This document shows positions 1 to 64,000 of a stretch of DNA of 64,000 nucleotides, in pieces. The position numbers and the translations under genes are program-made. The stretch is taken from positions 1,687,001-1,751,000 of the forward strand of contig OZ029921.1 of NCBI GenBank assembly GCA_964023275.1. Direction: 5' to 3'. The DNA comes from Norana najaformis. Its lineage: Eukaryota; Annelida; Clitellata; Crassiclitellata; Hormogastridae. Below the pieces are notes generated by a model, which saw nothing but the letters and a program-made list of their open reading frames with translations, did not search any database and was not told the DNA's origin. Each line of letters starts with the position of its first letter. The stretch's first letter is position 1.

Positions 1-60
1 CAAGTGAGATGTAGGGGAGGCGCTCATTTAATTTTCTTTAGACCATTGAGCCGACAAGTT
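1..60 (-). repeat. SINE-A 3' end fragment
   Basis: CAAGTGAGATGTAGGGGAGG and the following bases match the 3' end of SINE-A copies such as 38078-38345, cut by the window edge. Confidence 0.6.
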
Positions 61-434
61 AAAGTAAGGTAATATAATCGAACAATTATGTAGTGGCTTC
101 TAGTAGCAACGGTTTAATGAATAAAACAGATCATTTTAGCTAAACCAAAATCAATACCAGTATTGATGGAAAGTGAATGAGAATGTTATAGTCAAAATGA
201 GAGGAGTCATTTGTCACAATTGTTGAGGTTTCTTTGAACTGCTGTCAAATACATTGTGTGGCATGGTATTCGATTGGCTTGAACGCGAAATTGATGCGCT
301 GTCATTAAAATTCGGCGCCGAATAAATTATGTGCTGCATGTGACCTATATATACCCGGTATATATATGCCATATTTATGCCATATATATGTATATATATA
401 CCCGGTATATATAAGGGTGTGGTCACTAAGGTTG

Positions 435-620
435 GAAAACACGAACTCAAGTGGTGTGATAGTTGAGGCAGAACGTTTGCTGTCTTCATCCCTTGAACTT
501 GGGTGTGGTTAGTGAACCGTGACCCTCGAATGGGCCAACAAGCCACAAGACACATATGTCTGTTCTCAGGCGATTTGCATACAGTAGATAGGTCTTGAAC
601 TTGATGTGGGAATGTCAGTC
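435..620 (+). repeat. Single copy of the 8245-8700 tandem unit
   Basis: Carries GTGGTTAGTGAACCGTGACC, a CTGTTCTCAGGCGATTTGCA segment and TAGGTCTTGAACTTGATGTG. These are the same blocks, in the same order, as in the array at 8245-8700. Confidence 0.65.
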
Positions 621-839
621 CGAAGGTTGAACGAAGAAGAAGGGAGACGTCTGCGGCTTACTACTTACTGGGCGAATTGATAGAGTCTTCGCTCGGACGG
701 TCTGCAGCGAGCTGAAGAAGAACTCGAGCGATTCGAAGCAGGATATTTGGTCGACTGGAGAAGCTAGGCCGTGACTGAAGCGATAGAAAGCCTGAGAGTG
801 AAAAAGCGCTTAACATTCCAAGGCCTTCGTCTTGGTAAG

Positions 840-2900
840 TGTCGATATATATGTATACACATATCAAAGGGGTGCTATATAAATTTATCATATATATAGG
901 CATAGTGTTAATTTCAAGCCCGTTTAAAGAGTATATGTATTTAGAATATAAGCGCTTGCGTGTACTTAATTGAAATTGAAGAGTCCATGCCTTAGTTGTA
1001 CACACGGTTTCAAGCGCTAGAATTCTTGTCGTAATTAATATACGTAGATGTTATGTAGATACCGTTGACATTGATGAGATAATTACGTAGATATACTATT
1101 AACAGTGGGAAGGTTTCTGTATGAAGACAGTTGAATGCTTGACGCAGGTGTTATTTAGCGCCTCTTCAGGTATCTACTCAAAAGGGGGACCTCTTGCAAG
1201 AGCCACCCCTAGACCTATCGTCTGTTATAAGCGCATCCGAAAATAGTTTCTCATTTACTTATTCATTCATTCAGTTTCAATTACTTTAAATTTTTACTTG
1301 CTTCACAGCTTTTAAAATTTTATTTTCCAATCTCTGTTTTTGCAAGGCCGTGAAAGCAAATTGTTTATTCATGCATTAGTTAATATCGATATCAAGTATG
1401 TAGAGTGTATATGCGATCGTGTGTGTGCTTAATTGAAGAGTGTATGCCATGCACATATGTTGTGTAGATACAGTGAAATTGTTTATCCGCCTGAGATATA
1501 TGGTAAAACTATTGAAAATATTAATTGAAGAGTCTAAGGCAAAGGGTTGCCACATAAATTGAATATATATGCGCTTGTGTGTGATTAATTGAAGAGTCTA
1601 AGCCTTACTTTTACACACGGTTTCAAACGCTTGAATGTCATGTAAATACCTTTGACATTGAGCGGTTAATTATTTAGCGCATCATCAGGTTATCTACTCA
1701 GAAGCGGGACATCAGAAAAGCGCCACATCTAGATCTACTAGTCCTAGACCTAGCGTCTATTATAAAAGTACCAGCGTAGCCGTGCCTAGTAGATTCGGTC
1801 AATAATTCATTTAAATAAAAACTTGATCAGTTGCATCAGTATCTACAGTTCTACACAATAACTGAAGAATAATGGCTGGTTGAACTGCATCCAAAAATAG
1901 TCGTTGCGGAATAGTTTTTCATTCACTTATTCACTCCGTCAGTTTTCAATGTCTTTCCATTTTTACTTCTTTCACAGCTTTTTTATTTTCCATTCTCGGT
2001 TAATTCTACTTTCTAAAAGTATTTTCTTTATTCTTTCGAACAGATGAGAGAAGATGGACACCATGCAAGAGTTGAAGTAGGTCATCCTCGCATTGGAATG
2101 AGGCCCGTGACCCACCAGAAATACAGCAGTAGTAAGTAACTCATAATTTTACAATATTTCCCCCTATATAAATGATTATATATGCGCTTGTGCTTAATTG
2201 AAGCGTCTAAGGCAAAGGGGTGCTATACAGAATTGAGTGTGTATAGAGGCCTAATGTAAATTTCAAGTTTGTGTAAAGGGTATGTGCATTTAGAGTATAT
2301 ATGCGCTTGTGTGTGCTTAAGTGAAGAGTCTAAAGCAAAGGGGTGCTACATAAATTGATTAAACTGTAATCCTAGTGTTAATTTCAAACTTGTTTTATAG
2401 GGTATGTGTATTTATAGAGTATATATGTGCTTGTGTGTGCTTAACCGAAGCATCTAAGTTTGGAATATAGGTGTGCATAATTTAAGTAAGGCAAAGGGGT
2501 GCTATATAAATCGATTAATAGAGGCCTAGTGTTAATTTAAAGCTTGATTAAAGCTTGTTTATGTGTGCTTAACTGAAGCGTATAAAGGCAAAGGGGTGCT
2601 ATATAAATTGCTTATATATATCATAGCCCTAGTGTTAGAGTTTCTGTGTGCTTAGTTGAAGATTCTAAGGCAATGGGGTGCTACATGTATAAGCACTTGT
2701 GTGTGCTTACTTGAAGCATCTTATGCAAAGGGATGCTATATAAACATACCTAGTAGCGTCTACTGTGTTTTTGGATGCGCTGGTTGAACTGTATCCAAAA
2801 ATAACCGTCGCATAATGGTTTTTCATTTATTTACTCAATCACGCAGTCAATTTTCAGTGCCTTTCCATTTTCTACAAGTATTTTTCTTCATTGCTTGCTC
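840..2900 (+). repeat. Nested tandem repeat region, units of about 120 bp and about 700-900 bp
   Basis: A unit of about 120 bp containing GCTTGTGTGTGCTTAATTGA, AGGCAAAGGGGTGCTATATA and CTAGTGTTAATTTCAAGC recurs at about 850-1000, 1390-1460, 1520-1640 and repeatedly from 2160 to 2750. A larger unit, ending with a CATTTACTTATTCATTCA block and a TTTTTACTT..CACAGCTTTT block, recurs near 1150-1345, 1680-1990 and 2740-2890. No gene is evident in this stretch. Confidence 0.75.
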
Positions 2901-3088
2901 CTCCTCGTGTTGGAATAAGAATAACGTAGTAAATATTTATTTATCTAAGGCAAAATTTGAAGAAGAGTGATAAAAGTTATAGTTCTTCTAATAAATGTCT
3001 TCTTTGATAGGTTTCTGGTTCGGGTCTGCTGACTGCGTGTAACGACTCTGCGAAGCAGCAGAATTTGGCACCTGGCAAGTCCGCGATT

Positions 3089-3708
3089 CGTCAACTGAAC
3101 GGATCAAGGGCCTAACAGGATAAATAAAGCAGCATAAACTAAGTAAGTTCCAAGGCCGCTCTCTCTCTCTCTGCCTCTCTGTGTCTAAGTCTTCATCTCT
3201 CTCTCTCTGTCTAAGTCTTGAAAGCCATCGACTGCGACGCAGTCGATGACCTTGAAAGACTTAGTTTATTTTGGCTCATTTTGGCTCGGCTCTCTCTCCC
3301 TCTTTCTCCTCCTCTTCCTCCCTCTCTCCTTGGCACTTTGCCAAGTCTCTCTCTCTCTCTTTCTCCCTCTCTCCCTCTTCCTCCCTCTCTCTTCGGCACC
3401 TTTGCCAAGGAGAGAGGGAGGAAGAGGAAGAGAGGAAGAAAGAGAGAGAGAGAGACTTGGCAAAGTGCCAAGGAGAGAGGGAGGAAGAGGAGGAGAAAGA
3501 GAGAGAGAGAGCCGAGCCAAAATAAACTAAGTCTTTCAAGGTCATCGACTGCGTCGCAGTCGATGGCTTTCAAGACTTAGACAGAGAGAGAGAGATGAAG
3601 ACTTAGTTAGATAGACAAAGAGAGGCAGAGAGAGAGAGCGGCTTTGGAACTTACTTAGTTTATGCTGCTTCATCCTGTTTAGGCCCTTCTTGATCCGTTC
3701 AGTTGACG
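3089..3708. repeat. 620-bp near-perfect palindrome (arms of about 300 bp)
   Basis: The left arm starts CGTCAACTGAACGGATCAAG and the right arm ends with its reverse complement. The match runs through GCAGCATAAACTAAGTAAGT, CT-rich tracts, CCATCGACTGCGACGCAGTC and TTGGCACTTTGCCAAG to a short loop near 3392-3408. Small secondary hairpins sit inside each arm. The outer arm sequence resembles the 3' part of SINE-A. Mirror frames occur on both strands because of the symmetry and are not genes. Confidence 0.92.
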
Positions 3709-3759
3709 GACCCCAAGGTTCTGGACACGGGTGTCTCAGCTGATGAAGATCGTCACTCG

Positions 3760-4654
3760 ACTAATTTCTCCATGTCCAAACCAATCTAGGTAGAGACATC
3801 AACATAACGCAAACGATTACAAAAGGAAACTCATAAAAGGAAAAAAGAAAGAGAGACGCAGGCTAGCAAGCAACATGCAGGCTAGCAATGAAATCAGTAG
3901 CAATGAAAGCAAGCAAGTTAGCAAACAGTAGCAGTTGAAGGAAGCAAGCCCAAGCAGTTGCAGCTGAAGTTCAAGCACTCTCTACTCACCACTCATCACT
4001 TAATCATTCTCTCTCTCTCGATAACGCAAACGATTATACATCTCTCTGTCTCTCATCTGTCTCTCCCTCTCTCTCCTCTCCCTCTCTCTCTCTCTCAAAG
4101 CAAAAAATCAGTAGCAGAGGAAACCTGCAGTGAAGCAAGCAAGCGGAAGGAATGAAGATCTTAAACTAAATGATACCTTACAAGAGCACCAATCAAGGTA
4201 GTTATCAACATAACGCAAACGATTATACATCTCTCTGTCTCTCCTCTCTCTCTCCTATCTCTGTCTCTCCTCTCTCTCTCCCTCCTCTCTTCTCTCTCTC
4301 TCTCAAAGCAAAAAATCAGTAGCAGAGGAAACATGCAGTGAAGCAAGCAAGCGGAAGGAATGAAGATGTAAACTAAACGATACCTTACAAGAGTACCAAT
4401 CTAGGTAGACATCAACATAACGTAAACGATTATCTAGGTAGACATCAACATAACGTAAACGATTACACATATCGCCGTGGAAATAACACGCTGAATTTCT
4501 AAATAATCTGACATTTCGCGAATACAGTTTTACATGCGTAAAAGGAACCACTGAATGATATTCACATCGACTCAAAAACTACAAACAGAAGCAGTTGCAG
4601 CTGAAGTTCAAGCACTCTACTCTCTGACTCATGCACCACTCATCACTTAATCAT

Positions 4655-4686
<32 letters not shown>

Positions 4687-5448
4687 GAAAAGCAAAAAAA
4701 AATCAGTAGCAGAGGAAACATGCAGTTGAAGCAAGCAAGCGGAAGGAATGAAGATCTTAAACTAAACGATACCTTACAAGAGCACCAATCTAGGTAGTTA
4801 TCAACATAACGCAAACGATTATATACATCTCTCTGTCTCTGTCTCTCTGTCTCTCTCCCTCTCTCCTCTCTCTCTCTCGAAAAGCAAAAAAATCAGTAGC
4901 AGAGGAAACATGCAGTTGAAGCAAGCAAGCGGAATGAATGAAGATCTTAAACTAAACGATACCTTACAAGAGCACCAATCTAGTTAGACATCAACTTAAC
5001 CCAAACGATTACACATTTCCTTCCTCTCTCTTCTCTCTTCCTCTCTCTTCTCTCTTCCTCTCTCTTCTCTCTTCCTCTCTCTTCCCCTCTCTCTCTCTCT
5101 TCCTCTCTCTTCCTCTCTCTCTCTCTTCCTCTCTCTCTCTCTTCCTCTCTCTCTCTCTTCCTCTCTCTCTCTCTTCCTCTCTCTCTCTCTTCCTCTCTTC
5201 CTCTCTCTCTCTTCCTCTCTCTCTTCCTCTCTCTTCCTCTCTCTCTTCCTCTCTCTTCCTCTCTCTTCCTCTCTCTCCCTCTCTCTCTCTCTCTCTTCCT
5301 CTCTCTCTCTTCCTCTCTCTCTCTCTCCTCTCTCTCTCTCCTCTCTCTCTCTCTTCCTCTCTCTCTCTCTTCCTCTCTCTCTCTCTCTTCCTCTCTCTCT
5401 CTCTCTCTTCCTCTCTCTCTCTCTCTTCCTCTCTCTCTCTCTCTCTTC

Positions 5449-5482
<34 letters not shown>

Positions 5483-6130
5483 TCTCTCTCTCTCTCTCAA
5501 AGCAAAAAATCAGTAGCAGAGGAAACATGCAGTTGAAGCAAGCAAGCGGAAGGAATGAAGATCTAAACTAAACGATACCTTACAAGAGTACCAATCTAGG
5601 TAGACATCAACATAACGCAAACGATTACACATATGACAATACACATATATGACAAACAGCTCTTAAAGGGAAAAAAGAAAGTAAGAAAGAGAGGCACAGA
5701 GCAAGCAAGCATGCAGACTAGCAATGAAATTAGCAGCAGATGAAGCAAGCAGCAGTTCAGGCAAGCAAACTTTCTCCAGATGCAAACCAATCTAGATAGA
5801 CATCAACATAACGCAAACGATTACAAAAGGAAAGCTCATAAAAGGAAAAAAGAAAGGAAGAAAGAGAGACACAGAGCAAGCAAACACGCAGGCCAGCAAT
5901 GAAATCAGTAGCAATGCAAGCAAGCAAGCAAGTTAGCAAACAGTAGCAGTTGAAGGAAGGAAGTAAGCAGTCGCAGCTGAAGTTCAAGCACTCTACAGGA
6001 ACGAATCGAACGTAATTAGATAGACAGACAGACAGGCAGGCAAACAGGGAGGCAAACAGGCAGGCAGACAGACAGATTTCACTGACTCACTCACTAACTC
6101 AGTGACCGACTGACTCATGCACTCATCACT
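3760..6130 (+). repeat. Irregular tandem array, units of about 190-620 bp
   Basis: Copies of CATAACGCAAACGATTA occur near 3801, 4020, 4208, 4418, 4449, 4802, 4993, 5607 and 5809. Each is followed by CT microsatellite and AATCAGTAGCAGAGGAAACA, then GAAGCAAGCAAGCGGAAGGA and ACGATACCTTACAAGAG. The 200-bp block at 3790-3990 is nearly repeated at 5780-6000. No gene is evident. Confidence 0.85.
5025..5500. repeat. CT-rich low-complexity tract
   Basis: About 470 bp of CTCT with regular TTCC interruptions. The Arg/Glu-rich antisense frames here are simple-sequence artefacts. Confidence 0.95.
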
Positions 6131-6546
6131 TACTCAATCATTGAGACTTGTATAAACAGCAGAGTGAGTGCCTCGAACCCTTAACCCCAAAGTCTTATAC
6201 TGGCATCACTGCCCGCTTATCAAACCGATGCCAGGTTCCGACTTAGGTCACGGTCCGCAGGTTTCGCTCGGGTGGTTTGCATGTGGCTCTGCTTGGTCTG
6301 GGAATCCATGGGATACAAAGCTACGTCACGCCTGACCTCGTTTACATGTAATGCCATCTAACTTTGCTCCTAACAGGGCAACAATTCTTCTGTTAAATGT
6401 TTCTGTTCTTGTCTCTCACTCCCTCTCCATTTCCCTTAATTCCCACCATTTCTTCTTTTCTTCGCTTTTCTTCATTTTCTTCCTCTTTCTTTTGTTTGCT
6501 CTCTAAATCGATCTTCAATATTTTCAACTGGTCTCTTCTTTTTTCT

Positions 6547-6712
6547 TCCTATTCTCATCTCTTCCTCTTCTTTCTTGTTTATTAGATTACATCTCTTCAT
6601 TCTCATCATCTTTGTTTTCTCCTTTTTCCATCTCGTTTTTCTTAAACTTCCTCCTCATCTTTTGACTATTTTAAAACCAGATAATGGATTGCTCAGACTC
6701 ACTAGCATCTTT
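6547..6712 (+). repeat. Direct repeat, copy 1 (pyrimidine-rich)
   Basis: Begins CTATTCTCATCTCTTCCTCT and ends GATTGCTCAGACTCACTAGC. A near-identical copy lies at 7321-7506. Confidence 0.85.
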
Positions 6713-7139
6713 CTCTCTCTGTCTCTCTGTCTCTCTCTGTCTCTCTGTCTCTCTCTCTCATCAACAGCACAGAGCATACAGCTCATAAAAGGAAAAGAGA
6801 GAACAAATCAATTCTTATCAGTTTCGCCGTGGAAATGACACACTGAATTTCTAAAAAGTCTACTGACATTTAGCGAATACAATTTAACATGCGTCACATC
6901 GGCTCAAACTGTTTTTCACAGGGAGGGGCCAGAAAATTGCTTCTATTGTGGCGGCGCATATGGAATTTCCTGAAAATCTGATTCCTCTGTTCAAAATGCA
7001 CAAATTGCCTCACCATACAGCTCATAATAAGGCAGAAAAAGGAAGAAGGAGAGATAAAGAGACCAGTTTCGCCGTGGAAATCTACTTTTCTGATATTCAG
7101 AGTCCTCCATAATTTTACAAACGAGATGCTGAATTTCTA

Positions 7140-7320
7140 AAAATGAATCAGTAGCAATGCAAGCAAGCACACAGGCTAGCAATGAAATCAGTAGCAATGG
7201 AAGCAAGCAAGCATGCAGGATAGCAATGAAGTCAGTAGCAATGCAAGCAACATGCAGGCAAGTAAGCACACAGGCTAGCAATGAAATCAGAAGCAATGCA
7301 AGCTACATGCAGGCTAGCCT
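7140..7320 (+). repeat. Tandem repeat of about 40 bp
   Basis: About five copies of a unit containing AATGAAATCAGTAGCAATGC and AAGCAAGCACACAGGCTAGC. Confidence 0.75.
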
Positions 7321-7506
7321 TCCTATTCTCATCTCTTCCTCTTCTTTCTTTGTTTATTAGATTACATCTCTTCATTCTCATCATTTTTGTTTTCTCATTT
7401 TTCCATCTCGTTTTTCTTAAACTTATTCCTCCTATTCCTCTTCCTCCTCCTCATCTTTTGACTGTTTTAAAATCAGATAATGGATTGCTTAGACTCACTA
7501 GCATCT
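7321..7506 (+). repeat. Direct repeat, copy 2
   Basis: Matches 6547-6712 with about 20 extra bp (TATTCCTCCTATTCCTCTTC). Confidence 0.85.
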
Positions 7507-7889
7507 TCCAGTTCTTCCTCTATTGATGTCAGCTCCTCATTCAGCGTTTCTTCTTGTCACCGTTTCTACTTCTCATCCATTTCATGCTGAAGAAGTTGCA
7601 AGTGATGCTTGCGCTGCTGAAGCTGGATCTATAAAACACCAAACATCTCAAGAAATTGTAATCCCATGTGAATTAAGCAGCCTAGAGATAATAGCACTAG
7701 TTTTACATGATTAAGGATAGATTCTTCGTTCTGAGGATACAGCATGGCAAGCACAGTGAAGTTAAGCAATGTCAAGCATGGTTATCATGTGGATGGGAGA
7801 AGATCCATTGCAGAACAAGCCACCTATGCCAATCAACCACCATCCCCTGCAGTCGGTATAAGGGGAAGGATTCAGTTTAGTTTTTATTA

Positions 7890-7990
7890 TTTATGCATTT
7901 ATTGAGCAGCGCCATCTAATGACTAAAATCAATTGATTGGGCTAAGCAATTGCGAGTGAAGGACTTGCTCAAGGACCCTACAGCCTTAAA
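7890..7990 (-). repeat. SINE-V-like fragment
   Basis: On the minus strand it reads GGGTCCTTGAGCAAGTCCTT then CACTCGCAATTG, matching the body of the tRNA-headed repeat at 30930-31110. It ends at the GGCGCTGCTCAATAAA-like tail. Confidence 0.55.
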
Positions 7991-8244
7991 ATGAAAACTT
8001 GCCTCTTCAGTTTAGAGCAAGGGATGGTCTCGGTGTGAGTTGCACCAATTGTCCGACTTACCTTACGAATTCTCCAACTCTTGGTGAATTCTTGCAATAT
8101 CTGCGCTGGTCTTTCACTCAAAACTGAAAACTATTTCCTTTTAATTATTCGAATAAAACGCGTCTTTCAATATCAACTCAAAATCAATACAAATCCAAAG
8201 ACACTGTGCTGCCCCCTTGCGCCCAAACCACAGATTGACGTACA

Positions 8245-8700
8245 AGTGTCTACACGTGTCAACAGTCGTACCTTGTATAACTCAAGAGGTCTGGAACGAG
8301 GAGGAGCGCTCAAACCAAACGGCCATCCACCAAATGTCTGTTTTCAAACGATTTGAATATCGTAAACGAGTCTTGATTGAGTGTAGTCAGCAAACCGTGA
8401 CCGTTTTTAACAAGTGTGAAGTGAACAAAAGAGCGTTCAAGTCAATCGGCCAGATAATTACCTGCCTGTTTTCAAACGGTTTGTGTACTGTAGATGGGTC
8501 ATGCGTGGTCAGCGAACCGAGACGGTGTGTAAAAGATGTGGAGCGAAAAGGAGGAGTGCTCGGTCCAATCGGCCAGCGTGCCAATAGACTTTTCAAACGA
8601 TATGTATAAGACAGACGGGTCTTGAACTTAAGTGTGGTCAGTAACCGTGACCGCGTTTAACAGATGTGGAGTGAGGAGCGCTTAAACTAATCGGCCATGA
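8245..8700 (+). repeat. Tandem array of about 115-130 bp units
   Basis: Four imperfect copies with GTCAGCGAACCGTGACC-like, AGATGTGGAGTGAGGAGC-like and TTTTCAAACGATTTG-like blocks. A solitary copy lies at 435-620. Open frames across it are not convincing genes. Confidence 0.75.
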
Positions 8701-9684
8701 TGAAGCCAAAAATGGCACAAATACTATTAAAATTACCTTAAGCATACACGCGCATCCTTATTATACAGCCTTCGTGCTATCTTGAGCATACTAGGGCAGG
8801 TGACCAGTGCTCTCCCTCGCCGGCTGATCTTCTTACTGATAGTTCTGCTGTTATTTAGCTAATATAATAGAAATAAATGCATGAACACAAGCTAAAGGAT
8901 GGATAACTAAATAATTCTACCAACATATAGGGAATAAAATTTAAAATGCGTAACAACATCCATTATTTAAAGGCATTTGCTTCTTATTAATTGTTTTACT
9001 CAGTATTTTACTGTCACCTTTTTTGTAATCCATGATGTAAATAGGTGACCTTAGTAGCGGAACTGTTTGTTCCTTTTAGGTCAGCCCATTGGCACCACTG
9101 TATGTGACAGACTTTAATTGTGCTTGTTAATTATTTTTTGGTTGTCAATAAAAATATCTCTCTCTCTCTCTCTCTCTCTCACGTAAGGCCCACATGCTAC
9201 TTTCAAACCATCAGTCACCGTCTCATTGAAGTAACTGTATTAAAAATGTTTTATCTTCCATCTTCTACTTTTTATCTTTTATCTTTTCCATCTTCTAGTT
9301 CGTGTTATGTCACTAGGGCATAAGGCCTAACAGATAAAATAATAAATTCTTACCAGTTTCGCCGTGGAAATCGAATTTTCTGATATTCGGAGTCCTCAAC
9401 GAGGTAATAGAAGAACTAGAGGAAGTGCTGCCGTGTATTGGGATTACGGCAGCGGAAGTGACGTATCGCTAGGCCATCTGTTAGACGGGTCACCTGTCAA
9501 CAACGCATCTGCCAAGGCAATTAGGATGTGGAATTTGGCCAAATTTATAAGAAAAATCTTTGTCTCCAGCCCCACTGAATTTTGTTTGTTATTTCTAATT
9601 CGCGTATGGGACGCTAATTTTGTGTTTTCGTTACGTAGGTGGAATAACTGAGCCTACGTTAACATGTTCTCAGGCGCCTCTGTG

Positions 9685-9850
9685 CGTGAGGATGCCGGTT
9701 CATGGACAGATCGTGGCTTTTTCACAGATTTTAATCTCGGGCTAGCACGGCCTGATACCCTTTTAAACGGGCAGCGTGATGAAGGATCTCTCCCGATAAA
9801 TGGGTTGCTGCCATACTTGCATCTTATGTTCGGAGAACAAGGTCACAACT
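9685..9850 (-). repeat. SINE-C copy
   Basis: TGAGGATGCCGGTT, AATCTCGGGCTAGCACGG, AAACGGGCAGCG and GAAGGATCTC lie in the order seen at 45765-45910, the reverse of 50745-50955. Confidence 0.65.
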
Positions 9851-10727
9851 TCCAAAGGGCTACCCTGCGAAGACTTAGTGTAAATGAAAAGCATTCAAAG
9901 TTGCTTTGTGCAGAGATGGCTGCTTCCACATGTACCATAAGCAAAATCAGCTAGTGGTTCCACGAACCAGTGCTGAGCAAATAAGTAAGTGCTTGTGTTG
10001 TATAAAGAAGGTAAGCAGTATAGCACATCAAAACAACTTCAAATTTTCATTCTAAATTGTCTTCCTAGAACTATTCAGTCCAGTCTGTTGAGAAAGAGGA
10101 GTGAATCCAGGAAGCTTCTGCCATCTTCAAGATGACCATCCACTGTCGATCCAGCACACTCAAGCATTTCTCAAATTGGCTTTTTTCAGGACCACCAATA
10201 TTTGAAAAGGAAACAAAACCTCTGTCTGTGTGCCTGGCTTGTTGTAATGTTTCTGTTGTTACCCTGTTGTGCATCTAGTGTTTTTGATGTTGTGCTTTTA
10301 TTGCTGTGCATGTGTCTGGGAAGTGGGTGGGTGGGTGGGTAGGCAATCCCAAAATTTTATTTCAAAACTGGACAAAAAGGATTGAAACAGGAGATAAAAT
10401 GTTGAAAACTTTAATTAATATGGCATTTTGCGGTGAAATAACTCTCGTCAGTATAACGTTTTCGGCAGTGAAAAACAAGAAGCAGTGTATTTCAGTTTGT
10501 ATCATTTTATCAAATTATTCTTATTGCGCAACTTCTCATAAAAGACTCGCATCAAATATAAGTCCCAGACAAGATTTATCATAATCCACATGTGCGTCCA
10601 CCTCTTAGTACGCAGCAAAGTGGGTTACTGTAGCATATGACTCAAATCCTGGGGCATCAGCTTATTAGCTTTTCCAATCATCTTCTCTAGCCAGTGTAGA
10701 CAGTACTGTCAGTGGTATGATGCGGGG

Positions 10728-10870
10728 CATGGTAGCTGATTGGTTAGAGTGCTCGGCTTGTAACTTGAAGGTTACAGATCCGAGCCTCCCCTCAAACGAT
10801 TAATGTGTAGGGACCTTCACTCACAACTGCTCTGAGCCTCAGATTTAGATTAACTGACCTTGCACACATA
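10728..10870 (+). repeat. tRNA-headed SINE (SINE-V)
   Basis: GGGGCATGGTAGCTGATTGG and TTAGAGTGCTCGGCTTGTAA resemble a tRNA A-box arm; CAGATCCGAGCCTCCCC stands at the B box. The same element lies at 30930-31110. It is not a functional tRNA because the arms do not close. Confidence 0.7.
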
Positions 10871-10977
10871 ATGAAAGCAAAATAACAACAACTTGATGCT
10901 TGTTAAAACAAAACCGCAGACCAGACAATGGCTGCAGAAAGGTAACTACATTCCTAAATGTTTCCTGTGAGAAAATT

Positions 10978-13900
10978 CTATTCGTCATTCGAGTAGTTTT
11001 CTGTTTTCATGTCGTTGAGACCGAGAATTTCGTTCTGTTCAAATGATCGTATGTACCTCTCGATAGTCATTTCTGGATCGTCGTCGGGTGCGTAGATATT
11101 CTAGATAAAAAAATCCAAGATAAGTAAAACAAATGTCAGCCAAACCTCTGAGACTGTCAGCATGTTTCTACGTGTGAAGCGGTCAGCAGTACTTGCAAGA
11201 GAGAACTGCACAAGTTGTTGCACAGGCATTTTAACATATAGTTTTTTATTGCACCATTAGGCTGTTTTATAAGGTTGCACTGCAATGAGGCCGGAAGGTG
11301 GTGGTGTAGTGGCCTCGTAACCGGAGGGTCGCGGGTTCGAATCTACCTCAAGCCACATAACAGTATTTTATTGCAATTGTACAGCAGAAGTAACAAGAGC
11401 ACAGGAACAGCGCAACAGAAGCTAGGTAAAAAGTACTGGCTTATGTTTAATCTAATGAATTCTGTAGAGCCGTTTTCATAATGTGCAAAGCATCACTCGA
11501 TAGTCGCTTGAAGTGAAACCGCAGAAAAAATCATAATCCGTGACAGAAGCTGGTTGAAAACCAAATGTTTCGAGAAACCACAAAGCAGGCTATGGTATGG
11601 TATCAAGCAGAAATGAACAAGTCTTAACTTCACATCTGAATGACATTAAAATAACTGACAGAAAGCAGAGAACTGGGCAGTGAATTCCATAGCTTTGGAC
11701 CAGCCACCACGGCCTTATACAAGACCCAGTCTCATTTCTTAATTAACAGTAAATCATGTATAACATCAATTTTTACATAGTTTTGCATGACGGAGCTCAT
11801 ACAGTGACTTTAAACACTTTCCAGTTGACAGTTTGGTTTGATTCAATTTGATCCAGTTTGGACAGATACAATTCCAAACATTATCCACCGTAGCTGTCTG
11901 CCTGCCTGCCTGACTCTTGACCTGAAACTGAACCCTTCCTGCCTATCGACTCTGTTTTGACTGAGCGCCGGTGAATAAGCTGGTTCCCAACACTTAGCTT
12001 TCACTGGGCGCCGTAGAAACCTTGAGCTTATGATTGTGATTTGGTCAAAATTACTAAGCCACTGTAGGGGCCTTAAAAACAGACTTTGTAATTGGAAACT
12101 TGTCGTCACCTGCATGTAACTGTTTCCTGCTGGATCGTCGAGAATGAGATGAACGTCCAACCTTTCTCCTGTGATAACCTGTATTTAAGAGAGCCAATTA
12201 TCATCTAAAATAATGTAATAATTAAACTAGAAGATAATTTACCTAGAAATTTCACAAGTTACTGAGCAGTCGCAACAAATGACGTTGTATAAACACACCA
12301 CTCTTAAAGACTTCAAAACAGAACTGAATGTGACCAATAAAAAATCTGTGCTATAAAAAATCAAATCATACATATTGCCAAGTTTTTAAAATCTCCGTCA
12401 TGTGAAAGTCATTAGAAGACTAGAAAAAGTTCTCTGATCTATTTGAATTTGACCCTGCTTCTCCAACAGATCATGATTTTGGAATGTGATTTTACTAGAA
12501 GCGACCATCAACTGACCGATGCATTGGGCATTAAGATAACAGCACTATAGAAGTCAGAAGTCATCAGATTAGATCAGAGGTCACTGCAACATAAATATAA
12601 ATGATCTGACATAACCTTACTGCTGACCTTATTTAACTGACGGCAGAACTCATTCATTTTCGCTCGGATGCCATCCTGCGAACTGTCGCCGGATATGAAT
12701 GGATTCTTACCCTCCAACTGCAAACACACAAGCAAACTCACAGGGCAACAAAAATTCTTAGCAGTTACAAATCGAGCAGTCCTCTAAACTTATTCGAAGA
12801 GGCAGTATAAACCAAAACACCAAACAAATTAATAACTACTGTGAAACATAAGTCATCGCATATAAAATGATTGATAATGTATGCAAATGTCACAGAATTA
12901 AAAAAAGATGAATAAAATACTTCAATTAACCAAGAAAAACAAACAGAATATTTCATTCAGACAAAACTCTCTTATTTTTAATCCTTACCACTTCATTCTA
13001 CATTAAATATTGGTTCATAATTATCAACTACTTCTGCAAACGAAGCCAGCTGTAGAAGACGCACAAACCTGTTCCCTGATCTGCGTCAGTAGACCCTCAA
13101 CTGTTGTGAATTTTCCTCCAAGTGTTCCTTCAACCAGCTCCAGGTCAAGTTCCGGAACCCGGACGCCACATGTGTCCGACTGTCAACCACCACCAATCAA
13201 ATAAATCTTAATAATTAATATTTTTAAGACTATCAACAAAATTAACCTAAAATTCACTGTAATTTCACTTTTAGGATCCATAGCAAGTTCTGTGTTTATT
13301 GTGAGGCTGCATAATAGACGTATGTTGTGTATGTATGTCTGTATGTATGTCTGCATGTATTTGTCTGTATATATATATATATATATGCCTGTATAGAAGC
13401 CTGTATGTCTGTATAGATGTCTGAATGTATGTATGTCTGTAAGCTTTATCCTCATCAAAGGCTGCATAAATGTCCAATTACATTACACAGACAACACATT
13501 TACATTTACGCTAACCTTGAGAATGTCGCGACTGAGATCCTTGACATCTGTCAGGTGAAGCGTGATCCTCTGTCCCAGATCCTCAATTCCACAGCCACCT
13601 TTGACCTCGCAGTCTCGATGTCCGCAGGCCTCACAATTCGTCGCCATGATCACCACCTGTTTGAAAAACGGTATATCTACAACATTTTCAAACAAAAAAT
13701 CTTAAAAATTGTCAACTTACGTAACAAAAAAATACAAAAACAGATCACTGGTAAAATAATCAAAGAAATTTTGTAAATTTTAAAATACTAAAAACCCCTG
13801 CTTGCAATTTCAAATGATAACAGCCTCAGAATATTCATTCCATCTACAAATTCCCGCTGGTGACAACAGAAATATTTTGTCCACTGAGTAACATAATACT

Positions 13901-16900
13901 AAAAACAACCAACAAGCGTCAAAATCATCAATAAACAGGACAAATAACTCTGCATAAAACACGGTCTGTTATACCATGAATTCTGCTACAACCCAAACTC
14001 AGCTAAGCTATGAAAATAACCTCACTGTAGTACAACCTTATAGTATTGTTCTTGAACCAGCTCCCAACGATTTTGTTATAAAGCATTTACGGCTTAAAGT
14101 TAACAAAAAACCCATAGCTTCAATAATAGTAATAAATATAATTTAATAAAAACAATATTGAAAATGTCAAAAAGATCCTCCTACCAACAACTTTAATAAA
14201 AGTAATAAATAGAATAATTTAATTTAATAAAAACAATATTGAAATGTCAAAAAGATACTCCTACCAACAACTTTAATAAAAGTAATAATTTAATTTAATT
14301 TAATAAAAACAATATTGAAATGTCAAAAAGATACTCCTACCAACAACTTTAATAAAAGTAATAATTTAATTTAATATAATAAAAACAATATTGAAAATGT
14401 CAAAAAGATCCTCCTACCGACTAGCTTCATGTTTGTGCTACAAGGAGAATTGCAGTTTGGACAATTTGCTGAAAACGACAGCACCTGAAACCCAGAAAAA
14501 CATCTGCCTATCACACAGTAGCGGGACGATCGCCATAAACTAATCATGCATTAACAAAGCAGTGATATGTGCATCAAGTAACACAACATGTGTTAAGGAT
14601 TTTGATAAAGGTCTTTTACAGCATCCCTCGAAAACCCATGGATCAGGATTCAATTCAATGTTCATTTATCGAAACCGTTCAAACAAACAAATAACAAATA
14701 TTGAAACCATTAAATAAAAAAATAAAATATATATCATAGTTATATAAAAATATACAAATATGATAAATAGCCATGTTGGCCTAAAATGCACTACACTAAG
14801 TGTGTTAAGACATACATACCTACATACATGCATACATGCATATATACATACATATTAGATGACGTCACAGATCTTGACGGATTATGTCCAATGGACTGTG
14901 ATTTAAAAATGCAGAAATGCTTAGAAGCGACCATCAATTGATGCCTTGTGCATTCTGATAACACTGCAACAGAAGCCTCCAGCTCATATTAGATCAGACA
15001 ACGTACAACGGAATGTCTGAACCTAATCTAACGACTTCTGTAGCGCCATTATAAGATGCACAAGGCATCAATCAAAGGTCATCTTAAGTGAAACTGTAGC
15101 CCAAGTCACACTCGGCTGGAGAAGCCCGATTGAAGCCCAAACTTCAATCGGGCTTGTCCAGCACTTCACTTTATGAGTAAGCAACTGGCCAATCAGATTC
15201 TGAATCATACACGCTCCTAAAAAATATCCTGGTTAAATTAAATTGCAATCGACAAACCTCATCTTTGAGCCTAGGGTTTGATTCTCCACTTGTAGCTGAT
15301 GCCTCTCCACTCACTTCCGTTTCATCCTCAGCCTATAAAACAAGTTATTCACTCCTTGATACCACTCCCAAAGACAGTGGATATAAAGGATATAAACTAT
15401 TATATAGGAGATAACTAGATATATAAATAATAAAATTAATAAATAAATATAAATATAATAAACAAATATATATAAACAATTCATTTAAGCCTGTATCAAA
15501 TCGAGCATTAATGTTCAAATGAAATCATTCAGAAAGTAACTGGGTCATCTGTAAGGTCAAGGAAGGTCAGTTAAGTTCGTTACCACGACACCAATGTCGA
15601 TGTCCTGCTGGTGTGTGCGGACGTAATGGGCCTCGATCAGATGCTCATCCTTGTGTGGAGCATGTGGATTTTCGACAAAACTGCTTCCGGTTGGATCGTT
15701 GATGATCTGGAAAGACAGCAGAAGAAGCCAGAGAAAAATAAATTTATAGCAAAGGGAACAGATATTTATTGAGTTGTAAAAATTAAGTATCAACTTAGTT
15801 CAGTTTTGAAACGACTAAATAAAAAAAATTGATGCAGGTCAGAAGGTCAAGCAAAAGGGTCAGTAGGTCAAGCAAAAGGGTCAGTAGGTCAAGCAAAAGG
15901 GTCAGTAGGTCAAGCAAAAGGGTCAGTAGGTCAAGCAAAAGGGTCAGTAGGTCAACAAAAAGCGTCTGCTGGACTTGCACTGAATCATACAGAAATTCTA
16001 AACAGCAGGATTTTGACATTAGAATTTTTCAAGATAAAGAAGTAAATTAAAATAAATTAAAATAATTATGATAACCTGTGTGGTTTTTGGAGTCGGGGAC
16101 CAAGGTATTGGTTCTATGGGAACACGGGGATCCACAAGCGGATCAATTCTGGCAACAATTTTTAAAACCCAAAGCAAAATTTTGAGTTAAATTATTATAT
16201 TGAAATTAACAAGATAACAGTCTTACTTCAACAGTTATATCACTGCATCATATTAAGTGATAACAACATACAGTTGCATATATTTACATAAAAATTTACA
16301 TATATTAACATAAAATTAAAATAAATTTACGTACAATCGTAAATGGTTTCTGTAGCTCTTTTAGCAGCTGCAGTTTCTCAATGAATTTGTCAATTTTTTC
16401 TGCATTTTCCGGATCAATTTCCTATGTTAAAGCACAAAATGGGAATCTGATGATTCAAAATGGCAATAAAATAATTATATCAAAAGTTTATACACAGAAA
16501 TTGTGCATTAAATAATAAGTTTCCAGATTTTAGATCACAGACACACTAATTTATTGCAATAACTAATAAAATGGTGCAGTATTTATTTATTATTTACAAT
16601 GGGCAAAGTAAAGTAATCTCGTTTAAGAGAGGCTAACCCTAACCCTCTTTCAACAATTACCCAGATTTGAAGTCCTGGGTTTTCAGTAGAAATCCCTAAA
16701 GCTTTCCTTAAAAACTGTTCTCTTGCAAGTGAATGAGTGACTGAATGGATGAATGCTACAGTTACCTTTCGTTCCTTTTGCATTAACTGGAGGCCATAAA
16801 CGACCGAATCGAGTAAACCCTCAACTGTATTCACCTCTGCACAACACAAAAAGAAGCTGTTTCCAAACGAGTTACATAAATTCATGTTACGTACATATAC

Positions 16901-18518
16901 TGGACATACCTATACGCACTGGAGGCTCCTTAAAACACACTTCATTATTACACAAATTCTGATATAATACGGTTGGGATCCAAAATTAATTCACCAATGA
17001 AAAAACAGGCGGTTCTTGAAATGTCTCCCAAAGACTATATGGAGTTTCTGATGTATTTAAATGTAAATGAACATATGTTTCTATAGTGATTGTATGGCTC
17101 ATTTTTCAGTGAATTAATTAGGTGAGATCCTTCACCACTGCGCCCCGTTTAAATGGGCGCCATGCCATTTAAGGTCCTCACGTACGGACCGTGCTAGCCC
17201 GAGATTTATATCTCTGGCATAAGCCATGACTATTTACAGCACCTTTTAAGAACTTCTCAAAGTGCTTCTCGCTGACCTTACTGAAGTTTTAAAGAACGAG
17301 ATGTTTGTCTGTAAATGAAGGATTTAGCGTAGGCCACTTTGGTTAGCAGATTTCTTAACAGATCAGAAAGAATAAAAATCTGTTCTTGCCTCCTTTCTTG
17401 GTCGGAATCTGTTCGAACTCGAGTTCTGGAATGGCAAACGACGCGTAGTCTGACTTCACAACTTGTCGGTTCAAATCCTAAAAGAAAAAGAAAACCAGTC
17501 TCTAATTGCTAGTCAATCAGTCAACCACGAGGTATGGGGTTCAAAACCCTATACAGCAGAATGATGTTGCAAGATGTCTGGTCCTCTTGAGTCTCGTAGT
17601 GAAGTCATAAAGCAAGTCAGTGTATTTACTTACAGTGGGAAGACGAGGGGAAGAGGTAGAGAGGACTTGTCACTTGTGCTCATTTGCTGATACAAAGAAA
17701 AACCGAGTGGGTAACAATTCACACCCATGGGCTTAGCTTAGAGAAAGCTCTTCTTTTTCCCTTAGACACGCTTATATTATGTTAGTGAAAAACTTTTGCA
17801 TACCTTCACATCAGTCACGTAAACCACTAAATTCTTCAAAGTGTGACTCTTTTAAAATGGAATTTTTTTTAGTAAAACTGCTCACAAACTGGAAAATAAA
17901 TCTATACTAAGTTACAACACGGAATGTTTTTTCGCTTTATGCATTAATTTTCAGTCAGTATGATATTTTGTATCTACATGCAAAATGTTATAAGAACTTT
18001 GTTCAAGAGATGCTCAGCATATAAAATAACGTGTCGGGTTTCTCAGCTCACTGCTCTAATAATGTTCAATATATTTGGTTATAAATTAAGTAAAGTTCGA
18101 AATGCCTGTGCATACCTCAGTTTTTCTAACTGAAAGCGTATACTGGACTCCTTTCTCCTGGATCTTTCCACCGGACTGGGTACTCCGATCCGAGTACCCA
18201 CAGCTATCGCACTGGAACGATGAAATGATCACCTCTCGGAAAAACGGTATCTTGGTCAGAAGAAGACGGGTTACTCCCTGACAGCAACAACTCAGATTTA
18301 ATTATTCTGCAGTAAATACATACACAAATAATACTCTAATACCATCACACAATATGACCTTCAACCTGTGACAATGAATAATTTACCAAAACAGTTCAAA
18401 CCTGTTCGTAGCAGTGAAGGCAAAGGCTTTCTATCTCCGTCACTTCATCCACGTCCTCGGGATTCAAATCAGGGAATAGCACGCACGGCTTGTCACCATT
18501 GCTAACACCCTCTGACAT
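10978..18518 (-). CDS. ZPR1: Zinc-finger protein ZPR1, complete, 13 exons
   Basis: ZPR1 is a conserved eukaryotic protein that binds eEF1A and, in vertebrates, SMN complexes, and shuttles between cytoplasm and nucleus. Exons on the minus strand: 18402-18518, 18116-18277, 17390-17477, 16766-16836, 16335-16421, 15584-15706, 15258-15332, 14418-14484, 13516-13676, 13069-13179, 12628-12717, 12110-12178, 10978-11100. They total 1344 nt (447 residues plus stop), against about 459 in human. Both C4 zinc fingers are present: first SLCLHCYEQ...CDSCGYSD (exons 1-2), second NCPNCN...NCEACGH (exons 8-9). Each is followed by its own ZPR1 beta domain, with [14 protein letters not shown] (exon 6) in the first and [10 protein letters not shown] (exon 12) in the second. 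The end is [14 protein letters not shown]. The start is the only Met giving the expected N-terminus. All phases agree. Intron 3 uses a GC donor. AATAAA signals (minus) lie near 10354 and 10287. Confidence 0.96.
11285..11400 (+). repeat. tRNA-headed repeat fragment
   Basis: GGTGGTGTAGTGGCCTCGTA and GGGTCGCGGGTTCGAATCTA give A- and B-box-like sequence, but no acceptor stem pairs. It lies 3' of the ZPR1 last-exon acceptor, in the final intron. Confidence 0.5.
11860..12050 (-). repeat. SINE-B copy in the last ZPR1 intron
   Basis: The minus strand reads TTTCTACGGCGCCCAGTGAA, AACCAGCTTATTCACCGGCG, CTCAGTCAAAACAGAGTCGA and GGCAGGCAGGCAGACAGC, matching copies at 37003, 46738 and 48060. Confidence 0.85.
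13326..13445 (+). repeat. TGTA/TGTC microsatellite in a ZPR1 intron
   Basis: GTATGTATGTCTGTATGTAT-type repeats with a central (TA)n. Confidence 0.9.
14120..14418 (-). repeat. Four tandem copies of the 5' end of ZPR1 intron 8
   Basis: Units of 76-80 bp. Each begins on the minus strand with GTAGGAG (plus CTCCTAC at 14178, 14258, 14334 and 14411). The last copy abuts exon 8 and supplies its real donor. The others are intronic duplicates of the splice-site region, with CAATATTG and TTATTAAAGTTGTTG-like blocks. Confidence 0.85.
14925..15140 (+). repeat. SINE-D copies
   Basis: GAAGCGACCATCAATTGATG, then an inverted-orientation copy with CTAATCTAACGACTTCTGTA and GCACAAGGCATCAATC. Related copies are at 11442-11560, 12430-12600, 39785-39905, 41400-41560, 59945-60055 and 62590-62710. 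Confidence 0.7.
15835..15958 (+). repeat. 21-bp minisatellite, six copies, ZPR1 intron 6
   Basis: The unit is GTCAAGCAAAAGGGTCAGTA plus G. Because 21 is a multiple of 3 it stays open in frames on both strands, which explains repetitive Leu/Asp and Arg/Ser pseudo-frames. Confidence 0.95.
17075..17235 (+). repeat. SINE-C copy in ZPR1 intron 3
   Basis: GTGAATTAATTAGGTGAGAT, CCGTTTAAATGGGCGCCATG and GGACCGTGCTAGCCCGAGAT follow the SINE-C consensus seen at 33885 and 50745. Confidence 0.85.
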
Positions 18519-18689
18519 TATCTCAATTTTTACCAGATCGGACTAAAAATCTAGAAACAAAAGTTCTATAAAATTGTTTTTGTGCGCCTTTTTCTCGAGT
18601 TTTCTACCAACACGCTTTTCTGTACAGCCTGCGAAATCGGAAGTGGATTTATAGATTTAAGCCATAGATATATCTATGATTTAAGCAGG

Positions 18690-18800
18690 CCCCTGAATGA
18701 CGTCATATGCTAAAGGGCTGCCATCTTGCAAGTAGACGGAGTCAAAGCGTTCTTGTACTGTATTACTTCGTTGGTATTAGTGTAGAAAAAACGTGCGAAA
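18690..18800 (+). repeat. Copy of the THAP-exon upstream block
   Basis: AGGCCCCTGAATGACGTCAT and, after a 45-bp extra piece, GTATTACTTCGTTGGTATTA then GTGTAGAAAAAACGTGC. This matches 28792-28857 closely. The THAP coding part is absent here, so only the 5' end is shared. Confidence 0.75.
18698..18705. promoter_or_regulatory. CRE palindrome TGACGTCA upstream of ZPR1
   Basis: A perfect TGACGTCA 180 bp upstream of the ZPR1 start codon, inside a block (18690-18800) that recurs upstream of the THAP exon. CREB/ATF proteins bind this sequence. Function here is inferred. Confidence 0.5.
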
Positions 18801-18805
18801 CGAGT

Positions 18806-21151
<2,346 letters not shown>

Positions 21152-24100
21152 TCAGACATGCAGCTTCTGTCTCATCTTTGGTGAATCAGCGAACGGCGAC
21201 AACAAGTTCAGCGAATTCAAGGGATCTTCGAAATCCTGCAGGCTCGTTTCATCCCATTTAGGCGAAAACCACGACACAAACTCCTCCATCAGTTCGTCAC
21301 CAAACTGATTCTTCAAGTCATCTTCACCATCCTCGATGCTCGTCGAAGTCTGAGTCAGAAGACGGTCGACTTCAAAGCGGTTCTCTTCGCTTGATTGCAG
21401 AATAAAGTCATCTGGTGCCAAATTCCTCGTCGTTGGTGGTATCTGCTCCATGTCCGGTTCAACCGGCTGTGAAGTCGCGGCCAGTGGCTTTGACAGAGAA
21501 AGCGAGGTCGAATTTGTGTTTCGGCTGAGGTCGCGTGGGTGATCAGAAAGCGTCATTTTCGCCAGCTGGGTTTCGATTTCTGAAGGAACGAAGAAGGTGG
21601 ATGCAGGCGAAAGCGTCTCGCAATAGTCGTCCAGTGCAGAGTCACAAATGTTTCCAAAGTTTGCGCGCTCAATAGCGCAGCGAACAATCGCCTCAGTGTC
21701 CAAGACTTTTGCCTCACTGACTTCATCTGAAACGAGTCCTTCCAAGTCGTCCCCGAACAGCAAGTCAAGAAAGTCAGGAATCTTAGAGTCGGGCTTTGAA
21801 TTTGAAGCATCCCCGGCCATTAAGACGGCCACAGATTCGCTTTCCGAACATCTGCTTGCTTGGTCCATCACAGAATTTGGCGACAGAGCCCCACTGCTTT
21901 CTGCTCGACTGAAACTGGGAACCGAGTTGTCAGAAACTGAGAAATCATCAGCCACGACATTTGCCCTCGTCGCTCGCTTCCCTCGTTTCTTTTTCGGCTC
22001 GTTGCGACTTCTCACTCGACTTTTACCTGCCTTCAACACCGCAACATTGTCAGTTTTGCTGCGCGACTGTTTCGAGGCCACTTTCCCAGACTCCACTGAA
22101 ATCTTGGTTTCAGGCTGAGTTTCATCAACGTCCGACCCTTCGTGTACGGACGATGCACTCTTTGCATCGGAAGCAGCGCCACCACGTGACACCGACTCCT
22201 GCGCATTAGAGTCGCCAACCGACATCCACTGATGTCGACCAACCTTGACCAAGCGACACTTGACGTGGCCGACCATGGCGTCCGTTGGGCCAACTGCCAA
22301 CTTCTCAGTAGAATCCAAGCTCTTTTCGCTGTGTGGTGTCGATGGTTGAACTTCCTTCAATGCCTTTGACTCTGGCTTTTCATCGCCAAGCGGTCTTCCT
22401 CTAGTCGTTGCTGTGGCTACCGGACTGTGCTCGCCGACGTGAAGCTTAAGTCGGATCGGTCGTCGTGGTTTTGCAGAATCTTCCCGTGGAAGAAGTTTCT
22501 TGGGTAATTCCTTACGGCAGCTGAGCGGACTTTCAATTTCATCGTTGGAATCTTTGTCAAAGTCATAGATGCTAAGATTCAAACCCTCATCCTTTGTTTC
22601 TGCTTTAACTTCGTCCTTCTGGATTTTATCACCAGACTTTTCTTTGGCTTCTGTCATCTTAGGCATTTCTTTTCTAGCCCTTGGTTTCTGCTTGCGAGAC
22701 GCTGTCTTCTCTCCCACGACTCTGGCAGAGCGACCTGCTGCTGGAATCCTATCAGCAGCTGTGCTTACACGTCCGGCAACTGTCCTCTCAAATGTGGCCT
22801 CAGTTCTGTCCTCAGAGACCGTCTTGTCCTTTGCATTGGTTGTCTGATGAACTGGCGCAGGCATCTCCAGATCGCAACTGTCCTGAGCAAGATCGTGATC
22901 AAGAAGTGGATCGTTGCGGCGCTGACGTTTGCGTCCTTTCTCATCGATCTTCTGCACGACAACTGAAAACGATTTACAATGCTGCAGCAACAAATTGAGG
23001 TCATCCTTCTTCTTGGCACCAGAGGATGCCCGACGCGAAGCATCTCTGTTCTTGGACAGCGCCTTCTTGTTACCTGTGTCCTTGATGATGCCTGGCAATG
23101 GCGCCACGATGCCGCAAGACTCAAGGTCACCGGGGCTCAAAGTGCTGTTGCTATGGTGATGACCTTCTTTGGAGATGGGGAGGTCTTGGCAGGCGAGTTC
23201 TGTTGGCCCTGGAGCAGATGTCGCGCATTCTTCTGGTGCAATGGAACTCTTTTTCGAGGCACTGTTGTTGTGTCGAGTAGCGGATTTAAGCAAACGACTG
23301 ACAGAGGGAGCAGCTGACGTATGATTGACAGCGGTAGAGGGCAGCACAGAATGACTGGCAGAGGGAGGTGCTGATGGATGTGTGACTGGGAATGGAGTCG
23401 GTGAATGACTGACCGAGGAAGAAGCCAATGGATGACTGGCATTGCCAATCAATGCATGTGACGTCGGATCAACAAAAGTCTCACAATCTGGAACAGTTTC
23501 TTTTGCAAGGTCACTGGTGCTGGGTTCGTCAGGTTGTGACCCTGACGACACTGCACCTTTCTCGAGGGCCGAGCTGGCGATCTTTGCAAAGAGAATGTGC
23601 TTATCAATAGCCAGGCTCCCAGCACACGGCTTCGTTTTTGATGTCCCACAATCACTGGTCGCTTCGAGCATCGGAGGTCCGCGGTTTTCCCCGTCATCCG
23701 AGTCAGAAATGTCGGAGAACTGCTCCATGTAGGTGAAGTCCGTCTTTTCGAGAACTGGTGGCTCCGAATCCATGACGGAGGAGGATAACAGATCGCTCGA
23801 GATATCTGTCTTCGTTCTGCCAGCAGAACGAGAGCTTTGCTTTGGCACAGAGACGTCTTGTGCCTTTTTGGCGCCAGCAAGAGCAACCTCACTGTGCCCA
23901 GCCTCTGAACAGGAAGCAGAAATAGGAGGCGGCACTGTCTGGGTCAACCCGGCAGAGGAAGAAGGAGGCAGGGTCTTGCGGTGACTGTAGAAATGCAGCG
24001 GGTTGATGGTGGAGCTTTTGGCACCGGCCAGAACCCCACCAACTCCCGTATCCTGGTCTTTTGATGGAACGTCCTGTGCATCATCAACCTGTAGCGACAT

Positions 24101-27100
24101 CTGTTGGCGTGGTTCATCTGGAATAATCTTCCCTGCTTGATCCAGACCCACATTCTCTCCTTTCTTCAACTTTTTGCTTCGTACAAGGGTCAGTGTATCT
24201 TCCAACGACCTCTTCTTCGAAGCTCTCTGCGCCTCCAACATAAGCTTCCTTTCAGTTACTTCTCGGCGCTGAAATCCACTCAGAAACTCGTCTTTCTTCG
24301 AGGGTATTTCTTCCAAATCTCGGCTGCTCTTCACAGCACTGCCACTGGAGCTCTGAACCAAAGTCGAGACAATGTTAGATGATGGAACTGGGTCGGATGA
24401 AGCCTGGACAAACGCAGCTTCAGAGCGAGCGGTGGCTCCATTCGAAACACAACTCTTTGTCTCAGAGGGAATGTCCTCAGTGGATTCTGATCCAGTGGAC
24501 TTCTTCGGTTTCAATTCTGCCGAAAAACTCAATGCGGATCCTTCCGGGTGTGAAGAGAGGATGTCATCAGACACCTCCATCTCTGTCCCTAGTTTTGCTA
24601 CAGAAGTTCCCTCTCTTTTCCAAACGGGAAATGTTTCTGAACCATCCACAGCAGAAGACGGTCTGGAATTCTCCTCGGAACTCCGTTTCACTCGGTCAGT
24701 TTGCACTACTTGGCCCTGGAAGAATGCCCTGCCGATGGCAGAAGGGTAGAAAGTACTGTGAATCCTTGGAAATTCCAGAATTGACCTAGTTCGAGGTGCT
24801 TCAACAAAATCCGACTTTGTGCCATCTCCAGCTTCCTCTCTATTTGCACTTTTTGACTCTTCGTAATTTTGTTTCTCATTTTCCTTTGTAACTGAAGTCA
24901 CTTGCGACCGAATGGTTTTGTCAGTTTCAATCACCCGGTCAATTTCGGTCATTGGAACGTCTGGTTTTCCAATGCATGGCGTCTTTTCCACAGAAACCAA
25001 AACTGGTTCTTGAGTGGCTGCACTAGGAGGCGCCACTGTGACCTCGGCTTTCGAAGCTGTAGTTGTTTCACTTTCATCAAATGTGGAGTTGAGAGACAGT
25101 CTGTACAGAAGGCTTTTCTTTCCACCCGTTGACCGATACGGTTTATCTGCCTTTGCCTCTGGTGCCTTTTCCACCTCAGTCTTCTTCACCACCTCCAGTT
25201 TTTTCTCCATTTCTACCTTCTTTTCAGTTTCCATGAGATTTGTTGTTCTCTGTGAGGATTTCTCCTCTGCATGGAAACCAGTCTGTCCAACCTCCTCCTG
25301 TTCTGCAGCCTCTGCCGTCTCCGGTTGAATTTTCGTGGACTTTGACTCGAGCTTCGACTCCTCACAGGAATTCTCCACCGAAGTTTCCCCATGTTTTCCA
25401 GTGGAGTCGACTAAGCACTGACTTTTGCCACATCCAGAATGCGACGAGTGGTCATGATCAAGAAACGCTCGGCAAAGATCGACTTTGACATCTTTGTGCA
25501 CGCCTTCGGCCGATCGATCATCTTCGATCGAAGACACGGACTGGCTCGTAGAGATCGTTTTGCCTTTTGCACGACGAAACTTTGGCGGCAGACTAAGAAC
25601 CTCAGGATCGAGTGCGACGTCAGCAGAGCACGTAGAAACGCCAGACGAAACGGACTTTCCATCGTGTTCCATGTGTTTTGAACTGGAACCAATTCCTTTC
25701 TCTTCGAAAGAGTCGTCTGCTCTCTTCTTCCGCTCTGGCAATTCAAGACAGCTTTCTGGCAGCTTGGAAATTCCACCTGGCACAAACTGTGGAAGGCCTT
25801 CAGCTGGCTTCTGAACTCCGTCCTTCCCCACAGCCTTTGACCCACGACCTTTGGCCTTTTCTTCACGATCCCTCAGACTGTACGGCTTAGCTTGCTTCCT
25901 GGAGTCTTCTTCATCTGCGTTGTCAGACAATTCTGCTGACTTTGTTGATTTTCCCAGTTCTCTTTCTGCATTCTTTCCGGAACACTTAGCTCCACCTTTA
26001 GGAGGCGTTTCTTTCTTTGTCGAACCCTTACCCCCTGTCTTGATTAGGTCGTCTGTTTCATATTTGCTGTTAGCTGTTTTCTTTCGAAGCGATTTCCTCA
26101 CAGGCATCGGTGGTTCCGTGGGACTGCTCTTTGGAGAACCCCCCGACTTTTTCTGTTTCAACTTTGACTGACTTCTTGTGACCCTTGGAGAAGTAGAGCC
26201 ATCTGGGGGTGCTCCTGTTCCACCCTCCGTCCGACTGAACCTTGGACTGGACCTGGAGACGGCACGGTGGAAGAAGCCTTTGCCTTTTCCAGCGATGAAC
26301 GTCTTACCAATGAGTATTCCACTTTTGCATGCATCCTTTGCTGCCATTTTCTGGAAGTAAGTCCGACAGTCGTGCACTGGTTTACCTCCGCTGATGAATG
26401 CACGATGGGACGGTTGGCCATTGAGATTCGTCTTTGCGGCAAACTTTTTCCAGTACAACCTGAAATTGGATGCAGACGAAGGACTGTCCGAACCACTTGA
26501 CTGGTTTGGAACTCCAAGACCCAGCTCCTCTGGATTGCGCGTCAGTCTCTTCCGCGGTGGTAACGCTATGCTCTGGCGCGGTGGTGCCGTTCCAGAAACC
26601 TGTGGCACCTCAAACTCGGCTCCAGTGCAGCATGAAGCTTTCGTCAGATCCCTGGCCTCATTCATGGACTCAGTTGAAGGACGCCGGTCCTCGTCAGATT
26701 TGTCCTTCGATTCTTCAAGGACAGCATCAGAAAAATTTCCTGTGCGAGAAGAATGGGTGGAAAAGATGGTTGGCTGATCTACAAGATTCAGAGAAATGTC
26801 CGAAACTGTTTTTCTGAAAGACAGACACTCAACGTCATCGTCGTGCGGCACTGGCGGATAATTCTCACAAGGAGTAACTCGATGTAGCTCTGAGCTTGTG
26901 TGAGAATTCATGTCATCGTGACCTGTGATTTCGTTGACAGCACTGCTGCTGCGTTTTGGGGGTCCAACGTCGGGAGCTGGTACTATGCTGCTTTTCTTGA
27001 CGGTTAGCTCAAGCGGGGAATCGTGATTGCAGTCTGAGTAACTCATAATGTCGACCACTTCGTCTTGTTTTGACTTCGCAACTATAGGGGAGCTGGATGA

Positions 27101-27778
27101 ATGCTTTCTCATTTCGACTTTTCCGACTTCTGCCGGACTGTGCCAGAACTCTTTCCTGCTGTGAGAAGGTTTTGTGTCATGTTTGCCAGGGTGGTTACCA
27201 GCCCCCGTTCGTGCCGCAATGTCACTTTCGCTCGAAGAGCTCGCCAAACTGGAGGTCTTTTTTGCAGACCGTGGACGTGACCCGGTCTGATCAGTTTTTG
27301 GCAGTAAATGCACTGGTATGTCATTGACGTTCGGGAACAGGGCTGCATACGGTGAGTGGAGGAGTCCAGCGGTGCTTCCAGGTGGTCGCAGCAAGGGCAG
27401 CCCGGGTGGAAACAACCCAGAAGCAGAACCGGGCATAGGGTGGAGAAACGGTGCAGAGAACATATCAAGTCCGAGTGGAAGTCGCGGAATAAATGACGGT
27501 GGAAGTGGGTTGAGGTTGAGGAGGTACGGGAGATCTTGCCAGACGGATGGTGGAAATGCAGCTGTACCAGCAAAGTTGCCTAGGAAACTAGCCGCTGCCG
27601 CCCGACTCATTTCATTCTGGAGCAGAGGAGGAATTGAGCCACACTTATTAGCCGGACTGTGGCTTGAAGCCGGGCTGTGTTTTCCAGAAGATCGCTCGTG
27701 CATGGCAGGCGATCGCCGGCTGTCCGATCCCTTCTGGCCGCCGCTCCGCTCAGAGGATCCGCGCTTTCCAGGGTTCAT
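21152..27778 (-). CDS. Large single-exon disordered, probably nuclear protein, 2208 residues, family not recognised
   Basis: An uninterrupted frame of 2208 codons plus stop. The Met at 27778 is the first after an in-frame TGA at 27830-27832. The protein is rich in Ser, Lys, Glu and Pro. A hydrophobic Pro/Leu/Phe stretch lies near residues 70-160. A short ordered-looking block near 435-510 contains RLYWKKFAAKT, CRTYFQKMAAK and GILIGKTFIAGKGKG. Another conserved-looking piece is LNLLLQHCKSFSVVVQKIDE, followed by GRKRQRR. Nuclear signals include PKKKRGKR near residue 1930. SPLELTVKK resembles a CtBP-binding motif. The last 200 residues are acidic with hydrophobic patches (IPDFLDLLFGDDLEGL), as in activation domains. 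I see no catalytic fold. By inference it is a transcription or chromatin regulator. It could be the long coding exon of a larger gene with a 5' non-coding exon. Many antisense frames over it are shadows of its biased composition. Confidence 0.8.
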   Translation of the reverse strand: MNPGKRGSSERSGGQKGSDSRRSPAMHERSSGKHSPASSHSPANKCGSIPPLLQNEMSRAAAASFLGNFAGTAAFPPSVWQDLPYLLNLNPLPPSFIPRLPLGLDMFSAPFLHPMPGSASGLFPPGLPLLRPPGSTAGLLHSPYAALFPNVNDIPVHLLPKTDQTGSRPRSAKKTSSLASSSSESDIAARTGAGNHPGKHDTKPSHSRKEFWHSPAEVGKVEMRKHSSSSPIVAKSKQDEVVDIMSYSDCNHDSPLELTVKKSSIVPAPDVGPPKRSSSAVNEITGHDDMNSHTSSELHRVTPCENYPPVPHDDDVECLSFRKTVSDISLNLVDQPTIFSTHSSRTGNFSDAVLEESKDKSDEDRRPSTESMNEARDLTKASCCTGAEFEVPQVSGTAPPRQSIALPPRKRLTRNPEELGLGVPNQSSGSDSPSSASNFRLYWKKFAAKTNLNGQPSHRAFISGGKPVHDCRTYFQKMAAKDACKSGILIGKTFIAGKGKGFFHRAVSRSSPRFSRTEGGTGAPPDGSTSPRVTRSQSKLKQKKSGGSPKSSPTEPPMPVRKSLRKKTANSKYETDDLIKTGGKGSTKKETPPKGGAKCSGKNAERELGKSTKSAELSDNADEEDSRKQAKPYSLRDREEKAKGRGSKAVGKDGVQKPAEGLPQFVPGGISKLPESCLELPERKKRADDSFEEKGIGSSSKHMEHDGKSVSSGVSTCSADVALDPEVLSLPPKFRRAKGKTISTSQSVSSIEDDRSAEGVHKDVKVDLCRAFLDHDHSSHSGCGKSQCLVDSTGKHGETSVENSCEESKLESKSTKIQPETAEAAEQEEVGQTGFHAEEKSSQRTTNLMETEKKVEMEKKLEVVKKTEVEKAPEAKADKPYRSTGGKKSLLYRLSLNSTFDESETTTASKAEVTVAPPSAATQEPVLVSVEKTPCIGKPDVPMTEIDRVIETDKTIRSQVTSVTKENEKQNYEESKSANREEAGDGTKSDFVEAPRTRSILEFPRIHSTFYPSAIGRAFFQGQVVQTDRVKRSSEENSRPSSAVDGSETFPVWKREGTSVAKLGTEMEVSDDILSSHPEGSALSFSAELKPKKSTGSESTEDIPSETKSCVSNGATARSEAAFVQASSDPVPSSNIVSTLVQSSSGSAVKSSRDLEEIPSKKDEFLSGFQRREVTERKLMLEAQRASKKRSLEDTLTLVRSKKLKKGENVGLDQAGKIIPDEPRQQMSLQVDDAQDVPSKDQDTGVGGVLAGAKSSTINPLHFYSHRKTLPPSSSAGLTQTVPPPISASCSEAGHSEVALAGAKKAQDVSVPKQSSRSAGRTKTDISSDLLSSSVMDSEPPVLEKTDFTYMEQFSDISDSDDGENRGPPMLEATSDCGTSKTKPCAGSLAIDKHILFAKIASSALEKGAVSSGSQPDEPSTSDLAKETVPDCETFVDPTSHALIGNASHPLASSSVSHSPTPFPVTHPSAPPSASHSVLPSTAVNHTSAAPSVSRLLKSATRHNNSASKKSSIAPEECATSAPGPTELACQDLPISKEGHHHSNSTLSPGDLESCGIVAPLPGIIKDTGNKKALSKNRDASRRASSGAKKKDDLNLLLQHCKSFSVVVQKIDEKGRKRQRRNDPLLDHDLAQDSCDLEMPAPVHQTTNAKDKTVSEDRTEATFERTVAGRVSTAADRIPAAGRSARVVGEKTASRKQKPRARKEMPKMTEAKEKSGDKIQKDEVKAETKDEGLNLSIYDFDKDSNDEIESPLSCRKELPKKLLPREDSAKPRRPIRLKLHVGEHSPVATATTRGRPLGDEKPESKALKEVQPSTPHSEKSLDSTEKLAVGPTDAMVGHVKCRLVKVGRHQWMSVGDSNAQESVSRGGAASDAKSASSVHEGSDVDETQPETKISVESGKVASKQSRSKTDNVAVLKAGKSRVRSRNEPKKKRGKRATRANVVADDFSVSDNSVPSFSRAESSGALSPNSVMDQASRCSESESVAVLMAGDASNSKPDSKIPDFLDLLFGDDLEGLVSDEVSEAKVLDTEAIVRCAIERANFGNICDSALDDYCETLSPASTFFVPSEIETQLAKMTLSDHPRDLSRNTNSTSLSLSKPLAATSQPVEPDMEQIPPTTRNLAPDDFILQSSEENRFEVDRLLTQTSTSIEDGEDDLKNQFGDELMEEFVSWFSPKWDETSLQDFEDPLNSLNLLSPFADSPKMRQKLHV

Positions 27779-28804
27779 TGTGCTCTCAGAACTGTCTCGG
27801 ATGAAGACACGTTCAAGAGACCAACAGATTCATTACTCGTTTCCTTACCATGATCTTTATTTTTGTCACATCTTAAGCATTATCCCAGAAGAGTTATTTA
27901 TACCTGCAGTAGGTGAATAAACAAAAATTTTACATAATTAAAGAATGATTAACATCACGATTATTAATTCTAGTCATCTTTACTGCTATTACTGCATACA
28001 GAGATGGGTAACGTTTTCCTGGTACACAATCGAGATCTGAGTCATTACAGAATTTGAACTGAACAAAGTTATCAGTAATCCTAAAAAAGTCGTCTTACTT
28101 GTAAACAATAAGGCAACCTCAGACTGCGATAGAAATTAGAAGCCACCCAAAGGACTATCAACGAAATAAGTAATTAATCAGCAAGTGGTTCTCACGACGA
28201 CAAGAGCAAGAGTTCATCTGGTGAAACGCATTTCTTGAGAACATCTTTTCAAACATTCTTATAGACATCAGAGAAACTTGCCCCATTTCTGAATTTATTG
28301 ATTTATTTATTGATAGCAATAAAAGTATTTTTGAAAAACTTTGTTACTCTGTTACTCATCGATTAATTACTTACTTATTTCATCCACAATCCTTCCGGTG
28401 GCTTATCAGTCTAAGAAAACACTGCTAAATAAATAACACGATTTCTGTTCATAAATGCACATTTATAAAACGTCTTTACACATTATTAAAGGCCAGGAAA
28501 TGGTTTAGGTCGTCACATTATCCTCACAGTTACATACGCAGTTACCCCTTTTTCATTCAAGACAATATCGTACATGATTTATTATATATCAAAATCAAAT
28601 CCTCGTTCAATTCTTCTTATAAACCGCTTGGGCTCTGTAGCAAAAATCTAATTCGATTTTGCGATCTTTGTCATTATATTTCGTAAAAATGTATTGGAAC
28701 ACAAACGTTACTATACGTTATAAACACAGCCCAGTAGCGCCGCCCAACGGCGCCGCCGAACAGTGAAACACAGATTATACGTGAATTGAATACAGGCCCC
28801 CGAA

Positions 28805-28812
28805 TGACGTCA
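28805..28812. promoter_or_regulatory. CRE palindrome TGACGTCA upstream of THAP exon
   Basis: A perfect TGACGTCA 49 bp upstream of the plus-strand THAP ATG and about 1 kb upstream of the minus-strand 2208-residue frame. GC-rich sequence (28735-28765) lies beside it, so a divergent promoter is possible. Confidence 0.5.
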
Positions 28813-28860
28813 TATGGCTTGTATTACTTCGTTGGTATTAGTGTAGAAAAAACGTGCCAA

Positions 28861-28976
28861 ATGGCTGAAATAGAAAGTAAATCTAAATCTAAACGTTGTA
28901 CGAAAAATTGTGTTGCATTTGGATGCAGTAACGTTGCCATTCTGGAATCAAGAACGGCAGGAATAACTTTCCATGC
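28861..28976 (+). CDS. First exon of a THAP-type zinc-finger gene (orphan or partial)
   Basis: ATG at 28861 opens 38 codons plus 2 nt, ending at a strong donor (GC|gtaagt at 28976/28977). After a Ser/Lys lead come KNCVAFGCSN and GITFH, the start of a THAP domain: Cys-x4-Cys, then the conserved FH that normally precedes P. Known THAP fingers continue with a Trp, more basic residues and Cys-x2-His. I found no exon supplying these in the following plus-strand DNA, which from 29005 is a repeat. It is therefore either the first exon of a gene with a long intron or a fragment. A TGACGTCA site lies 49 bp upstream, and the upstream 60 bp recur near 18690-18800, so the 5' end is a multicopy sequence. 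THAP domains also occur in P-element-like transposases, another possible source. Confidence 0.55.
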
Positions 28977-29047
28977 GTAAGTATTAGCACGTTTACACTT
29001 AGCCTCAGTGATCGTAATCGTAATCCTGAGATTTCTACAGCGCCCAA

Positions 29048-29166
29048 CGAACAATTTTGCCTATCGATTTTGTTTTGACTGAGCGCCTGTGAATAAGATG
29101 GTGACGCGGGGACCATCTTATTCACAGGCGCTCAGTCAAAACAAAACCGATAGGCAAAATTGTTCG
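29048..29166. repeat. SINE-B inverted duplication (hairpin)
   Basis: Two 55-bp arms (29048-29102 and 29112-29166) with one mismatch and a 9-bp loop GACGCGGGG. The arms are the CGATTTTGTTTTGACTGAGC part of SINE-B and begin 72 bp after the THAP exon donor. Confidence 0.92.
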
Positions 29167-29169
29167 AAC

Positions 29170-30370
29170 AGATAGCATAACCACGTTTTGATATGGAGCA
29201 GTATCGCATCCAATCACCTACAGAGGTAGCAAGGGGTTACTCAGTCCATTCTTTAGGCCTAATTATGTCCCCAAGTTACAAGATTACTTCACTTTGATGG
29301 GTCCCCGAAATTTAAATCAGGTACCCTTGCAAACAAGTTATGGTTTACTCAAACAAGACAAGAGTCTGAGCCCAAGACTCATGCCAAGTTTAACTTATGT
29401 TTATCGATGAACATCAACACAGTTCCTTAAATACGATGCAACAAGTGAAATTTTCGTCTATTTCTTAACTCTTGCTTAATTTCTGGAAAAGTTACAGTAA
29501 TAATATTGTTACTTGAAGTTAATATAGCAGTTTTATGAAACTGGCATTTTTCTGTCTCTGAAAGAATTACAGATTCTAATTTTTAAATTTTGTGTATGAC
29601 GTTTACCAGGACACTGAGACAAAATTTAAATTTCTTTGCACAAAAATTCCTATCTTGCTAATGTAAGTTTTACCTATCACTAGGGAAAAGTAAGTAAAAT
29701 GCTGACTTGTTCAGTTTTATTTGAGATATTTAAGAGAATTTTTTTAATTTTAAAATTTATTCACATGGAAAAACATTTTACAGGTTTTTAAAATTAAAAC
29801 ATAACAAAGTAACAACGGAAACAGGTAACAATTAATCAAACAGTCACACAAGTTTAAACTTGCCAAGACTGAGTTAATCAGAGAATGTTAACTAGTGTTT
29901 AAATGCTGATAAAATATTTATTAAGTTTGAGTCTCAGTTGTCAGTAGAACAAAGAATACAAGGAACATGTACAAAACTATTTCAACAGCATTTTCAAGCA
30001 ACGAAAATAAAATTTGAGATCATTGCAGAGAAGTTACTTATAGAACAAATTCAATATTCTTGAAGTTTCAATACAATTTTAGCTCAGACAAATTTCAGTT
30101 TAAGTTGCAAGTTTATTATATCAGAACCCATTATAAAATGTTTCAAAANNNNNNNNNNATGTGGGTGATGTAACACATCGCACAATTCTGATTTACTTAG
30201 GAAATAACTATCAGATACAACCTCATTTAATCACTACAAGTACTCTGTAAGCTGTAGTTCTGAATACATTACGGTAAATATAAGGGAATGTAATGCAAAA
30301 AGAAGAACAGTCCCTTGAACCAACTGTGCAAAGCAGTCATGGGTATGAACAGTTACTGACTTCACTTTCT
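29170..30370. other. AT-rich stretch without a visible gene
   Basis: No conserved frame on either strand. 10 Ns lie at 30149-30158. A terminal exon of the mosaic lectin gene or a second THAP exon may be hidden here. Confidence 0.4.
30149..30158. other. Assembly gap (10 Ns)
   Basis: Ten undetermined bases. Confidence 1.
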
Positions 30371-30610
30371 TAACCTCAGCATTCGAGGGCAGGTGGCCAG
30401 TCCTCTCCCTCTAGCCATCTGACTGTCCCACTCAGTGTACAGTCAATGTACTCATTTTAAAGCCACGCTTGCTAGGAGAACAGAATTCTCGAAACAACTT
30501 TCTGTACTGGCAAGGATATGAATGCACAACCTCTAAGTTGACTCACGTTAAGCATTAGACTGTCACGTATTTCCTAAAAGCAACATAGAGTGTAACATAA
30601 ATGCACTGAC

Positions 30611-30787
30611 CGACTTCAAGCGCGCTGAGGGGCGCTCCTTTAGATGATTTGATATCTGTAGAGGCCGCCACCACTCTCTTCTCGGGTGATGGTGCCTGCC
30701 CTTCCTCCCCCAGCTCAGGGCCTCTGGCATGCTCCTGAATCGGTGGTTTAGAAGCAGGCTTCGGCGGCAGTTCGCCCTTTGAGGTAT
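30611..30787 (-). CDS. Mosaic lectin exon 26: Pro/Lys-rich tail
   Basis: Acceptor tag|AT joins in frame to exon 25. About 58 residues follow with low complexity (ELPPKPASKPPIQEHARG, later PSPEKRVVAASTDIKSS), ending at donor G|gtcagt in phase 1. If the donor is not used, reading continues 18 codons into a TAA near 30552. I found no membrane-spanning continuation before the next gene, and the Ns at 30149-30158 lie in the relevant gap. Confidence 0.6.
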
Positions 30788-33700
30788 CTAGACACGGAAA
30801 TCGTATGTATCATAAATTCTCTTTAATAATCGGGTGTTATAAAAATGATCAGATACACACATACATACACAAATACACACACACTCCCATAAAGCTGTCT
30901 TTGGAAGCTATATCAAGAACTGCCTTAAACATGGGGCATGATAGCCACTTGGTTAGAGCGCTCGGCTTGTAACATGCAGGCAACGGGTTCAAGCCTCCCC
31001 TGGGATGGTTACTGTGTAGGGACCTAGAGCAAGTTCTTCACTCACAATTGTTCAGCGCCATCGACTGATGCTCACTCATTAGATACTGGCGCTTAATAAA
31101 AGCAGAAATAACAATGCTACGGTGAATTTTGTTTTCCATAGCTCAAGTAATTTGGGGATCAATTTTCATGATCGTTTTTTGTCAGAATTCGTATCATAAT
31201 AAAGCGTGTTATTATACATTATACTTACATTTCTTATGGTCAAACCCTATGTACTAATATGTATTTCTGTATCTGAAACTTTTAAATAGTGGTTTTAAAA
31301 ACCTCTGTAATGGCCATCTAAGAGATCCAAACAGATGTGACTTAAGGAAAGCTGAAAATGCACGTTGATCCAGGTCTAATGGGAATAACAGAAGACCAAT
31401 CCCTTTAAGGGAACCCTTAGCGGCAGACATGGGAAAAATGTTAGCGACTTCACTTTCTTAGCCTCAGCACATGAGGGAGGGCAATAGTCCTCATCCTCGC
31501 CATCTGATCTTCCCACTGACAGTATACTCATTCGACAACCAAATTTGCTAGGAACAGAAACTGGAAAGAAATTTCAAGATATCTTTTTGCTCTAGTGCAT
31601 GGAGATTTGAACTTTGGACATCTGGGTTGACAGTCCACTAAGCTAGCCGCTGAACAACCGCTCCTTCAAGTCAAGTGAACAGTATATAAAAACTAACAAG
31701 AAATATGGCAACAAACAAGTCAATTAAAAAATTCTTGAAACAAACCAATTTCACAGATGAATTCGTGCGTTTCATCTTCGCAGGATCCAGAAAACCACTC
31801 AAAATTCTTCTGCGGGTCGAGGTATAGGCAGTTCTTTTGAAACACGGGTTCTCCACTACTGAATTTGGTGTAACATAGCTCGGAACCTCCAACAACTAGA
31901 ATTAAAACAAGATACACGGGAACTTCAATACGCTGCAGATTGCTACAGCACTAGTTTTGTTGTGTAAAAAGGCGGCAGTGGGAAACAGGCAGTGTGGGTC
32001 TTGCAGCGGCAAAAATAGATCTGCCCTTAAATTTTCCATCTACTCAATTTCAGGTAAGATAATTAATCAGTTAGACAATAAGTAAGTAGTAATTCTACAA
32101 GAAACATAAAACGTAAATGTACACATTTTTCTGTAGCGACCGTGTGGCCCTCACCCTGTTCATTTTGTCAATCAGATGAGATCCTTCACTGCCGCTGCCC
32201 GTTTAAATGGGCACCACCATGCCATTTAAGGTCCCCGAGTATGGAATTAACACCACTCCCACTCTCCTGCACACATGATTGCAATTGAAAACTCAGAAAT
32301 TTTTAAAGTGCTACTCAGAAGCTAAGTGCAGGGCACCAGATTATTCACGAGTGCCAAGTCAAGTCATGGGGATGCTCAAATATCGCATGAAGAGCAAGAT
32401 CCGACTGCTTGGAGAGCAGAGTAAGGACAGAGGAGCTGTTGCAGTGGAATAAAAAAGGGGTCAGGTCAGGAAGGAAACATGGTGTTACACTGGAAATCGT
32501 TGGTGATGACGGTCATGGGATTGTGCAGAAGCAGAAGTAGGACAGGACAGCTGAAAACTTTGGTTTTCAGTCTTGCATGGAAAGCCGAAAGAGGGGAAAT
32601 TGAAGTCCTATGGTGAAAAAGCATAGTCTGGAACAGAAGGAGGGATTCTATACTATAAGAAAACAGGTTATAGAAAACAAGGAGAAAAGCCACATATACG
32701 ACGAGAAACGTTCCTCTGAGATGGAAATTCAGCGCACGGGTTTCTGGAAAGATTTTCCGATGATTCTGTATTGTTTGACCATTTTTTGCAGCATCACATG
32801 CATAGCTTCAAAGGAACATCAAAGGTGATGAATTTGTGATTTCTTGCAAACTTACGGTCATCCCAGTAGTAGATTCGGGAGAAGAGTCCGATCCAAATAT
32901 AGCGCTTGGACATTGAGGGGAATGTGACCTTAGCAGCCATCTGAATTTCCTCTCTCTTTTCTTCAGTGTCTATGATAAGAAGATCTCCACTCAAGCTCAG
33001 GCAGTGCTAAAAGACAACAACATTTTGCATTTGTGATGTATTGAGTTAAATAAACTTGCACTTTATAAGTCTTCTTCTTATAATGATAATAATGATAATG
33101 ATAATAATAATAAAAATAATAATAATGATAATAATAAAAATAATAATGACAATAATGATAATAAAACTCCCAATGCCACTGTCTTCTGTGGCACTTTTCC
33201 ATGCCTGAACTTGACATAATGTAGCCACTCTAAATGACTACTAATTTTCTCTACACATTTCCTAAATCTTAACGGATCATATCTACCTCAGCACAAAACA
33301 AAAAATAATAACAATAATTCAATGTATCATCAGAAAACATCTAACACAAGCTTGGATTCAGAGGCAGGCAATTCAGCCATAACCCTTGCCCATTCCCATT
33401 TGATTCGGGGGCCCACACCACTGAGCTGGCTCCAAACTGGTTGGGGCAAGGGTTAAGAAAAGGTCAACAAATATTGTACTCTAAGCCACTGAAGATTGTC
33501 AAAGTTCCCTGTGACACAATAATTCAAAAATTTAATCAGAAATTATTTATGATGAAACAAAAACAGTCCTGAAAAGTTGTGATGACAAAAAGGATACTCA
33601 AAAAAGTTTGGCAAAATTAAGAGGTATCTTCATACATACGTACATAAACTCCCAGCCCAGCCCAGAAGAGTTGCGAACAAGAAACAAGACTCACCGTTCT

Positions 33701-36700
33701 GGCTTGATGCCAAGTGACTTCATCATTGCCAAAGTATACACAGGTTCCCCAAGACATACTTCTGTAATCTGGCCCCTTCCCACAGGAATCAGAACCTGTT
33801 TGATAGCACAATATACGCAAACAATTCAGAGTACCCCCAGTGTAATGTCTGCTAAGACCACGCACTACTGTCCCTAGAACGTGTGTAGCAAACTGTATGG
33901 CCCCAACCCTGCTCATTTTTCTATGAATTAATTGGGTTAAATCCTTCACCACTGCTGATGAAGGATCTAACACCATTTAAGGTCCCTATGTATGAACCGT
34001 GCTAGCCCAAGATTTGAATCTCTAAATAAGCCACAACTGGGACGCAAACCGGCATCCTCACATTCAGAAGCACCTGAAGCAGATATAAGTTATTTAAAAA
34101 CCGTAAAGGAATTTTAGGGCAGTAAATTCTTCAGTGCAAGTTTTAGACTTGTGGAATGGTTTAGGTGAAAGTGCCGTCTCAGTTAACATTATCACAGCTT
34201 TTATGCAAAAGCTAGGAAAGATTGGCTAATTAGCATTCCACGTCATTTGCAATGGTTCGAACACAGACTAAATGTCTCCTGAACCTCTTAAAACCCATGT
34301 TAATTTCATGTCATTGTTGCCGAGGTTATTCATGAGTGCTGTGTCAGGTCAGTGGGGTTGTCTAAAGATGCCATGTCCAGAACCAAGCTTGGATGCCAGA
34401 ATCTGGGGCTCATGCCAGAAAGACAGTGAGGTGCTAAGGTGGGAAGCTGTTACTATGGCAGTGGTGGTCGTAACGATAAACTAAAATACAAGATCTACAT
34501 AAAATCGCTGCAACGTACTTAACTGGCAGATAAATTTCTGGTCCTCGTTGCAAGGTCGACTGGCAAATCTCTTCTTTTTATCCAACTCAAACATATCAAT
34601 CGCACCACACCAGTGTCCAGACGACATGTTTTTTGGTTCGTTGTAGTGCCACATGGAGAAGTCTTCGCTGATTGCTGTTTTCAATCAATCCATCAACCAA
34701 ACCATCAATCATATCTAAGAATGATCCTCAGGAATGAAAAAAATTATATAAGTAAACCTTCATTAATCAAGAGTTCAGTAGTACAGTGTTAAAACAACAC
34801 AATAAAACATCAAAAAACTGCAAGACAGATTAAAAACATAAGTTACTCTGGAATGGAAATTAAAATAATTTTAAGTACATTTCCTGCGTACCATAAATTG
34901 TAAATTTTGTATATGTAAGCGAATTTTACGTTTTAGATTACGAATACTCTACATTTTCGATTACTGAACGGAAAAGAGAATTATTTTTGTTTTTATATAC
35001 TACAGTCCTGTAACACTGTAATTTCCTAATAACATGCATATTGTGAATATCAGAAGCAGAGTAATCTACAGTGGAACCCTCTTCTTCAGAGAGCGCATGA
35101 TGTTAGGAGAATGTAGAAAGCTGATATTAAGAAATTATTCAGCCTTTTTTCTGTATTTTGAGGCCATCTCGAAAGGCAATGGCATTGGAAACAAATGGAA
35201 TGGAATTCTATTCGGCATGGTGGTCTAATGATTTGGTCAATAAAGATCATGCAGTTGCGGGTTCGACTCCGTGTAACAACCCTGGGCAAGTAGTTTGTGC
35301 ACACCGTGCCTCTGTCACCAAGCAGAATTTGGTACCGCCGTAAGCTGGGAAGTAAACGGCAAGTCCTGCGATGAACTGGCCCCATCGTCCAGGACCCTGG
35401 CGTTCATCCAATGCCTGCTCAAGGGCCTAAAGAAAAGGAAATGAGCAACTCCCTATGTCTCACTTGTTGGATATGGGATACTTTACTTTTTCACCAAATG
35501 GGAAAGGCATTGGAAAGGAAACCAAACTTTGGGTTGGAGGCCCCAAAAAAGTAGATTAGACATTAACATCTATTGGACTGGTAGCTAGCTTGCCAGTACC
35601 ATGCCACCAGTGGAAACCGTTGGCTATCTATCTACCCAACATCAGGGAATGATTTTTTACATTCAGCAAACAAGAAAAATGGGAAAGAAAGATAAGAAAA
35701 TGTAAGATAAAAACTGACAAGTTGCCTTGAAGACAGCATTAGCACCAATTCCTCCACAATGCTGGCTGTAGTCTCCCATGCACGGCTCGACACACTCCTG
35801 GGCCGGACCATACATCCCGAACGAAATGCCACATGTGCACAAGTTCCCATCCTGAAGGTTCACAAATGTTTACACAGTCCAGTGTTGCAATGTAACATAA
35901 ATCACCAAAAAATAATTAATTAATAAAAATTAAAGAATAAATCACCATTATACTTACCACAGTAAGCAGAATGATAAATACAAGCACATAATATCTGGGC
36001 TGCATTCATCCCTAAGGCTTTTGCTGGTAGTGGCCATTAAACATCGAACATTGCGCGTATGTATGTATGAGTTGTAACCGTAATCACAAATTTATATACA
36101 GCCTTTTAAATAGAAACTCTTCAGCGGCACTCCTGACAAGAAAAATGCATTCAAACGTATTTATATAGCACCTTTAAGACCTTACCAAATGCACTGCACA
36201 AAATCAACATCTATCCAACAGAAATAAACGGTGCTTCTCATGACAAGCTGAAACCGCTTCCTGAGCCATTTTTTGCAGTGAAGTTCTAATTCTGAATGGA
36301 AGACAGTGATTACCATAGCCCTGGAGCTATCATGCTCGGAGAACCCCTAGCTGTTTGTTCTGCAAACGGTGCTACATAAATCGATAAACACAATACAATA
36401 CTGCATGCTATGGCTGGAGATAAACTGATGAACGATGTCTGCAGCATAGCAAGAAATGCTCCTACCCGGACTCCAGCATACTGGAAGTTATGCTTTCGAC
36501 ATTCCTTAAGGCAACTGGCGGGCGTTAAGCTTTTTGGTTCAACATTCGCAACATGCAAGAACTCTTTCTCCTTCTCATCCTTGGCCTCCATGTAGCATCC
36601 CTGCGACATGACTGCTCGATCAAGAAGTTCTGGAATCAATTAAACCGCCCAGTCTGTACTACAATGATCCTATACTTTTAAAGTTAAAAAGATAAATTTT

Positions 36701-39700
36701 AAATTAACAAGTTGAAAAGAAATAAAAAATTGATATACAAACTATTCAAATACAAATTATCCAGTTAAATTAGCTGACTACATATTCAGATGAATTAGGA
36801 TAAAATTTAAGAGAAATTCAAAAATTACCAAAATTACTAGCTAAAATAATAATAATTATTATAAAAAGATTAACAAATGACTTACCAATACCCAAAGATT
36901 TTTCGCTTTCACAAACACCGGTGCCTATGAAGAATCAAACCAAACAGCGTATCAAAAACACATAACTATCATCAACACAAGAGCAACTTCTGTAAGGAAC
37001 AAGGTCATAATCGTAATCATAATTCCAACATTTCTACAGCGCCCAACGAAAGCCACATCATGGGGACCAGCTTATTCACAGGCGCTCAGTCAAAACAAAA
37101 TCGATAAGAAAAAAGGGTTCGGTTCCAGGTCAAGATCCAAAAGTCAGACGGAAAGACAGCGTGGCAGCTATGGTGGGTGGTGCTTGGTATAGGAGGAGAG
37201 AGCAAGATAAGAGGACGATGCCGTATCATAAAAAACCCACACTTGCCATAGAAAGCAGCTCTGAAGAAGAGAAAAGCAGGGTATGGGACAATGGAAAAGG
37301 ACAGCAGTTACTTTTAAGATCTTACAAATAGGTGATTGGTACTGAAATATAGATCTAGACTGCATGGCTCTGTCTTAATGAATTGTGAATTTGGAACGTG
37401 ATTTTAATTTAATGGACCAACGATTGCCTTGAGGAAAGTTAAAAGCAGGACTAATGGCTGATGCATTGCGCATAACAATAATGGCATTTTTCGTAATTTT
37501 AATCGTAAGCTCGAGACTTCCACAGCGCCCAATGAAAGCTAAGTCGCGGAAGCCAGCTTATTCACAGGCACTCAAAACAAAATCAACAGGCAAGAAGGAT
37601 TCAGTTCCAGGTCAAGATCCAAGAGTCAGGCAGGCAGACGGCTATCTCGGATGGTGTCTGGAACCACTCCAATAAATAGAAAAATTATTTTAATTCAATA
37701 GAGAAGTTTCTGAACTAGATTAGAGGTTCTGAAAAGACGCAGTACAAACGTTCAGATACATGCAATCAAAACAATGAGCAAATTACCCTGAACGACTCGC
37801 CAAAGTGAAACCGATTGATTGGTGAAGGCAATTTCGTTGATGAGTGTGGCGCCGATCCACATCGCGTCCGTAATTTTGTGGATCTTGAGGACCTTCTCGA
37901 TAATGTTCTGTATCTTGACGCTCTTGATCGACACCAGTTTGCCGTGTTTCATTTCGCATTCAGTCTGCGCCTCTTTCCACTTGAGATTTGCCTTCATGAT
38001 CAGGTAACACATCGCATCCTCACAGAAGGTCGCTGCAAACAGATTACTCATAATTGTAATTAAAATATCCCATATCCCACAAGTGAGATGTAAGGAAGAT
38101 GCTCACCTCCTTTTCTAGGCCCTTGAGCTGGCAATGGACGAATCCCAAAGTCATGGACACGGGGCCAGTGCATCGCAGGACTTGCCGTTTACTTCCCAGT
38201 TTTATGCCAGTACCAAATTCTACTGCTTGGTGACAGAGGCATGGTGTGCGCAAACGACTTGCCCAGGGTCGTTACACTGAGTCGAACCCGCAACCGTATG
38301 ACCACTGACCAAATGCATTACTGATAGATCACCGTGTCACACATATAGTTGTAACTGCACATCTAAATAGTGAAAAAACAAAATTCCTCAGAGGTGCTTC
38401 CAACCTGATGAAACATAAGACCACAGTCAACAGTTGAATATAATGGTCATCAACCAAAACTGATTGTCCTCATTCCTAAATACGTCATAAAATGCAAATA
38501 ATCATAATCTCGAAATTATCAAAGTGCTACCTAAAAGCTAAGCGCAGGACACCAGCTCATTCACGAATAAATAAAACCTTCGGAAAACTACATCAAATCT
38601 TTGCAAAACGAACCTTCTGCCTCAACAATCGTATCATCTTTGTCCAGATCTGAAACAGACAAAAAGACAGAACGAAATGACAGAATTTACGACAACTGCT
38701 TCTGGTCCCTGGGGTGTCATTAAAACCAGCCGGTTCAAATGTGCACAGAAAAGAATGTTGGCTACCTAAAACATTCCAAAATCCATCACTCTGTTGGCAC
38801 AAAGCTCCTCAACATCAGGAAATATATCACAAACTTACACTGGTCCCTATATGCATTGAAAAAGTGTCCTTTGTAGGAGTGCTATAGTTAGACAAATTAA
38901 TTTCAAAATCTAATCTTAGAACTACTATGACAGGATTGTAATAATAATGATCAATCAATCAATGGTTACTGCCAATCAAAATCAGTGTGCATGCCAAAGC
39001 TGAGGGTACGTCCAGTAAAAAACCGAAAATACTGTTAAAGCCCCAAAATCGTAATCGTAATCCTTAGATTTCTACAGCGCCCAACGAAAGCCACGTCAAA
39101 TAGTTTTAAGGTCTTTGTGTCATTTTTATGACTACTGCAATTGTTACAATATTACTTTCCTTATATAATGAAAATTTTGCCAAACAAATTTTCTGCACTT
39201 ACCAACTATTGGTATTGGTGTCATTGAGGCTGAAACAACGCAAATTCTTTAATTAAGAAAAATTATTGCAGCATACTCCATTTAAAACGTTTTTCAAATA
39301 TCAAACTACAACCCTGTGATAAAATATGAAGAGCTGCTGAGTAACCGCGATCAATTTCTATTATTTCATACATTGTGTTATACATCTGGATTAAGTGGTG
39401 CTCTGTTCAGTCAGTGTGCACAGTCTGCGACCTAACGGTTGCAGGTTCAAGCCTGCTCATCAGACTCTGTATAACGATTCTGGGCAAGTTGTTTTAACAC
39501 ATACATGTGCCAACATTACCAAGCAGTATAATTTGGTGCTGGCAAGAGTTTGAAAGTACACACCAAGTCCTGTGATGCACTGTACCCACGTCCAGGACCT
39601 TGGGACCCACTCACTGCCAGCTCAAGGACCAGAGCAGGAAATGAGCACCTATTTTAAATCCCACTATAAAACACGGGACCTGAGCTTTTCAGTTAAATTA

Positions 39701-42700
39701 AAACCCAAAAGCTAGTGGATATTATTTGCTCTTTTGAGGCAGCACAAGAATTGTGCAAGTGCTTTACTCTGACAGAAGGCCCGCAAGTGTTGTGTAACTG
39801 ATCTAATCTAAAGACTTCCATAGCGCTGTTATCATAATGCCCAAGGGATCAGCCGATGGTCACTTCAAGTCAAAATCACAACCCAAAATCACATGATCTG
39901 TTGGAGACGGTGGGTTGAATTCTGATAGGTTAGAGAATCCAGGAGCCAGACTACAGTGGCTAAGGAAATTGAAAGATTCTTTATTTTAGACCAGAATTAC
40001 ATCAAAGATTTGACAGAACAAACTGAAATGGCCAACACATAAATGATTGCCTTAGCTTGCCCATCCAACTCCACCCACCCTATCATACAACACCTGTGCA
40101 GTGGAAGTTAACTTAACAGTTGAAAGTTCTACATGACATCACAGTGGCCCTTACTTTTCACTGGAGTTGGCATCAAGTCGGACTCTTTTAGTCGTATGCA
40201 CTGTTTGTTCAGAACATAGAGAACGGCATCATTGCTCGACAGAAGAACGTCAAACTTGATGTTCTTGTAATGGTAGTAACAGCCGAGGCCACGTTCGACC
40301 TTGCGTATCTCCGCGGCCATACACTTCTTGTTGTGGACACACGAATCCAAGCACTGCCACGTACTAGACACTTTGGCGTAGAAGACAGCGCCAGGTGACC
40401 TCATGAACTCCTTCTGTACAACACCCTTTGTGCACTCTGTGCAAACCACAACATCCTCTAATGAGGTAAGGTAAGGTAATGCTATCTATAAGATAAGGGA
40501 GTTATATCGGGTAAGGTAAAGTCAAATTTAGGAACAGTTAATACAAGAATAGATATGGTCAGGTAAATGTAAATGACACTGAGCAAAGGTAATCCTTTTG
40601 AAGAGCAAGGTTAATGTAATGTTCATACAGCTCAAGTAAGGAAATGATCAAGGTAATGCTTTTGTAGAGCAAGGTTACCGTGACGTTGGTACAACTCAAA
40701 TAAGGTTTCTCTAGGAAAACATTAAGGTAAGATTGAGTTAAAGTTAAGTATGCTAAGGTAAGTAAAGTTTAAGCAATAGTCTTCGTGACGTTAGCTCAAG
40801 ATGACAAAGCAAGGCAAAGCCACTGTCAGGTTAAAGTTAGGTTAAGATAAGATAAATTCGGGTATGGCAGAGGTATTGCAAGGTTAAGATTTGGTAAAAC
40901 AAAGATAAAACAAGCTGAGGTAAGGTTATATTAAGGCAGAGCTGCTACGGTAAATAACTGGGCAACCTTTCCAATAAATAGAAAAATTATCTTAATTAAA
41001 TTAAGCAAATAAAAAGCAATGAAATCTGCAAAAAATGACAAATACCTGGCTTGATATCTGCCTTGCCTGGTAGCTCTGGAAATGCAACATGTTGTAATTA
41101 GCATAACACTTTAACGTATTACGTTAAATGATGTAATATAACCTATTCAGATAACGTAAATTTATCCTCTGGAGTGTGTATGCATGTATGTATGTATGTG
41201 GCTATTTACATAGTGTCTTTTAGAAACTTCACAGTACTATTGATATCTAAAAGATCTAAAAGGGTATGATTTAAATAAATAAACTTTAAAAAATTAATCA
41301 GAAATATAATGACAACATAATAATTAGAATCTGATGAAATCAGATCAGGTAATTATGCATTTAAAGTGCTACATAAATGTCTCTTTACATTACATATATA
41401 ATCCAATCTAATCTAAAGACTTCTATAGCATCGTTATCACAATGCCCAAGACATCAGATGATGGTCGTTTCAAGTCAAAACAAATACCGCTATAGCGCCG
41501 TTATCATAATGCCCAAGGCATCTGATGATGGTCGCTTCAAGTCAAAATCGCAGTTAAAAATCATAAATGGTAAAATTGCAAAATCATAAAATCATAACAA
41601 TATGTAACAACAACGAGTGCTCAAAAGGTGCTTTTCAATACGTACGAGGGTGAATTATACCTTTTGTGGGAATCTTTGCACAGTCACTAATCAGTTGATA
41701 CTGAATCCATCTGGAACCAGACAGGGCATAATAGAAGTCGGCAGCGTCGCTGTGCACGACGCAACCTTCCTCTTCGTGATAGTCGATGCCCTGGCACTTG
41801 GCATCGTTCTGACAGCCATCGAGGCACTGCTCCAGAGTCTTGCTCTTGGAATTGGTACCTCCAGGGGAGTAAAAGCCAGGCTGTCTCTCCCAATTCAACG
41901 CTTTGCAGACAACTGAAGGAAAAGAATCACAGACTGATTATTCATACTTTCAAGTTGAAACAGACAATATTAGTAAAAGAAAACAAACGTACAGCTCCAC
42001 ATCCCATCACAGGGCAGGCGCTCATTCCTTCTCTTCGGCCCAAAGCATTAAATGGACAACATCTCAAGGTCCCGGATTCGAGGCCGGAGCATCGTAGGAC
42101 TTGCTGTTTACTTCCCAGCTTTTGCCAGTGCAAAATTCTACTGCTTGGTACAAGAGACTCAATATATCATGATGTGACCTAGCAGAACCAAAACAGTGGA
42201 ACAGATGACGTCACCTTTTCAAGAAATCACACCCTGATTCGTCAAATCCACTGCCCTCTTGTTTTCTCTCAGCTTAAACACAACCCACCCTAACAGCTCC
42301 TCTCCAACTTTGCTCTCTGATCTTCTGTCAGCTGGGCTTGGTTCTTTACACGGCATCTTTGGACAACCCCACTGACTTGACGCAGCACTCATGAATAAGC
42401 TGGTGCCCTGCACTTAGCTTTTAACAAGTGCTTTATAAATTTAAGTTTATCCTGGTGGGAATTTGAAGTCCCCACATCTGGGTTGACAGTCCCACATGCA
42501 CGCAATCACTTGATAATCGCGCATCAATAAGTTGTCAATCAAAAAACTGATCTGCAAAAATTTTGTTTAGGCGTACCTTCGGGTTTCGAAGTCTCCTCCA
42601 GCGGAGCTACAAATTGACAAGACAAAAATCTCAATCATAACATCAATCAACAATCAATCAAACAACAATCATAGCATAAGCTTTTCTCTGGAAAAGGTAA

Positions 42701-45700
42701 ATATTTGTAATGTAATAGTTTGTAATTTATGCAGCTCCTGTCTGTTTTTCCTAATCAGTTACGAGGCTGTTTCCAACACTGGTAGATACCTTACATTTCA
42801 TATCTTTAATATAACAGGTGCTACAGAAGTCGTTATACATAAGACAAGCTTTGACATTTTCTTACATGAACCAGAGCCATTCCAACCAGATGGCAGCACA
42901 GTGAAAAGGTTGCAAGCACGAAGCAATGATGATGATGATGATGATGACAAAACAACAATAGCAATAATAATAAAACAATTTATATAGCTATAAATTCAGA
43001 TTCAAGTGTACTGACATTGTGTGCATTACAAGTGCTTTAAATAAATAAAATAAAATATGAATAAATTGCTCTCTGGCTAAGCCACAGCCGAAAAATGGCA
43101 CTGTAAGAGAATCATGATGTTTGACAGTCAAGACATTCAAGAGATGTAAGTTGGATTTTCAACTTTCAGTACTATCAAGAGATGTAAGTTGGAATTAATT
43201 TTCACACTGATAAAACCCTCTCTTTTCTCCGCTCTTTGGAACTGAACTGCAAAAACTTGAAACATTCGAAACACTGCTAGAAAAATGTTAGAAACTGTGA
43301 AATAACATAATTTAGTGACACGATGAAGTTTACTCAGAAGGAAACAAAACGGTCTTCGGTACACGGATACCAAATTAAAATGCAAATATTCTTAAATAAT
43401 GTACTTTCAACCAAAACAATTCTTAAGTATCAAAACTTCATTAAAATGACAAGGGACTCTACTTTGGAAGCCACAGCAATCACTGTGTTATAATTCATAC
43501 ATCCTGAATCCATGCTCGTCTTAAATCATTACTTTTTGAATCAATACTCATTTTGAATCCAAGCTTATCTTGAATCCATCTTATCTAACGTTCATGAATC
43601 ACACTCATCTTGAATCAGTGCTCATCTTGAATCCATGCATATCCTGAATCAAAGCTCATCTTTAGACAATATCCATCAAGGATACACTGAAGCTCCTGGT
43701 ATCTGCCTTATTTCCACCAAGTCTTAGACTTCTGTGACTTTTTGAAATTTCCATTCTTTACAATTATGCTCTCTTCACTCAAACAACTCCTTCTTCCCAC
43801 TACAAAACTTAGGACACCGGTGCTGTAGAAGTTATTAGATTAGATTAGATTAGACTGGTCAAAGCAGCCAAAAAACAAACTATTGACGAATGGATGGAAT
43901 ACAGGAGAGTAACAAGTAACAGAAAAAAACTACGAGTGTTTTAAAGGCACTAAAGATCCCCATGACTGGATTCTGCATGCAGAACACAAAACCCAGATCT
44001 TGCAACTTACCTCCTGAGCCATCTCCAGCGTCAGCTGAACACGATTAAATTTCAAAAACACAAAACGTCAATCAGTATACACCAGTTAAACAACACAAAG
44101 GCACCTTACTTCCTCACTTAATCTAATCTAATCTAATCTAATGACTCTTGCACAGTGCCAATATTTAATACGTTCGCATCCACCAGAGGCACTCTCTCCT
44201 GCACCAAACAAAAGACAAATCCGCTCAAACAGGTTTACATTTTTTCTTGGCAACACGGCGCTTTGGCCTGATGTGCTTGCGACGCCCGCACAGCAGATGT
44301 TGAAATCTTCTCAGAGGTCCCGTAAATCTGGAGCCTGAATTATATAACCTTACAGCTTTTAGGCGAATGTACATCCAACGATCAACCACTTACATACTTT
44401 GAGTACAATAAAACAATTAAATTGTTGATGGCACCAAACGGAATCCACGTAATAACAGAACTGGACTTGCCACGATGCGTGGTCCAGCGCTACGACTTGT
44501 ACATGATGACAAATGTTTAAAGAAATGCAGGTGCTATCTGGCAAATAATATGAGAACCAAAAAGGCTGCTTAGAAAAGTTCCCAAAATCACGACAGTTTT
44601 TTGGTAACTGCTTTTAAGGCCCGTAACCAACGGGAGCAACAGAGGACTTTCCCCATGACATTTTGCCAAGCTGTTGCACACATGCTCTGCGCGGAACAAG
44701 TTTTACATAACTAAGAGCCCTACTGGAGGGACAATTCGTCCCTTCTGCATCCCACCCTTTGACACTTTGTAAAATCTTGAATGAAATCATCATGTACTAA
44801 CAGGTGTTGATGCTCAGTAAAATCTGTCAACATCTAACCCTGTACAAAAATCTTTGGGTGCTGGTTTTTACCAACTACGTACCCCATGCTCTACAGACTT
44901 ACAACACGCTACAATAAAATACAAATAAAATTTGGCCGGTGTCCAAATCGTCAAACCATGTAGCCCCTTAAAGAAAATTCATCCATTTTTTGATGTCACT
45001 TCAGCTTTCAACCCTAAGACCACATCACTGACGACAATTTCGCTATAGAGGATTGTAACAGCGGCTTCTAAGACTGCAATTCCTGCAGGCTGTCTCCATG
45101 ACTGATGTTTACAATCTCTACCAGTCATTTGCTGATTTCATTCAGATCACCATTTGAGGATTGATACCTCAATTGATAATAGGCACTATAGTCTATCTGA
45201 GTCATTAGATTAGATCAGATTAGTTAACAAATAAATCCAATAATTAATTATTCCAATGACTAATTAATCCTCTCCTAAACTGCCATCCACTTCCAACCAT
45301 TTGACATAATAACAACAAATCAGACAGACAGAAAGACAAGCAGACAGGCAGACAGAAAGACAAGCAGACAGACAGACAGACAGGCAGAGAGACAGACAAG
45401 CAGACAGGCAGAGAGAAAGACAAGCAGACACACAGACAGACAGACAGGCAGAAAGCAGGAAGATAACCTGGCCAGCAGGAATCAACCAGCAGACAGACAA
45501 ACACATTTGTAAATACTAAAAAGCATTTCTGAACTTACATCCTGAACCAACGTCGCCATCCACAACTGCAGAAAACAAGAAAATACTGGATCAGTTGTCT
45601 ATATGGACATCCAACACTTTTTAACGGATACAAAACAGCATATTGTCATTTTCGATTAACAGAGTTTCACTTGATACCTGAAAGGGAAGACAGTAATCAC

Positions 45701-48700
45701 TTCTGAGGTGCTAGTAAAGTATGCATGATCGATTTCAGCAGCACTATATTATGTCTTATTTCAGGAATTTGAATCTTGGTCTAGCACGATCCATACACGG
45801 GGTCCTTGAATGGCGTGGCGCCCATTCAAACAGGCAGCAGCAGTGAAGGATCTCACCCGGTCAATTCATTGAAAAATGAGCAGGGTATAAGCCATACAGG
45901 TGCTATAGAAAATGTGTACAAATATGATGAGGACAACTCTTAAATTTCTCAGTCTATGCCAGAACCCATTTACCACTTCCAAAGGGATGGAGAGCTGAAT
46001 GGGCACTGGATGACATGGTATTCCATGAATGGTCAGTCATCAAGTACTAACCTGGCTCGATGGTGCTTAAATTCACCACACCTGCCAGCACATACCTAGA
46101 AGTCACACTTACCACAGTGTGTTGTACTTGTAACGTAAAGCTAAAGTAAAGTAAAGTGTCCATAGTGCGATGTAGGGAGGCATTCATATATTTTGCTTAG
46201 GTCCCTGTGCTGACAACTTCTGGAACAGTCTTCTTCTGGAAATTCAAACTCTTCCTCCTTTAATGGCTCAAGAAACATTCTCGGCACATCTTAACACACA
46301 CCTTTTTGGAACTATTAGGTAGTCCTGCCACAGCACCTTTGTAAGGTTCTTAAATGTGCTAGATAAGTTTTCGGATACATACATACATATAATAGATTTG
46401 ACTAATCTGATTGTACCACACTATATAACAATTTACTCAGTATTTCTTTGTCAGAGGCACATCTCTTAGCCAGGTAGTAATGTCGGATGTTGGCCGTGCT
46501 GTAGAACTTGGTCCGGTCGGCGATTGCCGTGAACAGCCAGCATTCAATTGGACTCCGGCCAAAGTTTATGTCGACCGCAATACATTTCGTGTCCGCCAGA
46601 CATTCCGCCAGACAAGTACGCGGCATGAGGATGGCATTGTTCGGGGAGGTGAAGTATGATCCACCGACATAATGGGTGTTGCGTCTCTCCTCCCACTGCC
46701 CAAGACAACCTACAAACAGAAATCAGAATGGTAACTACAATGATTGTAATCGTAAATGTAAAATCAAGATTTCTACAGTGCCCAATGAAAACTAAGTTGA
46801 GGAAACAGCTTGTTCACAGGCGCTCAGTCAAAACAAAATCGATAGGCAAGAAGTGTTCCAGGTCAAGATCCAAGAGTCAGGCAGGCAGACAGTCAGATGG
46901 CTATGGTGGGTGATGTTTGGAATTGGTTCTGTAAGGTAAGGTAACTGCTAACATTCACTGGGTTTAGCTGCAAGTACTTCCAAGTAGATATCTTCAAGTG
47001 GTGCTTTATAAATGTTGTAAATAAAAGAATGACTGAATGAATGAACAACTGATTGAATGAATGAGTAAGTGAATAAATGAATAGGTAATCAATTACGCTG
47101 GAACCTACTGATAACTGAACAGTTTCAACTTACCCTTATTCTCCAAGGACTTGTGTGTAAAATCTCCTGCAAGGCAAATATAAGTGATAAGTGATTTAGT
47201 TTCAGCAACAGTAACGCACAGATCTTCCTAACACACTTGTCAGCTGTAACAAAAATTATGCATAGATGATGGATTAAGAAACTACAGAGATGCTCTGAAT
47301 GAATGAATGAATGACTAAATGGGTGGAGGAATAAACAACAGCAAGAAATAAATAACATAGGTGGCACTCCACTGTGTAAACACCTCATATGGCAGTCTTT
47401 CTGCACAATCATCTTTTCTTAAACTTTCATCAGTTCAACTGTAACTTTTTGCAGTTACAGATTGTGTGTGGCAACGTGGCGTATTCTATAACTTGCAGGG
47501 TTCGTAATCCAACGATTGTGAGCTCGAAGCTGCTGAATGGACTACACATAACAAGTTGATTTTGTGACACTTCATATTCCGATTTATTGACCCTTGAACA
47601 CAAAAAATAAATTAATAAAGAAATAAATACTTTTAATTATACATACAGTGCCTTTCTTGTATTAGATCAGAATTTACAGAAGATACAAAAATTATTTCTT
47701 AAGTCAAAAACTTACTCGATTTTTCGACATCAACTGGGGAACACCTATCGACAAGCTCCCACTGTTCCGTATTTGCCATAAGCAAAGGTGATAAAAGCTT
47801 GGTGCGATCGACATGGACCCGACATACCAGGGAATCATCCATCACGTTCCCTGACCACTGCACATCAACCGCAATGCAGTTACGTTCCTGCAAGCAGGTG
47901 TCCCGACAAGCCGATGCCGAATGGATTTCCGGGCGGATCAATCCACCCGCGCTGTAGAAGTAGCTTCTTTTTGTCCATACTGGACGGCATCCTGTTGACA
48001 CAAGTAAGGTATTACAGGGTAAGGCAAGATTCAAAGTCTAAAAAAAATAATTTATACAGCCGTTATGATAATAATCATAATTGCAAACTCGAGCTTTCTA
48101 CAGCACCCAACAAAAGAAAAGTCATGGGAACCAGCTTATTCACAGGCGCTCAGTCAAAACAAAATAGGCAGGAAGGGTTCAGTTCCAGGTCAAGACCCAA
48201 GAGTCAGGCAGGCAGTCGGTCAGGCAGTTATGGTGGGTGGCGTTTGGAATTGGATCTGCAGGACAGATAAGGGGAAGGTGAGGAACGCAGAAGGTAATGA
48301 TCAGTCCAAGAACATTGGCAGAGTGGTTTGTAATTGTAACATAAATGTAAATCTCCTAAATTTCTCAGTGCCACACAAAATCACGTCAGGGAGACCAGCT
48401 CATTCACTGGTGCCATATAAAATCAGGCCAACAAGAACCAGATTGGTCAGTTTTGGTGCCAGGTCAGAATATGGGGGTCAAGCCGTGAGATAACATGGCG
48501 CTATGGTGGACGATGGTTTACACAATGCTGCGTGGTCAGCTAAAGCAAGATAACCTATTCTTAGTTGTCACCCAGATTTTTATTCTTAATCATCAACCAC
48601 ATATTTTATGCCCATTTTTACTTTCCACCAAATTTTTAGTCTCTCTGGCTTCTCATTTCTCCCATGACATTAGGCACACCAAAATTTACATCTGCATGGC

Positions 48701-51700
48701 CCAAAGTGGGGAGTGGGAGCCAAAAACACCTTTACCCCAGATTTTTTAGTGGAGACCATTGCATTGTATCAAAATGCCTGTTAAAAATGAAGTGCAAGTG
48801 TGAATGTTCATTTTTTATACGACTCTACCAGTTAATCTTCATCGGTTTTGATTTCTTCACCGTTAGTATTACCAAGGCACAAAATTTCATTCCTTCCTAA
48901 CTGCATCTCATTTCAAAGTCAGTAACTAGTAGCTTTCAATCAGTAACTTTGCTTATTCACAGATCATGTGGCTTCTGAATTTCTTTCCTCCTGAAGTGTG
49001 CTATATAAAGTCTTATTTACACTTACATTACAATGACGACATGACTCGCGGCATTTGGTTCTGTAGTGATCTTACCTGAAGGTGGGCCAGAGGGTGGAAC
49101 TGTCGTCACACCTGCAACATTTAAAAATTTGTAACCAGTCAGTATTTTAAAATCTAATATAGTCAATGTCTTCATTTTATAGCCGATTATGTTATGGGGC
49201 ACAAGATGAGAACTCTTGAAACATATCTCCATCCTGGTGGGGATTTGAACCTCCAACCTTTGAGTGGATAGTCCAGCATACTAACTACTAGGTTATCATA
49301 CCCCAAGATCCAAGAGTGTGCGGCAGGGTGGTCTATTGGTATCGCGTTTGGTCAATGATCATGCGGTTGTAGGTTCAACTCCATGCAACAACCCTGGGCA
49401 TATTGTTAGCACACACCTTGCCTCTGTCACCAAGCAGAATTCGGTACCAGCATAAGCTGGGAAGTAAATGGCAAGTCCTGCGATGTGCTGGTCCCACGTC
49501 CAGAACCTTGGAATTCGTCCAATGCCGGCTCAGGGGCCTAAGGAAAAGGAAATGAGCGCCTCCCCTACGTCTCACTTGTGGGTTACGAGAAACTTTACTT
49601 AATTTAACACCCAAGAAGAGGATACAGATGAAAGAACCAACATACCGGCTGCTCCACATCTGCTTGTGATAGTGTACTGTGATGCCCCGGATACCTTAAT
49701 GACCTCTCGCAGGCTAAATGTCTTGATGTGGTGGTAGCAGAGCACCCGAGTTCCCTCGCTCATCATGTCAACGGCGAGGCAGTTGGAACGTAAAACGCAC
49801 TGGTCTTTGCACAGGTCAGCTGTGTTTAAATTCGCCAAGTAGATTCCTCCTGGCGACACAACATCTTTCTCAACCTTCCACTGTGTGCCACTACAAGCTG
49901 AAATTTCAAAGAATTAAATAGGAATGTACTAATTTTATAATAACAATAATAATAACAAATGCAATAATAATAACAATAGTAATAGTAATGATAATAATAA
50001 TAATAAAAATAATATTAACAATAGTAATAATAATAATAACAATAGTAGTAGTAGTAGTAATAATAATAATAATAATAATAGTAGAAGTAGTAGTAATAGT
50101 AGTAGTAGTAGTAGTAATAATAATAATAATAATAACAGCAAAAGAGATACACATGCAAGACATCAAACTTGAAGCAGAGACAAGACTCTTGCAGTATCTC
50201 TGGACAATCCCTCTGACTTGACACAGCACTCAAGAATCAGCTGGTTCCCTGCACTTGGGTTTTAAGTAGCACTTGAGAAGTTTATAGTTCACAATTACAA
50301 TTAATCTAAATCTAACTTCTCTAGCCCCATTGTAAAACTCCACAATGCATCAGTCAGTGACATATAGACATATCAGAGGTAGCTTAGCAATAAGACAACG
50401 AAAATATGTGAACACAAGATGATAGTATGACAAGACGATATCTCAGTGGTTACTGAGTAACCAGATAATTTGATAAAAAAAAGATGGCAAGATTTAAATA
50501 TTAAAATAAATACTGTTACTAACCTTCTTCACATGTTCCTTTGGAGATGTTAATGGAATCAACTGCAGTTTCTTCCCCAGTTCCACCTGAAATGGCTCGC
50601 CAAATGATCTGCTCAAGCAACAGTTTCATTTCAATCATAGCTCAGGGTATCCAACTGGTAGACAACACTACAATAGTAGACTTCAAGAGCTTAGATTAGA
50701 TAAAAACTGGATTAAACTGGATTATACTGGTTTAGTTTAAATGTAAACATACACGGTTTTTCTATAGCGACCATATGGCCTTGACTCTGCTCACTTTTCA
50801 ATGAATGAATCGGGTAAGATCCTTCACTACTGCTGCCCGTTTGAATGGGCACCACGCCATTTCAGGTCCCTGTGTACGGACCGTGCTAGCCCGAGATTCA
50901 AATCTCAGAAATAAGCTACAACTGGGAAGCAAACCGGCATCCTCATGCTCAGAGACAACTTAACGTACACATTAACCAATGTAGCTAACCAAGGCCAATG
51001 CTTAGATCATTTTAGCTTAAAGAAATGACAAGAATATATTAAATTACTATTAATTGAGAGTCTGTGTTTGCAAGACACAGCCAATGGTGACTTTTCTACT
51101 TACTTACAGATGAACTTGAACTGTAATGTAACTTAGGGTAGCAAAGGCAATGCTTTTGTAAGGCACCAAAAGGCGCTATAAAAGTATGTTAATGTACTAG
51201 ATCAGTGGTTCTCAAACTTTTTGGTCTGAGGATCCATTTACACTCTTAAAAATTATTGAGGACCCAAAAAGCTTTTATTTACATGTATTACATCTATCAA
51301 TATTTACCGCATTACAAATTATAACTGAGAAATTAATATATTAATTCATTACAAAATTCCAATAATAAGCCCATTACATGTTCATATAAATGACATAATT
51401 TTTATGAAAAGTGACTGAATTTTCCAAGTATTTTCTTAGTATTATTCTGAAAATAGATTAGACCTTGTGGGCCCCCTGAAATGGTCTCGGGGACATCCAG
51501 GGGTCCCCGAACCACCCTGAGATGGTGGTCTGGGAATGGTGGTCCATACTAGATGCTGAGAAAGGAGCCGGATTTGGCTACAGAGAACTAAAGACCAAGG
51601 CAAAGAATGCAAGAATGGCGTCATTGAACTCCTGACCTTGTGAAACAGTCAAGTACTAAAAGACAATTGGCACCGACTAACCCTTTCACCAGATTCCAGC

Positions 51701-54381
51701 GAGTAAGACAATCGTTCGAGGATCCAATTCCTGATGCTGACATCTCCACTCTGCCAGATTTCTTTACGTGACGCAGTCTGGCTGCCTTTCTGAGTATAGA
51801 CGATCATTTTGCCGACTTTGGTGCCATAGGTGGAGTACGCAAACTGAATGCATGCGACCCCTGATGAACTGAGGTCAGGTGTAGAGAATCTGAAATCAAA
51901 ATCTAATCCAATCTAGCGACTTCTAAAGCGCCGAATGTATGAAGAAAACCACATTTCAGCAACTCAGAAACATGACCATCTCACAGTCTTTCCCTTTCTT
52001 CCCCTGAAAATTCAAACTCTTCAGCCGTAGAAAGCTCTCAAAACAGTTTATTTTAAACCACATTGTCTTAGAATAATTGCTAGATAGCCATATTTCAGCA
52101 ATGCTGAGAGATTCCAAAAAGGTGCTAAATAAATATTCATACATACATACACATACACATACATGCACGCACATGCATGAATACATACATATATACATAC
52201 TGTACACTCACACGCATGCATGCATACATACACACACACACAGACATACATATGTATGTACATACATGCATACATATAAACATGAATGCATACATACTTA
52301 CATATATACAAACATGAATACATACACACATGCATACATAAATGCATACATACCAGTATATACGCACACACATGCATGGCTTATAAGGGTAACAATACAA
52401 GTGACTATGTCTCGCTATTCTACGCACCATGTACGTATATGTGATGATGCCTATGAAATGGGACCACAACACTGGATTTATACAGGCCTCTGAATGTGGT
52501 CACCCATCAAAATATCAACACTGGGTCTTCACTGGCATTCACTAGGGGACGCCTCCGTCTATCAAATCTAGCACAACTGTTTATGAAAACTGAACATCGC
52601 AAGAATAACATTGCGAGCTGTATAACTTCCAACTAATGGATTTCCTGTGGACTATATATGAGTTTTACCAAAAATTGCACCTTTCAGGTACAGCATGTTC
52701 TAAATTCTACATAAAATGCCATAATACTCCAATTATACAACATTATACACCATTATTTTCAGAGTTTTTGATGATCATAGTGGTATAAATAACTCAAAAC
52801 CTGCCATGTGGTCCCTTTTCGCAGGCGGCATCACAATTATAGATTGATGAATAAATTATAGATAGATGAATAAATTATAGATTGATGAATAAATTATAGA
52901 CTGATGAATAATTTATAGATTGATGAATAACTTATAGCATAATGAATAATAGATTGATGAATAAATTATACTATCATGAATAAATTGCCACGTGTGGTCC
53001 CTTTTCATAGGCGGCATCATATATACTCCCAGGTATCAACATTCACAATGTTGTCAACCACAGATCATATATCAAAACCCAGAATATTCCTTCCATAACA
53101 TGAACCGTACTCGGAAACATGTAGCTTCTTCAAGTTTTCTGGAAACAAGTAGAATTTTGATTGGTCGTGGCCACCTTCCGGACCAGCATCCATCGATGTC
53201 GTCGCTCCTGACTTCCTGACCCAATCGCTGCCACTCTGCTGTATGCCACACAGGTCTGATTCAAAGTCGCATTGGAAAGGACCTATGAAACAGCGAGTCA
53301 TGAAAATACATTATATGACGAGTCATGAAAATATATTATTTGAAAAACGGTTTGTGTGCATGTATGTATTTATAACTTTATCCTACCTCTGATCCCTTGT
53401 ATGTATGTTTGTATGTGCATATATGTATGTATATACGTAAGTGCTCATAATGCATTATTTACATACTTATGTATGTATGACTGTACATTTTCTACATACA
53501 TATGAATGTGTATGTATACATGCATTTACATATGCACGTATGCATTTATGTGTGTAAGTATGCACGTACGTCTGTAGTTTTTAAACTGCTACTCATAATT
53601 CGAATATACAATAAAAATGATTTCTCAGTGTAAATTTCCATAATCGGAGATTTATATTGCATCATTCAATGGTCTTTGAATGTTATTTCCATTCTGTGTG
53701 ACTTCTATGACATCCATTATCTTAACTTTAAATGAGTTTTACCGAAAATCGCATCTTTCTGGTACAGCAAGTTCTAAAGTCTGCCAAAGGCATTGCCTGA
53801 TGGCTCGCTAGTTGCCATCCTCATCCCCGCTGATATACACGATACATATTACGATTTACAACTAAACAGATTATGATTTACAACTTAAACTTCTGCAGGC
53901 TCTACCAGTTTCTAGATTTCCGCGCACTCTCAAAAGCACAAGAATGGATAAACTGCATCACGCAGAGTAATTAAAAATTCGACTCTATAGGACGAGTTAT
54001 TACCATACTGAATATGATCAGCATAACAACACGTCAACAATTAATGGAAATTTATTTTCCCTTTCTTTGTCGTATACTTATCGACATTTTGTAGTGGTCT
54101 GTGCGAATGTTCAAACGCATTAGATTAGGTGCAGTATGTACTTTGCGCAACGTCTAAACTCCGCCCAGTGGCGTGAACCTGGCGCTCAGTATTTTACCAT
54201 TTTGTGAGATTTTTACATCAATCTCGCTCTTTCCCAAATCCCATAACATTCATTCAGTTTTCCTACCTTCTCCGGCTTTTACAATGGGGCTCATCACCAA
54301 AACCATAAGAACTGAGGCAGCCGATAAAATCCTGGGCCACGACAAGTGACAACCGCTGTCGAAGGTCGCCCTTAAAACCAT
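30611..54381 (-). CDS. Secreted/cell-surface mosaic lectin: MAM, PAN-like x5, CTLD, WSC, CTLD (3' end not found)
   Basis: I assembled 26 exons by frame, splice sites and domain logic: 54267-54381, 53147-53282, 51682-51889, 50524-50608, 49646-49897, 49076-49111, 47716-47991, 47134-47166, 46437-46709, 45539-45565, 44011-44034, 42577-42606, 41661-41912, 41046-41075, 40155-40457, 39203-39229, 38614-38649, 37787-38032, 36886-36924, 36466-36629, 35719-35851, 34519-34674, 33695-33795, 32856-33006, 31746-31895, 30611-30787. They sum to 3460 nt, about 1153 codons, in one frame. Order: signal peptide, MAM, five six-Cys PAN/Apple-like modules separated by mini-exon linkers, C-type lectin halves flanking a WSC domain, a second C-type lectin, and a Pro/Lys-rich tail. 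All these are extracellular adhesion or carbohydrate-binding folds. No membrane segment was found in these exons. The gene leaves the last exon in phase 1, so at least one terminal exon is missing. I know no family with this order. Confidence 0.85.
30930..31110 (+). repeat. tRNA-headed SINE (SINE-V)
   Basis: GGGGCATGATAGCCACTTGG, TTAGAGCGCTCGGCTTGTAA and ACGGGTTCAAGCCTCCCC give good A and B boxes. The body includes GTGTAGGGACCTAGAGCAAG and the tail TGGCGCTTAATAAAAGC. Confidence 0.8.
31440..31665 (-). repeat. tRNA-related SINE (SINE-F)
   Basis: TCACTTTCTTAGCCTCAGCA, TCGCCATCTGATCTTCCCAC and, at the far end, GATTTGAACTTTGGACATCT and GGTTGACAGTCCACTAAGC, the reverse of a B box and anticodon arm. 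Related copies are at 30370-30570 and, in part, 42455-42530 and 49230-49300. Confidence 0.6.
31746..33795 (-). CDS. Mosaic lectin exons 23-25: second C-type lectin domain
   Basis: Exons 33695-33795, 32856-33006 and 31746-31895 give a complete C-type lectin fold. Exon 23 has SDSCGKGPDY, WGTCVYF and VTWHQART. Exon 24 has HCLSLSGDLLIIDTEE and YIWIGLFSRIYYWDD. Exon 25 has ELCYTKFSSGEPV, FQKNC, GSCEDETHEFICE. All canonical Cys and the W-I-G-L core are present. GEP stands where EPN/QPD occurs in sugar-binding lectins, and WND is absent, so calcium-dependent sugar binding cannot be assumed. Confidence 0.86.
32130..32275 (+). repeat. SINE-C copy
   Basis: GTAGCGACCGTGTGGCCCTC, CCCGTTTAAATGGGCACCAC and CCATTTAAGGTCCCCGAGTA. 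The 3' half is replaced by a SINE-E fragment (to about 32470). Confidence 0.75.
33078..33170 (+). repeat. AAT/GAT microsatellite
   Basis: About 90 bp of ATAATGATAATAATAATAAA-type sequence beside the 3' splice site of lectin exon 24. Confidence 0.95.
33885..34075 (+). repeat. SINE-C copy
   Basis: GCTCATTTTTCTATGAATTA, ATCCTTCACCACTGCTG, ACCGTGCTAGCCCAAGATTT and CAAACCGGCATCCTCA. Confidence 0.85.
34519..38032 (-). CDS. Mosaic lectin exons 18-22: C-type lectin domain split by a WSC cassette
   Basis: Exon 37787-38032 holds the N-half of a C-type lectin fold: CYLIMKANLKWKEAQTEC, then GKLVSIKSV and MWIGA, ending SVSLWRVVQ. Exon 34519-34674 holds the C-half: MWHYNEPKN, a Cys after HW, PCNEDQKFICQ. 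Joining them directly (both phase 1) gives a continuous fold of about 133 residues with the expected W-x-G...W...EP...C...C...FIC order. Three WSC exons lie between them in the DNA, all on the same strand. The calcium-binding EPN/QPD is EPK here and no WND triplet is visible, so classic sugar binding is uncertain. Confidence 0.8.
35214..35480 (+). repeat. SINE-A, near full length
   Basis: A tRNA-like head with GGTGGTCTAATGATTTGGTC and GTTGCGGGTTCGACTCCGTG. Then AACCCTGGGCAAG, GTGCCTCTGTCACCAAGCAG, GCTGGGAAGTAAACGGCAAG, GTCCAGGACCCTGG and CAAGGGCCTAAAGAAAAGGA. Confidence 0.88.
35719..36924 (-). CDS. Mosaic lectin exons 19-21: WSC domain cassette
   Basis: Exons 36886-36924, 36466-36629 and 35719-35851 encode a linker (GTGVCESEKSLGI) and a WSC domain. 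It starts QGCYMEAK, continues SCLKECRKHNFQYAGVR (the C-x3-C...YAG motif), then LCTCG, the paired Cys of ECVEPC, and ends HCGGIGANAVFK, the canonical CGG close. The outer introns are phase 1 and the internal one phase 0. I chose donor T|gtcagt at 35719/35718 because it keeps the full CGG tail and restores phase. A GC donor after AAG is an alternative but breaks the frame. WSC domains bind carbohydrate, as in yeast Wsc sensors and polycystin-1. Confidence 0.82.
37003..37185 (+). repeat. SINE-B copy
   Basis: ATAATCGTAATCATAATTCC, ACAGCGCCCAACGAAAGCCA, GGGACCAGCTTATTCACAGG and GGTCAAGATCCAAAAGTCAG. Confidence 0.88.
37493..37675 (+). repeat. SINE-B copy
   Basis: The same blocks as 37003-37185: CACAGCGCCCAATGAAAGCT, CCAGCTTATTCACAGGCACT and TCAAGATCCAAGAGTCAGGC. 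It ends 110 bp before the lectin exon 18 donor. Confidence 0.88.
38078..38345 (-). repeat. SINE-A, reverse orientation
   Basis: GCAGGACTTGCCGTTTACTT, AATTCTACTGCTTGGTGACA and GTCGAACCCGCAACCGTATG are the reverse complement of the 35214 copy. Confidence 0.88.
38727..38804 (-). CDS. Possible orphan C-type lectin tail exon
   Basis: A 78-nt phase 1-1 frame reads LCQQSDGFWNVLGSQHSFLC and TFEPA. It matches the end of a C-type lectin domain (W-N-x-x-C...H-x-F-x-C-x-F-E), but the first Cys of that pair is Gly. The acceptor (gaggag) has a weak pyrimidine tract. The donor is G|gttttaat. No matching N-half lies upstream. It is either a decayed domain or a rarely used exon. Confidence 0.35.
39390..39690 (+). 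repeat. SINE-A, diverged copy
   Basis: GGTTGCAGGTTCAAGCCTGC, ATTCTGGGCAAGTTG, CACGTCCAGGACCTTGGGAC and CAGGAAATGAGCACC. Confidence 0.75.
40155..49897 (-). CDS. Mosaic lectin exons 5-15: five PAN/Apple-like modules with linker mini-exons
   Basis: Five single-exon modules lie at 49646-49897, 47716-47991, 46437-46709, 41661-41912 and 40155-40457, each 84-101 residues and phase 1-1. Each shows six Cys with a core C-x3-C-x5-C then A/G-x-D/E: for example CKDQCVLRSNCLAVD, CRDTCLQERNCIAVD, CLAECLADTKCIAVD, CLDGCQNDAKCQGID and CLDSCVHNKKCMAAE. A Trp and an aromatic-GG segment precede it in most copies, and a closing R/D/Q-C follows. The pattern fits the PAN/Apple superfamily (plasminogen N-terminus, kallikrein, many invertebrate lectins), which bind protein or sugar. 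The match is by Cys spacing only. Modules 1-3 are most alike. Between them lie mini-exons 49076-49111, 47134-47166, 45539-45565, 44011-44034, 42577-42606 and 41046-41075. Confidence 0.78.
40458..40960 (+). repeat. Degenerate GGTAA-rich simple repeat
   Basis: GAGGTAAGGTAAGGTAATGC followed by many AAGGTAA/AGGTTAA words. It lies immediately upstream (minus strand) of lectin exon 15, so it forms that exon's pyrimidine-rich acceptor tract. Confidence 0.6.
41400..41560 (+). repeat. SINE-D, two partial copies
   Basis: CTAATCTAAAGACTTCTATA, GCATCGTTATCACAATGCCC and TGATGGTCGTTTCAAGTCAA, then the core again from TATAGCGCCGTTATCATAAT. Confidence 0.75.
42000..42165 (-). repeat. SINE-A, reverse orientation, partial
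   Basis: TAGGACTTGCTGTTTACTTC and CAAAATTCTACTGCTTGGTA. The tRNA-like head is lost. Confidence 0.75.
42215..42450 (+). repeat. SINE-E copy
   Basis: TTTTCAAGAAATCACACCCT, CACCCTAACAGCTCCTCTCC, GACAACCCCACTGACTTGAC and the tail CAAGTGCTTTATAAATTTAA. A second long copy lies at 56880-57130; fragments are at 32290-32470, 34320-34450 and 50205-50290. Confidence 0.75.
43500..43690 (+). repeat. Degenerate tandem repeat of about 20-22 bp
   Basis: Repeated CATCTTGAATCCATGCTCAT-like words, six or more copies with drift. Confidence 0.7.
45320..45452 (+). repeat. CAGA-type microsatellite
   Basis: GACAGACAGAAAGACAAGCA-type sequence. The antisense Cys/Leu/Ser frames here are artefacts. Confidence 0.95.
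45765..45910 (-). repeat. SINE-C, reverse orientation
   Basis: GGTCTAGCACGATCCATACA, GAATGGCGTGGCGCCCATTC and AATTCATTGAAAAATGAGCA, with the tail GGTGCTATAGAAAATGT. Confidence 0.8.
46738..46935 (+). repeat. SINE-B copy
   Basis: ATTGTAATCGTAAATG, CACAGGCGCTCAGTCAAAAC, AAAATCGATAGGCAAGAAGT and GATCCAAGAGTCAGGCAGGC. Confidence 0.88.
48060..48275 (+). repeat. SINE-B copy
   Basis: CTTATTCACAGGCGCTCAGT, AGGGTTCAGTTCCAGGTCAA and TATGGTGGGTGGCGTTTGGA. A diverged relative follows at 48320-48490. Confidence 0.88.
49318..49605 (+). repeat. SINE-A, near full length
   Basis: GGGTGGTCTATTGGTATCGC, CAATGATCATGCGGTTGTAG, AACCCTGGGCATATTG, TCACCAAGCAGAATTCGGTA and CTAAGGAAAAGGAAATGAGC. It ends just below the lectin PAN-1 exon. 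Confidence 0.88.
49932..50135 (+). repeat. AAT/AGT trinucleotide microsatellite
   Basis: About 200 bp of ATAATAATAATAATAATAGT-type repeats directly upstream (minus strand) of the PAN-1 exon acceptor. Confidence 0.95.
50524..53282 (-). CDS. Mosaic lectin exons 2-4: MAM domain
   Basis: Three exons (53147-53282, 51682-51889, 50524-50608) encode a MAM domain of about 143 residues. It opens QCDFESDLCG, matching the MAM CDFE-x-DLC signature. The middle exon carries ACIQFAYSTYG, the C-x-F-x-Y-x-x-x-G core. The third ends DSINISKGTCEE, the usual DDI...G-x-C close. All four conserved Cys are present. Internal introns are phase 2 and 0, while the outer ones are phase 1, as in shuffled extracellular modules. 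MAM domains mediate adhesion and homotypic binding in proteins such as meprins and receptor phosphatases. Confidence 0.88.
50745..50955 (+). repeat. SINE-C, near full length
   Basis: TCTATAGCGACCATATGGCC, ATCCTTCACTACTGCTGCCC, GGACCGTGCTAGCCCGAGAT and GAAGCAAACCGGCATCCTCA. Confidence 0.88.
52136..52375 (+). repeat. CATA microsatellite
   Basis: About 240 bp of ACATACATACACATACACAT-type repeats in the MAM intron between lectin exons 2 and 3. Confidence 0.95.
52803..53030 (+). repeat. 20-bp minisatellite between two direct repeats
   Basis: About eight copies of a TATAGATTGATGAATAAAT-like unit (52838-52985). On both sides stand near-identical blocks, GGTCCCTTTTCGCAGGCGGC at about 52811 and GGTCCCTTTTCATAGGCGGC at about 52995. 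Confidence 0.85.
53340..53580 (+). repeat. TGTA-rich microsatellite
   Basis: GTATGTATGTTTGTATGTGC-type repeats. Confidence 0.85.
54267..54381 (-). CDS. Mosaic lectin exon 1: signal peptide
   Basis: Met at 54381 starts 38 codons plus 1 nt, followed by donor G|gtagg. After a polar N-region (MVLRATFDSG) the hydrophobic core runs ILSAASVLMVLVMS, then PIVKA and GEG, a plausible signal-peptidase site after Ala. Met26 could be an alternative start but would shorten the signal. A TGACGTCA palindrome lies about 180 bp upstream. Confidence 0.75.
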
Positions 54382-54558
54382 CGTTTATTTTAAGTGTTAA
54401 ATATTTCGCACGCAGCCGATAATAGATTATTATCGAACGGTACGCCTACACAGGTCCTCTAGTTAATAATTCATTAATTGCTAATTAAATGTCATCTTTC
54501 ATTGATACACAAAACCTTGGCAACGTTTCAAACTTGGCGAAAAGAATGCCGTTGGTAT

Positions 54559-54566
54559 GACGTCAT
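54559..54566. promoter_or_regulatory. CRE palindrome TGACGTCA upstream of the mosaic lectin gene
   Basis: TGACGTCA lies 178 bp upstream of the lectin start codon, with a half site (ATGACGTTG) 20 bp further on. The spacing is almost the same as at ZPR1. Confidence 0.45.
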
Positions 54567-54879
54567 GGTATAGCGTATGACGTTGTATTGCTCAGATTAT
54601 TTAGCGCTAAAAGTTTCTTTTATTTTTGGAATAAGAAAAATCCTTTTTGCTACACTTTTTTAATCCTGAACATAATATTGTATGCGCCTATTCGTTAGAG
54701 CAAGATTCGAAATTTGTTCAGACTAAATTAACTTTATTTTAAATTCGATCAGATCTCTACACGCGCCCCTACGCAAGGCTGTATTTTCCTATCATCGTTG
54801 TGATCATGCCTTAACTTACACTGACCAAAACACACACAATGAGATCATCAGTTTATTAAGTAAGCTTAATTACTGTGTG

Positions 54880-54912
54880 CAACTTAGAGTCAGCTGTGGA
54901 CTTTACAACAAT
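54880..54912. repeat. Target-site duplication, 3' side of the RTE-like element
   Basis: CAACTTAGAGTCAGCTGTGG followed by ACTTTACAACAAT. The same 33 bp with one change recurs at 56698-56730 beyond the other end of the element. Confidence 0.9.
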
Positions 54913-56697
54913 TCTGTTCTGTTCTGTTCTCAGCCTTCCTCGTTCCGAGATTCGGCCGCATCATGCACAATGTTCCTCCAGTGTCCTCTGTCTTCCACCA
55001 GCCTGAGCATCTCCTCCATTGTTAGCCCAGTCCATGCCCTGATGTTGCCCAGCCAGTTTATTCTCGGTCTTCCTCTTTTCCGTCCTCCCGGTATTGTGCC
55101 CTGTATTATCTCCTTCTCGATGCATGTTCCCTCCTTCCTCATGATGTGGCCAAAATAGATCAATTTCCTTTTCCTTACTGTCTTCAAAAGATTCCTCTCT
55201 ACTCCAGCCGCTTCCAGTACCCATTCATTTGACCGCATTTCCATCCACGATATTTGCATGATCATTCTTAGACATTTCATCTCGAATGCTTCTATCCTCC
55301 TCACTTCCTCCTTCCTCAAAGTCCAACTCTCACATCCGTACAGTGCCACCGGCCATACTAATGTCATCAAGAGCCTCATCTTTGTTACCAGTGATATGCC
55401 ATGGCTTTTCCATATTTTTTTAAGATTTGTAGCCATTGCATATCCCTTTGCAAGTCGTACCCTTATCTCTGCTCCACAATCGCTGTCCCTGTCGATCCTC
55501 GAGCCCAAGTACATGAAAGTATTCACCTGCTCCACTGTTTCCTGACCTATGCTGATCTGACACCTGGTTTCTGCTGTTGTCATGACCTTTGTTTTATCCG
55601 TGTTAATCCGCATTCCATATTTCCTTCCTGCTCTGTCTAATCTTTCAACCAGTGTTTGTAATTCCTTCTCAGATTCTGTTATTAGTACTATGTCGTCTGC
55701 GTATCTTAAGTTTGTCAACCGCCTTCCCCCTATCTGCACTCCTCCGTCAAAACCCTCCAAAGCCTCTCTCATTACCCTCTCCGCCAGAATGTTAAATAAA
55801 CTTGGAGACAACACGCATCCTTGTCTCACCCCTCTCCTGACTCTGAACTCTCCAGATAGTGTTCCTGCCACTTTGATCTTTGCGTTTTGTTTCTTGTACA
55901 GCTTGGATAACAACTTTATTATGTGTCCAGGAAATCCCATTTCTATCATTGTTGTCCATAATGTTTCATGTGCTATTGAATCAAAAGCTTTTTTGAAGTC
56001 TACAAAGCACATGAAAAGAGGTTGTTGATGTTCATTTGCCTTTTGCATAATAATTCTCAGGTTTGTTATCTGGTCTCTTGTCCCTCTAGCCTTCCGAAAA
56101 CCCGCCTGTTCTTCCGCCACTTCTGCTTCCGTCTGATTCCTTATTCTTTCCAAAATGATCCTCAGCATAATCTTACTTGCGTGTGCGACCAAGGCCACTG
56201 TTCTATAGTTTGTACATTGCCTGGCATCTCCTTTCTTTGGTATGGGTACAAAAATTGAATCCGCCCAATCCTCTGGCCATTCTCCATCTTCCCATAGTGC
56301 TGTGCATATAAGATGAAATCTGTCTACTGTAGCTTCTCCTCCGTATTTAAACAGTTCCGCAGGTATTCCATCCGGCCCCGCTGATTTCCCGTTCGCACAC
56401 TGTTTTATCGCTCTTGCCACTTCTGATCTTAAAGGGGGTGGCTCTCTCTCGTATTCATTCGTGTCCTCCTTCACCTCTTTGTCATCGTACAGTTCTTCGC
56501 AATACTGCCTCCAACGTTCAGCAATGCCTTCAGTGTCCGTGATGTATTCTCCATTTTCTGCCTGTATGCAGTGTATTTTTGGCTGGAATTTGTTTGTAAT
56601 TGACCTGACTGTTCTATACAGATATCTACTGTTCCCCTTCTTGTTCTCTATTTCCGCCTTTTCACACACCTCCTCCAGTTGTTTCTGTTTGTCGTTT
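54913..56697 (-). mobile_element. 5'-truncated RTE-like non-LTR retrotransposon with intact RT frame
   Basis: An open frame (track start 56669, but open to the truncation point) encodes a reverse transcriptase with NGKSAGPDGIPAEL, MCFVDFKKAFDSI, RRGVRQGCVLSPSLFN and the catalytic LRYADDIVLI. A thumb region and a C-terminal GRPRINWLGNI follow, and the stop is near 54930. The family resembles RTE-clade elements by these motifs. The APE endonuclease is missing, as expected for 5' truncation. After the stop only about 20 nt remain, ending in three copies of a 5-bp (AACAG-type) repeat, the tail style of RTE elements. It is flanked by a 33-bp direct repeat with one mismatch. The frame has no stop, so the insertion is young. 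It lies between the lectin and SLC34 genes. Confidence 0.92.
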
Positions 56698-56730
56698 CAA
56701 CTTAGAGTCAGCTGTGGACTTCACAACAAT
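56698..56730. repeat. Target-site duplication, 5' side of the RTE-like element
   Basis: CAACTTAGAGTCAGCTGTGG followed by ACTTCACAACAAT. It differs from 54880-54912 at one position (T/C). Confidence 0.9.
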
Positions 56731-56819
56731 GGCAGTTCAATATTCCCTATGCACGAATATCAACAACTTCATTAATTATATATATAGTGCCAAAATCCCT
56801 CGCCCTGAAACACTATATA

Positions 56820-56870
56820 TATAAGTATATATATATATGTATATATATAATACACACACACACACACACT
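56820..56870 (+). repeat. TA and CA microsatellite
   Basis: ATATATATATGTATATATAT followed by (AC)n. Confidence 0.95.
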
Positions 56871-56879
56871 AAAAACTGA

Positions 56880-57130
56880 GGTTCCACCACTTCAAGAAAT
56901 CTTACCCCAATAGATCCAATTCGCCGCCTTTCCATCTCTCACCCTATACACAATACTATTAACTCGCCTAACAGCTCCTCGTCTCCTTCCCTCTCTGGCC
57001 TTCTGGCAACCAGATTACGGTCTACACACAGTTATCTCTGGACAACATCCTTTGATTTGAGACAGCGCTAGCGGTACCCTTTGCTCAAATTTCAAGTAGC
57101 GCTTTCGAAATTGCCAAGTTTATTTTACGA
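56880..57130 (+). repeat. SINE-E copy
   Basis: CTTCAAGAAATCTTACCCCA, GCCTAACAGCTCCTCGTCTC, TTATCTCTGGACAACATCCT and AAGTAGCGCTTTCGAAATTG. It is parallel to 42215-42450. Confidence 0.7.
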
Positions 57131-58612
57131 ACACTGGCCCCAAATCGCAATTTGTTTAATTAAGTTAATAGCAATAATGATATTAAAAAATCAATTCATA
57201 AGAACTCTTGCCTATAAAAAATTATATTTATCAGTTAAAACTTGACAGCTTACAATAATAAAACAGTTGAGTCTTCAACTACCGGTACATGTGAGAGATT
57301 CAAATTAACTGTTATTATTCAAAAACTGTTCATGCTGTACATCATGGGGCAATCTAATTTGTAACGACGGGTTGACCCCAGCAAAGTTCATACTATCTGA
57401 GAAAAGTGTACAAGCCGTTAGTTACACTGTGAGTGGCAAAGCAGAGATCTTTGACCGAAAACAAACAAAAACAAACTAAAGAGGTAAAATCTGATTTCGC
57501 AACAAAAATGGCATCGTAAAAAATAATGCTAAATAACATTATTACTGGTCTTGCTCTAATACGGTAATACAGTCATATTAGCCACTGTAAAACATAAGTA
57601 ATTTGGCAAATCATTCTTGCCTACAAGAAAATCCGATTAATAAAATGTTGACTTCTGGATAACGCATACATGTTATACTTTCCTATCAGTAATAGCTCTT
57701 TGCTAAGGTGTTTGTTACATTTTTAATTGTAATCAAGCCCATGTCACAATGAGAATTTAACAATGGTCACAGGTTCAGTGTTGGCACACTGAAAAATTAG
57801 CCATCTACCACACAACACAGCTTTACAAAAACAATTTTGCCAGCTACAATAATACACAGCATGAGATTTGGCATACTTACTACCCTGGCCTTGGCCTAGC
57901 TTTGTACAAAGACATGCATTAGCAATCTGAATAAAAAAATGCTAAAACTTCAAACGAAAACTAAACGAAAACGATGAAATTCAACAATAACTTGACAAAC
58001 AACACATGTACATAAAAGAAACCGCATAAAACATAAGACAAACAGCATACAGTAAACTGTCCTATTGATATATTGGTAAATGTTCAGCCAAGCTGCACTG
58101 ATGTTGATTAAATCCTTAACCTCCATCGAACTAGAAGCATTGCGCCGACATAGACAATCTTTCCAAGCCAACTCATCAACAATAACATTTCATCTGTGTA
58201 CCAACAGTTTCTGAGAAATACAGGATGCATGCCACAGACTCTAAATGCAATCAGGTACCAAAAGGAATCATTCATCGTGGAATTTCAGAAATCATTTGTT
58301 CATCATTCATTTCACACCATGCCCCCCCTTTTGTGGCATCGCTTCACCTGTCTGGCCCTGCACTCTACTGCACACTAGAGGAGGGCATGAGCACTTTTCT
58401 TAGATTTGGTTAAGATAAAACACAAATGGTCAGTAGCAACTTTATCTTGGAGATTTCTAGCTGAATTTGGTGTAGCTCGTTCACATACCAACAGGTTACA
58501 ACCGGTTTAAGAGAGAAGATTGAACTGGAGATCAGCTGAATTCAGACTGGTGTAAACGGGCAGTGAGAACCGAGATATTTGTGTTGAAAGATAACAGAAG
58601 TTCGAGTATTTG
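57131..58612. other. Intergenic stretch 3' of the SLC34 gene
   Basis: AT-rich with no frame that looks like a gene. The upper part should be the SLC34 3' UTR. Confidence 0.45.
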
Positions 58613-61600
58613 TTAGGAGTCTTCGCCAGACGAGTTTTCGTTAACATTCTCGTTCTCCGCTTCTTGAATCGCCTCTTGAACGTTCTTGTACGACGAAAGA
58701 CGCGAAACGCAAGGAGTGTGGGTCGGACTGCTAACCACTGACGTATAACCACTCTCGCAGTCCAAGCTTCGATTCGGGCCACACTCAGTCCGAATCATCA
58801 AACTGCTTGCTATGCTTGCACAAGATGGCGTCGGTCGATACACTGAGCAGTTGTCGCCGTCTTGTCCAAGCATAGTGATGTCAGTGCAGGCGCTGCTCGC
58901 GATACTCGCGCTCGAAGGGACGGGTAAGTAACCGTGGGGTTTATCGTCAACACCTCTGCGATTTAATTTCAACGTAACGTCCGGAGTCTCAGCCGACTCG
59001 TTCTTACAGCAGTGGCAACAGATGGAATGGAGAGAGACCACAATCTTTGAGATGACCTGGTCAAAAGGTTCCAGGGAGTGCATCCACCTGTACGGAAGGA
59101 AGTCCCACGTGCGCAGTTTCGACGGAAGCCACGACGGGCGCTTCCTCTGTAGGACGTTGACAATGACGACGAACGCGACCATTGCCAAAACAACTGCCAT
59201 GACGATGAAAAATATCACCGAGCCCGCCATCGACAGTCCAAACACGGCAAAGGGAAGAATAAAGAACATCATCGCGACGTAGAACACGGCAAACCACCTG
59301 TAGTGCGCCGTCGTGTTGCCCATGATCTTCGCCAGCCGAATCGGAAGGCGCATCAACGGAATGGGGTAGAAGAGCAGAATACCCGAGACGTTGAAAAACA
59401 AGTGACAGAGGGCAATCTGTAAGGCCGCCCTCAGCTGGCTGTTGGAAGCTGCCAGTGCTGCTAGGATCCCCGTGGTCGTAGTCCCAATGTTCGATCCAAG
59501 AGTCAGAGGGTACATGCGCTCGATCTTGATCACCCCAATGCCAACCAGTGGCGTCAGAGCAGAGGTAAAGACAGAACTGCTCTGAACGAGGATTGTCATT
59601 CCAGCACCAACCAAAATTGCGATGTAGCCGGTGAAGTAGGACAGGCGACCTGGAAGATCGTAGTTGATCACCTTCTTGATGACCGTCATCATGCTTGTGC
59701 GAAGCGCCGAGTTGAGGAGCTTCACCATGAGAATGAGGCATCCGCAGAGCAGGACCAGAGAGACAACTAGCAGAATGGCACCAACGGCGCTGTCTCCAAG
59801 TCCCGTCCCGTAGAACAAGAACTGACCTGTTTTATCACATCAACAAAGGCAACGTCAAATAAAATGCACAAAAACTTCACATAAATCAAGAACTAAGAAA
59901 AAGCCTGCATTAAGTAATGAATGAAAACACGAGGTGGAAAACAGATTACAATTTGCCACTACAGTTTCACTTGAATCGACCATCAACGGATGCCTTGTGC
60001 ATCAAGAAAATGGCGCTACCGAATTCACTAGATCAGATCAGATTAGATCAGATTAGACCCACTATTTTGCTCCTGGCCTATGCACGACAATGTCTTTGCC
60101 AACAGTCCACACCTCGGATTTAGATTTAATGTCTTCATGCATATTTTAAATAAACTAAGTAAATAACTAAATGAATATTAAGTTATTTACTACTTGTTAT
60201 TTGTTATATAGTTGTTATTTACTATTTATTATTTAGTTATTTGCTATTCTACTCAGGAGGAGTAAAAGTTACAGTGTTTATCCCCAATCAATTTGGTCAC
60301 ATTTCGCTCCTCCGTCGTATTCATCCAGGATGTCTCGTTTTCTCCACTGGATATCAAGTCGGTCACGTTTTCCAGCACCACTACTCTGCTGTAATGACAC
60401 CATTCCTGTTCAATCAAACACATACACAGTTACAAAGTCACTGAACTGCTTGATTGGGTGGTTTATTAACTTGTTGACTGATTGATTACAGCTTTACTGA
60501 GCACTACATGATCGACTGATCAACTTTCTTTTGAACACCACATCGATTGATTAGCTTTTATTTGAGCACCACGTGTATAGTTCACTCAGAAAAAACTCAC
60601 ATCTATACCTGTCCTGACTGACAAAGTAATGGATTATCAACTGATTTGTCCTTGCAAGTTAAAAAACTTATTAATTTTACAGCCTACACAATGTGACAAG
60701 ACTTGAACCCTAGATCCTTGATCCATCTGTCAAGGCCCCGTATTCAGTCACCCACTTTTTGAAGAGAACACCCAAAGGGAAGTTGTTGAAAGAGCAAAGC
60801 GACGATGCTCACCTTTATAAGACTCCTGTCTTCGTATTGTGAATCTTTCTTGGCAATGCCTTCGATAACTTTCTTGTCAAGCTGCTCAAACATCAACAAA
60901 CAAACATAGCAACGGCGGACCAGCAAGTCAGTGGTGGCAAGCTATGTCAGTAAATGTGCACGCATGTATGTATGTATTGTTTAGACATAATTATACAGTA
61001 AACGCAAAAGTACACGTTTTACTATAGTGACCGTAAGCCCTTGACCCTGCTCATTTTTCAATGAATTAATTGGGTGAGATCCTTTACCAACGCTGCACGT
61101 TTGAATGGGCGCCACGTTAGTTAAGGTCCCCATGTACAGACCATGCTAGCCCAAGATTCAAATCTCTGAAATAAGCCATGACTGGGTTGCTATAGAAAAA
61201 AATGTACATTTACATTTACTGTATATTGTATATGCCTAGACACTTAATGTAGAACCTTTCAGTAACTCATACAAGAAAGCTCTGCCTGTGCTAGACATAG
61301 ACAGGCAGACATACAGCCACACAGACATATACAGATACAGACACACGTCTATACTGATGAACGTGGATTTGCTCAAGAGGCAGGCTCCTCATAAATCTAA
61401 TCTAATCACTTCTACAGCATCGTTATCATAGACATCAATCGATGGTTACATCAACTTAAAAGGGTTGTAAATCAGTTCTAAGACCTCTCATTTTCAACAA
61501 GCCAATCCTTTTACGACGACGTCCACAAATATGAGATACTGGAGGTTTCTGTGACACACGTTTTATCTGTTATCAAATGCAGGTACAAATAAGTTTACCT

Positions 61601-63632
61601 GTACGACTTTCTCTGTCAGAGGTTTCGTCAGCTTCTGCAGCAAGTCCTGGTTTCCACCCTTGAACCCTGACCCAAGGTCATACGAACTCACGATTGCATT
61701 TGTCAAGTGGTACATGTATCCTGACCAAAGCAGAGAATAAAAACTTGCAACTGCAGAAGCAATGGAGATCAAATATCAGTTTGCACTGCCATTAATTTTG
61801 CTAGGAGTCTTGGAATTGCAAGATATTTTGGCAACATGCAAAAACAACTGGAAAATCTTAGCTTAGAGTATGTTTACAGATCTAGAAAGATACTGAGCTA
61901 TGCAACCTGTAGCACGGTGGTCTTTTGGTAACACATTTGGTCAATGATCATGTGGTTGTGGGTTCAATTTCGTGTAACAACCCTAGACAAGTGGTTTGCA
62001 CACACCGTGCCTCTGTCCCCAAGCAGTAGAATTTGGTACCAGCCTAACGTGGGAAGTAAACGGCCCAAATTTACCTATAAACTACCTGGAATGACTTACC
62101 TGTTGCTGCTTCAATGGGCAAAAGAACGAGCACAGAGAGCCAGTTGAACATGTCGTGGACCGTGGCGCCAGCAAAGGCGCGACGAAACTCGTCACGGTTC
62201 GGCGACTGCGCCAGTGACACGATCGTATTTGTAACCGATGTTCCAATGTTTGCACCCATGACGATTGGTATTGTCGGCTGCACCTCCAAAACTTTGAACA
62301 ACAAATTTCTCAACATTAAAAATTTACTAAATGTAAATATTTTAAATATATTTTAAATTTTATATTTCAAAGTAAATATAAATTTACTAAATATTTATTA
62401 AATGTAAATATTAAATTGTAATTTTTTGTTTCGTGAGGGAAGAAAAGATAAGACAAGTCAGAGTATGGAAAGGCTAGGTGGGAGAGGCAAGAAGGTAAGA
62501 CAATACGAGAGAAATTAAAAAGATACACCACCACAAGGAAAGGAAAGGAAGGGCAAGGCAAGGCAATTGTTCGTTTGTTACATTAATTCGATTCGGTGTC
62601 TCCAACAGATTCTGATTTTGACTGTGATTTTCACTTAAAGCAATCATTGACCAATGCCTTGGACATATGATAACACCACTATACATGTCTTTAGATTAGA
62701 TTAGATTACAAGCCTTTTAAGAACTTTTCCACTTTGGATTTATGGAGAAACAAATTTATTTTCAACAGTCGAAGAGTGTATTTATTTTTAAGGACGTGAA
62801 TTTTTAAGGATTTTAAGGAGCTGCTGGATTAGATTTACACCCCGTCAGATTAGGATAAGATTAGGTCTGTACTCACTTCCAGAGGCCACCATTGCCACAA
62901 TGATTGAGGTAGATGTGCTTGAACTCTGAAGAAGAACCGTTGCCAAAACACCAATCATCAAACCAGCGATCGGATTTCTCAGTAGCGTGGAGTCCGACAA
63001 AGCAGTGCCTAAAAACCAGGAAAAATTAGTAAAACCTAAAGAACAGTGCCAGGAGCACGAATCCCAAAATCAAATTCAGATTTAGAATGTGACTTTGTTC
63101 AAACACATTCTCATAATGTCATTGTAATACACTATTAGCCATGGTAGCTTTGTATGAAGACTCCAGTGTATCAACAAATGTTGCAGATCATAACCGTGGC
63201 TGAAGAGTTGAGCAGTTTTTTATTGGTTGAGAACTTTTGTATGGTTGAGCAGCTTATTGGTTGAGAACTTTACTGATTGGTTGAACAGGTTTTTTGTTGG
63301 TTCAGAAGTTTTTAAATGGTTGAACCATTTTTGACTGGTTAAGAACTTTTCCAAATGGCTGAGAACTTCTTTAACTGGTAGTGAACTTAACTGACTGGCT
63401 GCAAACTTGCCAAGCAACCAGGAGCATCTTGGGGCCCATCTCCTTTTAGCATTCCACCTAAATGCTAGCATGCTAAACAAAATAGCACCTGCGGCCTTTC
63501 CACCAACCAGCCGGAATGCGGAGCTGAGCAGATCGAGGGAACAGACGAAGAAATAGAGGAGTGCCAGGAGCGCCAGGAACTTCCCGAACAACTGCACAAA
63601 CACACGGTAGAACTTCTGAGCGGCTGACAAAT
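58613..63632 (-). CDS. SLC34: SLC34-type sodium/phosphate cotransporter, 3' part (N-terminus outside window)
   Basis: SLC34 (NaPi-II) carriers import phosphate with sodium across the apical plasma membrane. Exons: 63489-63632, 62877-63008, 62100-62291, 61599-61720, 60813-60881, 60273-60405, 58613-59826, about 667 codons. Both inverted-repeat signatures are present: [19 protein letters not shown] with [15 protein letters not shown], and [16 protein letters not shown] with [15 protein letters not shown]. Also present are [34 protein letters not shown] and GYLYHL-like GYMYHL. The large extracellular loop (exon 60273-60405) has four N-glycosylation sequons (NVT, NET, NTT, NVT) and the joined KHCQF. 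The Asp of VHDMFNW is the residue kept in electrogenic IIa/IIb and Gly in IIc. The tail has a Cys-rich CCHCCK and a Ser-rich acidic end (SSGEDS). The first in-window exon enters in phase 1, so earlier exons lie above 64000. Confidence 0.95.
59945..60055 (-). repeat. SINE-D copy in the last SLC34 intron
   Basis: AGTTTCACTTGAATCGACCA, GGATGCCTTGTGCATC and a GATCAGATTAGATCAGATTA tail. Confidence 0.7.
61010..61200 (+). repeat. SINE-C copy in an SLC34 intron
   Basis: CTCATTTTTCAATGAATTAA, GTTTGAATGGGCGCCACG, ATGCTAGCCCAAGATTCAAA and the tail GTTGCTATAGAAAAAAATGT. Confidence 0.85.
61912..62075 (+). repeat. SINE-A, 3'-truncated, 25 bp from an SLC34 exon
   Basis: GGTGGTCTTTTGGTAACACA, CAATGATCATGTGGTTGTGG, CACCGTGCCTCTGTCCCCAA and GGGAAGTAAACGGC. 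It then breaks off and the SLC34 exon 62100-62291 follows. Confidence 0.85.
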
Positions 63633-63810
63633 CTGGCGAAACAACAGCAGAAGAAAACTCCGATAGAAGATTTAATAAAACATTTCCAAACACAAAATAA
63701 TTTTCAAATGACTACAAGAACTAGCCAAGCGACTTTCTCATCTCCACATCTGTCCAAGCGAACGTTTTACACTATATACTGGAACTACATAAAGAGTACC
63801 TTTCATCATG

Positions 63811-63968
63811 GGGGTATGGATAGTCTAGTGATTACCAAACTCGACTGCCAATCCACAGCTTGGGGTTCAAATTGGAACAGGAGCTAACTCATGATTTCTA
63901 TTCCGCAAGCGCCCCTCAGTAAACTCAGCTGAGTACACCGACTGTACTGGCACTATATAAATCGCTAG
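63811..63968 (+). repeat. tRNA-headed SINE with GCACTATATAAAT tail
   Basis: GGGTATGGATAGTCTAGTGA and CAGCTTGGGGTTCAAATTGG mimic the A and B boxes. The end is TACTGGCACTATATAAATCG, followed by a CATA microsatellite running to the window end. Confidence 0.75.
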
Positions 63969-64000
63969 ATACACCTATACATACATACATACATACAATC

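Follow-up and report, generated by a model that had tools for sequence, protein, structure and literature searches.

The analysed window, 64,000 nt of the Norana najaformis genome (assembly GCA_964023275.1, contig OZ029921.1, positions 1,687,001-1,751,000), carries on its minus strand the exons of one gene. As part of a joint reading that we hold to be highly likely, its product would be a multidomain extracellular protein with a MAM domain, five PAN-like domains, a first C-type lectin-like domain (CTLD1) with a WSC domain inside it, and a second such domain (CTLD2). All features below lie on the minus strand. The MAM domain is seen as two open reading frames, a first part at 53065..53310 (borders not fixed; Pfam MAM 20.9 bits, E 3.6e-4, cut-off 26.4) and a later part at 51649..51912 (27.0 bits, profile 60-124 of 158). 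There are five PAN-type exons, each of phase 1-1 and with splice sites. The fourth (41661..41912) matches Pfam PAN_1 at 24.9 bits (E 1.9e-5), and the fifth (40155..40457) matches PAN_1 below the cut-off (17.7 bits, E 0.0033). The second (47716..47991; PAN_1, E 0.077) and third (46437..46709; PAN_3, E 0.012) are also below the cut-off and have tblastn matches to sister exons. The first (49646..49897) has no Pfam match at E<=1 and is recognised by tblastn to sister PAN exons (best E ~1e-7). Two possible linker microexons of phase 1-1, proposed from their splice-site pattern, lie at 39203..39229 (27 nt) and 38614..38649 (36 nt). CTLD2 is encoded by 33695..33795 (phase 1-0), 32856..33006 (phase 0-1, ending at the homologous phase-1 intron) and a C-half at 31746..31895, which starts in phase 1 and has a 3' end of the exon or gene that is not fixed. 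These exons are supported by splice sites and Pfam, and CTLD2 as joined scores 37.2 bits in Pfam (E 5.2e-9).

Five exons make up the nested module, and they sit exactly where the initial annotation had placed them, with AG acceptors and GT donors. The N-terminal half of CTLD1 (37787..38032, 246 nt, phase 1-1) is followed by w1 (36886..36924, 39 nt, phase 1-1), a possible linker microexon with good splice sites, then by w2 (36466..36629, 164 nt, phase 1-0) and w3 (35719..35851, 133 nt, phase 0-1), which carry the first and second halves of the WSC, and finally by the C-terminal half of CTLD1 (34519..34674, 156 nt, phase 1-1). Splice sites, Pfam and leave-one-out HMMs support both CTLD1 halves, w2 and w3, and the two WSC exons are further supported by their cysteines. 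Together w1, w2 and w3 come to 336 nt and are phase 1-1, and the frame is open both with and without them, as had been annotated. The w3 donor, GTCAGT, is weakish when scored with a donor matrix. Codon usage, under a model trained on 905 codons only, favours the proposed frame in the N-half (+41.8 bits), w2 (+18.9), w3 (+16.7) and the C-half (+12.8), and gives no coding bias for w1 (-0.8 bits). The microexon w1 contributes one additional cysteine and is outside the Pfam WSC match, which starts at residue 23 of the 113-residue insert, in w2. The WSC is therefore encoded by two exons, not by three as first proposed. At the related locus on contig C7, a w1-like exon was not identified, and the intron preceding the WSC is ~220 nt. 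Inverted repeat copies flank the N-half and WSC exons of the window.

The window WSC, a small cysteine-rich domain, matches PF01822 at 51.4 bits (E 1.3e-13, profile 2-82 of 82, cut-off 27.8 bits). The hallmark of this domain is eight conserved cysteines and a CGG motif (PMC9024836), and all eight and the CGG are present at each of five nested loci that we found in this genome. When joined, the two CTLD1 halves match Lectin_C (PF00059, cut-off 22.6 bits) as a single stretch at 47.7 bits (E 2.9e-12, profile 3-106 of 107). By itself, the N-half scores 30.1 bits (profile 3-47) and the C-half 15.4 bits (E 0.032, under the cut-off, profile 68-106). The nested protein scores 39 bits, split over two stretches; the better one covers profile 3-66 and has its final seven residues inside the insert. 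The joined halves had been described as a standard C-type lectin fold. Ca-dependent sugar-binding C-type lectins have an EPN or QPD motif plus a WND motif. In the window C-half the first motif reads EPK and WND is absent, and the C8 locus has QPD, again without WND. Because of the EPK and the absent WND, we consider "C-type lectin-like" to be the safer label for the window CTLD1. The insertion point lies after W-R-x-x-x/G and before a Y-S-N-W-like stretch. It had been assigned to the long loop; the position is at the N-terminal edge of that region and not in its middle, given the loop borders that we presume.

That the WSC exons come from another gene or isoform, or the lectin halves from different, partly unseen domains, we regard as very improbable. 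In the window, the exons are on the same strand with matching phases, and the two halves fill the CTLD profile as one stretch. Among ten minus-strand ORFs of at least 45 aa in the four introns (nine fully intronic, one sharing 22 nt with w2), Pfam recognised neither a CTLD nor a WSC. Hidden partner halves in the window introns were thus rejected for ORFs of this size; the check covered that length range, and shorter hidden exons may exist, a point in favour of this explanation. Recurrence of the same order at five loci, and the fused frame at one of them, also speak against it.

The order N-half, WSC, C-half and then an insert-free second CTLD is found at five loci on five contigs, C9 (the window), C7, C13, C5 and C8, all in the N. 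najaformis genome, the only animal genome searched. Identity per module among them is 20-57%. The WSC domains score 57.6, 63.3 and 64.6 bits in the C7, C13 and C5 group and 37.5 bits at C8. Joined without the WSC, CTLD1 gives a full-length Lectin_C match at all five loci (47.7, 49.7, 47.4, 34.2 and 24.5 bits), with C8 passing narrowly (24.5 vs 22.6 bits). The six CTLD cysteines are present at every locus; in four loci the cysteines are invariant (8/8 in the WSC, 6/6 in the CTLD), and C8 matches them in five-row alignments. In CTLDs such cysteines close the fold, and one pair would link the N-half to the C-half. At C7, C13 and C5 the exon borders have phase 1 on either side of the WSC and phase 0 within it; C13 requires GC donors at two exon ends. 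The insertion column and the internal phase-0 WSC intron are the same at the five loci. In leave-one-out HMM tests (three modules at five loci, each against 1000 shuffles), 15 of the 15 modules beat all of their shuffles. The window N-half reached 49.4 bits against 8.6 for its best shuffle (n=1000), and the C-half 23.0 against 7.3 (n=1000). In the DNA, the placement of the WSC exons between the CTLD halves is borne out by GT-AG borders, matching phases, Pfam scores and an order repeated five times. That these loci are decaying gene fragments is extremely improbable. Repeat copies within the introns would fit such decay, but the modules are open over nearly their full profile length at all five loci, the window exons have coding bias, and the structural cysteines are all kept. 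For the upstream PAN exons, no convincing tblastn match was found in the DNA fetched around the paralogs. This upstream region with its MAM and PAN domains may thus be peculiar to the window gene, or its counterparts may have diverged too far or lie beyond the stretches fetched.

At C8, a single open frame (L047:4368-4820) encodes both the CTLD N-half and the first WSC half and ends at a GT. Searched by tblastn, the junction is spanned by one match with the C13 protein (residues 2-138, E 2.0e-6), by one with the C5 protein (residues 35-134, E 4.8e-8) and by a weaker one with the C7 protein (residues 26-134, E 0.001). In Pfam, this frame has no Lectin_C match at E<=1, and the C8 nested protein, at 18.6 bits, is under the Lectin_C cut-off. 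The junction from N-half to WSC is read through in the DNA at C8; the one from WSC to C-half is read through at none of the loci and is predicted from phases and order.

The initial annotation had offered alternative splicing as an explanation, in the form of a toggle that yields either an intact lectin or one containing the WSC. If the WSC exons were such a cassette and the main product were an intact CTLD, the 336-nt phase 1-1 unit that holds the frame either way, the higher score of the halves when joined (47.7 bits) than when interrupted (39 bits), and the weak w3 donor would all be in keeping with it. The inverted repeats bracketing the N-half and WSC exons could also promote skipping or circular RNA. 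However, since the N-half shares its frame with the first WSC half at C8, the WSC there cannot be skipped alone, and skipping it would remove half of the lectin. In addition, WSC cysteines are retained at all five loci, and at the four other than C8 the cysteines of both the lectin halves and the WSC are kept. The toggle is not needed, does not fit C8 and is not supported; we consider it quite unlikely as the main mode of expression. Skipping in the window gene itself is possible, given the length and phase of its WSC exons. We suggest that the gene normally yields the nested form, and that a WSC module settled in an old CTLD intron and the family was then duplicated. Taken as a whole, we consider this reading of the sequences highly likely. 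The recurrence at five loci, once within one exon, points to a real and probably ancient receptor architecture and away from a stray cassette.

The same phase-1 intron occurs without a recognised WSC in one CTLD at C10, in one at C15 and in the window CTLD2. A search of the genome for WSC domains gave at least 150 matches among 255 candidates (150 scored), most of them on C1. As a control, CTLD halves of at least 9 bits were found near the WSC at 0/6 other WSC loci (L042-L046 and L049, with several-kb flanks); one C-half match of 8.0 bits at L044 was treated as noise. WSC arrays were accordingly rejected as nested genes, as the five array loci (L042-L046) were without such halves, and 20 short WSC loci (L013-L032, ~3.1-3.2 kb each) showed no such halves. 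Two apparent WSC-to-C-half protein matches (C1:59500384-59500626 and C3:12842323-12842538) were rejected when the DNA was read and no C-half followed. A locus at 5.13 Mb on C9, with two WSCs and then CTLD N-half sequence, was also set aside; the domains are adjacent and not nested as far as the models show.

We suggest that exon shuffling brought a symmetrical WSC module of phase 1-1 into a phase-1 intron that the CTLD already had, most likely once and ahead of the duplication of the gene family. Alternatively, WSC modules could have entered the same CTLD intron repeatedly, leaving five loci without a single shared insertion. The WSC domain tree could be read this way: the five nested WSCs are not united in it and their rows fall at separate points (3 changes), though one clade is not rejected (p-AU 0.074). 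However, no branch of this tree is starred, and several of its ends are very long. The insertion column, the phase-0 WSC intron and the following CTLD2 are common to the five loci, and in a tree a single branch of modest support (77/78) sets the five CTLD1s apart. Repeated entry thus appears unlikely to us. It is likely that this is an old animal receptor family in which a WSC inserted at the edge of the CTLD ligand loops formed a composite recognition module, which was kept through duplication to at least five places and in which the intron was lost once, fixing host half and guest in one exon. This one genome contains the intron in its empty state (CTLD2 and further CTLDs), in its filled state (at four loci) and replaced by a fused exon (C8), so these steps are directly comparable.

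In the nested product, the WSC would be a translated segment of CTLD1, with the lectin chain running to the turn after W-R-x-x-x-G, exiting into the WSC and then returning to complete the lectin fold. The WSC fold is of the PAN/Apple type with strand order b1-b5-b3-b4-b2 (PMC9024836, PMC5014086), so its ends should lie side by side and fit a turn without breaking the host. The WSC may add a lobe that borders the ligand loops of the CTLD. We infer that the most likely job of this lobe is to provide a ligand-binding surface: lobe and CTLD together would offer a composite surface for protein or glycan ligands in a receptor or matrix protein.

CTLDs belong to the most widely used extracellular folds and tend to be viewed as units beside other modules. 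Placing a domain where it borders their ligand loops would be a new means of constructing binding surfaces, and the locus would document exon shuffling within a domain. Domain insertion is common, being reported for 20% of multidomain proteins (PMC13114784), and a word search of the main text of that paper did not return "lectin". Our literature search found no CTLD hosting a WSC in print. The best solved-structure matches of the joined CTLD1 are multi-CTLD receptors (PLA2R, E 3.6e-9). Like the window gene, PLA2R, LY75 and the mannose receptor family have several CTLDs in a row; to our knowledge these hold no inserted domain. The polycystin-1 family has LRR, PKD repeats and 11 transmembrane segments. 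In polycystin-1, WSC and CTLD are, we assume, consecutive and the CTLD uninterrupted, whereas in the window gene the WSC is inside the CTLD, alongside MAM and PAN-like domains. What the polycystin-1 (PKD1) family shares with the window gene is a WSC and a CTLD in the extracellular part of one animal protein (PMC9672506). For the window WSC, the best solved-structure match is Kremen (E 6.6e-9). Kremen 1/2 also have the WSC in a compact multidomain ectodomain, but this is Kringle-WSC-CUB, without a CTLD and without nesting as far as PMC5014086 describes it.

The five exons proposed in the initial annotation all lie on the minus strand of the window (C9:1687001-1751000) and have GT-AG borders. 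They comprise the N-half of a C-type lectin-like domain (CTLD; 37787-38032), w1 (36886-36924), w2 (36466-36629), w3 (35719-35851) and the C-half (34519-34674). As had also been proposed, the lectin halves join in frame whether the 336 nt between them are kept or left out. Joined, they give a full C-type lectin-like domain in Pfam (47.7 bits, E 2.9e-12, profile 3-106 of 107). By itself the N-half scores 30.1 bits (profile 3-47) and the C-half 15.4 bits, which is under the Pfam cut-off (profile 68-106). In the nested protein, the best lectin stretch is profile 3-66, with its final seven residues within the insert. That insert holds a full WSC domain (full Pfam match, 51.4 bits, E 1.3e-13), formed by w2 and w3 only and not by three exons as first thought; the 39-nt w1 may be a linker microexon. 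Coding bias favours the N-half, w2, w3 and the C-half, and does not favour w1, which would add an odd cysteine if used. Because two similar phase 1-1 microexon candidates (27 and 36 nt) are found upstream of the CTLD, w1 is in keeping with the gene's style, though it is otherwise unproven. Dispersed-repeat copies (35247-35434 and 38111-38301) stand inverted on either side of the N-half and WSC exons. Their longest arms are 79 nt and 91% complementary, and they could pair in the pre-mRNA.

The same nested order of modules occurs elsewhere in the genome (608 Mb, 17 contigs), which has an animal-like set of genes. Pfam family searches gave at least 150 WSC matches (150 of 255 candidates scored) and at least 90 CTLD matches (150 of 373 scored), and loci where the two lists coincided were read with home-made models of the lectin halves and WSC. 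On contigs C7 (stretch L040), C13 (L038/L039) and C5 (L041), a single strand carries an N-half, then WSC parts 1 and 2 and a C-half, and after these a second N-half and a second C-half. Intron phases are 1 ahead of the WSC, 0 inside it after A-G-x-x and 1 behind it; the C13 exon model requires GC donors at two places. A fifth locus, on C8, came from a protein search in which the C13 nested protein was the query. Protein searches of the genome with all five nested proteins showed no sixth, these counts being lower bounds. When four loci are aligned, identity of the paralogs to the window protein is 29-32%, and the eight cysteines of the WSC and the six of the CTLD are all invariant; both sets are likewise kept at C8 in five-row alignments. 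With models built from the other four loci, 15/15 modules beat all 1000 of their own shuffles. The host domain (CTLD1) is above the Pfam cut-off at 5/5 loci when joined, as is the second, insert-free CTLD2.

At C8, one open frame (L047:4368-4820) runs from the CTLD N-half directly into the first half of the WSC, up to a GT donor, and behind it come the rest of the WSC, the C-half and another CTLD. Proteins from three other loci align to C8 over this junction in single alignments: C13 (31% identity, residues 2-138), C5 (36%, residues 35-134) and C7 (27%, residues 26-134, E 0.001). Thus, the first nesting junction is contiguous in DNA at one locus. C8 is also the weakest of the five in Pfam lectin scores: the fused frame has no Lectin_C match at E<=1, the nested protein reaches 18.6 bits and the joined domain 24.5 bits against a cut-off of 22.6. 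The second junction, from WSC to C-half, was contiguous at none of the loci examined. Two apparent cases, one on C1 and one on C3, were rejected once the DNA was read.

We favour one insertion with duplication afterwards, since the insertion column, the internal WSC intron and the second CTLD are common to the loci. In the CTLD tree, the five CTLD1s lie on one side of a branch whose support is not strong (77/78); the other side holds all five CTLD2s plus two further CTLDs. The WSC tree is poorly resolved; the nested WSCs do not group together in it (3 changes), and their monophyly is not rejected (p-AU 0.074). The WSC-bearing intron would be an older CTLD intron, later filled, because other CTLDs carry the same phase-1 intron: it recurs as the last intron of the window CTLD2, and in two further CTLDs that were read, one each on C10 and C15. 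In these two CTLDs no WSC was recognised at that intron. CTLD N-half exon matches cluster at C10:0.38-0.95 Mb and C15:20.48-20.69 Mb. CTLD exons at L001-L008 (C4, C5, C8) are continuous through the site and lack the intron.

Large WSC half-exon arrays occur at C1:9.33-10.77 Mb, C1:59.4-59.7 Mb, C3:12.3-12.84 Mb and C12:15.5-15.66 Mb. These arrays make up the bulk of the 150 WSC matches listed, and in the six loci fetched there were no CTLD halves of at least 9 bits near the WSCs. The break after A-G-x-x is also found in the C1:9.3-10.8 Mb and C3 arrays, a hint of the donor lineage; an earlier split is seen in WSCs at C1:59.5 Mb, C2 and C9:5.13 Mb. At the last of these (L035, C9:5129000-5138900; 249-3713), two WSC domains and, after them on that strand, sequence of a CTLD N-half are adjacent and apparently not nested. 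We did not find the nested architecture in the open-licence PubMed Central papers searched; unnamed predicted proteins with it may already be in annotated animal protein databases.

Passages of two papers describe the WSC fold as of PAN/Apple type, with the sheet strands ordered b1-b5-b3-b4-b2 (PMC9024836, PMC5014086). Because the first and last strands are neighbours, we infer that the WSC ends should be close together, and such a module could plug into a turn. The insertion turn immediately precedes a Y-S-N-W-like stretch where the long-loop region begins; this region is the CTLD part that usually binds ligands. Given this position, the WSC lobe would be expected next to the ligand loops. 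Classical sugar binding by the window CTLD1 is doubtful, since the gene has EPK and is without WND. Wnt binding by the CTL and WSC domains of polycystin-1 is reported in a passage of PMC9672506, so by analogy a protein ligand would be as likely as a glycan. The C7 paralog may be a membrane receptor, because a hydrophobic stretch of transmembrane type, judged by eye, lies past its second CTLD (L040 566-766, minus strand). Upstream of that gene is a 474-aa open frame, possibly of a mobile element (L040 7631-9052, minus strand).

In the window gene, CTLD2 lies downstream in three exons (Pfam E 5.2e-9). Upstream of the nested CTLD, on the same strand, are a MAM domain in two pieces and five PAN-like domains, each in one phase 1-1 exon; none of these parts passes the Pfam cut-offs except the second MAM piece and PAN 4. 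Between the MAM exons and a neighbouring phosphate transporter gene (Na/Pi cotransporter exon, 58613-59839, minus strand, PF02690 E 2.1e-10) is a 588-aa reverse transcriptase frame (54930-56696, minus strand, RVT_1 E 5.4e-43). Open-frame reading also gave a stop-free frame of 2225 aa (21152-27829, minus strand), Ser/Lys-rich by eye.
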